Virus record (IMG/VR): IMGVR_UViG_3300037189_018699
Span: 1-39,617 of that record
DNA from: a virus
Length of the DNA stretch: 39,617 nucleotides
Direction: 5' to 3' (one strand)
Shown: piece by piece, positions 1-39,617 of the stretch
How the letters are laid out: every line of letters begins with the position of its first letter
How positions within the stretch are numbered: the stretch's first letter is position 1
The notes under the pieces: generated by a model
The model's database searches: none
The model's input: the letters and a program-made list of their open reading frames with translations, nothing else
Told to the model about the DNA's origin: nothing
Program-made: the position numbers and the translations under genes

Positions 1-333
1 AACGCTACGGATTCAGCTGGTAAGCTTATTTTTACGGATCAAGAAGATGCAATTGGTGAGTACACTGTAAAGATTACGAGTGTTGATTTGTATCCGTCTG
101 ATTTCAAGATGGCTTTTGCTTATTTGCTTGCCGCTTACATTGCTCCCAGCATTACGAATGGGGACAATCCTGGCATATCAAACAGCATGCTGCAGCTTGC
201 ACAGTTTTATGGAACTCAAGCGACTGCAAGAAATGCAAACGAAGAGAAGGAAGAAGAGATTCCTCAGTCTGAGTTTATTCAAGCTCGAAATGGTGATTTT
301 GGTTTAGATTTTTTCGATCAAAGATGGAGATAA
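1..333 (+). CDS. Head-to-tail adaptor (T7 gp11-like), C-terminal part, 5' truncated by window edge
   Basis: This is the C-terminal 110 residues of an open frame that enters the window without a start and ends at TAA 331-333. It reads NATDSAGKLIFTDQ at the edge, then a conserved segment around YPSDFKMAFAYLLAAYIAP, then an acidic tail. This is the pattern of the podoviral adaptor / tail tubular A family, which sits between portal and nozzle as a ring. Its N-terminus is almost certainly the 58-residue fragment at 39442-39617 on the right edge, so both fragments are one gene interrupted by where the contig was opened. Joining the edges directly is out of frame, so about 40-60 residues are missing. 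The following gene starts 3 nt after the stop, with a GGAG site inside the end of this gene. Confidence 0.85.
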   Translation, partial: NATDSAGKLIFTDQEDAIGEYTVKITSVDLYPSDFKMAFAYLLAAYIAPSITNGDNPGISNSMLQLAQFYGTQATARNANEEKEEEIPQSEFIQARNGDFGLDFFDQRWR

Positions 334-335
334 AA

Positions 336-599
336 ATGATTAATATGAAAATGGAAAAAGAAGAGATGGGCGAATATTCATACGGGTTATGTATTCGTTT
401 GGATAAAGAAGCCATGGAAAAGCTTGGGATGAAAGAGATGCCCAAGCTAGGTGAGAAAATGATGATTAGCGCTATGGTGGAAGTAAAGATGACTACTGAG
501 TCAGAGTACAACCGCGCTGTAGAACTACAGATTACAGATATGGAATTTGTTTCTGATAAAGAAATTATTCCTACGGCTGAGGTCATGTACGGCAAATGA
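336..599 (+). CDS. Small head protein, capsid-staple-like
   Basis: An 87-residue protein beginning MINMKMEKEEM. The start at 336 is preferred over the in-frame ATG at 324 because GGAG at 326-329 lies 6 nt before it and the shorter form begins with the MINMKM block I associate with the family. The body has a short beta-type pattern with a conserved-looking VELQITDM segment near residues 63-70. From memory, small phage proteins of this type are annotated as capsid staple or decoration proteins that clamp the major capsid protein. The position between the head-tail adaptor and nozzle genes agrees with a structural role, but the precise function is inferred from resemblance only. The end overlaps the nozzle start by 4 nt (ATGA). 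Confidence 0.6.
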   Translation: MINMKMEKEEMGEYSYGLCIRLDKEAMEKLGMKEMPKLGEKMMISAMVEVKMTTESEYNRAVELQITDMEFVSDKEIIPTAEVMYGK

Positions 600-3250
600 C
601 GAGTCTTGCGCAGCGTAGCATGTCAGGAGGGGAAATCTCTCCTGAGCTTTATTCTAGAGCGGATACAGTAAAGTATTCTCAGGGATTAAAGACGTGTCGG
701 AATTGGGTTGTAAATACGAACGGCTCTGTTTCGACTCGTCCTGGTACTATTTACTGCGAGCCGCATTTGCCCGAACCTTTTGCCGCTGCTGTTAATAGGA
801 TTTCAAGGCTCATTCCTTTTTATCAGTCTGAGACTCAAAACTATGTACTGGTTCTTACTCAAACGAGAATGAGATTTTTAAAAAATGGAAAGTACATAAA
901 AGAGGCTGCTAAAAACATTTCAGCAATTACAAGAGCAAATCCAGGAGTAGTCACTTCTGCAGCACATGGTTTTGTTTCTGGAGATTATGTTTTTCTTTCT
1001 GTAGCTGGAATGACCGAGCTTAATGGAAAGTACTTTAAAGTTTTTAATGAAACGACAGACACTTTTGAGCTTGTTGATATGTACACCGGGAGCATTGTTG
1101 ATACGAGTAGCTTCGGTGTTTATGTTCCTACTGGCACAGCCGAGCGTGTTTATTCTCTAGCGACTTCATACGCCGCTTCTGAGCTTCAGTATTTAAGATA
1201 TGCTCAAGCTGCAGACGTTATGACTTTCGTCACAACATCTGATCGCGTTCAAGAGCTTTCATATATTTCTGATTTAAACTGGACGCTCACAGATTTTACA
1301 CCTGGGCCAACTATAGCAAGCCCAGGAGCAATTACTGTAACTGGCGGTGCGGCTGGGCCTACGGTTTACGCTGTACAGGTCACTGCAGTTTCAGCAACAG
1401 GAGAAGAAAGTTTAGCGACATCTTCTGGAACTTTTTCGGGCACAGTAGCTACAGCTGCAGCTCCAATTTTTTTAGACTGGGCGAATGTTACTGGAGCTGC
1501 GAGCTATAACATTTATTCTTTTGTGGGCGGTGGACTTGGATATATAGGAACGTCTCAAAGCTCTTCTTTTTCAGACACGGGCATTGTTCCAGACTTTTCA
1601 ATTAGACCTCCGGTCAATCAGACGTTTTTTGGAACTTCTAATGAATATCCAGGAGCTATTACATACCACCAATCTCGCCTGGCCTTGGGTGGATCTACTG
1701 AACTTCCACAAACGATTTGGATGTCTAAGCCTGGTATTAGAGAAAACTTTTTAATTAGCACGCCGTCCCAATCTAACGACGGGCTTCAGTTTTCTATTGT
1801 GGCAAAAGCAAGAACAAGAGTTATCGGGCTTTTGTCTGCAGACGATTTATTCTGTTTTACTTCAAATGCTGAATATTTAATCACTGGAGACAACGCAAAC
1901 ATTTTAAGACCAGACTCAATTAACGCGAGAAGAATCTCCACGTTTGGTATAAGCTTATTTGTTTCTCCGTTGCTTGTTGGCACTTCTCCGATTTTTGTTC
2001 AGGCATCTTCTGGTAAAGTATTTGAACTCGATTATTTGAAAAGGTCTTCTGTGTCAGGCGGGCTAGATCTGACCACTTTTTCAAGTCATTTAGTTGATAA
2101 GTTTACAATTGTAGATTGGGAGCATCAGCAGAATCCGCAGTCTATTATTTGGTCTTGTCGAAGTGATGGAGTTTTACTTGGTTGTACTTATGATAAGGAT
2201 CAGCAAGTTTTAGCATGGCATCGTCACGACACGGATGGACTATTTCAAAACATAACTACAATACCAGAAGTTCCAAATAACTACGTAAGCGGCTCTCAAG
2301 TGTGGCCAGTATCTAACGGCACATTTAGAAACGCTGTTTATTTTATCGTTGAAAGAACGGTAAACGGTCAAACCTGGAAGTGCATTGAAAAGCTTGCTGA
2401 TCGAGAGATTAACGACATTGTTGATTATGTCGGCATGGACTGCGCGACCACTTTTGATCTGACGTCTTTAAGTACAGGCATAGCTGTGACTCTTTCTGGG
2501 GGCGCGACTTGGGATGACGGCGAGACGATTACAGCCACGTTCACTTCTGCAATTGCAACGCCTGGCTTAATTGGATCTGAGCTTAGACTTGAAGCGTCTG
2601 ACGGAACTGAAATAAGATTTAGAATTCAGGGCTATACTTCTACGACTGTCGTTACAGGCATGGTCAATCGACTTGTTCCAGCAAGCCTTCGTGGCGCAGC
2701 TTCAGATTACTTACTCGCGCAAAAGACATTTACTGGCTTGCTTCAATTAGAAGGCAAGCAAGTTTCTATTTTTGCAGATGGATACGTTGTCGCAAGTCCT
2801 AATAATTCTGGCTATCCAGTTTATACAGTGACCAATGGATCAATCACACTCGACACAGCCGCAACAGTTGTGACCGTAGGGATTCCATTTGTCTCAGACA
2901 TTAAAACGCTTGATGCAGATCTTCCTTCTGGAGAAACGATTTCAGATAAGAAGCAGCTTGTTACACGCGTCACGATGGATCTTGTAGAGACTCGCGGGCT
3001 CTTTGTCGGAGCGGATCAGCCTACTGGTTCAGATCCACTTGCGAATCTTGTGGAGATGAAGCTTAGCGATAATATTTTCTATGATGACCCTATCGCTCTT
3101 AAGACAGGAAAAGGCGAAGTTCAGATTCAAGGTAAATGGGATGCATCTGGGTCTGTATTTGTTCGTCAGGTAGATCCGCTTCCTGCGACTCTCGGCTCTA
3201 TCATACCCGCCGGGCAGTATGCGTTTGGAAGCTCTAGGAGAAGATCATGA
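596..3250 (+). CDS. Tail nozzle protein (T7 gp12 / tail tubular protein B-like)
   Basis: An 884-residue structural protein. The opening (LAQRSMSGGEISPELYSR followed by CRNWVVNTNGSVSTRPG) is characteristic of podoviral tail nozzle proteins, which assemble below the adaptor ring and close the DNA channel. Residues about 115-170 look like the small beta domain often annotated in phage tails as an E1 FCCH-like domain (VTSAAHGFVSGDYVFL, then NGKYFKVFNETTDTFEL). Residues about 240-325 look like a fibronectin/Ig-type insertion (VYAVQVTAVSATGEES). It ends in a basic SSRRRS tail. The start overlaps the previous gene (ATGA), and the next gene's ATG lies in its last codons, so translation is coupled. 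The family assignment is firm; the domain boundaries are by eye. Confidence 0.88.
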   Translation: MTSLAQRSMSGGEISPELYSRADTVKYSQGLKTCRNWVVNTNGSVSTRPGTIYCEPHLPEPFAAAVNRISRLIPFYQSETQNYVLVLTQTRMRFLKNGKYIKEAAKNISAITRANPGVVTSAAHGFVSGDYVFLSVAGMTELNGKYFKVFNETTDTFELVDMYTGSIVDTSSFGVYVPTGTAERVYSLATSYAASELQYLRYAQAADVMTFVTTSDRVQELSYISDLNWTLTDFTPGPTIASPGAITVTGGAAGPTVYAVQVTAVSATGEESLATSSGTFSGTVATAAAPIFLDWANVTGAASYNIYSFVGGGLGYIGTSQSSSFSDTGIVPDFSIRPPVNQTFFGTSNEYPGAITYHQSRLALGGSTELPQTIWMSKPGIRENFLISTPSQSNDGLQFSIVAKARTRVIGLLSADDLFCFTSNAEYLITGDNANILRPDSINARRISTFGISLFVSPLLVGTSPIFVQASSGKVFELDYLKRSSVSGGLDLTTFSSHLVDKFTIVDWEHQQNPQSIIWSCRSDGVLLGCTYDKDQQVLAWHRHDTDGLFQNITTIPEVPNNYVSGSQVWPVSNGTFRNAVYFIVERTVNGQTWKCIEKLADREINDIVDYVGMDCATTFDLTSLSTGIAVTLSGGATWDDGETITATFTSAIATPGLIGSELRLEASDGTEIRFRIQGYTSTTVVTGMVNRLVPASLRGAASDYLLAQKTFTGLLQLEGKQVSIFADGYVVASPNNSGYPVYTVTNGSITLDTAATVVTVGIPFVSDIKTLDADLPSGETISDKKQLVTRVTMDLVETRGLFVGADQPTGSDPLANLVEMKLSDNIFYDDPIALKTGKGEVQIQGKWDASGSVFVRQVDPLPATLGSIIPAGQYAFGSSRRRS

Positions 3251-3504
3251 ACCAATTACTTGGGCTTCAATGTTTTAAAGAAATAGATGATTTTACAATA
3301 GCGATTGAGCGGTCACGACTTGCAAACATTAACAACAATTCAAAGAGTCTACCTGCACCAGTCATGCAGATTCTATCGACAGTAGCTCTCAAGGTTTTTT
3401 ACGAGAAAATGGTTTCAGAAATATTGATTAAAGATTCTGGTCTTTCTGAATTGATTCACCAGACGGAGACTTTTTTCAAATCAAAGTTGGAGGCCACTGA
3501 ATGA
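3247..3504 (+). CDS. Hypothetical protein between nozzle and ejection proteins
   Basis: An 85-residue, mostly helical, slightly acidic protein. The ATG overlaps the nozzle stop (ATGA), and its own stop overlaps the next ATG, so it is locked into the structural operon. There are no cysteines beyond one, no signal peptide and no membrane segment. I do not recognise the family. In T7-like gene order the slot between nozzle and the first internal virion protein often carries a small virion or assembly factor, so a morphogenesis role is the reasonable guess, but nothing in the sequence proves it. Confidence 0.7.
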   Translation: MNQLLGLQCFKEIDDFTIAIERSRLANINNNSKSLPAPVMQILSTVALKVFYEKMVSEILIKDSGLSELIHQTETFFKSKLEATE

Positions 3505-4094
3505 AACCAGAAACCAGCCTTGCAACGATTCAAGCGATTCAAGGAATGTTTTCTTTAGGGACTGCTTTTTCTAACGCTTCTTTGCAAAAAGAAATGGGTC
3601 GGTATCAATCGAGCCAGCTTAGAATCCAGTCCAGCTATTCTGAGATTGCTGCAGCAGACGCTATTGAGCGCGGCAATAAAGAGGCAGCAGAACTTAAGCG
3701 ACGTCTTCGTAATTTAGAAGGCGAGCAGATTTTAACGAGTGCCGCTTCTGGCATTGATGCGTTTTCTGGATCTGCTCAAAACGTGAGAGAGTCTAGCAAG
3801 CTTCTTGGTGACCTGGATATTATCCAGATTAAGACAAACGCCTACAGAGAAGCGTGGGGTTACAAGACTCAGAGTACCAGCCTTATGAATCAAGCGAACA
3901 TGTCTCGATTGGCTGCAGATAGATCAGCGGCGAATACCCTGGTTACTGGTGGACTTAATGCCGCAAACTCAGGGCTTTTGACTGCTTACTATTTGAATAA
4001 AGGCGTAAGTGCTCCGAAGACAAGTGTCGCAGCTCCAGAAGCTCCGACTGCGCTTTATTCTAATTCTAATAATATTTTCAAACTAGAGGGATAG
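3501..4094 (+). CDS. Internal virion protein, T7 gp14-like (ejection protein)
   Basis: A 197-residue protein rich in Ala, Ser, Gln and Asn with an N-terminal small-residue helix (QAIQGMFSLGTAFSNASLQ) and long amphipathic helices containing the segment SAASGIDAFSGSAQNV. It is followed by an Ala-rich part with ANTLVTGGLNAANSGL. This composition and the GIDxxxGS motif are typical of gp14-like core proteins, which leave the capsid first during infection and form an outer-membrane channel. It is the first of three consecutive ejection-protein genes, the same order as T7 gp14-gp15-gp16. The start codon overlaps the upstream stop (ATGA). Confidence 0.75.
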   Translation: MKPETSLATIQAIQGMFSLGTAFSNASLQKEMGRYQSSQLRIQSSYSEIAAADAIERGNKEAAELKRRLRNLEGEQILTSAASGIDAFSGSAQNVRESSKLLGDLDIIQIKTNAYREAWGYKTQSTSLMNQANMSRLAADRSAANTLVTGGLNAANSGLLTAYYLNKGVSAPKTSVAAPEAPTALYSNSNNIFKLEG

Positions 4095-4105
4095 GGGTTA
4101 ATCAA

Positions 4106-5764
4106 TTGCCACGCGTTCCAAGCTACAACAAGCAAGTATCAGAACAAGCGATTAGAATTCCTAATGTAAGCACTCAAGCGCCTGCGGAATTATTTAATCT
4201 AGGTCGATCTTCTCAGGGGGTTGAGAATGCTGCGAATAATCTTCTCAAGACCACTGAGGCTTTTTATCAAGACCAAAAGAAGAGCGCGGATCAGATTGCT
4301 ATCCAAGACTATGATTCAAGTCTTTCAAGGCTTCAGTCGGATCTTACAAAGAAGGCTGAGACATTCCGAGGCAAGGATGCTGCGGGAGCTTTGCAGGCAG
4401 TCCAAGAAGAATGGGAAAAAGGACTGGCCGACTTAAACAAAGGTCTTACCAATACTGACCAGCAAATGATGGCAAAAAAGGCTGCTCAGAATCGGTATGA
4501 TTCTTTGTATCGATCTGTTGATACGTACTCGGCTGTTGAGCTGAAGAAGTACGAAAATGAATCGACTGAAAATTATATCAAGGTTCAAAAAGATTTGGCC
4601 GTACAGAACTATAAAGATCCTTTGGCTGTAGCTGACTCTACTCAGCGTCAAACGGATGCACTTAGGGAATATCAAAGGCGAAACGGCTTATCTGACGATT
4701 GGTTTACGGCTAAAAGTACAGAATCTATCAGCAAGACAAACACAGACATTGTCGCTCGAATGATTGATAACGGAGAGGATCTTTTGGCTAAGAAGTATTT
4801 CGAAGCCAACAAGGCCAGCTTTTCTGGAGAAGACATTGGAAAGGTAGAGAAGTTTGTTAGGGCCGGGTCTATACGTGGAGAATCTTTCCGAGTAGCGGAT
4901 CAGGTTTATAGATCTGGGAAGACCGGCCAAGAAGCTCTTGATGAAATTAGAAGAAGAGTTGGCACTGAAGATGTCGACTTATTTAAAGCGACCAAGGATC
5001 AATATAAAGAAATAGTAAATGAGCAGAAGGCTTACGCGGATCAGAAGAATTCTCAGACGCTAGAGTCTGCTTATGACACCTACATTTTAAAGAATAATGG
5101 GCCCATTCCTACGACTCTTTTGGAAGAGATGGATGCTGCAAATGCAGAGAAGCTTCAAAGCCTCTATGCAAATAAGGTTTCTGGTAAAACTACAGAGACA
5201 AATTGGGAGGTTTATTTTGATATTAAAAGTAAGCTTGCTAATCCTCGAACTAGAAATGAGATGCTTTCAAAAAGTCCTATTGAGTTCTTTGACTCTTTGG
5301 GAGCGACTGAGCGGAAAGAAGTTGTAAATCTTTGGACTGATGCAAAGAGCGGCAACACTCAAGAATTGAGTTTCTCTGAAGCAGAAGAGAAGTTAACTGC
5401 GGCTCTTTCAGAAAGTCTTGGTTTTAATAAAGAAAAATCATTGGCATTTAAGACTAATGTGCATTCTGCAATTCTCGCTAAAGAAGCTCAGCTTGGTCGA
5501 AGACTTGGTTACGAAGAAATGAATGCCGTTGTGAAGAGCCAAGCGACTGAGAGCGTTTTGGTTCCAGGAGCTATTTTTGGAACTAATGCCAGATTTCCGT
5601 TTGAAGTCACTATTGAAGATTATGATCTAGAGGATATTCCAGAAACAGACGTTGATTTAATTTCTGCGGCCATCCGTGCAGAAGGTGGAACTCCGACTAA
5701 GAAAAATGTTATCGAGCGTTATGTAAGACGCTTGCAACTAGAGGGATCTAATGTCCGAAAATAA
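4106..5764 (+). CDS. Internal virion protein, T7 gp15-like (ejection protein)
   Basis: A 552-residue, highly charged, almost entirely helical protein without cysteines in its first half and without a signal peptide. Its start is TTG at 4106, supported by AGGGG about 8 nt upstream and by the absence of a better in-frame ATG nearby. Early residues (RVPSYNKQVSEQAIRIPNVSTQAPAE) resemble the N-termini of podoviral core proteins such as gp15, a tubular periplasm-spanning ejectosome component. The assignment rests on gene order (gp14-like, this, then a giant gp16-like protein), helix content and length (T7 gp15 is about 750 aa, so this one is shorter). The next gene begins inside its last codons (14-bp overlap). 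Confidence 0.65.
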   Translation: MPRVPSYNKQVSEQAIRIPNVSTQAPAELFNLGRSSQGVENAANNLLKTTEAFYQDQKKSADQIAIQDYDSSLSRLQSDLTKKAETFRGKDAAGALQAVQEEWEKGLADLNKGLTNTDQQMMAKKAAQNRYDSLYRSVDTYSAVELKKYENESTENYIKVQKDLAVQNYKDPLAVADSTQRQTDALREYQRRNGLSDDWFTAKSTESISKTNTDIVARMIDNGEDLLAKKYFEANKASFSGEDIGKVEKFVRAGSIRGESFRVADQVYRSGKTGQEALDEIRRRVGTEDVDLFKATKDQYKEIVNEQKAYADQKNSQTLESAYDTYILKNNGPIPTTLLEEMDAANAEKLQSLYANKVSGKTTETNWEVYFDIKSKLANPRTRNEMLSKSPIEFFDSLGATERKEVVNLWTDAKSGNTQELSFSEAEEKLTAALSESLGFNKEKSLAFKTNVHSAILAKEAQLGRRLGYEEMNAVVKSQATESVLVPGAIFGTNARFPFEVTIEDYDLEDIPETDVDLISAAIRAEGGTPTKKNVIERYVRRLQLEGSNVRK

Positions 5765-8700
5765 TCCGTATTCAAGTGAGTCATTGGGTCTTGTTCCAGA
5801 ATCTCCTTCTGTAGTGAATAATCCGTATTCAAGTGAGGCTTTAGGCCAGACAGCGCCAAGCGCGCTTAAGCAGTCCATGTATGTTGGAGTGCAGAAGAAT
5901 CCTGACGAGTATGCGAAGGTTTTAAATATCGCAGACAAAATGAAGGTGCCTAGCGATTTAGTTGAATCGGATTATTCTGCGTTTAAGCAGGCTGAAGATC
6001 TTAAAAGTTTAGATCCAAGTACACTGCAAAGAAGCTTTCCTAAAATGTCTGCGTGGCTTGAGAATCCAGATAATGCTGGAATTGCGCATGACGATATTCT
6101 TACTTTAAAGCGGATGTCATCGGCAATTGAAGGATATTCTTTTGCTTCTGATTTATATAACAAGTTCAATTCTGGCATAGCGTCACTTGGAAAAAGTGTT
6201 GCGCAGATACCAGCGGCAGCAGGCCAGGCACTTGCGCTGCCTTACAACTTGGCGCTTGGCGCTCAAGGAGAGCTTACTGGGCGGCCCGATCTTTATGAGC
6301 CCTATAAGTTTCAGTATCCAAAAGAAGGCATCCTCTTGGACAACCCTGTTACTCGATATTTCGATCGCAGATCAAAAGAGTATGCAGAAATGGCTACTGA
6401 GAAAACCGTAAGCAATGAAGAGCTTTTTCAGTCCATAGAAGATGGAGACTACAAGACTGCGGGAAGACAGTTTGCTTATAAGCTTGTTGAAACTCTTCCA
6501 ACTACACTCGGAATTGTAGCAGGCTCTTTAGGTGGATATGGTACGGCAGCAGCAGCAATTGGAGCTGCTACCTCAGGAGCGCAGGCCAGTGCCGAAGGCC
6601 TTGAGGCTGGAGTTGGTCCAGTGGCTCAGACTACAAACGCAATTTCTAACGCAGCTTTTGAGTTTATCGGAGAGAAGATCTTCACGGTTTTACCTATTGA
6701 AGCGATTACGAAAAAGTATGGCCAAAGCGTTGCCAATGTTGTGTTTAAAGAGGCTGCCCTTGTGTTTGCAAAACAAGGTGTTTTGGAGGCCGCTGGAGAG
6801 GGTCTTACTCAGGCTGGGCAATCTGTTTCTAGTTATTTAACCGGGGTTAATCCGGGAGCGCTAGATACTTTAATGCAGGACATTTTAGTCTCTGCGTCTC
6901 TTGGCGGCGCTACTGGAGCCGGGATTAGTGCGCCAGGCGCAATTCTTACTGGGCTACAAAGCGTTGATAGAAAAGTAGATCGAGAGAGGCGAGCAAGTAA
7001 TTCTGCTGAGACTTACACAGAGATAGGTCAAGCCGCTGCCGAGTCTAAGCTTCGTCAAAGAAGTCCTGAGCGTTTTGAGAGTTACTTAGAAACGCAAACA
7101 AATGGCACAGAAAACGAGAGTATTTATATTTCGCCTGAGAGTTTTGAGACTTACTTTCAGTCGAAGGATGAAAATCCTTTAGAAGTTCTACAAAAGCTAG
7201 ACGCAATTGAGGCGTATGACACGGCCAAGGAAACTGGAACTGACATTAAGATTCCTACTTCGAAGTGGACGGCTAGGCTTAATCAAGAAGACTACAACGG
7301 CCTTAAGGATGACATTAAGTATCAGCCCGATCATTCGTCTGTAAATGAGACGAAACTTTTGCGTGAGGAAGTTCAGGCTGTAGCGGATGAAGCGCAAGCG
7401 CCTACTCCAGTCGAACAGTCTGCAGCAGAAGTGAAAAGGATTGTTAAGGAGCAGTTGATTGCTGCTGGCACTGATCCGACTGTTGCTGAAGAGCAAGCGA
7501 AGATCACAGAGTCTCGAGTTACTCAAAGAGCTAATCTTTTAGGAGTAGATCCACAAGAATTATATAAGAATCAGAATGTAACGATTCAGGCTGGGACGAC
7601 TCCAGCGATTACTACTCCAGAAGAGCACGTTTTAAATCAGGCTGAGATAATTGATTTTGGAGTATTTAAAAAACAGAAAGAACTTCAAAAAGAGTTGCAA
7701 GAAGAGGCCGCCTTAAGAGAGCCTTCAGAAACTCCACTTCCACCACTTGAAAGATTAAAAGCTAGATTTGGAAACGATAAAATAGCTCTTAAAGCTATTG
7801 ATAAAGCTCAAAAAAATAATGGAAGTTCTTACGTCGCAGATAAAAAAATTAAAGGACTTGGATTTGCTCCAAATTATTTAGCTGAGCCGACTGGAGTAAT
7901 TGGAAATCCAGAAATTCAAGGTCTGAATAACGACGGTAAAGACATTGATCCTCTTTCTTGGCTAGACAGCAAATATAAAGCCACTCAGCAGCTTATTCAA
8001 AAGCACGCAGAAAAAGGAATTCCACTTACAATTAACACGTCTAGCGATCTTATTGGAGCTAATGACTACATTGAATCTTTACCACAAGGCACGACTGTAA
8101 ATTTTTACGTCACTCCTGAAAATGGTGAGATTGTAAGAGACGGTTCTGCATTTAGTTTTAACAGAGAAGTTTTCAAAGCTTTGCCATCTAGGCAAAGACA
8201 ATTTATAGCCATTGAGAAGCTGAAAGAGGCTGGCGTTAATGTAAACATCATTGAACCTACAGCAGACAGCGTTATTCAATTCGCTGGTGGTATAAAAAAA
8301 TTATCTAAAACTCTTAATCTTTCTGAAGCCGAAGCAATGGCTGAAGTCAGAAAAGCTACAGACCCATTACTTTTAAAAAAGTTTGGAGATGAAAAACAAA
8401 CATTTTTTCAGAAGGATTCAGAAAATACGTTTAATGCTGTGACTCCAGAAGAGTTTATCAAGGCGAGAGATCAGAGCAAAAGAGCCCAGTTTTTAACTCC
8501 TTACACAGCTGAAGAGCTTAAAGATTATCAGCTCTTTCTAACCCCCGATGGCGTTGGTTATGCCCTGTCTCCAGACCTTGATATGATTGGGGTTTTTAAT
8601 AACTCGGATAAGCCTGGCGCAGCTCGTGAGGCGATTGTCGACGGAATCTCAAGAGGGGCCAAAACCCTTGATGCCCTAGATGGATTTTTACCTAAGTATT

Positions 8701-11700
8701 ACAATGGGTTCGGATTTGTAGAAGAAAAGCGCATTACTTGGGATGATAAATATGCTCCAAGAGGGTGGAATTATGAAAAATATGACCGACCAGACGTCGT
8801 CTTCCTTAAATATCCAGAATCTCTCTCCAGAGAACAAGGTGCGGTTAGATCGCGCACTGAGCTTGCTCGACGTCAACTTGGAGAATCTTCCGATCAAGGA
8901 AGACAATCTAATGTTTTTCCTGAACGGGACGGAAGAATTGATTGGGAAGAATGGGGAAGACTGGGTCAAGAAGAACAAGACGCGGCTCTTAGAAGAGCTG
9001 GAGTTAGTTCAGAACCAGTAATCGCTAATCAAGACGATTCTGGAAGCATCAAGGGTCAGATCCAACTTAGCAGAAATAAAAAGATAATCAGTCTTTTTAA
9101 GAGTGCAGATCCTTCAACATTCCTTCATGAATCAGGACATTTATACCTTGATGAAATTAAAGAAGACACGGAAGCGCTCAAAGCTAGAGACCCAGCTACC
9201 CTTACCCCCGCTCAATCCAGGTTTTTGGAAGACTCTCAGGCAATCTTGGATTTCTTGGATGTTAAATCTTTTGATGAAATTGGCGAGCCTCAGCAAGAGA
9301 AGTGGGCTCGTAGTTTTGAGCAGTATCTCATGGAAGGTAAAGCTCCTTCTCAAAAACTTAGGAAAGCTTTCAAGTCGTTTAAAAATTGGCTTACGAAGAT
9401 TTATAAATCGCTCGTTCCTGGCTCTCAAATAAATCCTGAGATTCGTGCGATCTTTGATCGCCTGTTAGCTTCTGAGCAAGAGATTGCAGATGCGCAAGCT
9501 GCTCAAAATCAAGCGCCTATTTTTACCACTCAAGAAGCGTCTGGAATGAATGACGAGCAGTGGGCCAAATATCAAGAAGCAGTTATGGAAGCGCGTCAGT
9601 TTGCAGAAGAGACAATCACAAATGAAGTGATGGAAGATCTTCGAAAGCGTCAACGTAAAGAATACAAAGAAAGACGCGCGCAAATTGAGAAACAAGCTAG
9701 GGCTGAGGCCAATGCTTCGCCTGTTTATAGAGCGCTTTCTATTTTGCAAAAAGGCGAGCTGCCTGACGGGTCGCCACTTCCAGAAGGCCAATATCCGATT
9801 AAGTTATCCAAGGCTGAAATAAATTCAGAATACATTTCTGGAGCGCCTAAAGGAATATTTAACGAGAAGACGGGCGTTCCAGCCGATATGGCTGCAGAGA
9901 TTTTAGGATTTCAAAGCGGGGATGATTTACTTCAGTCCATTTCAAACGCTGAGCCTAAAGAAGAATTCATCAAACGAATTACTGATGAAACCATGCAGTC
10001 TCTTTACCCGGACCTTTTAGGTACGCCTCAATTTTCTGAAGAAGCGATGAAAGCGGTTCATAATGATTCCCGCGAGCGTATGCTTCGTATGGAGCTTGAG
10101 CGCTTGGCAGAAGTAAATATGCCGCTCTTAAAGCAACTCGGGAAGCGGATTTCAAGACGCATTCCTTCTAAAGAAGCACTGCGCGCCCAAGCGATGGAAG
10201 TCATAGGAAAACAAAACGTAGGAGATATTTCTCCACGCGTTTATGAACTTGCAGAAAGAAAGCAGGCTAAGCTTGCTGGTGAATTATTCTTTAAAGGCGA
10301 TATAGCTGGAGCTTTTGAAGCTAAGAGAAAAGAAGCTTTGAATCACGCTCTTTATCGTGAAGCTGTAGAAGCGAGAGATTTAATCACGAAGTCTGCGAAA
10401 CAATTTCGCAAGATTTCCAGAATGACGGATGAGAAGGCTGTTAGTTTAAGAAGAGACTCTAATCTTGTTAATGCGGCCAAGTCGATTATTGCTAACTTTG
10501 GATTGGGTACGAAAACAGCAAAAACCGCTGAGCAGTATTTGAGTCCGATTAAGGCATATGATCCCGAGGCCTATGCGACTCTTAAGGATATGGTGGAGTC
10601 GGTTAATATTGACCCCACTCCTTACAAACAGCTTTCTTTTAACGAGTTTAAGCAGGTGTCTGAATCGGTTAATTCCTTGTGGGCTCTTTCTAAGTCGACT
10701 CAAGAAGTTTTCTTAGACGGCAAGAAGATCGATAAACAGGTCGCTCTCGATATGCTGCAGGCGCAGACTGACGAAGCCCTTAAGCTGAATGTTCAGAAGG
10801 ATAGAGAATACGACGAGACAATGTCTCGCTTGGATAGAATTAAAAACTTCGCGCTTTCTTATTTTTCTTGGACTCGGTCGGTTGAGTCTTGGGTCGACGC
10901 GATGGACCTGGGAGATATTAACGGCACATTTAGGAAGCTTATCTTTGACCCAGTTATTGAAGGAGTTGCGGCTTATAAGAAACAAAAGGCTGTTTACTCA
11001 AAGAGAGTCTTAGATATTTTGCAGCCAGTCTTAAAAGATACGTCTTTTAAAGAAATTATCGCGACCGAAAGACCCGGGAAGCCTTTTAAATTTAAAGGCA
11101 AACAAGAATTATTAGGCGCTCTCATGCACCGTGGAAATGACTCTAACTTCTCTAAGTTCATTCGCGGAGAAGGCTGGGGGGCATTTAATCCAGACGGCTC
11201 CCTAGACACTGCCGCATGGGATCAGTTTGAAGCTCGCATGCGAAGAGAGGGCGTGCTTACAAAGGCCGACTATGACGCTATTCAGCAGGTTTGGGATTTG
11301 TACGAAGAGCTAAAGCCAGAACTTCAAAAGGCTCATTATAAGCGCTATGGAAGATACTTTAATGAGGTGACGGCGAATTCGTTTACGAATGAGTTTGGCA
11401 CGTATCGAGGCGGTTATGCGCCCGCAAGAATCGACTCTCAAAGAGTTCAAAGACAGGAAATATTAGACGACAAGAATATAATGGAGCGTTTGAATAACTC
11501 TTACGCGTGGCCTACGACTGGGAGTGGTTCTACTCAAACGAGAAACGAAGAGTATGCGGCTCCTTTATTGCTGGACCTTAGGGCCATTAATTCCCACCTA
11601 GATTGGGCTCTTCGGTTTGCGCATCTTCAAAATCCAGTCATGGACGTAGCAAGGCTCGTTTACTCAGAAACTTTTGAGAAGATGATTGGTGCCTTTGATC

Positions 11701-12905
11701 CTAACGCAGTCAGAGAAATGCTTAAGCCTTGGCTGCAAAGATCGGCTCAGCAATTAGTCTCTGTTCCTTCTGACAACACTCTTATGAGAAGCATCGATTC
11801 TCTCTCAAAGTATGTTCGTCAATCTACGACAATGCAGTTTCTTTCTTTGAACATTATTAACGCGGCTCAGAACTTTACGGGTATTGGACCTGCTCTTTTA
11901 AAGGTAAAAGCAAAGTATCTAAAGAATGCTTTTGTCGCCTATGTGAAGCAGCCCAAAGCCTTTGCTGAGGAAATAGCTAATAAGTCTGACTTTATGTCGG
12001 ATCTTTTAAAGGAAGAAATTGCCGAGACCGCTGGAGAAATTGAGGCCCTTATCTCCGATCAAAAGGCCGTCGGAAAGGCGCAAGATCTTGCCAGACAGTT
12101 TGGCCAGGTTTTGCAAAGACTTACTCAAAACCAATTAAACGTCTTGGTTTGGAGTGGGGCGTACAATCAGTCGATAGACCAGGGCATGAGTGATAAGGAC
12201 GCAATTCGTTCGGCTGATTCAGCTGTACGCCAAACGCAAGCGGTAGGCGGTGCAGAGAATATGACTCGGCTGGAGACTTACACCGAGACAGCGAAGCTCA
12301 TAACGATGTTTACTCGCTACTTTATAAGCATGTTGAATTTAAACACCACTGAGGCGGTTAAGGTAAATCGCACCACTGTTGGGAAAATGGCCAAGACTCC
12401 CCTACTCATGAATATTTATTTACTTGGGTTTTTTGTTCCGTCCGTTGTGGCGGAAGGTATACGGCGGGGTCTTTCAGGAGATGACCTAGACGCAGACGAT
12501 GACGATGAATATTTGGATGACCTGGCAGATATATTTTTATTCTCTCAAGCGAGATTTGCAACGGCCATGATTCCCGGCGGGGGAACTGTGATCAATTCAG
12601 TTTTAAATTATTTTGACGACAAATATTATAATGACAGCATAACGGTTTCTCCAGCACTCAGCGCAGTGCAAAGCGCCGCAAGAGCGCCTAAAGATATTTA
12701 CGATATAGCCCTAGGGGAAGACGTTAAGAAGCAAGACGTCAGGGATATTTTAACATTAATGGGAATCGTTACGAAGCTGCCGCTTCTTCCGCTGGCTAGA
12801 CCGATAGGATATTTGATGGACGTCGAAAGTGGTAAGGCAGATCCGAGCGGACCAATTGATTTTACTCGTGGCCTAGTGACTGGAAAGTCAGGGGGCGGGC
12901 GTTGA
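5751..12905 (+). CDS. Giant internal virion protein, T7 gp16-like, with HEXXH metallopeptidase motif
   Basis: A 2384-residue protein, larger than T7 gp16 (about 1318 aa). It occupies the last slot of the ejection-protein set. The N-terminus carries NPYSSESLG and NPYSSEALG in duplicate, then a glycine/alanine-rich segment (residues about 245-345) with several hydrophobic helices that could insert in membranes. Around residues 940-1020 there is a domain of the phage large-polyvalent-protein kind (LTPDGVGYALSPD, ending GWNYEKYDRPDVVFLKYP). Next comes a zincin signature HESGH at 1126-1130, with E1190 in WARSFEQYL as a plausible third zinc ligand. The rest is long helices, and the C-terminus has a hydrophobic segment near residues 2220-2240. 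I see no lytic transglycosylase motif at the N-terminus, unlike T7 gp16. It probably enters the host with the DNA. Confidence 0.8.
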   Translation: MSENNPYSSESLGLVPESPSVVNNPYSSEALGQTAPSALKQSMYVGVQKNPDEYAKVLNIADKMKVPSDLVESDYSAFKQAEDLKSLDPSTLQRSFPKMSAWLENPDNAGIAHDDILTLKRMSSAIEGYSFASDLYNKFNSGIASLGKSVAQIPAAAGQALALPYNLALGAQGELTGRPDLYEPYKFQYPKEGILLDNPVTRYFDRRSKEYAEMATEKTVSNEELFQSIEDGDYKTAGRQFAYKLVETLPTTLGIVAGSLGGYGTAAAAIGAATSGAQASAEGLEAGVGPVAQTTNAISNAAFEFIGEKIFTVLPIEAITKKYGQSVANVVFKEAALVFAKQGVLEAAGEGLTQAGQSVSSYLTGVNPGALDTLMQDILVSASLGGATGAGISAPGAILTGLQSVDRKVDRERRASNSAETYTEIGQAAAESKLRQRSPERFESYLETQTNGTENESIYISPESFETYFQSKDENPLEVLQKLDAIEAYDTAKETGTDIKIPTSKWTARLNQEDYNGLKDDIKYQPDHSSVNETKLLREEVQAVADEAQAPTPVEQSAAEVKRIVKEQLIAAGTDPTVAEEQAKITESRVTQRANLLGVDPQELYKNQNVTIQAGTTPAITTPEEHVLNQAEIIDFGVFKKQKELQKELQEEAALREPSETPLPPLERLKARFGNDKIALKAIDKAQKNNGSSYVADKKIKGLGFAPNYLAEPTGVIGNPEIQGLNNDGKDIDPLSWLDSKYKATQQLIQKHAEKGIPLTINTSSDLIGANDYIESLPQGTTVNFYVTPENGEIVRDGSAFSFNREVFKALPSRQRQFIAIEKLKEAGVNVNIIEPTADSVIQFAGGIKKLSKTLNLSEAEAMAEVRKATDPLLLKKFGDEKQTFFQKDSENTFNAVTPEEFIKARDQSKRAQFLTPYTAEELKDYQLFLTPDGVGYALSPDLDMIGVFNNSDKPGAAREAIVDGISRGAKTLDALDGFLPKYYNGFGFVEEKRITWDDKYAPRGWNYEKYDRPDVVFLKYPESLSREQGAVRSRTELARRQLGESSDQGRQSNVFPERDGRIDWEEWGRLGQEEQDAALRRAGVSSEPVIANQDDSGSIKGQIQLSRNKKIISLFKSADPSTFLHESGHLYLDEIKEDTEALKARDPATLTPAQSRFLEDSQAILDFLDVKSFDEIGEPQQEKWARSFEQYLMEGKAPSQKLRKAFKSFKNWLTKIYKSLVPGSQINPEIRAIFDRLLASEQEIADAQAAQNQAPIFTTQEASGMNDEQWAKYQEAVMEARQFAEETITNEVMEDLRKRQRKEYKERRAQIEKQARAEANASPVYRALSILQKGELPDGSPLPEGQYPIKLSKAEINSEYISGAPKGIFNEKTGVPADMAAEILGFQSGDDLLQSISNAEPKEEFIKRITDETMQSLYPDLLGTPQFSEEAMKAVHNDSRERMLRMELERLAEVNMPLLKQLGKRISRRIPSKEALRAQAMEVIGKQNVGDISPRVYELAERKQAKLAGELFFKGDIAGAFEAKRKEALNHALYREAVEARDLITKSAKQFRKISRMTDEKAVSLRRDSNLVNAAKSIIANFGLGTKTAKTAEQYLSPIKAYDPEAYATLKDMVESVNIDPTPYKQLSFNEFKQVSESVNSLWALSKSTQEVFLDGKKIDKQVALDMLQAQTDEALKLNVQKDREYDETMSRLDRIKNFALSYFSWTRSVESWVDAMDLGDINGTFRKLIFDPVIEGVAAYKKQKAVYSKRVLDILQPVLKDTSFKEIIATERPGKPFKFKGKQELLGALMHRGNDSNFSKFIRGEGWGAFNPDGSLDTAAWDQFEARMRREGVLTKADYDAIQQVWDLYEELKPELQKAHYKRYGRYFNEVTANSFTNEFGTYRGGYAPARIDSQRVQRQEILDDKNIMERLNNSYAWPTTGSGSTQTRNEEYAAPLLLDLRAINSHLDWALRFAHLQNPVMDVARLVYSETFEKMIGAFDPNAVREMLKPWLQRSAQQLVSVPSDNTLMRSIDSLSKYVRQSTTMQFLSLNIINAAQNFTGIGPALLKVKAKYLKNAFVAYVKQPKAFAEEIANKSDFMSDLLKEEIAETAGEIEALISDQKAVGKAQDLARQFGQVLQRLTQNQLNVLVWSGAYNQSIDQGMSDKDAIRSADSAVRQTQAVGGAENMTRLETYTETAKLITMFTRYFISMLNLNTTEAVKVNRTTVGKMAKTPLLMNIYLLGFFVPSVVAEGIRRGLSGDDLDADDDDEYLDDLADIFLFSQARFATAMIPGGGTVINSVLNYFDDKYYNDSITVSPALSAVQSAARAPKDIYDIALGEDVKKQDVRDILTLMGIVTKLPLLPLARPIGYLMDVESGKADPSGPIDFTRGLVTGKSGGGR
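5760..5837 (+). repeat. Pair of 21-bp perfect direct repeats at the start of the gp16-like gene
   Basis: The bases at 5760-5780 and 5817-5837 are identical over 21 bp and start 57 bp apart, in the same reading frame. Each encodes the peptide NNPYSSE, continuing SLG or ALG. The nucleotide identity suggests a recent small duplication, but keeping two NPY-x-LG peptides may also be functional, for example as a docking motif for a core partner. Confidence 0.8.
8773..9021 (+). CDS. Possible overlapping gene inside the gp16-like gene (+1 frame)
   Basis: An 82-residue frame lies entirely inside the giant internal virion gene. Its ATG at 8773 follows a GGGTGG site 5 nt upstream. The product begins MKNMTDQTSSSLNIQN and has convincing protein character: amphipathic helices and segments such as KVRLDRALSLLDVNLENLP and GEDWVKKNKTRLLEELELV. 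The main frame over the same stretch is an Arg/Glu/Gly/Ser-rich linker between the large-polyvalent-type domain and the HESGH metallopeptidase, where sequence constraint should be low. That makes a second coding use plausible. The alternatives are a chance frame, or an ancestral frame captured by a shift. There is no recognised family and no transcription evidence. Confidence 0.45.
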   Translation: MKNMTDQTSSSLNIQNLSPENKVRLDRALSLLDVNLENLPIKEDNLMFFLNGTEELIGKNGEDWVKKNKTRLLEELELVQNQ

Positions 12906-12921
12906 TAGGCGTTTACAAAAA

Positions 12922-13185
12922 TTATTCAGATTTGCTTTTATGTTTTGAGCCCTCAAGAATAGCCTTAAATACAGAAGCAACTCCTACGAAACAAAGTGCA
13001 AAGAAAAGCAATATCCCGCTTTGCTCAAATATACGGAATGCGGCATCGGCTCCAGAGAAGATTCCGGCAGAGATAATAAGGCCCATAAAAACACCAAGAC
13101 CTACTCCACCAAAAAACAATCCAACGGGATATTCTTTTGCGGCATCTCTGATAAAAGAAAAAAGCTTTTCCATAGTGATATTCAT
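12922..13185 (-). CDS. Small two-helix membrane protein on the antisense strand
   Basis: An 87-residue protein read from the - strand between the ejection-protein operon and the tail fibre. It has two clear membrane segments, YPVGLFFGGVGLGVFMGLII and GILLFFALCFVGVASVF, separated by an acidic loop, and a basic/acidic tail ending KHKSKSE. The start is uncertain: ATG at 13185 was chosen, with ATG 13173 and GTG 13209 as options, and none has a good ribosome site. A + strand frame over the same bases (12902-13324) is low-complexity and basic and is judged a shadow. Facing the late operon, it must have its own promoter. It could be a superinfection-exclusion or lysis-timing membrane protein, but function is unknown. 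Confidence 0.6.
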   Translation of the reverse strand: MNITMEKLFSFIRDAAKEYPVGLFFGGVGLGVFMGLIISAGIFSGADAAFRIFEQSGILLFFALCFVGVASVFKAILEGSKHKSKSE

Positions 13186-13320
13186 CTGCAAGGCTCGTGC
13201 CCTATTCACGAATCGAATTAATTCAATCGTTTACAAAATTACTAGAACCCTTGAACACGCGCCTTCTGCGGTGTCTGTGTCTCATGGGTGTCTCACTATC
13301 AATTATAAAGAGGGGATCTC

Positions 13321-14997
13321 ATGAGCATTACAAACACAACTAGCGTGAATCAGTATGTAGGTAACAATACGACGGCAACGTATTCATACACGTTCAAAAT
13401 TTTCTTAGCCTCAGATCTTGTTGTTATTCAAACCAATGTTTCTACAGGGGTTGATACGACGCTGGTTTTAAATACTGATTACACCGTAACGGGCGTACAG
13501 GTGAATACGGGCGGGTCGATTACTCTTACGGCTGGGAATCTAGCGACTGGCCAAAACCTGACTATCTCGAGAGTTCAGCCACTTACTCAGCTTACAGAGT
13601 TTAGAAATCAGTCTGAGTATTTTGCTGAGCTTCATGAGAACGCTTTCGACAAGCTCACAATGATTACTCAGCAGCAGCAAGACGATTTAGATCGAACCTT
13701 GAGAGTTCCTGAGAGTGTTGATTTAACGACTGTCGATACGACTATCGCTCCACCAGCCCCGACGACTTTGTTTGGATGGAACGCGGCAGCAGATGCGGTC
13801 ATTGGCTATACTCCTGACGACATTGTTAATGCTGGCTCGATTGGTACTTTTACAGCAAACCGCGCGCTTGTTTCAAATGCTGGTGGGGTGATTACAGCTT
13901 CTACAGTGACATCAACTGAGGTTGGATATTTAACAGGGCTGACTCAAAACATTACAAGTCTTGTCGCTCAGGCCGACACTTCGCCTGGAACTTTTAACAT
14001 TGGCGTTCGTTTAGCTTCTGGCACGTTCACTGTATGCGGGGCTGATGGAGCTAACTTGTCTGCATCTAACCCAGGCTATGTGGTCATAGGATCGCAAGCC
14101 AACCCTGGGCGATTGGTTCGCTTAACACTTACAGCAAATCAAAGCTTCAATGACGATTCGTTTGCTGGAACTAGCGACATTGCTGGTGAAGAGTTTGGAA
14201 CAAAACCAGCGGTTGCTTGGTCAAATGATAGGCCGTTCTTTTTGTATGCTGTGAATAGAGATGATACGGCAGGAAATTTGCTTTTTGGAATAAGTCCTAA
14301 TCCGACAATGACAGCGTCTCCCAGCTCAACAAACTTAATAGGTTACAAGCTAACTCCATCTGTAACCCCTAGTGATTCAAGTATTTGGTTATTTGGGTCG
14401 TCATTAACAACCTCGAACTATACGTCTCGGCCTGTTTTGCGAATCGGTGGAATTAGAATGCGAAAGGCTGTTACAACGGATGACTGGACCGTACAAACAT
14501 TGTCCACAAACGACGGCATACGTCCAAGCAACTATGAAGGTATTAATTTTTTATGGAGTGCTGGAGAAGCTCTTTTCACTGCTGCAGGACGATATTTCGC
14601 CAGCTCTGGAAGCCCGAGCTGGGCCACGCCAGCCAGCATTAACGCATTTTATAAAATACAGATGAGCGGATATATACACCTTTGGTTTGATACGACTGCG
14701 GCTGGTCTTTGTACTAACGGCTCTAACGGCAGCACTTTAGAAATTGGCTTACCAATGCTAGCGCTACCGCTGGTTGGATTTGTAAGCGTTGCCGGATTTA
14801 CGGGAGGGGCAATTAACCGAATTGCCGGGTCTTCGGCTATTCCAACAGTCGCGTATATTGACACAAGCGCCTCTAACTCAATTGCCTTTTTTACATCCGC
14901 AACAGCCTCAACAGCAATAGCCAACAACTCTTTATCAAACACAGCCGACGACCTTCGAGTTGTCGGATTTATGTATCCGGCATTTGGAAACTCTTAA
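13321..14997 (+). CDS. Tail fibre with T7 gp17-like virion-binding N-terminus
   Basis: A 558-residue protein. Residues 1 to about 140 match the T7-type tail fibre attachment domain: SVNQYVGNNTTATYSYTFKI, then TDYTVTGV, then ITLTAGNLATGQNLTISR and the trimer-forming NAFDKLTMITQQQQDDLDR. The C-terminal 400 residues are Thr/Ser/Ala/Gly-rich beta structure without a recognised enzyme motif, and are presumably the receptor-binding part. The start ATG follows AGAGGGG in a 135-bp gap after the antisense membrane gene, so this gene may open a separate tail-fibre and lysis transcript. Length is close to T7 gp17 (553 aa). Confidence 0.85.
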   Translation: MSITNTTSVNQYVGNNTTATYSYTFKIFLASDLVVIQTNVSTGVDTTLVLNTDYTVTGVQVNTGGSITLTAGNLATGQNLTISRVQPLTQLTEFRNQSEYFAELHENAFDKLTMITQQQQDDLDRTLRVPESVDLTTVDTTIAPPAPTTLFGWNAAADAVIGYTPDDIVNAGSIGTFTANRALVSNAGGVITASTVTSTEVGYLTGLTQNITSLVAQADTSPGTFNIGVRLASGTFTVCGADGANLSASNPGYVVIGSQANPGRLVRLTLTANQSFNDDSFAGTSDIAGEEFGTKPAVAWSNDRPFFLYAVNRDDTAGNLLFGISPNPTMTASPSSTNLIGYKLTPSVTPSDSSIWLFGSSLTTSNYTSRPVLRIGGIRMRKAVTTDDWTVQTLSTNDGIRPSNYEGINFLWSAGEALFTAAGRYFASSGSPSWATPASINAFYKIQMSGYIHLWFDTTAAGLCTNGSNGSTLEIGLPMLALPLVGFVSVAGFTGGAINRIAGSSAIPTVAYIDTSASNSIAFFTSATASTAIANNSLSNTADDLRVVGFMYPAFGNS

Positions 14998-14999
14998 TT

Positions 15000-15335
15000 A
15001 TGGATCTTAACTCAGACACACTTGTCAGTGCAGTTGGTGGAGCTGGAGGGGCTGGGGCGTTACTTCTTTGGTTTCTCAAGCGCACGCTCACAAAGATGGA
15101 AGATTCTTTGGATTCACTTAAAAAAGAGGTCATTGATCTAAAGCTTGGAATTGCAGAATTCAAAGGCAAAGAAAAAGGCGACTCTGATTTAGTGTGGCGC
15201 GAGATTAACACGGTAAAAACATTTAGAGTTAAAACCGAGTCTGAGCTTCAAAAAATGTGGGGAATTCTTTCTCGATTTGCAAATCCCCGCGTAAGCGATG
15301 CTCTTACTAAAGCTCTAGAAGAGGCTGATAAATGA
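15000..15335 (+). CDS. Membrane-anchored coiled-coil protein, holin candidate
   Basis: A 111-residue protein with one N-terminal hydrophobic segment (about residues 9-24, VSAVGGAGGAGALLLWFL) and then a charged heptad-like coiled coil (KMEDSLDSLKKEVIDLKLG). It starts 3 nt after the tail fibre stop, and its end overlaps the lysozyme start by 4 nt (ATGA). Direct coupling to the endolysin gene and a single membrane anchor make a holin or holin accessory role the best inference. One-span holins exist, but the topology cannot be determined by eye. It might instead be another lysis-related membrane protein. Confidence 0.6.
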   Translation: MDLNSDTLVSAVGGAGGAGALLLWFLKRTLTKMEDSLDSLKKEVIDLKLGIAEFKGKEKGDSDLVWREINTVKTFRVKTESELQKMWGILSRFANPRVSDALTKALEEADK

Positions 15336-15751
15336 GCTTGATTAATCTTCTTATTAAACACGAGGGCATGAAGCTTAAGAGCTACAAATGCCCGGCTGGA
15401 AAGCTAACGATTGGTGTCGGTCGAAATGTTGAAGATCTGGGCATCACGGAAGAAGAAGCGCTCTATCTGCTTCGTAACGACATCAATCGAGTGAATGAAG
15501 AGCTTAGAGATAACTTCCCTTGGTTCAAGGATCTAGATCCTGTCAGGCAGGACGTCTTAATCAATCTTTGTTTTAATATCGGCTTAACCAAGCTCTTTGG
15601 ATTTAAGAAAATGTTAGCTGCACTGCGCGATGGAAATTACGAAGAAGCAGCAATTCAAATGGAAGATTCTGCGTGGCGCGTGCAAACTGGGCGTAGAGCG
15701 CATGAGCTAATTGAAATGATGAAAACTGGTTTTTATTTAAAAGGGGAGTGA
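15332..15751 (+). CDS. Endolysin, T4-type lysozyme (glycoside hydrolase 24)
   Basis: A 139-residue muramidase that cleaves the MurNAc-GlcNAc bond of peptidoglycan. It aligns with T4 lysozyme without gaps at the active site: E11 in KHEGMKLKSYK matches the T4 general acid Glu11, and T26 in LTIGVGRN matches T4 Thr26. The position of T4 Asp20 is Cys20 here (YKCPAGKLTIG). A Cys at this position occurs naturally in many phage members, and from memory the T4 D20C variant keeps activity, so the enzyme should be functional. There is no signal peptide or N-terminal membrane anchor, so it needs a holin for release. It starts in the stop of the holin candidate and is slightly shorter than T4 lysozyme (164 aa). 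Confidence 0.92.
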   Translation: MSLINLLIKHEGMKLKSYKCPAGKLTIGVGRNVEDLGITEEEALYLLRNDINRVNEELRDNFPWFKDLDPVRQDVLINLCFNIGLTKLFGFKKMLAALRDGNYEEAAIQMEDSAWRVQTGRRAHELIEMMKTGFYLKGE

Positions 15752-15753
15752 AA

Positions 15754-16104
15754 ATGACTGGAATCCAAAATCTTAAGGAACTATCAAACTTAGTCTTGGA
15801 CGTAGCAGTAGGGATTGAAAAATCTCTAGTGGACGGCAAGGTAAGTTTTTCAGACGCACTGAATTTCAAAGAAGTTTTGTTTAGCATTTTGCCTGCGATC
15901 AAAGACATTACTCAGGTTGACGAAGAGTATTTTGATCTTGATGAAAGTGAAATGAATGAGCTTAAGGCGCATATCGCTAACAGGCTTGAGCTAGATCCAA
16001 AGAACGAGTCTGTTGAGAAGATTGCTGAAATGGTAATCAACTTAATTATTGAATCAAGCGCTTTGATTTCTGAGCTGTTTAAGGCAAAGACTCCAGCCGT
16101 TTGA
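15754..16104 (+). CDS. Hypothetical helical protein of the lysis cassette
   Basis: A 116-residue acidic helical protein without signal peptide or membrane segment. ATG at 15754 is preferred over GTG 15748 because AGGGGAG at 15742-15748 is then at correct spacing and would otherwise overlap the start. It lies between the lysozyme and the spanin-like pair, and its stop overlaps the next start (TTGA). I do not recognise it. It contains hydrophobic stretches (VLFSILPAI, MVINLIIESSALISELF) that look like packed amphipathic helices rather than membrane spans. Confidence 0.75.
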   Translation: MTGIQNLKELSNLVLDVAVGIEKSLVDGKVSFSDALNFKEVLFSILPAIKDITQVDEEYFDLDESEMNELKAHIANRLELDPKNESVEKIAEMVINLIIESSALISELFKAKTPAV

Positions 16105-16346
16105 TTTTAAATATTCTTCAAATAATTATTCAGCTGTTAGTTTTCTTTTTAGATCCAACTAAAAGGAAGCGTGATGCTCTTCAAGAAAAGAAAGAGCTAA
16201 ATCAAACAGAGAGGTCAAAGTATGCAAAGGCTATCGTTAGTGGGGATCAGCTTACTATTGCCGTTAGTCTTGATCGGCTGTTACGCGAAGCGAGAATTGC
16301 CAATCGTGCTCGACGGAAACTCAGTTCCAAAGCTCCTAAGGTTTGA
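16101..16346 (+). CDS. Inner-membrane spanin-like protein (i-spanin candidate, Rz-type)
   Basis: An 81-residue protein that starts at TTG 16101, overlapping the previous stop (TTGA). It has one N-terminal membrane segment (ILNILQIIIQLLVFFL) followed by a strongly charged helix (DPTKRKRDALQEKKELNQ to the C-terminus RARRKLSSKAPKV). This is the topology of an i-spanin: N-terminal anchor in the inner membrane with a periplasmic helix. A lipoprotein gene starts within it in the +1 frame, as in Rz/Rz1. The protein is short for Rz (about 150 aa), and no sequence family is recognised, so the call is architectural. Confidence 0.6.
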   Translation: MILNILQIIIQLLVFFLDPTKRKRDALQEKKELNQTERSKYAKAIVSGDQLTIAVSLDRLLREARIANRARRKLSSKAPKV

Positions 16347-16494
16347 TGATAAGACAAACAGCCTAAGAGTTTTTGATAAAGAGACAGAGATTCAACCGAA
16401 AGAAGTTTCTGGATATTACGCTTTTTCTCCCAGCTATCTTCTAGAGATTCATGACACTTTAAAAGAGTGTCTTCCGCTTCAAGATGAAGAGTGA
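16222..16494 (+). CDS. Lipoprotein, outer-membrane spanin-like (o-spanin candidate, Rz1-type)
   Basis: A 90-residue lipoprotein with signal peptide MQRLSLVGISLLLPLVLIGC. The lipobox LIGC puts the lipidated cysteine at residue 20, leaving a mature form of about 71 residues. A strong ribosome site (GAGAGG, 7 nt before ATG 16222) lies inside the upstream membrane-protein gene, which it overlaps by 125 bp in the +1 frame. Nested i-spanin/o-spanin genes directly after an endolysin are the hallmark of Gram-negative phage spanins, which fuse inner and outer membranes in the last step of lysis. The mature part is not notably proline-rich, unlike lambda Rz1, so a different lipoprotein role remains possible. 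Confidence 0.65.
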   Translation: MQRLSLVGISLLLPLVLIGCYAKRELPIVLDGNSVPKLLRFDDKTNSLRVFDKETEIQPKEVSGYYAFSPSYLLEIHDTLKECLPLQDEE

Positions 16495-16699
16495 CTCTGA
16501 AAAGAAGTTTCGTCTTAAGCAATTTCAAGATGGAGCTGATTTCGGATACTTTCAAGCTCTGCAGCAAGTTTTTGATGAGCTTACTAAGTTCCACGCTGAG
16601 CCAGCATTTGATCGCAAGTTTATCGATGCAATTTGGGACCGAGTAAAAAATTTAGAAGAAGATAGAAAAAACAAACTCTATAAAAAATATCCGTTATAA
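16484..16699 (+). CDS. Small hypothetical protein at the end of the late operon
   Basis: A 71-residue charged, soluble, helical protein (EKKFRLKQFQDGADFGYFQAL at its start) that overlaps the lipoprotein gene by 11 bp. Its tail is basic and ends KNKLYKKYPL. There is no signal peptide, membrane segment or recognisable motif. It is the last + strand gene before the tRNA-like locus, and its final codons contain the TATAAT box of that locus. Confidence 0.65.
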   Translation: MKSDSEKKFRLKQFQDGADFGYFQALQQVFDELTKFHAEPAFDRKFIDAIWDRVKNLEEDRKNKLYKKYPL

Positions 16700-16700
16700 T
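16695..16700 (+). promoter_or_regulatory. Consensus -10 box in front of the tRNA-like RNA
   Basis: A perfect TATAAT ends 6 nt before the first base of the acceptor stem (G16707), which is the usual distance from -10 to the transcription start. The -35 region at the 17-bp spacing is poor (around 16672), so promoter strength is doubtful. Confidence 0.4.
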
Positions 16701-16706
16701 TTAAGT

Positions 16707-16825
16707 GACTGGTGTCGGCGGGGGGCCGTCTAGCGGAGAATCTTGACCCGTCCCTAGCGGGATTCCTCTTTGTCCTAAAAAGCAAAGCAAAATCAAGATG
16801 GCTGGTTCGAATCCAGCGCCAGTCA
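16707..16825 (+). tRNA. tRNA-like RNA with enlarged anticodon region, anticodon not assignable
   Basis: The ends are tRNA-like. A 7-bp acceptor stem pairs GACTGGT (16707-16713) with GCCAGTC (16818-16824), followed by an A in the discriminator position. A 5-bp T stem, GCTGG/CCAGC, closes the 7-nt loop TTCGAAT (16801-16817). A short D-like hairpin CGGC/GCCG lies at 16716-16728. The middle is abnormal: stem ATCTTGA/TCAAGAT (16740-16746 / 16793-16799) encloses about 46 nt carrying two hairpins, CCCG/CGGG with a 7-nt loop and CTTTG/CAAAG, instead of a 7-nt anticodon loop. The total of 119 nt is too long even for tRNA-Sec. The only 7-nt loop would read CCU but has C at position 33. CCA is not encoded. 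It is a degenerate, interrupted or repurposed tRNA. Confidence 0.45.
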
Positions 16826-17011
16826 ATTTAATCTCAAAACACTGAGACTTTTTAGTATTCCAAAAAAAATTGCAGGCGGTATGGCAATCAATAAAAGATG
16901 CCATGCGCTTGATCCTAAATCATTCTTAATGAAAAACCATTGAATATAAAAAAGAAAAATAGGCAATCCGATTAAATATCCTAAAGCTATTTTTTGTTTT
17001 AAGTCTTCCAT
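16823..17011 (-). CDS. Small membrane protein (two spans)
   Basis: A 62-residue protein with two hydrophobic segments (IALGYLIGLPIFLFYIQWFF and WHLLLIAIPPAIFFGILKSL) joined by a short loop KNDLGSSA. ATG at 17011 (MEDLKQK) is chosen because a longer frame would run back into the nuclease gene. It is the last gene of the - strand accessory cluster, and its stop overlaps the end of the tRNA-like RNA on the other strand. Composition and size resemble small phage inner-membrane proteins such as superinfection-exclusion factors. No family is recognised. Confidence 0.55.
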   Translation of the reverse strand: MEDLKQKIALGYLIGLPIFLFYIQWFFIKNDLGSSAWHLLLIAIPPAIFFGILKSLSVLRLN

Positions 17012-17036
17012 GCTTTTCTTATAACACAAATTTTGT

Positions 17037-17462
17037 TTAATCGATAGAGGGGCACCAATCGGTATCAGGCTTATGGCCGCCGTCATATGAAATTGCTAAT
17101 CTTTTTTTAATAAGCACTTGGCTTAAGGAGTTAGAATCAAAGATGACGTCTGCTAAAAGTCTGAAGTATTTATCGCGGCCCACATTCACAAGATCGATTC
17201 TATTGGCTGAGAGAAGTAACTGACGGACTAAGTTTCTGGCTTTAACTGCGGCTTCTATTTCGCATTCTGTTTTGCCTTTGATTTCTGGTGTATCTATTCC
17301 GCGTACTCTGACTGAGATGTTTTTACCGAATACGTTAGGCACGCTTGGCAGGTTAACTGTGAGAGTGTCTCCGTCGTAAGCGCTAACGAAATCCACATTG
17401 TGAAATGGCTCGGATTTGCTTGAGCATCCAATAAGTATAAACAAAAATAGTAGTCGCTTCAT
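17037..17462 (-). CDS. Thermonuclease-family lipoprotein (staphylococcal nuclease fold)
   Basis: A 141-residue protein with a lipoprotein signal MKRLLFLFILIGC (lipobox LIGC, Cys13), so the mature enzyme should be tethered in the periplasm or outer membrane. The catalytic domain has the SNase order: DGDTLTV, then VRVRGIDTPEIKG, then RDKYFRLLADVIF, and LIKKRLAISYDGG near the end. The Arg/Glu/Arg catalytic triad is present: Arg in VRVRG eight residues before Glu of DTPE, and Arg in KYFRLL. It needs calcium and cuts DNA or RNA without sequence preference. A cell-envelope nuclease in a phage could degrade incoming competitor DNA or scavenge nucleotides. AGGG lies about 7 nt before the ATG. Confidence 0.85.
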   Translation of the reverse strand: MKRLLFLFILIGCSSKSEPFHNVDFVSAYDGDTLTVNLPSVPNVFGKNISVRVRGIDTPEIKGKTECEIEAAVKARNLVRQLLLSANRIDLVNVGRDKYFRLLADVIFDSNSLSQVLIKKRLAISYDGGHKPDTDWCPSID

Positions 17463-17475
17463 GAGCGACCCTATA

Positions 17476-17667
17476 TCACGGTTTTTTAAGAAAATGTTTA
17501 AACGAAGATTCTAGAGCAGGATCAGTAACTTGGACCCAATCGACGTCTTTGCTGCCTTTAAGAATGCGCTCAAATCTATCGGCATCCGGCTGAGAAGAGA
17601 CCACGCACCAATACTCTCCCCTATCGTCTTTCTTTTTCCATGTGATCTTCCAGAAGGTTTGGCTCAT
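17476..17667 (-). CDS. Small hypothetical protein, coupled to the papain-like gene
   Basis: A 63-residue protein starting MSQTFWKITWKKKDDRGEYW. ATG at 17667 is chosen because it overlaps the upstream TGA (ATGA), the coupling used throughout this operon. A longer frame from 17727 lacks a ribosome site and would overlap the neighbour by 64 bp. It looks like a compact alpha/beta protein (beta strand WCVVSSQPDADRFERILKG), with a pattern similar to small peptide- or RNA-binding folds, but I do not recognise a family. Confidence 0.6.
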   Translation of the reverse strand: MSQTFWKITWKKKDDRGEYWCVVSSQPDADRFERILKGSKDVDWVQVTDPALESSFKHFLKKP

Positions 17668-18146
17668 TGCTTCTGTAGGAATTCTAACAAAGCTTTCGGG
17701 CCAGTAGTATTTAAATCTAGTGGGCATGGCTTTTGGGCTTTAGACCACAAAAGCAATATGACCTTCACGCACCAGCCCTGCCCTGCGTATCGCTTCTGAA
17801 GCCACTGAGGCGGCTTAATGTTTAGCGACTCTAGGCCCCGAGCGAGTATCTGAGACCAGCCATACAAATGGGCTCCTTGAAACTGCTCTAGTAGCTTTCG
17901 TGTAAACTTCCAGTCAAATGGGAGGCCGTCTTCAAATGCCAGGGTTTCCTTAGTGCCGACCGCAATGGAGCGCGGGGTGAGGACGAAGCCTTGTGACCAA
18001 GTGGACTGAAGCACAAATGGGTCTTTGGAGTTGGGCCAGTATAGGTCTGTTTCGATCATGACATGCGTAAAACGAGTCCCCTCAACCGCCTGGATTAATC
18101 GAGAGAAGAAGTTGGGATTACGAGAAGCGGTGAATATGATTTTCAA
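17664..18146 (-). CDS. Permuted papain-like (NlpC/P60 superfamily) enzyme candidate
   Basis: A 160-residue protein. The start is the TTG at 18146 that overlaps the upstream stop (TTGA), giving MKIIFTASRNPNFFSRLIQ. The conserved-looking FTHVMIE near residue 33 supplies a histidine, and GQGWCVKVILLLW near residue 140 a cysteine. That His-before-Cys order is the permuted arrangement of the YaeF/YiiX branch of NlpC/P60 enzymes, which act on amide or acyl bonds of peptidoglycan peptides or lipids. Between them lies a GWSQILARGLESL helix typical of such folds. There is no signal peptide. Its role in the phage is unknown; neighbouring cell-envelope proteins suggest envelope modification. Confidence 0.45.
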   Translation of the reverse strand: MKIIFTASRNPNFFSRLIQAVEGTRFTHVMIETDLYWPNSKDPFVLQSTWSQGFVLTPRSIAVGTKETLAFEDGLPFDWKFTRKLLEQFQGAHLYGWSQILARGLESLNIKPPQWLQKRYAGQGWCVKVILLLWSKAQKPCPLDLNTTGPKALLEFLQKQ

Positions 18147-18310
18147 TCCAATTTTTTCCCTTCCTCTAAAAGCCAATCAAGGACTTCTTCGGGGTGCTTA
18201 TCTTTAAATTGCGGCATTGTGCTGATTAACCCGGCGGCAAATGAGAGTGCTTTGGCCATCAAAGCTATGTCTTCAAATTTTAGCTTCGTCTTGCTGTCTT
18301 CATTTTCCAT
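18143..18310 (-). CDS. Small helical hypothetical protein
   Basis: A 55-residue protein, MENEDSKTKLKFEDIALMAK at the start and HPEEVLDWLLEEGKKLD at the end. ATG 18310 has AAGGA 7 nt upstream, whereas the longer frame from 18355 would start within the terminator hairpin. It is the first gene after that terminator in the - direction, so it may head a separate transcript with the papain-like and nuclease genes, or rely on readthrough. No family recognised. Confidence 0.6.
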   Translation of the reverse strand: MENEDSKTKLKFEDIALMAKALSFAAGLISTMPQFKDKHPEEVLDWLLEEGKKLD

Positions 18311-18322
18311 CTGGCTTTCCTT

Positions 18323-18356
18323 AAAAAAGAAGTGGCCGATCCTAAGACCGGCCACT
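18323..18356 (-). terminator. Rho-independent terminator, - strand
   Basis: Perfect 8-bp stem AGTGGCCG/CGGCCACT (18331-18338 / 18349-18356) with a 10-nt loop. Read on the - strand it is followed by TTCTTTTTT. It lies downstream of the long early operon (stop at 18428) and just before the 55-residue gene, so it should end most early transcripts here. Confidence 0.8.
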
Positions 18357-18427
18357 AATGGATTTTTCTATTTATATCGAATCAGAGGTCTAAGACCCTT
18401 TCATTCTCTTACGAAAGGCCTTATCGA

Positions 18428-18655
18428 TCAACTCCCCTTTTTATCAATGACTGATAACTTCCTTCCGATGCTTACATTCTCAATTCCTCTCACTTCTGTG
18501 TTTGGCCACGACCAAATAGACCCGTCAGAATCAAGTATGCAGACCCATAACAAGTGGTGCTCAACTCCATAATCCAAAACACCAATCGCTTCAGCGCTGC
18601 CTTTATCAATGTGACGCATTGGGATGGATGGGTTGAGCTGGGTAAAGTAGCTCAC
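18428..18655 (-). CDS. Hypothetical protein, last gene of the early operon
   Basis: A 75-residue protein starting at GTG 18655, with GGAG 8 nt upstream inside the preceding gene, whose stop is immediately adjacent. The sequence is beta-rich (HHLLWVCILDSDGSIWSWPN, then TEVRGIENVSIGRKLSV), like a small barrel or sheet protein. The motif WPNxEVRGxxNxSxGR looks conserved but I cannot attach a family name. No membrane segment or cysteine pair. Confidence 0.65.
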   Translation of the reverse strand: MSYFTQLNPSIPMRHIDKGSAEAIGVLDYGVEHHLLWVCILDSDGSIWSWPNTEVRGIENVSIGRKLSVIDKKGS

Positions 18656-19231
18656 TCAATAACTCCATCTTCCATCATTCTTGATTCCTGATTCTTCGAT
18701 TAAATATTCCGTTGTGTTTACCTTGTAGTTCTTTTGGGCAGCCGTGCCGTCTGTAAGGCTTGCGTCCCTAAAGATAATTCTATTGTTTGGATATGCGACT
18801 AAAGGCCCAGAGTCTAAGGCTAGGATGTGGTAGCATTTCCACTCATCACTCGTATCAGCAAGCGTGCCGCTTCCTACTGGATCAATCGTGAAGCGGTACT
18901 CGGCCTTTTGCAGAGTTCCGTCTTTTAATAAAACCTCGCAACTCATCCGTCTTAAGAAGTCTAGCTCCGTCACCTTGGCGTCGTCAGATAGACAAGACCA
19001 AAACTGTGCGACTGGAATGGAAATTTCTACACTTGGTTGATAATAAGAAAGGGCTGCCAGCGGAAGACCTGAGAAGTTGGCGCCTGATCTTAGAAGCACA
19101 CTACATTCAATCGCCTTATGACGAGAGAATCGAATTGCGTGCCAGTAGCCTTCTTCTTGGCCATCAAGCTCTAAGCCATTCGTCAGGTACTTTCTTTTTA
19201 CCCATACTTTAGTCGCTGGTACGTTCAGCAT
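18656..19231 (-). CDS. Hypothetical beta-rich protein
   Basis: A 191-residue soluble protein with mixed strands and no recognised motif. It reads VWVKRKYLTNGLELDGQEEG near the start, contains a hydrophobic core segment VEISIPVAQFWSCLSDDAKV, and ends GIKNDGRWSY. The start at ATG 19231 overlaps the preceding 55-residue gene by 23 bp and has no clear ribosome site, so a later start is possible. Position in the early block suggests a host-takeover or regulatory protein rather than a virion part, but function is unknown. Confidence 0.6.
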   Translation of the reverse strand: MLNVPATKVWVKRKYLTNGLELDGQEEGYWHAIRFSRHKAIECSVLLRSGANFSGLPLAALSYYQPSVEISIPVAQFWSCLSDDAKVTELDFLRRMSCEVLLKDGTLQKAEYRFTIDPVGSGTLADTSDEWKCYHILALDSGPLVAYPNNRIIFRDASLTDGTAAQKNYKVNTTEYLIEESGIKNDGRWSY

Positions 19232-19376
19232 GAATGTACTTTGTTATGGCCTTTGTAAGAGCGTTGATTGCAACAATTTGCTCCGTAAGAATTCCAGGGT
19301 TATCTTTGTCAAAAATCTTTCTCATCTTTGCCAGATTCTTTTCAACATCAATCCAAAGCTCTTCAACTGTTTCCAT
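19209..19376 (-). CDS. Small acidic helical protein
   Basis: A 55-residue protein, METVEELWIDVEKNLAKMRK at the start, then a second helix TEQIVAINALTKAITKYI. The ATG follows the stop of the preceding gene directly (TAA then ATG), and its stop lies 23 bp inside the next gene, so it fits the operon's tight packing. Coding character is good (two amphipathic helices, sensible spacing). No family is recognised; a helical hairpin of this size could be a regulator or an inhibitor of a host protein. Confidence 0.6.
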   Translation of the reverse strand: METVEELWIDVEKNLAKMRKIFDKDNPGILTEQIVAINALTKAITKYIHAERTSD

Positions 19377-19559
19377 TTATAATTCTCCCAACGAAATAAT
19401 ATGATCTTGGCTTAAGTGTTTTGAAATCTCTGTCTTGTCCTGGCCCCAAAAAAAGTGAGGTCCAGAAAGGTCATGAATAAACAACGCTCTAGGCGAAGTA
19501 TGAACGACAGTAAAAATCATGTCTTTCTCTGCGTCGTAGTAAACGAGTTCAGACTCCAT
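19377..19559 (-). CDS. Small hypothetical protein
   Basis: A 60-residue protein, MESELVYYDAEKDMIFTVVH at the start, then LFIHDLSGPHFFWGQDKTEI. Its ATG overlaps the upstream stop as TAATG. Mostly beta followed by a short helix; no motif or membrane segment. Part of the run of tightly overlapping small early genes. Confidence 0.6.
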   Translation of the reverse strand: MESELVYYDAEKDMIFTVVHTSPRALFIHDLSGPHFFWGQDKTEISKHLSQDHIISLGEL

Positions 19560-19795
19560 TAGTTGGCTTTTTTTTCATGACCAGCGGTTAGCTGCAAAAC
19601 AGCATTTTCATTTCTCATATAAAGCTCTTCCATGCATCGACGAACTTCTTCGGTCATTTGCTCTTGAAAATCGAGTTGCTTGTTTATTGTTGCGAGAATG
19701 TCTTTATCAAGCTCGTTTATTTTTAGCTGTATATGCAAAAACTCAGGCGTGATTCCTAACCAACTGAGTATCTTGTTTCTAATCCACATCTTCAT
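19559..19795 (-). CDS. Small coiled-coil hypothetical protein
   Basis: A 78-residue protein with an amphipathic N-terminus (MKMWIRNKILSWLGITPEFL) that could touch a membrane surface, then a long predicted coiled coil (LKINELDKDILATINKQLDF onward). It overlaps the end of the zinc-ribbon gene by 17 bp. No family recognised. Confidence 0.6.
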   Translation of the reverse strand: MKMWIRNKILSWLGITPEFLHIQLKINELDKDILATINKQLDFQEQMTEEVRRCMEELYMRNENAVLQLTAGHEKKAN

Positions 19796-19943
19796 AGTCC
19801 ACCCTTATCATTATTTCTGCACCGCATTCAGTGCATTCTATTTCAGATCTATCTTCAATCTCTGTCCAATCAATTGGCTCTTCGTTTTGACATTTATAGC
19901 AAACAAAAAATCTTTCCGTGCCGTCGAGCACAATGACTTTCAT
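19779..19943 (-). CDS. Small zinc-ribbon-type protein
   Basis: A 54-residue acidic protein with two CxxC knuckles, C15-YK-C18 and C37-TE-C40, about 18 residues apart, the layout of a zinc ribbon. It starts MKVIVLDGTERFFVCYKC at an ATG overlapping the upstream stop (ATGA). A small acidic zinc ribbon in an early phage operon could bind a host enzyme or nucleic acid, but there is no direct evidence for a target. Confidence 0.65.
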   Translation of the reverse strand: MKVIVLDGTERFFVCYKCQNEEPIDWTEIEDRSEIECTECGAEIMIRVDYEDVD

Positions 19944-20161
19944 ATTCGAACTTCTTTCATCGTTTCTGGGTCAAAAAGCGCTGGCCTGTTTTCATCAAAT
20001 GACGGAGCAAGATGCGCTGGCACTGGATAGGTTTTTACTTTTTTATCCTTAAACAAATCGTCAACGTATTCTGATTTAGCGACGAACACGCTCCATTTAT
20101 TATCAACGTCTGACTCAACGTATCTCCAATCGTTTGTTGGATTAGCCCAGCGATGTCTCAT
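19940..20161 (-). CDS. Small hypothetical protein
   Basis: A 73-residue protein starting MRHRWANPTNDWRYVESD, with a central helix EYVDDLFKDKKVKTYPVP and a C-terminal segment LFDPETMKEVRI. Both ends use ATGA overlaps with neighbours, so it is coupled to the DUF115-like gene upstream and the zinc-ribbon gene downstream. No family recognised. Confidence 0.6.
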   Translation of the reverse strand: MRHRWANPTNDWRYVESDVDNKWSVFVAKSEYVDDLFKDKKVKTYPVPAHLAPSFDENRPALFDPETMKEVRI

Positions 20162-21522
20162 TTTTGACTCTCCTTTAAGATCTGAATTAACTCAGAAATC
20201 AATACAGATAACTTTTGGCGAAATATTTTTTCTGCTTCTGGTTTGCGTTGAAAAAGATCATTTGTGTACATGATGAAATCTAGCTTTGAAGCGGAGTATG
20301 CTAATCCAAAAACAGAAGGGTCTTCTAAAATGCTTTTTGGATGATACGAATTAAAATGAGTCTGCATCCTTATGAGATTGTTAATAGAGCTTTGAGTTTT
20401 TTTATCCCAATCTTCTTTTTCTTTTTCTCTTAATCTATTTTCTTTCTCTGGAACAAATTCACCGCCCAAAGGAACTGAATCAGCCCACTCTTCTGCGTGC
20501 ATGTATCTAGCGCCTTCGATTACGGCGCCGCGCTTAGAAGCAGAAACTAGATTCATATTAAATTTACTCGCTGCGCTTGATAAACCAAGCTTGGTCAAAT
20601 TCCAGTAAACAGTCGTCTGTCTCTCTTCTCCGTCGTAACAAATAGTTTTGAGTTTAAAATTCTTATGCTCTTCTTCCTCGATCCAATCCTTAACTTTTTC
20701 GTGCTTCTTCCCCATTCCAGCGTGAGATTTACCGTCCTGGAAGCAAAGGTCTTGCCCAAGCAAAAGAACATTCTTAATCCCAAGGACCCCGAGAATGCCA
20801 AGTGCTGTAGGAATGACGGACGCATAGGGCTCTATGAGCTGCCGTTTTTTAAACGGAAGCCAATGAGACATAAAGTCTCTTCGGACCACAAAATTTAAAA
20901 TCCCCTCCCACTTTGCAATCGTTTCTGGATGCGCAACAAGCGTTGAAACCAGCACAGTATTACTGTGATTCTCCCCTTCCAAAAACTGAGACATCATTTC
21001 AACGCGTTCAGAAGTCACAACGATATGGGGCTTAATTCCATTTTCTAAGCAGCGGTGCAGCATGACATCGCACGCAATGATAAGAGTGTCTTTATTAATT
21101 AAATCCCACTGCTCATTCATCGATGGACCCGCAGCGATCATTGTCGCAGACTGGTAAGAGCATTTAGCGCGTGATATATCTCCGTGCTTAAGAATCAGAT
21201 TTTTGTTTTTAAAAATATTTCCAATTCCTAAAAGAGCGTCTTCTTTGCCGCCGATGTCTGATTTTATTTGGTGAACTATTTCACCAATCTTAGGAAGTCG
21301 CTTTAAAACTTCTGGATGCTTAGAGCTTGTTAAAGAAAAAATTCTTTGCAGACCTTGCGGTGAATCCATTATTTCTAGGAATCTTTTTTCCCAAGGCTCT
21401 TCCAGTAAATCTAAACGAAGTATAGGACCTTCGTATCCTTCTGGATGAAGGTCATTTTCCCCCCAGCACAGATGAAGAGATTTTTTATTTGTAGTAGTCG
21501 ATAAGCTCTGACTGCTCTTCAC
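20158..21522 (-). CDS. Maf/DUF115-like protein (MptE-type fold, glycosyltransferase or pyrophosphokinase family)
   Basis: A 454-residue soluble protein. Residues 124-173 carry the signature of the DUF115/MptE-like superfamily: ATMIAAGPSMNEQWDLI (nucleotide-binding loop AGPS at 131-134), then DTLIIACDVML, then NGIKPHIVVTSE. A second match is NVLLLGQDLCFQDGKSHAG near residues 260-280. Cellular relatives include Maf proteins, which add nonulosonic acids to flagellin, and archaeal MptE. GTG 21522 is kept because AAGGA lies 6 nt upstream, although the frame overlaps the previous gene by 38 bp. In a phage it might glycosylate host surface structures or modify a phage component. The exact reaction cannot be read from the sequence. 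Confidence 0.7.
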   Translation of the reverse strand: MKSSQSLSTTTNKKSLHLCWGENDLHPEGYEGPILRLDLLEEPWEKRFLEIMDSPQGLQRIFSLTSSKHPEVLKRLPKIGEIVHQIKSDIGGKEDALLGIGNIFKNKNLILKHGDISRAKCSYQSATMIAAGPSMNEQWDLINKDTLIIACDVMLHRCLENGIKPHIVVTSERVEMMSQFLEGENHSNTVLVSTLVAHPETIAKWEGILNFVVRRDFMSHWLPFKKRQLIEPYASVIPTALGILGVLGIKNVLLLGQDLCFQDGKSHAGMGKKHEKVKDWIEEEEHKNFKLKTICYDGEERQTTVYWNLTKLGLSSAASKFNMNLVSASKRGAVIEGARYMHAEEWADSVPLGGEFVPEKENRLREKEKEDWDKKTQSSINNLIRMQTHFNSYHPKSILEDPSVFGLAYSASKLDFIMYTNDLFQRKPEAEKIFRQKLSVLISELIQILKESQK

Positions 21523-21679
21523 GAAAAATCCTTACTAAGTTTTCAAATCCACGACGACCAGCAATATCCATAAGCTTTGAATAAATTTCTATTCTAATCA
21601 AATCTGCAGTCGGTTTATTGAGCGCTGCGTTTTTAACTTGAAATAAAGCATTAAGCTCTTGAAATTCATTGTTCTCCAT
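21485..21679 (-). CDS. Small hypothetical protein downstream of recT
   Basis: A 64-residue helical, soluble protein, MENNEFQELNALFQVKNAAL at the start and VRIFREEQSELIDYYK at the end. It begins in a TAATG overlap with the RecT stop, and its tail overlaps the DUF115-like gene by 38 bp in another frame. No family recognised; it may be an accessory of the recombination genes, judged only from position. Confidence 0.6.
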   Translation of the reverse strand: MENNEFQELNALFQVKNAALNKPTADLIRIEIYSKLMDIAGRRGFENLVRIFREEQSELIDYYK

Positions 21680-22470
21680 TAGCCTTCACCTGATTCCGAT
21701 GGAGTCGTTTTCTCAATCAATTGACTCACTCTCGATTGCTTAGTTTCTTCTGGCGTCACCACTGTCGGCTTCATTTCGATTAAGTGGTCATCTTGTCTGA
21801 TAAAATCATCTAAGTCCGAACTCATGGGTAAGCGCTTCGCTAGTCTTCGAATCGCCGTCTTCTTCCACATTTCTAGATAAAATGGTCCACCCCAAGGGCC
21901 TGCATCTTTAGATCGAGACATGTTTTTTACAGCGTTCACTTCTGTCTTATTTAAAACTTCGATAAAGAAATCTCCGTCTTTTGTTTTTGCCATCGCGTAA
22001 ACGCCAACGGGCTCGCCTTTGTCTTCTTCAAAAAAATCTGGCTCATGCTTTACGTGCTCGCCGTCTTCATCCACCCAGTATTTAAACAGATCTGTTTTGT
22101 GAATAATTTGAGCGGTAATTGTAGAAACCTCTCCAGAATTGCGAATCTTTTTTAAGATCCCAGCAATCATCGGTAGCCATGTTGCTTTTTGAGTTCCGTC
22201 TTTCATTTTAAAAGTAATAATGGCCCCTTCTCGAGAGTCAGGCAGTAGCCCTTGCTGAGCGGCTTGCATCACGGCCCCAAATAAAGATTGGCGATCTGCT
22301 TCTAGTAAGCTTGGATTTTGCTGAATTGCAGTAAATAAAGTCCGAGTAAATCGCTCTACTGGTATATGAGTGGGAAGAGCCATCTTAATTTGATCTTGCA
22401 TATTAGTAATAGAGCTTCGAAAAGACTCCATTGGGCTGGCTTGTTTTGCTACTAATTTTGTTTCTGTCAT
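21679..22470 (-). CDS. recT: RecT-family single-strand annealing protein
   Basis: A 263-residue protein with the RecT order of motifs: VERFTRTLFTAIQQNPSLLE, then SLFGAVMQAAQQGLLPD, then a beta segment with ATWLPMIAGILKKIRNSGEV, and PFYLEMWKKTAIRRLAKRLP near residues 200-220. RecT binds the ssDNA left by an exonuclease and anneals or invades homologous strands. Its gene directly follows a YqaJ exonuclease (ATGA overlap), the classic two-gene RecE/RecT-type module. The acidic tail ends STPSESGEG-like (residues TTPSESGEG), as is common in the family. Length is normal (E. coli RecT is 269 aa). Confidence 0.92.
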   Translation of the reverse strand: MTETKLVAKQASPMESFRSSITNMQDQIKMALPTHIPVERFTRTLFTAIQQNPSLLEADRQSLFGAVMQAAQQGLLPDSREGAIITFKMKDGTQKATWLPMIAGILKKIRNSGEVSTITAQIIHKTDLFKYWVDEDGEHVKHEPDFFEEDKGEPVGVYAMAKTKDGDFFIEVLNKTEVNAVKNMSRSKDAGPWGGPFYLEMWKKTAIRRLAKRLPMSSDLDDFIRQDDHLIEMKPTVVTPEETKQSRVSQLIEKTTPSESGEG

Positions 22471-23357
22471 TTTAGCTCCTTAATATTGATTCTGAAATCT
22501 CTATAACCTTCTCTAAAATATGAAATCTCTTTTCCAGAAATCATCTTGGAAGATATAGATCCCCACTCCCCAAAAACTTTTTCGGCTCGATCTATTTTCG
22601 AAAGAATTTGCGCTTTGACTGCGGCTTTTTTTTCTTCGGCTTCTTTTGCAGCGGCACCATATTCTTTGTAAGCCTTTGCAAGATTTTCTATTTCTATGTT
22701 TCCAGTGGCGTCGATAACTTTTCCAGGGTCACTTTCTCCATAGAGAGAAATAATAAAATTAGAATCCCTGGCCCAATCGATTTCGGGTGGAGTTGTTCTC
22801 GCCCAAAATTCACTGACTTTCTTTTTAATGGCCTCGATAATCTTTTCGTCTCTATTTCTCTCTAATAACTCGACTCGATTGCCCCCAATAAGCGCGCCAA
22901 TCCAGGCTTTATCTAATCCAGATACCGCTAATTGAGTTTGAATTTGCAACTCAATATGCGGGGGGCTTTCTATATTGTCTCCGTCGATTATCCAGCCGCG
23001 TGAGAATTGAAGAGAGTCCACATTCTTAATTTCTAAAATCGCTTTTGGATTCTCGATTTCAAAATCAAAGCTCGCTCCTAATTTCAATTCGTCATCCCAA
23101 ATAAATTCATCTTTTTTTCGAATGTTCCAACTCATATCTTCAGCAATGCCAGATGCAATGGACGCCTCAAGGCGCGTGCCCCACTTCACTCTTTCGTTAG
23201 AATTAAACTCTGAAACTTGGCCGCGCTTTTCATGCCACAATTCAAAAGCTGTTTTGTATGGGCTGAGTCCGAATAGAGCTGGGACTTCGGTTGAAGTAAT
23301 GACCTTTGATCTTAATTCGAGCCAGTGTGATCTGTCAGTTGGAACCACAGAGTTCAT
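22467..23357 (-). CDS. YqaJ-family (lambda-exonuclease-like) recombination exonuclease
   Basis: A 296-residue nuclease from ATG 23357. YqaJ motifs appear in order: DRSHWLELRSKVITSTEVP, then FGLSPYKTAFELWHEKRG, then WGTRLEASIA (metal-binding Glu), GASFDFEI with a catalytic Asp, LEIKNV with the Glu-x-Lys pair, and HIELQIQTQLAVSG. These form the PD-(D/E)XK core that resects one strand of dsDNA. A TTG at 23378 would add seven residues but lies in the operator dyad and lacks a ribosome site. AAGAAGG sits very close to the chosen ATG, so GTG 23345-ish is a further alternative. Coupled to recT. Confidence 0.9.
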   Translation of the reverse strand: MNSVVPTDRSHWLELRSKVITSTEVPALFGLSPYKTAFELWHEKRGQVSEFNSNERVKWGTRLEASIASGIAEDMSWNIRKKDEFIWDDELKLGASFDFEIENPKAILEIKNVDSLQFSRGWIIDGDNIESPPHIELQIQTQLAVSGLDKAWIGALIGGNRVELLERNRDEKIIEAIKKKVSEFWARTTPPEIDWARDSNFIISLYGESDPGKVIDATGNIEIENLAKAYKEYGAAAKEAEEKKAAVKAQILSKIDRAEKVFGEWGSISSKMISGKEISYFREGYRDFRINIKELK

Positions 23358-23363
23358 GCCTTC

Positions 23364-23393
23364 TTGACTATGTGACAAACGTCAGTTAGTCAA
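23364..23393. promoter_or_regulatory. 30-bp operator-like dyad between divergent genes
   Basis: Two 13-nt arms (TTGACTATGTGAC and GTCAGTTAGTCAA) around an AAAC centre are inverted copies with 11 of 13 positions paired. The dyad fills nearly the whole gap between the exonuclease ATG and the GTG of the helix-turn-helix gene. Both arms contain TTGACT, close to a -35 box, on opposite strands. On the - strand CATAGT follows at a 15-bp spacing as a weak -10. The natural reading is an operator for the neighbouring helix-turn-helix protein. Confidence 0.6.
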
Positions 23394-23399
23394 TGGCAG

Positions 23400-23603
23400 G
23401 TGAAAAATAGTTCGGACATTGAAAAACTATCAAAATTTATCCACGGCAAGCCTAGCAATAGAAACGCGCTCGCTTATTATATTGGACTGTCTAACCCAAA
23501 TTCTATCTACCAGTGGATAACAAGGGGTTCATTGCCTAAAAATACTAGAAAATTTATTTTAGAATTTATGAAAGAGCGCTCTTCACTTCTTCCAAAGAAG
23601 TAG
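23400..23603 (+). CDS. Small helix-turn-helix (Cro/YdaS-like) regulator
   Basis: A 67-residue basic protein, the only + strand gene inside the - strand early block. Residues about 20-45 (NRNALAYYIGLSNPNSIYQW, then ITRGSLPKN) have the spacing of a Cro-type helix-turn-helix, as in YdaS-like proteins. The GTG start has no good ribosome site and lies 7 nt from a 30-bp dyad, so it may be translated from a very short leader. Its 3' end overlaps the nuclease gene at 23566 head-on by 38 bp. The likely job is autoregulated switching of the two divergent transcripts. Confidence 0.65.
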   Translation: MKNSSDIEKLSKFIHGKPSNRNALAYYIGLSNPNSIYQWITRGSLPKNTRKFILEFMKERSSLLPKK

Positions 23604-23874
23604 CGCAAAAAGCAATGCCGCCCATTTTTATATAGTGATTCATAAAAGCCGTTTGCTCGCGGCTTGGCTTCTCTCCAGGCTTTTTTACTTCAATGGCCAG
23701 CGGCTTAGTCTTCCAAATACCTAAGCAGTCAGAGACTCCATTTAAAGATCCATTATTTCTTTTTCTCCACGCCTTGCCGTCAAAAAATCCAGACTGGTTA
23801 ATTTTAAAAAGGAAGGCTTCCGGCTGTTGGTTTACCCACGTTAGAATTTGAATCTCTATGTCCCGCTCTTTCAA
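23566..23874 (-). CDS. VRR-NUC domain endonuclease
   Basis: A 102-residue stand-alone VRR-NUC protein. The PD-(D/E)XK core is visible: RDIEIQILTWVNQQ, KINQSGFFDGKAWRKRN, NGVSDCLGI with the catalytic Asp, LAIEVKKPGEKPSREQ with Glu-x-Lys, and an FCATSLEEVKSAL end. Phage VRR-NUC proteins cut branched DNA such as recombination or replication intermediates. The start is TTG 23874, overlapping the helicase gene by 71 bp; AAGGAG lies rather close (1-2 nt), so a start a few codons later is possible. Organisation with an SF2 helicase suggests a joint role in branched DNA processing. Confidence 0.85.
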   Translation of the reverse strand: MKERDIEIQILTWVNQQPEAFLFKINQSGFFDGKAWRKRNNGSLNGVSDCLGIWKTKPLAIEVKKPGEKPSREQTAFMNHYIKMGGIAFCATSLEEVKSALS

Positions 23875-25366
23875 ACTCCTTTAAAGTAATCCACCCGTCT
23901 TTTCTTTGAAACAGAATCTTTTTTGGTGGATCAAATTTTCTTTCAATGGGCATTTGATCCCCACTTTTTATTTGAAGCTGATCCATTCGAGTCATAATAT
24001 TTTTCATGTTCCAGTGCTGCTTTGTTAAATATTCTATGTGACTTGTAAAAAAGTTTTCAAAATACTCGACTTTAAATCCATCGTTTCCATTCTTAGAAAT
24101 GTGCTGAGAAAAAACAGCCTTAAATATTTCAGCTTCAAAAGTTTCCTTTGTAGATACTGAAGATAAAATCGGTCTCGTTTCTTCTGGCTTTCTTGAGAGA
24201 ACTTTTTCTTTTTTAGGGAATTCCCATTTGCAAATAGTGCAGGCATTCGCCGCCGAAGGAATCATTTGAAAGCATCCGCTACACATTTTCATTGGAGGCT
24301 CGAGTGGGGGCTCTCCTTTTTTTCTTTTTTTCGGCGACTCAATAACTGGATTATCTAAAGGCCCCAATTTTTCAATCACTCGACCATAATCTAAAATCAA
24401 ACAGTCTTTTTTCCCTGGATGAATTCGAAGACCTCTTCCAGCAACTTGCACATAAAGAGTCGCCGACCTTGTTGGCCTTAGCATCACAATAGAATCAATG
24501 GGAGGATAGTCGTATCCTTCTGCGACAATCGTCACAAAAACAAGATGCCGACACGCAGAGTTCTCAAACTTATTCTTATTCATTCCGCGCTCTAAATTTG
24601 AAAGCTTTGAGTGAATAATCGCCGAGTCTTCTGGAATTTCTTCTTTTACTTTTTCTGCGTGCTCAATATTAGAACAAAACCAAACGATTTTTTTTCTATC
24701 TAAAGTTTTTTTATAAGCATCTGCTACTTGCTTAGATGAATTTGAAACCAACTTAGCAACGTCTTTCTGGTCATACTCCCCCATAGAAATGCGAAGCTTT
24801 GACGTATCAAATTGGAGCGGAGATCCTTTAAGAACTGGAGACACAAGCCAGCCTTCTTCAACTCCTTCTTTTATGTTTTTCTCGTAGGTGATTTCTTTAA
24901 ACAGTTTTCCAGGTCCATAGATCAAACCGTTTTCTCTAAATGGGGTCGCGGTAAAGCCAAATATTTTAGCCTGAGAAAACCTATTCACTAGTTTGTAATA
25001 GTTACTTTCTGCAGCTTCCCAATTTACTCCATGAACTTCGTCTAAAAATATTTGATCGAATTGAGCATCTTTTTTATTTAAAATAGACTGAATCGTTCCG
25101 ACTGTGATCGCAGACTCGCCAGCGTCTTTTTTTCTAGATCCACAAAAAATGTTTACCTTATCAGATCCGATTCTTCGGACTGTTTGATCGAGAAGCTCGA
25201 GCTTATTCAAAAGAACAAGTGACCTCTTATCTTGGCTCTTACTTAAAATATCTATAAATATTTCAGTCTTCCCAGCGCCACAAAACAAGGATGCGAGAGA
25301 TGCGCGAGCACTACTCTTCATCAAGGCGCTAACGCACTCGTTTTGATAAGGTCTTAAAATTTTCAT
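23804..25366 (-). CDS. DEAD/DEAH-box superfamily 2 helicase with C4 zinc finger
   Basis: A 520-residue ATP-dependent DNA helicase. The motifs are LRPYQNECV (Q-like), FCGAGKTE (Walker A, near residue 30), FLDEVHG (DEVH box, near 109), FGFTATPFR (motif III), FVTIVAEGYDYP (motif V) and QVAGRGLR (motif VI, arginine finger). Near residues 360-385 a CSGC...CTIC zinc finger is inserted, as in phage relatives of UvsW/RapA-like or type III restriction helicases. The start ATG follows GAGG by 5 nt. It is co-transcribed with DUF669 and VRR-NUC, consistent with replication fork or branch processing. Confidence 0.9.
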   Translation of the reverse strand: MKILRPYQNECVSALMKSSARASLASLFCGAGKTEIFIDILSKSQDKRSLVLLNKLELLDQTVRRIGSDKVNIFCGSRKKDAGESAITVGTIQSILNKKDAQFDQIFLDEVHGVNWEAAESNYYKLVNRFSQAKIFGFTATPFRENGLIYGPGKLFKEITYEKNIKEGVEEGWLVSPVLKGSPLQFDTSKLRISMGEYDQKDVAKLVSNSSKQVADAYKKTLDRKKIVWFCSNIEHAEKVKEEIPEDSAIIHSKLSNLERGMNKNKFENSACRHLVFVTIVAEGYDYPPIDSIVMLRPTRSATLYVQVAGRGLRIHPGKKDCLILDYGRVIEKLGPLDNPVIESPKKRKKGEPPLEPPMKMCSGCFQMIPSAANACTICKWEFPKKEKVLSRKPEETRPILSSVSTKETFEAEIFKAVFSQHISKNGNDGFKVEYFENFFTSHIEYLTKQHWNMKNIMTRMDQLQIKSGDQMPIERKFDPPKKILFQRKDGWITLKEFERAGHRDSNSNVGKPTAGSLPF

Positions 25367-25372
25367 TTATCC

Positions 25373-25816
25373 TCAGTAAGGGACGTCTTCAGAAGGCTCA
25401 GTCTTTTGAGTCTTTTCAGTCTCTACTGCTTTCATCGCCCACTTGGTCACAATATTTTTTCTACCGTATTGTGGGTCATGATCTGTAGCTATAGAAGCAT
25501 TTACAAATGCGCCGATCAAATCCTTAGCATCTTTGACGCCTGAGTCATCAAGCCCTGCACAATTCAAAAACTCTTTTAATTGAGAGCGCCCAATATTTTG
25601 AGCGGTCACAGAAGGGTTTTCAATATTGAACATGAACCAGACTTTTTTGCCTAAATACTTTTGATTTAAACAAGACAGAGTGATTTTGATATAGCTCCCC
25701 GTGCCCGCCTTAGTCTTTTTGAGTTCTGACTCAGTGCATTGAAACGTATAGGTGCCGTCTGGGATTGTTGAGTATTCTGATTTTTTGGTTTCGATATTAC
25801 GAAGATCAATAAGCAT
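25373..25816 (-). CDS. DUF669-family single-stranded DNA-binding protein
   Basis: A 147-residue protein with the DUF669 pattern: IPDGTYTFQCTESELKKTKA, then GTGSYIKITLSCLNQKYLGK, then VWFMFNIENPSVTAQNIGR and an acidic C-terminus TEPSEDVPY. The acidic tail is as expected of an SSB that recruits partners. DUF669 proteins are considered phage OB-fold SSB-like proteins, usually beside helicases and nucleases, as here. It is the first gene of the - strand early operon and is preceded by a terminator-like hairpin only 28 nt upstream. Confidence 0.8.
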   Translation of the reverse strand: MLIDLRNIETKKSEYSTIPDGTYTFQCTESELKKTKAGTGSYIKITLSCLNQKYLGKKVWFMFNIENPSVTAQNIGRSQLKEFLNCAGLDDSGVKDAKDLIGAFVNASIATDHDPQYGRKNIVTKWAMKAVETEKTQKTEPSEDVPY

Positions 25817-25833
25817 TTGTGACTTGTCCCAAG

Positions 25834-25872
25834 AAAAAAAAAAGAGGGCAAGAGTTTTTAAGTCTTGCCCTC
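25834..25872 (-). terminator. Terminator-like hairpin in the leader of the early - strand operon
   Basis: A perfect 10-bp stem GAGGGCAAGA/TCTTGCCCTC (25844-25853 / 25863-25872) closes a 9-nt loop. Read on the - strand it is followed by an uninterrupted run of ten T. No - strand gene lies upstream of it, so it sits between any promoter in 25873-25972 and the first early gene. It therefore looks like an attenuator rather than an operon end. Confidence 0.75.
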
Positions 25873-25972
25873 ACTCTGTGGAATTTTTACATTCCAAGCT
25901 TATTGATTCGTGCGTTGAAACTATCTCAATTCAGCCCACGATTGAATCGTTTTATAAGGGGCTTTTTCGCGC

Positions 25973-28144
25973 ATGAACTTTAAAGAAATTGGTTCCGATC
26001 TTCTCTCGCAGTCTTCTTCTCTCGTCCCTTCTTGGCTTCCTGGTGGAAAGCTAAAGGGTAAAGAATGGGTTTGCGGATCGATTGCTGGAGAGCCAGGAGA
26101 GAGCCTTAAGGTAAATCTTCAAACTGGCAAATGGGCTGATTTTGCTACTGGAGAAAAGGGGGGAGACCTCATTTCTCTTTATGCTGCCATCCACAGATTA
26201 AAGCAAAATGAAGCCGCTCTTGCATTGGGGGGTGAAAGTGTTCTCCTTCCCCCTCCCACTTTATTAAAAAAATCGAAACTCACTTTAGTCCCCCCGCCCG
26301 AAAATGAGCCCGATCCAGACATGAAGCATTTTAAGTTTGGAGAGCCGACCTTAAAGCACTGCTATCATGACAAAGAAGGCCGCGTTTTGTTTTGGATCGC
26401 TCGCTATGACCCGCCCGGGGATAAAAAACAATTCCTTCCGTGGTCATGGGATGGAGAGCTAAAAAAATGGGTCAATAAAGCCTGGGAAGAACCACGCCCT
26501 TTATTTAATCTTCCTGATTTACATAATCATAAGGACGCTGTTGTCATTATTGTCGAGGGGGAGAAGGCTGCGTTTCATGTGAAACGGATGCTCGGCGATA
26601 AAAAAACCTTTGTCGTCACGACATGGCCCGGCGGCGCGCAAGCTTGGGCGAAGGCCGATTGGACTCCGCTCGTCGGTAGAAAAATCCTTATCTGGCCCGA
26701 CGCTGATACGGCTGGAATTAAAGCCGCCGACGGCATTACAAAACATTTAAAAGAACTCGCTGTTAAGGAATTAAAACGAATCCAGGTCTCCGCAAATGGG
26801 GGCTGGGATGCCGCCGACGCTGCGTCCGAAGGCTGGGACTGGAAACAAGTGGCCGCCTGGGCAAAAGAGCGAGTCGAAACCGTTGACCTCAAAATTCACG
26901 CTTCTGTGGCTAACGTGCAGGTCATCAATAACTACGCCGCGCCCAGCGAATCGATCCCCGCAATCCCGGAAACTATTGCCCAAAAGTATGACCTTTGCGG
27001 CATCTATACCAATGAGCGCGGCAAGCCGATTTTAAACGCTTCTGTCATCCTGCAAATCTTTCAAAAATGGCCCCCACTAAAAGGCTTTATTTGGTATGAC
27101 GAATTTCATGACAAGTTTTTCACCGAATGGAGCGGCCCACGAAGAGAGTGGAACGAAGATCTCGAGCCCCTTAAGCTTCTGGTTTATCTCCAGTCGGAAT
27201 TTAATTTAGAAAATCTCTATATCTCAACCGTTCGAGAAGCCTTAAGCGTCCACGCCTCTCATGACATCCGAAATGAGCCTGCCGATTGGGTAAAAACTCT
27301 TCAGTGGGATGGACTAGACCGAATCTCTGACTTCTTTACCCTCTTTTTTGGAGTCGAAAAAAGCGAATATACCCAAGCCGTAAGCCGAAATTTCTGGGTC
27401 GGTATGATGGCCAGAATCTTCCAGCCAGGCTGCCAGGTCGACGAAATGGTCATTTTAGAAGGAGCCCAAGGAACTCGAAAATCCGGTGGATTAGAAGCCA
27501 TCGGCGGGAAATGGCATACACTCGCAAACGGAGCTGTTGACTCTAAAGACTTCCTGCAGTGTTTTCCCGGTAAACTTATTGTCGAAATAGCCGAACTCGA
27601 GAGCTTCTCACGTGCTGAAGACAAGGCTATCAAACGCGTTTTGACCACAAGAATTGACCGCTACCGGGCTTCTTACGCACGCAGCGCCAAAGACTACCCA
27701 CGCCGCTGCATCTTTGTCGGCACCACTAACGAAGTCGGCTACCTTAAAGACGTCACCGGCGGTCGACGATTCTGGCCTTTAAAAACTGACTATATCGATC
27801 GAGATCTTATCTTAGAACAAAGAGACCAGCTCTTCGCCGAAGCCTATCAAAGATATTTGAGGGGCGACACTTGGTATGAAGTTCCTAAAAACTTAGCCCT
27901 TTACGAACAAGAGTCTCGCCGCGAAGTGGATGAATGGGAAAATAAAATATCTGCCTTCTTAAAATTAAAAAACAAAGTTCAACTCATGGAAATCGCTTCT
28001 GAAGTTTTTGGAATTCAAAGCGGTGATTTTACTTCACAACATCAAAAACGCATCGCTAGAGCCTTAAGAGCCCTTAAATGGACTCGCTATGACCAATGGC
28101 TTGATGGCCGTAGCCAAAAATATTGGAAACCAGAAGATAATTAG
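25973..28144 (+). CDS. TOPRIM primase-helicase of the VapE (virulence-associated E) family
   Basis: A 723-residue replication protein. The N-terminus (residues 30-85; VNLQTGKWADFATGEKGGDL) is the DNA-primase-like pre-TOPRIM region. TOPRIM motifs are VIIVEGEKAA (192-200) and WPDADTAGIK (241-250). The C-terminal VapE-type SF3-like ATPase begins NEPADWVKTLQWDGLDR, with Walker A EGAQGTRKSG (496-505), Walker B LIVEIAEL and FVGTTNE, then VTGGRRFWP. So primase and helicase activities are probably fused in one polypeptide. It starts with AAGGGG about 11 nt upstream, is divergent from the - strand early genes, and ends at a repeat region that is the origin candidate. A very GC-rich codon choice sets it apart from recT. 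Confidence 0.88.
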   Translation: MNFKEIGSDLLSQSSSLVPSWLPGGKLKGKEWVCGSIAGEPGESLKVNLQTGKWADFATGEKGGDLISLYAAIHRLKQNEAALALGGESVLLPPPTLLKKSKLTLVPPPENEPDPDMKHFKFGEPTLKHCYHDKEGRVLFWIARYDPPGDKKQFLPWSWDGELKKWVNKAWEEPRPLFNLPDLHNHKDAVVIIVEGEKAAFHVKRMLGDKKTFVVTTWPGGAQAWAKADWTPLVGRKILIWPDADTAGIKAADGITKHLKELAVKELKRIQVSANGGWDAADAASEGWDWKQVAAWAKERVETVDLKIHASVANVQVINNYAAPSESIPAIPETIAQKYDLCGIYTNERGKPILNASVILQIFQKWPPLKGFIWYDEFHDKFFTEWSGPRREWNEDLEPLKLLVYLQSEFNLENLYISTVREALSVHASHDIRNEPADWVKTLQWDGLDRISDFFTLFFGVEKSEYTQAVSRNFWVGMMARIFQPGCQVDEMVILEGAQGTRKSGGLEAIGGKWHTLANGAVDSKDFLQCFPGKLIVEIAELESFSRAEDKAIKRVLTTRIDRYRASYARSAKDYPRRCIFVGTTNEVGYLKDVTGGRRFWPLKTDYIDRDLILEQRDQLFAEAYQRYLRGDTWYEVPKNLALYEQESRREVDEWENKISAFLKLKNKVQLMEIASEVFGIQSGDFTSQHQKRIARALRALKWTRYDQWLDGRSQKYWKPEDN

Positions 28145-28367
28145 GGGCGAGGGGCGAGGAATTAGGGGCGAGGGGCGAGGCCACTTTAAACGCATTTTAA
28201 TGTATTTATACGCGCTTTTCTCTATCCTCGCCCCTCTCGCCTCTATTTATATATAGATAATAGGACACAAGTATGAGTGGGGGGTGGTAGCATGTGCATG
28301 TGTTCCTATAAGCTATATGGAAATAGCAGAGAGAGGGGCGAGAGCGGCGAGGGGCGAGGAATTAGGG
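28143..28367. repeat. GGGGCGA repeat region, candidate replication origin
   Basis: Two direct units beginning AGGGGCGAGGGGCGAGG lie at 28143-28163 (followed by AATT) and 28164-28180. An inverted copy (TCCTCGCCCCTCTCGCC) lies at 28225-28241, and a further direct copy at 28333-28367 again ends in GAGGAATTAGGG. Between them are AT-rich stretches (CTTTAAACGCATTTTAATG and TATTTATATATAGATAATAGG). Repeated G-runs next to easily melted DNA, directly after a primase-helicase gene and ahead of terminase, fit an iteron-like origin. They could also be a packaging-start recognition region or a G-quadruplex block. No gene occupies 28145-28439. Confidence 0.5.
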
Positions 28368-28439
28368 TTACATAACTATCTACAGGCTACGGTGTTAAAC
28401 ACCCTTGTCGCCCAGCGCTGTTGTGCGATACTTAAAGCT

Positions 28440-28814
28440 GTGACGGCTGGACGTCCTTCAAAATACGACCCTAAGTATTGTAAAATGCTGGAAGACCATT
28501 TAGCTGAAGGCCTATCTTACGAATCCTTCGGCGTTATCGCAGACGTTTGCGATGACACTCTCCGCGAATGGGAAAAAGTCCACCCAGAATTTTCCGCCTC
28601 CAAAAAGATAGGACGCAAAAAACAGCGAGTATTCTATGAAAAGCTCGGCATTACGGGGGCCAAGGGTGAAATAGAAAACTTCAACTCAACTGCTTTTGTT
28701 TGGATGACTAAGAACATGCTCGATTGGCGTGACAAATCTAACGTCGAACATTCAGGCAGCGTGACTCTAGAGTCACTGGTCTCTGGCTCTATTCCTGAAA
28801 ATAAAAAGGATTGA
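28440..28814 (+). CDS. Terminase small subunit
   Basis: A 124-residue protein that should recognise the phage DNA and load the large subunit. It begins with the AGRPSKYDPKYCKMLEDHLA motif typical of small terminases, followed by helix-turn-helix-like VIADVCDDTLREWEKVHPEF and a family-typical AFVWMTKNMLDWRDKSNVEHS. GTG 28440 is chosen because upstream frame sequence (from 28284) is unlike protein and lies in the repeat region. No strong ribosome site is seen. It is followed by RHH and large terminase genes, as expected for pac/cos loci. Confidence 0.8.
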   Translation: MTAGRPSKYDPKYCKMLEDHLAEGLSYESFGVIADVCDDTLREWEKVHPEFSASKKIGRKKQRVFYEKLGITGAKGEIENFNSTAFVWMTKNMLDWRDKSNVEHSGSVTLESLVSGSIPENKKD

Positions 28815-28845
28815 TTAGATTTTTAATGAGCGGTTTATTCCGTCC

Positions 28846-29190
28846 ATGAAAGAAAAAATTACTTCAATTGACTCCAAAAGTACTTCAAAAGCCGCCACTA
28901 AAAAATCAAATGCGACGGCTAAGCGCGGCGATCGCCTCCAAGTGCGTCTTTCTGCCGCCACAAACTCTCTACTTAGGACGGCTATTGCCGCCAATCGTGG
29001 TCTATCTGCCTCCTTTGTTACTGAATTAGCCGTCAAAGAGTGGCTATTCAGAAACCCATTTGGACTACAAATGCCGTCAAATGAAGTTCAATTGGATGCA
29101 AAAGCCGCCAAAACTGAAATATCAGGAATAGATTTTTCTGAAGAAGAGACGGCTAAAGCCGCAAATCAACCGGACGAAGACGTCATTTGA
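28846..29190 (+). CDS. Ribbon-helix-helix-type DNA-binding protein between the terminase genes
   Basis: A 114-residue protein. A Lys/Ser/Thr/Ala-rich, flexible N-terminus (KSTSKAATKKSNATAKRGD) is followed by a compact region RLQVRLSAATNSLLRTAIAA, NRGLSASFVTELAVKEWL, which has the strand-helix-helix layout of RHH/CopG-Arc proteins. Its acidic tail ends PDEDVI. It lies between small and large terminase and its stop overlaps the large terminase TTG start (TTGA), so it is translated with them. RHH proteins usually repress or mark DNA sites, so packaging-site or transcription control is possible. Confidence 0.6.
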   Translation: MKEKITSIDSKSTSKAATKKSNATAKRGDRLQVRLSAATNSLLRTAIAANRGLSASFVTELAVKEWLFRNPFGLQMPSNEVQLDAKAAKTEISGIDFSEEETAKAANQPDEDVI

Positions 29191-30641
29191 AAGCTTCCGA
29201 TCGCATACGAGCATGGCGCGAACAGCCAGTTAGTTTCGTTCGCGAAGTATTCCAAATAGAACCCGACGCCTGGCAGGCCGACGCTCTTCAGACTCTCTCT
29301 GGATCTGAAATGAAACCACGCAGACGCTTAGTCATGAAATCATGCACTGGCGCGGGCAAGTCCTCACTTCTCGCGTGGGTCGGATGGCATCGCCTATTAT
29401 GTTTTGCTGAAAAAGGTGAACACCCCAAGGGCGCTGCCATATCTGGTGAGGGTGCTAATAACCTGCGTGATAACCTTTTCGCTGAACTTTCAAAGTGGCG
29501 TGAACGCTCTCCGTTATTAAAAGCGGCATTCACTTGGACGGCTGAAAGAATATACGCGACTGATTTTAAAGAAACTTGGTTTCTATCTGCTAGATCTTAC
29601 GCAAAAGACGCCGATTCTGACTCAATTGGCCGGTCATTGTCCGGTCTTCATTCAAAGTATCCTTTCATTCTTTTTGATGAAATCGGTGACGCTCCAATTC
29701 AATTAGGCCAAAAAGCCGAGCAGATATTTACAGGAGGCGTGAAAGACGGACTTATTGCGTGCGCAGGAAACCCGACTTCTACGACTGGTCTTCTGTACAA
29801 TCTTTGCACTCTCGAGCGCTCTCGCTGGGACATGATTACAATTACTTCAGACCCAGACGACCCGAAGCGAACGCCACGTGTGGACATCGAACATGCGCGT
29901 CAACAAATTGCCATGTACGGCAGGTCCAACCCATGGGTTCGTGCCACTATTCTAGGCGAATTCCCAGACACCGGATTCAACTCTCTTCTATCGGTTCAAG
30001 AAGTCGAGACCGCGATGAATCGGCATCTTACAATCGATCAATACGAGTTTGCACAAAAGAGAATCGGAGTCGACGTCGCTCGTCAGGGTCTAGACTCCAC
30101 CGTGTTGTTTCCACGTCAGGGTCTTGTGGCTTATAAGCCAGTGGTCTTGAGAAACGCATCGGCTACCGACGTCGCTGCTCGCATTGCAGAATCAAAAGCA
30201 AAATGGGGCTCCGAGTTAGAACTCGTCGACGGAACTGGCGGTTACGGTGCGGGCGTGGTCGACGTGCTTCGACAAGCGGGTCACTCGCCGATTGAAGTGC
30301 AGTTTGCAGGGTCTCCGACGGACCCGCGATATTTCAATAAGCGCTCAGAAATACATTTTAAGTTAGCGGAATGGGTAAAGCGCGGAGGGAAGTTGCCAAA
30401 AGATCCCGAGCTTGTGCGTGAGTTAACGACTCCGACTTACTCATTTCAAGGTGGAAAGTTTCGATTAGAAGAAAAAGAGCAGATTAAAAAGCGCTTGGGG
30501 TTTTCAGTCGACAAAGCGGATGCCTTGGCATGTACGTTTGCAATGCCCGAGCTACCCACAAAGCTAGGAAAGCACGGGGAGACGATCGCGTGGATGGACA
30601 AGTCGAACGTGTGCGAGATGGAATTCGATCCGTTTAAGTGA
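29187..30641 (+). CDS. Terminase large subunit
   Basis: A 484-residue packaging motor ATPase/nuclease. Walker A is SCTGAGKSS (52-60), Walker B FILFDEIGD (D164, E165), and the coupling segment is AGNPTSTTG. The RNase-H-like nuclease residues are D296 in GVDVARQGLDST, D348 in ELVDGTGG, and D442/D445 in VDKADALACTF. These match podovirus/siphovirus large terminases, and a complete set is present, so it should be active. It starts at TTG 29187 overlapping the previous stop (TTGA). It translocates genomes into the prohead through the portal encoded further on. Confidence 0.92.
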   Translation: MKASDRIRAWREQPVSFVREVFQIEPDAWQADALQTLSGSEMKPRRRLVMKSCTGAGKSSLLAWVGWHRLLCFAEKGEHPKGAAISGEGANNLRDNLFAELSKWRERSPLLKAAFTWTAERIYATDFKETWFLSARSYAKDADSDSIGRSLSGLHSKYPFILFDEIGDAPIQLGQKAEQIFTGGVKDGLIACAGNPTSTTGLLYNLCTLERSRWDMITITSDPDDPKRTPRVDIEHARQQIAMYGRSNPWVRATILGEFPDTGFNSLLSVQEVETAMNRHLTIDQYEFAQKRIGVDVARQGLDSTVLFPRQGLVAYKPVVLRNASATDVAARIAESKAKWGSELELVDGTGGYGAGVVDVLRQAGHSPIEVQFAGSPTDPRYFNKRSEIHFKLAEWVKRGGKLPKDPELVRELTTPTYSFQGGKFRLEEKEQIKKRLGFSVDKADALACTFAMPELPTKLGKHGETIAWMDKSNVCEMEFDPFK

Positions 30642-30657
30642 CGTAGCGCAACGCGGC

Positions 30658-30686
30658 TTTTCACGATTGACAAATCAATTCATAAT
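30658..30686 (+). promoter_or_regulatory. Candidate sigma70-type promoter for the head operon
   Basis: TTTTCA (30658-30663) and CATAAT (30681-30686) are separated by 17 bp, matching consensus at 4 of 6 and 5 of 6 positions. The predicted start, about 30692, coincides with the first base of a strong hairpin. It lies in the 166-bp gap between large terminase and the GNAT-like gene, the only sizeable gap before the head genes. Confidence 0.35.
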
Positions 30687-30691
30687 GACGT

Positions 30692-30766
30692 GGGGAAGAT
30701 TTACAAATGACGAATATGAATGCCTGTAAGAGTAAACCCATAAGGTAAATCTTCCCCTTGTAAATT
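30692..30766 (+). promoter_or_regulatory. Structured leader with competing inverted repeats before the head operon
   Basis: Perfect 13-bp arms GGGGAAGATTTAC (30692-30704) and GTAAATCTTCCCC (30745-30757) flank 40 nt. The overlapping arms ATTTACAA (30699-30706) and TTGTAAAT (30758-30765) form an 8-bp alternative stem that excludes part of the first. There is no T tract after either stem, so it is not a simple terminator. Downstream, TTAAGATCTTAA (30786-30797) is a perfect 12-bp palindrome next to the ribosome site of the following TTG start. Mutually exclusive stems suggest a regulatory RNA switch or an mRNA-stabilising 5' hairpin. Confidence 0.55.
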
Positions 30767-30807
30767 GTAATTAAGTTGGGCAGCTTTAAGATCTTAAGGG
30801 GAATTTC

Positions 30808-31260
30808 TTGATTTTCGCACGCGAGACTCTAACAAAAGAAATATTAGACGAAGCGTTCCCCCTCCTTAAAGATCATTGGAAAGAAATTGCTCATTATCAA
30901 GATATTCTCTTAGAGCCCGATACAGATCTCTATTTAAAATTAGTAGAACTTGGATTAGTCAGGCTCTTCACAGTTAGAGACGAAGATAAAAATCTTTTTG
31001 GCTACTCCGTTTTTATGGTGAGACCTAATCTTCACTATAAATCGTCACTGCAAGCAAACAATGACGTGATCTATTTAGATCCTTCAATTCGCGGTGGAAT
31101 GAACGGCTATCGATTTATAAAGTGGTGCGACGAAGAGTTAAAAAAAGAAGGCATTCAGATCGTCACTCATCACGTGAAGAAAGCGCACAACTTTGGTTCT
31201 ATGCTCGAGCGGTTAAACTACGAGCTTGTCGATCTTATTTATTGCAGGAGATTAAATTAA
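30808..31260 (+). CDS. GNAT-type acetyltransferase-like protein
   Basis: A 150-residue protein with the GNAT layout: an N-terminal helix pair (ILDEAFPLLKDHWKEIAHYQ), strands around LVRLFTVRDEDKNLFGYSVF, the acetyl-CoA-binding region VIYLDPSIRGGMNGYRFIKW, and a C-terminal MLERLNYELVDLIYCRRL. Such proteins are frequent just before portal genes in podoviruses, with unknown acceptor; some may act on virion or host proteins. The start is TTG 30808 with AGGGG 6 nt upstream. The next gene overlaps its stop (TAATG). Confidence 0.75.
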   Translation: MIFARETLTKEILDEAFPLLKDHWKEIAHYQDILLEPDTDLYLKLVELGLVRLFTVRDEDKNLFGYSVFMVRPNLHYKSSLQANNDVIYLDPSIRGGMNGYRFIKWCDEELKKEGIQIVTHHVKKAHNFGSMLERLNYELVDLIYCRRLN

Positions 31261-31601
31261 TGGCAGTGACATCAATTGCTGCGGCTGGCTTGGCTCTCGC
31301 CGGGGCGTCTGCAGGCTATCAAGTCAGCGAAAACGAAGCGGCAAAAGACCAAGCAAAGAAAGAACGTCGAAAGCAAGAGGCTGAAGCGGCTCAAGCTCAG
31401 GAAAATATGAAGCTTGAAAAACAACAAGCGAGAGACAAAGAAATTCAAACGGCCTTAAGTGCAGCAAATCGAGCGAGACAACGGCCTGTTTATAATCCTT
31501 CTGGGATTCAAGGCACTGTTAGGGCTCAAGCTACTCCAGATCTTTCATCGGTCATTGGAAGTACAGGCAACATGGGTCAAAGGACTTTAATAGGTGGCTG
31601 A
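31260..31601 (+). CDS. Small Ala/Gln-rich virion-associated protein upstream of portal
   Basis: A 113-residue protein starting MAVTSIAAAGLALAGASAGY, a small-residue hydrophobic segment, then a charged coiled coil rich in Lys, Glu, Ala and Gln (residues 25-65), then a Gly/Thr/Pro tail ending GQRTLIGG. ATG 31260 (TAATG overlap with the GNAT stop) is preferred to a longer frame starting at 31122 inside that gene; GGAG is 9 nt upstream. Its tail overlaps the portal start by 8 bp. Similar small proteins precede portals in podoviruses, and an internal head or connector role is likely. Confidence 0.65.
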   Translation: MAVTSIAAAGLALAGASAGYQVSENEAAKDQAKKERRKQEAEAAQAQENMKLEKQQARDKEIQTALSAANRARQRPVYNPSGIQGTVRAQATPDLSSVIGSTGNMGQRTLIGG

Positions 31602-33357
31602 CAATTCTAAAGGCGCTGGTGTTTATCCTCTTACGGCTCTCACCAAGCGGCAGCAATATGAGCTGATTCGAAATCAACTAGAACTCGATCGTTCGAGTTT
31701 TATTTCTCACTGGCAGGATATTTCTCGATTTGTTTCTCCTAGGCGCGCTCGGTTCGAAGTCTCTGACGTGAACAAGGGCGATCGAAGAAACCAATCGATT
31801 ATTGATGGAACAGCAACGCTTGCCCTTCGCACTTTGCAGGCTGGAATGATGTCCGGCATAACGCCTCCTTCTCGAGAGTGGTTTCGTTTAACCATTAAAG
31901 ACTTGGATCTTTCCGAGTACAACCCGGTGAAGGACTGGCTTTACGAAGTCACCAAGCGAATGTCGACGGTGTTCTTCAAATCGAATTTGTACAAAGTTCT
32001 CCCTCTTACTTACGGCAACATGGGGAACTATGCGACGGCTGGAGTATTTTTAGAGCCGGACATTGATACGACTGTAAGGTTCACGGCTTTACCGCTTGGT
32101 AGTTTTTCGATTTCAAATAATCAGCGAATGATTGTTGATACGATGACGCGCACTTTTATGATGACGGTGCGTCAGATTGTAGAGAAGTTCGGGGTTAATC
32201 CAGAAACGAGAGAGATTGATTGGACGAATATATCTACTTACGTGCGCGGTCTTTGGAATACTGGAAATACGGAGCAGTGGGTACAGGTCGCGCATATTAT
32301 CAAGCCGAATCCTGACTATGACCCGGAAAAGCTGCAGTCTAAGTATAAAAAGTTTTTGAGTTGTTACTACGAAAGTGGAGTGCAACTGCGCGGCGGCGGG
32401 AATTATTTATCTGGCCCAATGATGGAGCCTGAGAAGTTTTTATCTCAAAAAGGATATGATTTCTTTCCAGGCTTGTTTCCACGCTGGGAGTTAAACGGAG
32501 AAGATTCTTACGGGACGGATTGTCCTGGAATGGTAGCGCTTGGGGATGTTCGTCAGTTGCAAGCAACCGAGCGTCGAATTGCGCAGGCGCTTGAGAAGAT
32601 AGTCGCGCCGCCCATGAAAGGGCCGACCAGTCTTCGTGGAACTAAAGCGACTTTAATTCCAGGAGGAATTACTTACACGGATACGTCGACAGGTGGGACT
32701 CCGTTTAGTCCTGCGATTCAAGTGGACCCAAGAGTTTTTGAAATTGAAGGAAAGCAGAATCAGGTAAGACAGAGAATTGAGCAGGCTTATTTTGTAGATC
32801 TGTTTCAGAGTATGCTTCGAAATGATCGCGACATTACTGCGACTGAAGCGAGACTTGCGGATAACGAGCGGCTGAGCACGCTTGGCCCGGTGCTAGAGCA
32901 ATTCAATGACGACTTCTTAGATCCACTCATCGATAACGTGTTTAACATCATGGTTGAGGCTGGTCAGATTCCCCCTCCACCGCCTGAGCTTGAGGGTCAG
33001 GATTTATCAGTCGATTACATTTCTATTTTTGCGCAGGCGCAGAAGCTTTTGAATGTTGGAGGCATAGAGCGCTTTACTGGCTTTGCTTTGCAAGTAGCGA
33101 ACGTGAATCCTGCAGCGCTTCAGAAGGTGGATACGGATCAGCTTCTAGATGTTTACGGAGAGATGACTGGGCTTGCGCCTGGGATTATTCGAAGCGATGA
33201 CGCTGTTGCAGAGATTCGTGCGGCTCAGGCTCAAGCGCAGCAAGCGCAGAATCAGTTGCAAGCGATTCAGTCTTTGTCTCAGTCGGCGAAAAACTTAGCG
33301 CAGTCTTCTACTGACGGAGACAATGCGTTGACCGCTCTCACAGGTGGACCCGTATGA
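31594..33357 (+). CDS. Portal (head-to-tail connector) protein, T7 gp8-type
   Basis: A 587-residue protein. The opening is typical of podoviral portals: LTKRQQYELIRNQLELDRSS, WQDISRFVSPRRARFEVSDV, GDRRNQSIIDGTATLALRTL, QAGMMSGITPPSREWFRL. Later motifs include VAPPMKGPTSLRG, QRIEQAYFVDLFQSMLRNDR and ITATEARLADNERLSTLGPV. The C-terminus is Gln/Ala-rich and would sit in the capsid. It starts at GTG 31594 with AAAGGA about 9 nt upstream. Twelve copies form the ring at one vertex through which DNA enters and leaves. The next gene begins in an ATGA overlap. Confidence 0.92.
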   Translation: MADNSKGAGVYPLTALTKRQQYELIRNQLELDRSSFISHWQDISRFVSPRRARFEVSDVNKGDRRNQSIIDGTATLALRTLQAGMMSGITPPSREWFRLTIKDLDLSEYNPVKDWLYEVTKRMSTVFFKSNLYKVLPLTYGNMGNYATAGVFLEPDIDTTVRFTALPLGSFSISNNQRMIVDTMTRTFMMTVRQIVEKFGVNPETREIDWTNISTYVRGLWNTGNTEQWVQVAHIIKPNPDYDPEKLQSKYKKFLSCYYESGVQLRGGGNYLSGPMMEPEKFLSQKGYDFFPGLFPRWELNGEDSYGTDCPGMVALGDVRQLQATERRIAQALEKIVAPPMKGPTSLRGTKATLIPGGITYTDTSTGGTPFSPAIQVDPRVFEIEGKQNQVRQRIEQAYFVDLFQSMLRNDRDITATEARLADNERLSTLGPVLEQFNDDFLDPLIDNVFNIMVEAGQIPPPPPELEGQDLSVDYISIFAQAQKLLNVGGIERFTGFALQVANVNPAALQKVDTDQLLDVYGEMTGLAPGIIRSDDAVAEIRAAQAQAQQAQNQLQAIQSLSQSAKNLAQSSTDGDNALTALTGGPV

Positions 33358-33797
33358 AAAGGATTTGGGACAAGGTAGAAAAATCAGATTCATGTTGGAA
33401 TTGGACCGCCGCTAAAAATAAAAAAGGTTACGGCCTTTTGAATACAAAAATTAGCAAATCTACATTAGCTCACAGGGTTATCTGGGAATTGATAAATGGA
33501 GAAATTCCTAAGGGAATGCTCGTTTGTCATCACTGCGACAATCCATCGTGCGTCAATCCAGGCCATTTATTTTTAGGAACGAATGATGACAATATGCTGG
33601 ATAGAAAATTAAAGGGCAGAAACATTTTATTTTCTGGGTCTTTAAATTCAAAAGCAAAACTAACAGAAGAAGACGTTGCTAGTATTAGGGTCAAAAGATC
33701 TCAAGGGATTAAGAATATTGATCTAGCTAAAGAGTACGGCGTTAGTAGCCAGCTAATTACTCGAATTACTCAGCGAACCACATGGAGACATGTTTAA
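33354..33797 (+). CDS. HNH homing-type endonuclease with helix-turn-helix tail
   Basis: A 147-residue protein. The HNH motif is clear: LAHRVIWELINGEIPKGMLV, CHHCDNPSCVNPGHLFLGTN (catalytic His with zinc-binding cysteines) and DDNMLDRKLKGR. The C-terminal part LTEEDVASIRVKRSQGIKNI, DLAKEYGVSSQLITRITQ is a helix-turn-helix used for site recognition. It is placed between portal and the Bbp19-like gene with 4- and 8-bp overlaps. HNH genes in such positions are usually selfish free-standing homing endonucleases rather than head components, although some take part in packaging. Its codon use looks AT-richer than the portal gene's. Confidence 0.85.
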   Translation: MKRIWDKVEKSDSCWNWTAAKNKKGYGLLNTKISKSTLAHRVIWELINGEIPKGMLVCHHCDNPSCVNPGHLFLGTNDDNMLDRKLKGRNILFSGSLNSKAKLTEEDVASIRVKRSQGIKNIDLAKEYGVSSQLITRITQRTTWRHV

Positions 33798-34098
33798 CGT
33801 GGATATTAATATTAACAATCCATCAGATGTTAAAAAGCTAGAGAAGCAGGAAAAGTTAAGAGAGCTTCAGCACGAAAGCGATTTGAAGTTTATTTTATCT
33901 AAACCCGAAGGGCGTCGATTTGTTTGGCGTCTATTATCAGCTGCCAATGTTTTTACGGCAAATCATCTGACGAGCGAAGAGCTGCACTTTGTAAATGGGC
34001 GTCGTTCGATTGGGCTAAAGTTTTTAGATGAAGTCCTCAGGGTCGACGCATCGGCCTTTGTGGAAATGATGCAATCAACTAGGGAGCATAATAAATGA
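33790..34098 (+). CDS. Bbp19-like phage structural protein
   Basis: A 102-residue protein matching the Bbp19 pattern from Bordetella phage BPP-1: SDLKFILSKPEGRRFVWRLL, SAANVFTANHLTSEELHFVN, GRRSIGLKFLDEVLRVDASA. It begins MFNVDININNPSDVKKLEKQ and ends with REHNK. The start overlaps the HNH stop by 8 bp, and the stop overlaps the scaffold start by 4 bp. In BPP-1-type phages this gene lies just ahead of scaffold and capsid genes, as here. The exact role (chaperone or minor head part) is not established to my knowledge. Confidence 0.75.
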   Translation: MFNVDININNPSDVKKLEKQEKLRELQHESDLKFILSKPEGRRFVWRLLSAANVFTANHLTSEELHFVNGRRSIGLKFLDEVLRVDASAFVEMMQSTREHNK

Positions 34099-34691
34099 CA
34101 GCAGAAGATTCTACGGCCACTGCAGTGGTCACGGAAACCGTAACAGAAACTCCAGTGGTGGAAGTTGCGGAGGCACAAAAACCAGTAGAAGAAAAACCAA
34201 CGGAATCGATTCCGGTTGAGCCGCAGACGCTCGATCTAAAGATACCCGAAGGGTCTCTCTTACCCGTTGAGCACGTGGAGAAAATTAAAACCTGGGCACA
34301 GGAAAATAAGGTTTCTCCAGAAGAGGCTCAAAAGGCACTAGAACGAGACAGCTCTACTTGGAAGGCTTTTCATGAAAGCCAAGTGCAAACGGTTAAAAAA
34401 ACAATTGAAGCGTGGCCCAATGAACTGAAGGCCGACAAAGATTTTGGTGGAGAGAAGTTTAAAGAAACTGTCGATCTAGCGAGTCGAGTGTTGGACAAGT
34501 TTGGGGACGCGGATTTTAAAAAACAATTACAAGAATCGGGTCTTGGAAATAATCCAGGACTTTTAAAATGGGCCGCAAGAGTTGGGCGAGCGATGAAGAA
34601 TGACGAGCTGATTATGGGTAAATCCACGACGGCACCAGTTTTGAAGCCGACCGCACAAGTTCTATACGGACCAAAAGAAGGGACAAAATAA
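34095..34691 (+). CDS. Capsid scaffold protein
   Basis: A 198-residue acidic protein with a disordered Thr/Val/Glu/Pro N-terminus (residues 1-45) and a helical middle (LLPVEHVEKIKTWAQENKVS, EEAQKALERD). It ends in a conserved-type C-terminus GLGNNPGLLKWAARVGRAMK, then VLKPTAQVLYGPKEGTK. The C-terminal helix with LLKWAARVGRAM and the gene position right before the major capsid protein are the standard features of phage scaffold proteins, which organise capsid assembly and then leave. Confidence 0.8.
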   Translation: MTAEDSTATAVVTETVTETPVVEVAEAQKPVEEKPTESIPVEPQTLDLKIPEGSLLPVEHVEKIKTWAQENKVSPEEAQKALERDSSTWKAFHESQVQTVKKTIEAWPNELKADKDFGGEKFKETVDLASRVLDKFGDADFKKQLQESGLGNNPGLLKWAARVGRAMKNDELIMGKSTTAPVLKPTAQVLYGPKEGTK

Positions 34692-34694
34692 TTT

Positions 34695-35699
34695 ATGGCA
34701 CTATTAGGAGCAGGGAATCTAACCCTAGCCGACTGGGCGAAGCGTTATGATCCAAATGGTTCTGTAGCTCGAATCATCGAGTTACTTGGTCAAACGAATG
34801 CAATTTTGGACGATATGGTTTTCATTCAAGGAAACTTGCCTACTGGTAACCGAACTTCGGTTCGAACTGGTTTGCCGCAAACTTTCTGGCGATTGCTTAA
34901 CCAAGGCGTTCAACCTAGCAAATCAACCACTGCGCAAATCGACGAAGGCTGCGGGATGCTCGAAGCATGGTCTGAAGTAGATTGTGCGCTTGCTGAACTT
35001 GCTGATGACGTAGCTGGATTCCGATTGAGCGAGTCTATGGCATTCCTTGAGGCAATGTCTCAGGAGATGGCTCAGACTGTTATCTACGGAAACAGCGGTA
35101 TTGCACCTGAGGAATTTAACGGACTTGCGGTTCGTTATTCTTCGACAACTGCAGGTAACGGACAAAACGTGCTTTTGGCTGGAACTGCGTCAGGTTCGGA
35201 TCAATCTTCTATTTACTTAGTGGGTTGGGGCGACATGACTGTTCACGGTATTTTTCCTAAAGGTTCTCAAGCTGGTCTTCAGCATAAGGATCTTGGAGAA
35301 GTTACTGTTGAGACGACTGCGGGTCTTCCTGGCGCGCGTATGCGAGCTTATCAAGATCAGTTTATTTGGAGAGCGGGACTTTGTGTTAAGGACTGGAGAT
35401 ACGTTGTTCGTATTGCGAACATCGATACCGGTAACTTGATTTCAAACACCACACCTGCAGCGATCACTACGGCAATGATTAAGGCACTTCATCGAATTCC
35501 GAACTTGAATGCATGTAAGCCTGTATTTTACATGAACCGATCTGTGTTTGAGTATCTTGATATTCAGCGCCGAGCGGATGTTATTTCCGGGGGTCAATTG
35601 ACGTATGAAGTTGTAGATGGAAAAGCGATCTACATGTTCCGAGGTATTCCCGTGAAGATTGTAGATCAACTTTTAATCACTGAAGCAGTGGTATCGTAA
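34695..35699 (+). CDS. Major capsid protein, Bbp17-like
   Basis: A 334-residue HK97-fold-type major capsid protein similar to BPP-1 Bbp17. It reads MALLGAGNLTLADWAKRYDP, NRTSVRTGLPQTFWRLLNQG, STTAQIDEGCGMLEAWSEVD and the E-loop-like FRLSESMAFLEAMSQEMAQT, followed by VIYGNSGIAPEEFNGLAVRY. Later it has RAGLCVKDWRYVVRIANID and a typical C-terminal GIPVKIVDQLLITEAVVS. The family is distinguished by LAxxxxxDPxG at the start. Highly expressed; it is followed closely by the cement protein (14-nt gap, AAGGAG). Confidence 0.93.
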   Translation: MALLGAGNLTLADWAKRYDPNGSVARIIELLGQTNAILDDMVFIQGNLPTGNRTSVRTGLPQTFWRLLNQGVQPSKSTTAQIDEGCGMLEAWSEVDCALAELADDVAGFRLSESMAFLEAMSQEMAQTVIYGNSGIAPEEFNGLAVRYSSTTAGNGQNVLLAGTASGSDQSSIYLVGWGDMTVHGIFPKGSQAGLQHKDLGEVTVETTAGLPGARMRAYQDQFIWRAGLCVKDWRYVVRIANIDTGNLISNTTPAAITTAMIKALHRIPNLNACKPVFYMNRSVFEYLDIQRRADVISGGQLTYEVVDGKAIYMFRGIPVKIVDQLLITEAVVS

Positions 35700-35713
35700 G
35701 GAGATTATAGAAT

Positions 35714-36148
35714 ATGTATTTAGACGCATTAGCACTATTTTCGAATGCGCAGGCGGTTACGGCCACTGCAGCTTCGACAGACAGTATGGATTTAAGCCAG
35801 ATTCGAGACATCGGAGTGGGCGAGGATCTATACATTTTTTGTAACGTAGACGTAGCGATGACGGACTCGTCTTCGAACACAACAATTACTGTGACTTTAG
35901 AAACAGATGACAACTCCGGTTTTTCATCTGCGACGACCACACAGACATTGTTTGTTTTCCCAGCTCTTTCGGCTGTTGGCGCAATTCGATTCGCTCGAAT
36001 TCAGCCACTCGCAATGAACGAGCGTTTTGCACAGCTTCGCTACACAGTAGCGAACGGTGACTTAACGACTGGTTCTTTTACCGCTGGAATTATTCATGGA
36101 ATCGACGCGGTAGCTAACTACGCTTCTGGTTTCGCGGTAATTAGATAA
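35714..36148 (+). CDS. Capsid cement protein, Bbp16-like
   Basis: A 144-residue beta-rich protein of the BPP-1 Bbp16 type: MYLDALALFSNAQAVTATAA, DSMDLSQIRDIGVGEDLYIF, TTITVTLETDDNSGFSSATT, FPALSAVGAIRFARIQPLAM, and C-terminal IIHGIDAVANYASGFAVIR. Cement proteins bind the outer capsid across neighbouring subunits and add mechanical stability. Gene order scaffold, capsid, cement is the same as in BPP-1. AAGGAG about 10 nt before ATG. Confidence 0.85.
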   Translation: MYLDALALFSNAQAVTATAASTDSMDLSQIRDIGVGEDLYIFCNVDVAMTDSSSNTTITVTLETDDNSGFSSATTTQTLFVFPALSAVGAIRFARIQPLAMNERFAQLRYTVANGDLTTGSFTAGIIHGIDAVANYASGFAVIR

Positions 36149-36164
36149 TAGGAGTAACGACTAA

Positions 36165-36407
36165 ATGATACGTGTAAAAGCAATGGCACTAGGGTTTTAC
36201 GACAATCGGCGAAGACGAAAAGGTGAAGTTTTCGAAATCAAAGACGAGTCCGAAATGGGCAAGTGGATGAAGAAGATGAAGCCTGAGGTTAAGGTCTCTG
36301 AATTTTTAGAAGAGGAAGATGAAGCGCCTTTAAAAAAGCGCGGTCGACCGGCTAAGAAATTAGAGGAAGAGACTTCTGTCGCAACTTTAGACGAAGACGT
36401 CATTTAG
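36165..36407 (+). CDS. Small structural protein with charged linker
   Basis: An 80-residue protein. The N-terminus, MIRVKAMALGFYDNRRRRKG and EVFEIKDESEMGKWMKKM, is the pattern of small proteins that follow capsid genes in many phages. The rest is a Lys/Glu/Asp linker with KKRGRPAKK, ending LDEDVI. Its last 16 coding bases (36390-36405) are identical to the end of the RHH protein gene. AGGAG lies upstream. It is the last gene before the terminator, and function is unknown. Confidence 0.7.
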   Translation: MIRVKAMALGFYDNRRRRKGEVFEIKDESEMGKWMKKMKPEVKVSEFLEEEDEAPLKKRGRPAKKLEEETSVATLDEDVI

Positions 36408-36413
36408 TAAACT

Positions 36414-36442
36414 GGGGGGGTCTTCATGGCCCCCCTTTTTTT
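36414..36442 (+). terminator. Rho-independent terminator after the capsid genes
   Basis: A run of G (36414-36420) pairs with six C (36430-36435) across a 9-nt loop and is followed by seven T (36436-36442). It is a strong intrinsic terminator, which allows high expression of scaffold, capsid and cement relative to the following genes. Confidence 0.88.
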
Positions 36443-36453
36443 AAGGGGATTTT

Positions 36454-36813
36454 ATGGCAACACGAACAGCAGTCGTTACAACAATAAACGACTTTGAGAA
36501 TGCAGCTCTTTTATTTACATGGAGCGGGCTTTTATTAACAGACGATGGAAACCCAGTGACGATTCCTGGATATTCAGATCGATCTATTCAGTTTCAAGGA
36601 ACTTTTGGAGTGGGTGGAACGATTCAGATTGAAGGATCAAACGACGGTACGAACTATCAGGTTTTGACTGATCCACAAGGTAACGCGATTTCAAAAACTT
36701 CTGCCTCGATTGAGGCAATTACGGAGTTACCAAGATTTATTCGGCCTCGAATTACGGGTGGGGATGGAACTACAAACTTGGTCGCATCACTTTTTATGAA
36801 GAGGGTCGCATGA
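36454..36813 (+). CDS. Putative decoration / virion surface protein
   Basis: A 119-residue beta-sandwich-like protein: MATRTAVVTTINDFENAALL, RSIQFQGTFGVGGTIQIEG, SNDGTNYQVLTDPQGNAISK, PRFIRPRITGGDGTTNLVAS. The SNDGTNY motif and the F/I-RP-xITGG motif are typical of phage Ig-like or galactose-binding-like surface proteins that occur between capsid and adaptor genes. I cannot assign an exact family. AAGGGG lies 8 nt before ATG 36454, just after the terminator, so it may begin a new transcript. Confidence 0.65.
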   Translation: MATRTAVVTTINDFENAALLFTWSGLLLTDDGNPVTIPGYSDRSIQFQGTFGVGGTIQIEGSNDGTNYQVLTDPQGNAISKTSASIEAITELPRFIRPRITGGDGTTNLVASLFMKRVA

Positions 36814-37295
36814 GTAGCGCAAGTAAAGCAGCAGAGGATCTAAAGACTTTTGCCAATCGATTGAAGCCAATGATGGATTGTGCTGCAGCTTTGGAAGAAA
36901 TTGGAAATTTAGAAAATGCGGCTTCTGAAGCGAAGATTCGCAAAGATTCTTTATACAAAGAGGCGGATGAGGCTTCAAAAGCTTTAGATCAAAAGAAGCT
37001 TGAGATTAAGAAAGCAGAAGAGGCGATTGATTCGGCTCATAAAGAAGCTAAAAATATTGAGTCTTCTACGAAGATCAAGATTGATGCGGCTTTGAAGGCT
37101 GCGGCTGAAAAGGCTTTTAATTTAGTAAAAGAAGCAGAAGATAAAGTTGCTTCAATTAAAAGCGAGCTTGCTCAGTCTTACGATGAGTTGAATCAAGTGA
37201 AGTATCAGACTCAAGAGACCAAGGCTCATCTTGAGAAGATTAAGAAAGAATTGTCACTTACTGGCGAAAGAGTTCTAGCGCTTAGTAACGTATAA
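36810..37295 (+). CDS. Coiled-coil protein, possible virion component or anchor
   Basis: A 161-residue protein that is nearly a continuous coiled coil from residue 25 to 150: rich in Lys, Glu and Ala with heptads, no Pro, no Trp. A short N-terminal part reads MSSASKAAEDLKTFANRL. It starts in an ATGA overlap with the decoration-like gene. Long rods of this type serve as fibre shafts, scaffolds or tethers. Its position right before two exposed-type protein modules suggests a structural link, but no family is recognised. Confidence 0.65.
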   Translation: MSSASKAAEDLKTFANRLKPMMDCAAALEEIGNLENAASEAKIRKDSLYKEADEASKALDQKKLEIKKAEEAIDSAHKEAKNIESSTKIKIDAALKAAAEKAFNLVKEAEDKVASIKSELAQSYDELNQVKYQTQETKAHLEKIKKELSLTGERVLALSNV

Positions 37296-37299
37296 TTTT

Positions 37300-38175
37300 A
37301 TGAGACGACGCCGAAAGAGACTAGACGCTACGATTGGTCAGGCCACTCTTTTTGCGGTTGGTCCGTATGCTGGGTTAACCGCTCCATCAAGGACATCACT
37401 TCCTAACGGCGTTAATATAAGCCAGACATTTGGCTCTGAACAAACTCGCACGAATCCAATCAAGTATAACAATATCAGTATCAACTCTCTTTATGCAGAT
37501 TGGTACACTTGGGATGCTATTTTTCTTTGGGCCGATACGGTTAGTTTTCAGTCTGGTGGCGGCATTGTCAGTGTCATAGGAATTAACTCCGTCGACGAAT
37601 CTCCTGGAGTTGGCGGCTCTGGAGGCGGTGGTTACGGAAGTTTTTTTGGGGGGACCGGTGGCAATGGAGACACTGGTCAAAGCGGGTTTGGCGCGCCATT
37701 TATTGCGGGTGGTTTTGGAAGTGGACGACTCTACCAGGATTTTACCTACAATGGGTTTCCAATCGGAGGTCAGGGAGGTCAGGCTTTTGGGTCCGGCGCC
37801 GCTGATGGTGGAGCTGGAATTTCTGGAGCCGGGGGCGGTGGAGGCGGTGCAGACGACGGAGGCACGACAAACTCTCCTGGAGCTGGCGGGGCTGGATTAT
37901 TTTGCTCTGTATCTAGAATTTTCTTAGGCGCTAATGGATTTATTTATGCATACGGCGGCGAGTCCGAGACTCTTCGAGGCGGCGGTGGAGGCGGAGGCAG
38001 TATTGAAATTACTGCGCAAAAATACGACGGCCTCTTAACGGTTTTTGTTAACGGAGGCATTGCACAATTGGGAGGCGCTGGATCTTCGGGTAACGCGGCA
38101 ATTTTTGAATTAAGTAGAGACGGAAGAACTAGGACGTTAAGAGCGTTCAATCAATCTTGGGACAATACAAATTAG
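37300..38175 (+). CDS. Glycine-rich exposed protein (adhesin-like), module 1
   Basis: A 291-residue protein starting with a basic patch MRRRRKRLD. The middle (residues 105-225) has multiple glycine-rich stretches (GVGGSGGGGYGSFFGGTGG, GAGISGAGGGGGGADDGG, LRGGGGGGGSIEI) alternating with variable hydrophobic loops. Glycine-rich motifs separated by variable loops occur in T-even gp38-type adhesins, which bind host receptors. No enzyme motif. No ribosome site is obvious before ATG 37300. It is followed by a small gene that has a paralogue after the next large gene, so this is the first of two similar modules. Confidence 0.6.
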   Translation: MRRRRKRLDATIGQATLFAVGPYAGLTAPSRTSLPNGVNISQTFGSEQTRTNPIKYNNISINSLYADWYTWDAIFLWADTVSFQSGGGIVSVIGINSVDESPGVGGSGGGGYGSFFGGTGGNGDTGQSGFGAPFIAGGFGSGRLYQDFTYNGFPIGGQGGQAFGSGAADGGAGISGAGGGGGGADDGGTTNSPGAGGAGLFCSVSRIFLGANGFIYAYGGESETLRGGGGGGGSIEITAQKYDGLLTVFVNGGIAQLGGAGSSGNAAIFELSRDGRTRTLRAFNQSWDNTN

Positions 38176-38183
38176 GGGAAAAT

Positions 38184-38387
38184 ATGGAAGCAGTAAAATT
38201 ACAGGCGAGTTTCGCGACGAGTGGAATTAGCGTTGAACTTCAGAAAGATGCACAAAACAATTTCTATTTAGTCATGAGTGGTGGAGCTTTAACAGAGCCG
38301 ATGCCGATTCAATGCAGTTTGATGGAACTTCAGAAGCTTTCTAGAATTTTAAATATATCAGCCAGCTTCATTCAGTCTTCGATTTAA
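38184..38387 (+). CDS. Small module protein A (paralogue of 39230-39439)
   Basis: A 67-residue protein, MEAVKLQASFATSGISVELQ at the start and KLSRILNISASFIQSSI at the end. GGGGA 5 nt before ATG 38184 fixes the start; a longer frame from 38157 would overlap the adhesin-like gene. It aligns along its whole length with the 69-residue protein at 39230-39439, sharing ME, F-TSG, QKD, P-P, SL-E-KL-ILN and AS-I at matching places (about a third identical). It may be a trimerising or docking partner of the preceding large protein. Confidence 0.7.
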   Translation: MEAVKLQASFATSGISVELQKDAQNNFYLVMSGGALTEPMPIQCSLMELQKLSRILNISASFIQSSI

Positions 38388-38390
38388 TCA

Positions 38391-39230
38391 ATGAGAATAA
38401 GGCGCAAAAGATCTGACCTGAACTCGTTCGCTTACGACCCGGACGCTTTGGCCTATTTTGCTTTTGCCAATATTCCTTTTGACGCTTTTGACTGGGGAAT
38501 AAGAAACAATGTTTTCTTAGGACTAAAAGGAAAAATAGACTCTGTTGGTAAATCTAATATTTGGGACAAGATAGGTTTTTTAGCTATTTTTGATCCGTAT
38601 GATTATTATTCTTTTATAACGGACTGTAAAAATTTAGTCGTCATGAGCGACTACGGAGTGTCATTAGATGTCGACGGCTGTACTTTTGATGGGACTGCAT
38701 ATTTAGAAACACTTTATACTCCACCGGATTATCCAGTCCCAAACATTAACAACGCAGACGTTTGTGTGAGTTGGAATAATCCATATCAGACAATCGCTCC
38801 ATCTGGATCGCCAGCAGCGATTTACGGAGTGCGTGGCGGGGCTGGAGACTATTTTTCAACAAAAGTTATTAATACAGGTTTTGGTTTTCGGGGTGAGTAT
38901 TCTACTTTTTCTGTGAATACAGCCGACACTAATCCAGATGGATTTCTTGGCCGTTGGTGTTTTGCTAGGCGAGGCACAGATTCAGGCTTAATTGGAGAGC
39001 TTCAAATGAACGGAGCTGTTTATACAAAGCCTCAGTCGCCAACGAGTGATTTTAATTCAAACCCTATTTATTTAGGCGGCATAAATGATTCTGGTTCAAT
39101 GACCCAAGGGATTAAGAGTTATACGCTTAATTGGTTTTGTATTTCTCAGGAGCTTACTTACGACGAATTGGGTCAGGCTTCTATTGTAATGTCTAATTGG
39201 AACGATAATTTTGGAAGGACGAGTTTATAA
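38391..39230 (+). CDS. Exposed protein with LamG/ConA-like lectin-type C-terminus, module 2
   Basis: A 279-residue protein that also begins with a basic patch, MRIRRKRSDL, like the first module's large protein. The C-terminal half has the pattern of a concanavalin-A-like/laminin-G sheet: FLGRWCFARRGTDSGLIGEL, QMNGAVYTKPQSPTSDF, NPIYLGGINDSGSMTQGI, LNWFCISQELTYDELGQASI, ending NDNFGR. Such domains bind sugars or proteins in phage head and tail fibres. No strong ribosome site at ATG 38391; its stop overlaps the next start (TAATG). Function is inferred as surface binding. Confidence 0.6.
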   Translation: MRIRRKRSDLNSFAYDPDALAYFAFANIPFDAFDWGIRNNVFLGLKGKIDSVGKSNIWDKIGFLAIFDPYDYYSFITDCKNLVVMSDYGVSLDVDGCTFDGTAYLETLYTPPDYPVPNINNADVCVSWNNPYQTIAPSGSPAAIYGVRGGAGDYFSTKVINTGFGFRGEYSTFSVNTADTNPDGFLGRWCFARRGTDSGLIGELQMNGAVYTKPQSPTSDFNSNPIYLGGINDSGSMTQGIKSYTLNWFCISQELTYDELGQASIVMSNWNDNFGRTSL

Positions 39231-39439
39231 TGGAAACGCTATCTATAAAGCACACTTTTGTTACGAGTGGCGCAACGCTTCAAATTCAAAAAGATGAGCT
39301 TGGAAAAGTTTTCATCACTTTGACACTGCCTGGCTCGGAAGTTCCTGTTCCTTTGGAGACTTCTTTAGGAGAAATTGGCAAGCTAGTTCAGATACTAAAT
39401 TTGGGGGCTTCAGCAATAAGAATCATGGGGATCAATTAA
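39230..39439 (+). CDS. Small module protein B (paralogue of 38184-38387)
   Basis: A 69-residue protein, METLSIKHTFVTSGATLQIQ at the start and LVQILNLGASAIRIMGIN at the end. It overlaps the preceding stop (TAATG) with AAGGA about 10 nt upstream. The full-length similarity to small module protein A shows that a two-gene unit has been duplicated in tandem, with the large partner replaced or diverged beyond recognition. It ends 2 nt before the adaptor GTG. Confidence 0.7.
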   Translation: METLSIKHTFVTSGATLQIQKDELGKVFITLTLPGSEVPVPLETSLGEIGKLVQILNLGASAIRIMGIN

Positions 39440-39441
39440 AA

Positions 39442-39617
39442 GTGGCATCTAATACAGACATAGCAAATCTTGCGCTCCTGCATTTGGGTTTTGGTAAGAC
39501 GATTCAAAACCTAGACACGGAGCGGACTGCAGAAGCAAACGCTTGCCGAATATTTTACGACAACGCGCTTGAGATTATTCTCTGCAATTTTGATTGGCCT
39601 TTTGCCGGGAAGAAAGC
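39442..39617 (+). CDS. Head-to-tail adaptor (T7 gp11-like), N-terminal part, truncated by window edge
   Basis: The first 58 residues of an adaptor protein, starting at GTG 39442 with GGGGA 10 nt upstream. VASNTDIANLALLHLGFGKT, then ETERTAEANACRIFYDNALE-like text (here DTERTAEANACRIFYDNALE) and FDWPFAGKK, is the diagnostic N-terminus of this family. The frame runs off the window end with two bases of the next codon. The C-terminal part is at 1-333, and the two fragments do not overlap, so a short middle segment is missing. Confidence 0.88.
   Translation, partial: MASNTDIANLALLHLGFGKTIQNLDTERTAEANACRIFYDNALEIILCNFDWPFAGKK

Follow-up and report, generated by a model that had tools for sequence, protein, structure and literature searches.

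Two pairs of genes, each formed by a large and a small ORF, occupy 2.14 kb just ahead of the adaptor gene in the viral DNA analyzed here, and the two large proteins begin with nearly the same basic peptide. What do these genes encode, and how did they come to lie at this place? The stretch studied, called the window below, is a 39.6-kb viral record (39,617 nucleotides) whose two ends both fall within the adaptor gene (TTPA).

Genomic setting and organization of the two units

Based on Pfam profile searches, the MCP matches GP7 (PF20911, 2.7e-124), the cement protein matches Bbp16 (PF21190, 2.4e-22) and the portal matches Head-tail_con (PF12236, 1.5e-138). Judged by these capsid, cement and portal families, the phage is of the epsilon15/BPP-1 podophage type. 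Its genes follow the order portal, HNH-like ORF, scaffold region, MCP, cement, an 80-aa gene, b119, a 161-aa coiled coil, L1, S1, L2, S2, adaptor, nozzle, ejection proteins and tail fibre. The HNH-like endonuclease ORF (window 33354-33797), recognized from a sequence motif, lies between the portal and scaffold-region genes. The gene of about 80 aa located 3' of cement (window 36165-36407) shows a conserved acidic-VI C-terminus (DEDVI, DDDEVI, SDLDVI, GDDVI) and has homologues in loci L004, L007, L009, L011 and L014. A metalloprotease-like HESGH motif was noticed in a 2384-aa ORF (window 5751-12905), and a minus-strand ORF at window 17037-17462 is lipoprotein-like, with a staphylococcal-nuclease-type resemblance by eye.

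A second contig of 9.6 kb (L002, IMG/VR 3300033062_001512) joins the two window ends, which are adjacent in the genome with 154 bases missing between them; it is identical to the window before this gap and differs at 10 positions in 1550 bases after it. The adaptor gene, which starts at a GTG codon, is intact in L002 (220 aa). Since L002 also carries L1, S1, L2 and S2 at 100% identity, the four-gene arrangement cannot be put down to faulty assembly of a single record.

Table 1. Window coordinates of the two large-plus-small units and of the genes bordering them
Feature	Position	Strand	Remarks
b119, 119-aa conserved flank gene marking the cassette in relatives	36454..36813	+	relatives in aligned loci, identity 34-74%
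161-aa coiled-coil gene, left border of cargo site	36810..37295	+	homologues at same place in relatives
L1, glycine-rich large protein of unit 1, 291 aa	37300..38175	+	ORF; 24% Gly, pI 5.1
L1 basic N-terminal tag MRRRRKR	37300..37320	+	aligns with L2 tag, 7/9 residues
S1, small partner of unit 1, 67 aa	38184..38387	+	paralogue of S2
L2, large protein of unit 2, 279 aa, possibly ConA-like	38391..39230	+	ORF; pI 4.5; best-scoring ORF for KFNLK-family profile
L2 basic N-terminal tag MRIRRKR	38391..38411	+	aligns with L1 tag, 7/9 residues
S2, small partner of unit 2, 69 aa	39230..39439	+	1-base overlap with L2 stop
Adaptor gene (TTPA, phrog_394), right border of cargo site	39442..39617, resuming at window 1-333 after 154-base gap	+	phrog_394 match of window-start part

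All four ORFs were found where a preliminary description had placed them, between the capsid and adaptor genes, but their immediate upstream neighbour is the gene of the coiled coil, the fourth one after that of the capsid protein. The spacings along coiled coil, L1, S1, L2, S2 and adaptor are 4, 8, 3, -1 and 2 bases, and L1-S1-L2-S2 therefore form a tight operon in which each small gene lies directly downstream of, and coupled to, its large gene (+8 for L1/S1, -1 for L2/S2). The length of S1 is counted from ATG; if translation began instead at a TTG located 27 bases further upstream, the protein would have 76 aa. S1 is not a frameshifted part of L1, as the frames end in clean stops and have start sites of their own.

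The two small genes were confirmed as paralogues (BLASTP E 1e-14, 34% identity over 64 aa, ungapped), with a local score of 111 as compared with 22.7 +/- 4.3 in 1000 shuffles. The family expected around them in other phages did not appear: relatives of S1 or S2 were absent from 50,697 phage records, from 39 related records, from the ORFs of 160 loci and, beyond the identical L002 copy, from viral contigs, so that these proteins are not a widespread common adaptor. Neither gave a significant Pfam or PHROG match, and hence none to known tail fibre chaperone families. An AlphaFold model of S1 shows a bbbb-alpha fold with moderate confidence (pLDDT 73), whose likeness to the PUR/PC4-type nucleic-acid-binding fold is non-significant in Foldseek (E 0.12) and reaches a Z of 4.9, up to 5.1, in VIA, with unrelated folds tied.

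The first nine residues of the large proteins are MRRRRKRLD in L1 and MRIRRKRSD in L2, which gives the common form MRxRRKRxD, and nothing detectable follows: residues 9-60 are without similarity (818 of 1000 shuffles do at least as well, and BLASTP finds nothing). The proposal of a shared basic start followed by differing remainders holds in both its parts. The tags are encoded by ATG AGA CGA CGC CGA AAG AGA in L1 and ATG AGA ATA AGG CGC AAA AGA in L2. Several of the common Arg and Lys residues use different synonymous codons, which argues for selection on the peptide or an independent origin and not for recent DNA copying. The tag was also considered as an N-terminal signal peptide and rejected, as no hydrophobic stretch comes after it.

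Similarity searches with the large proteins were mostly negative. L1 had no match in Pfam, PHROG or phage searches and none to Gly_rich_2 (PF21722) despite its glycine content; the protein of a relative (L141) matches this family weakly, with an E of 0.0028 that is below the cut-off. Besides the identical copy in L002, no relatives of L1 or L2 were obtained in phage and viral-contig searches. PDB sequence searches with L1, L2 and S gave nothing useful, and hhalign of L1 and L2 against other cargo profiles gave nothing.

The description of L2 as LamG/ConA-like found no backing in domain searches, as L2 had no PDB match and matched no Pfam model, including the ConA-like ones, at E up to 1, whereas three other cargo proteins do match Laminin_G_3. 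A single-sequence AlphaFold prediction (pLDDT 28.6) was too low for a usable model. What weakly supports the assignment is a resemblance to the KFNLK family, a group of large and abundant phage proteins that contain the motif KFNLK[DN]P (loci L170-L249, for example L176:1455-2198) and may be ConA-like according to annotations; neither Pfam nor PDB gave a match for this family. With the profile of this family, L2 ranked at the top of 14,842 ORFs with a collinear match of 13.0 bits (E 0.064; 500 shuffles reached 6.3 bits at most), and hhalign gave E values of 0.0016 and 0.0026.

The KFNLK family resembles the units in architecture as well, since its proteins of about 280 aa have a variable N-terminal leader and are followed by a small gene. 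A gene of 50-100 aa lies behind 69 of 72 KFNLK genes and overlaps 55 of them, 37 by 4 bases and 18 by 1 base, which makes a large binding protein with a small coupled partner a recurrent design, seen here in phages unrelated to ours. Several leaders (e.g. repeated GWGxGAxNN) are common to different members, and the small genes have a consensus-like sequence LTxEQxxxLxGxxYxxDSYFNPIQDxNxNWIISxEE that belongs to no Pfam or PHROG family. However, the leaders are basic in 0 of 81 proteins, the C-terminal tag described below is present in 0 of 81, and no relationship of the partner to S1/S2 could be detected (profile scores of 0.5 and -2.1 bits; hhalign P 0.09 over 11 columns).

A variable cargo site in related phages

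Using b119 as bait, 179 relatives were found in viral contigs and 80 loci were kept; a b119 prophage search in bacterial genomes returned two MAG fragments only. Extra genes between the coiled coil and the adaptor are the rule, being held by 28 of the 31 distinct loci in which b119 and the adaptor are both present. In the nearest relatives, L004, L005 (MCP 88%) and L084 (b119 73%), the coiled coil is directly followed by the adaptor, and because the site is empty in them the two units are either an insertion or were lost in the L004/L005/L084 line. Among 36 cargo proteins of the site, members of unrelated families were recognized, including Laminin_G_3 (three proteins), Kelch, BNR/Sortilin, BppL_N, Gly_rich_2 and Rib. 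Several match PHROGs annotated as tail fibre or virion structural, and in a deposited relative (MW202742.1) the site gene is annotated as pectate lyase. Two cargo proteins, the tagged one of L112 and the LamG one of L144, had no match in named phages. In its sequence pattern this is what a home for exchangeable binding proteins would look like. In another locus (L101:4311-6854), b119 and the coiled-coil cassette lie behind a capsid gene not looking like GP7, and the cassette may thus move between capsid types.

The place of the site, adjoining the adaptor gene, could mirror attachment at the neck or tail. L1 and L2 would then be extra tail-side receptor-binding proteins, small fibres on the adaptor or nozzle, with S1 and S2 as their fibre chaperones, and the matches of some cargo to PHROG tail fibre families agree with this, as does the fact that small chaperone genes behind fibres are well known (PMC7289586, PMC10579305). 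The phage, however, encodes its main tail fibre, whose N-terminal domain is the usual one (phrog_1640), separately from the site at window 13321-14997. Its nearest relatives do without any cargo, so that the cargo is not essential, and we consider the tail-side arrangement rather unlikely. The fibre and chaperone pairs of Alteromonas phages V22 and A5 (PMC7289586, PMC10579305) are similar in that a large binding protein is followed by a small dedicated gene and the pairs are swapped between phages. S1 and S2 differ from those chaperones in being 67-69 aa long, in having no Pfam or PHROG family and in lying at the head-adaptor boundary of a phage with a separate tail fibre.

Arginine-rich ends of the site proteins

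Cargo proteins with unrelated bodies often have Arg-rich ends in the relatives, such as ..DWIIRARRRRRR, ..EWIVSARRRSRR and ..FIRRRRR. When a tag was defined as at least five K/R, including at least four R, and no D/E in the last ten residues, it was carried by 16 of the 187 site genes, and none of the 678 other genes on the forward strand of these loci had it (Fisher p 1.4e-11, a value to be read knowing that we fixed the rule only once the pattern had been noticed, that the loci are related and that the gene calls are mechanical). Arg-rich terminal peptides are confined to the site. By their unrelated bodies, the 20 tagged proteins (45 to 718 aa) can be sorted into about 16 groups; six of the proteins have in common a longer ending, [DE][WY]I[IVM]xxRxRxRR. 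The deposited gene calls of MW202742.1 include two site proteins ending in ..AARRRKD and ..FIRRRRD. Roughly half of the cargo loci are without a tag (e.g. L009, L029 and L086).

The MRxRRKR start had been regarded as a common tag. Its N-terminal form occurs only in this phage, relatives bearing the basic peptide C-terminally, and the DNA pattern ATG-MGN-NNN-MGN-MGN-AAR-MGN was present in none of the unrelated loci among 289 examined. One Gly-rich protein (L015) is an exception among the relatives, with a looser basic start, MRAVLQRKRRLYSNNDFRR, read from a TTG at position 12017 of that locus. We assume here that the N-terminal tag of L1 and L2 is equivalent to the C-terminal one of the relatives. 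Seen in this light, the swappable display system suggested earlier survives in its outline, with a site that in relatives is empty or filled with exchangeable binding-type cargo and a basic terminal peptide that recurs on unrelated cargo; its specific parts, the small-partner family and the N-terminal MRxRRKR, were seen only in this phage among the collections searched. C-terminal tags were also considered as sortase-like sorting signals and discarded, because mostly no membrane segment precedes them and the tag is N-terminal in this phage.

Could the tags be incidental? The N-terminal Arg and Lys residues could stem from the context of codons or of the translation start, and the Arg runs at the C-terminus could be by-products of the Shine-Dalgarno sequence (AGGAGG) of the next gene. 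Some tag Arg codons do double as a Shine-Dalgarno site, the tags of L126, L144 and L148 end in a plausible one, and AGG/AGA make up 37% of Arg codons in tags versus 20% in bodies. Yet 63% of the tag Arg codons are CGN, the tags of L154, L156 and L150 are wholly CGN, none of the 678 other genes is tagged though these also precede Shine-Dalgarno sites, and L1 and L2 encode the same residues by synonymous codons, which together leave this explanation very improbable.

Arg-rich terminal arms often bind nucleic acid. The peptides could accordingly bind packaged DNA, and L1, L2 and the tagged cargo would then be internal proteins, of the core or ejected, instead of surface adhesins; the weak and non-significant PUR-like score of the S model points the same way. 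The cargo bodies, however, are typical surface or carbohydrate-binding folds, the ejection proteins are encoded elsewhere (window 3501-12905), and the C-terminal tag is found in no gene outside the site. An internal location is for these reasons unlikely, somewhat less so than an incidental origin of the tags.

A putative display system and its known counterparts

The reading that we prefer, with a probability of about one half, is that the 2.14-kb segment is an accessory insertion of two units encoding tagged, probably virion-displayed binding proteins with small coupled partners. Placed in a cargo site that is hypervariable in epsilon15/BPP-1-type podophages, the two units would be products of duplication and divergence, each comprising a large binding protein, probably exposed on the virion, and its small translationally coupled partner. 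The Arg-rich tag would most likely be a portable docking peptide that fixes the following body onto the particle, in the head, cement or neck region, and S1 and S2 would most likely be cognate assembly or stabilising factors, each for its own large protein. Beside the main tail fibre, multivalent contacts of low affinity, with glycans or surfaces, would come from L1 and L2. A broader and less probable proposal is that a short Arg-rich terminal peptide at either end serves as a general docking signal, and that environmental podophages of a large group use it to hold exchangeable binding proteins, unrelated to one another, on the virion. This would be a natural form of phage display with an attachment tag of its own. 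Publications describing an arginine tag for docking in phage virions did not turn up in a literature search.

The vertex protein P2_50 of Vibrio phage Peru-2 is an Ig-like accessory head decoration that helps adsorption (PMC13320782, where Fraser et al. 2006 is cited for accessory capsid decoration with Ig-like domains). Such Ig-like capsid or vertex decorations are comparable to the units described here in being dispensable and exchangeable modules of short-tailed phages with proposed low-affinity auxiliary contacts. They differ in that the bodies here are Gly-rich or possibly ConA-like and are each accompanied by a basic terminal tag and a paralogous small partner. The shell of BPP-1 contains two abundant proteins, the MCP and a jellyroll cement (PMC3863775), and the MCP, cement and portal families of our phage belong to this BPP-1/epsilon15 capsid system. 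In contrast, the BPP-1-like relatives examined (Caulobacter phage BL94, MW202640) are without large cargo at this place.

Unrelated adhesins of this kind are known as accessories on phage heads, and how they are mounted is rarely known. Exchangeable accessory phage adhesins are not new, then, and what the present genes appear to add is an unexpected mounting signal, which we propose from their sequences. As the tag is found on unrelated bodies at one genomic site, the mounting rule is testable through a few residues on a non-essential protein. If the tag is a true docking signal, it would provide a sequence signature for display proteins without recognisable homologues.
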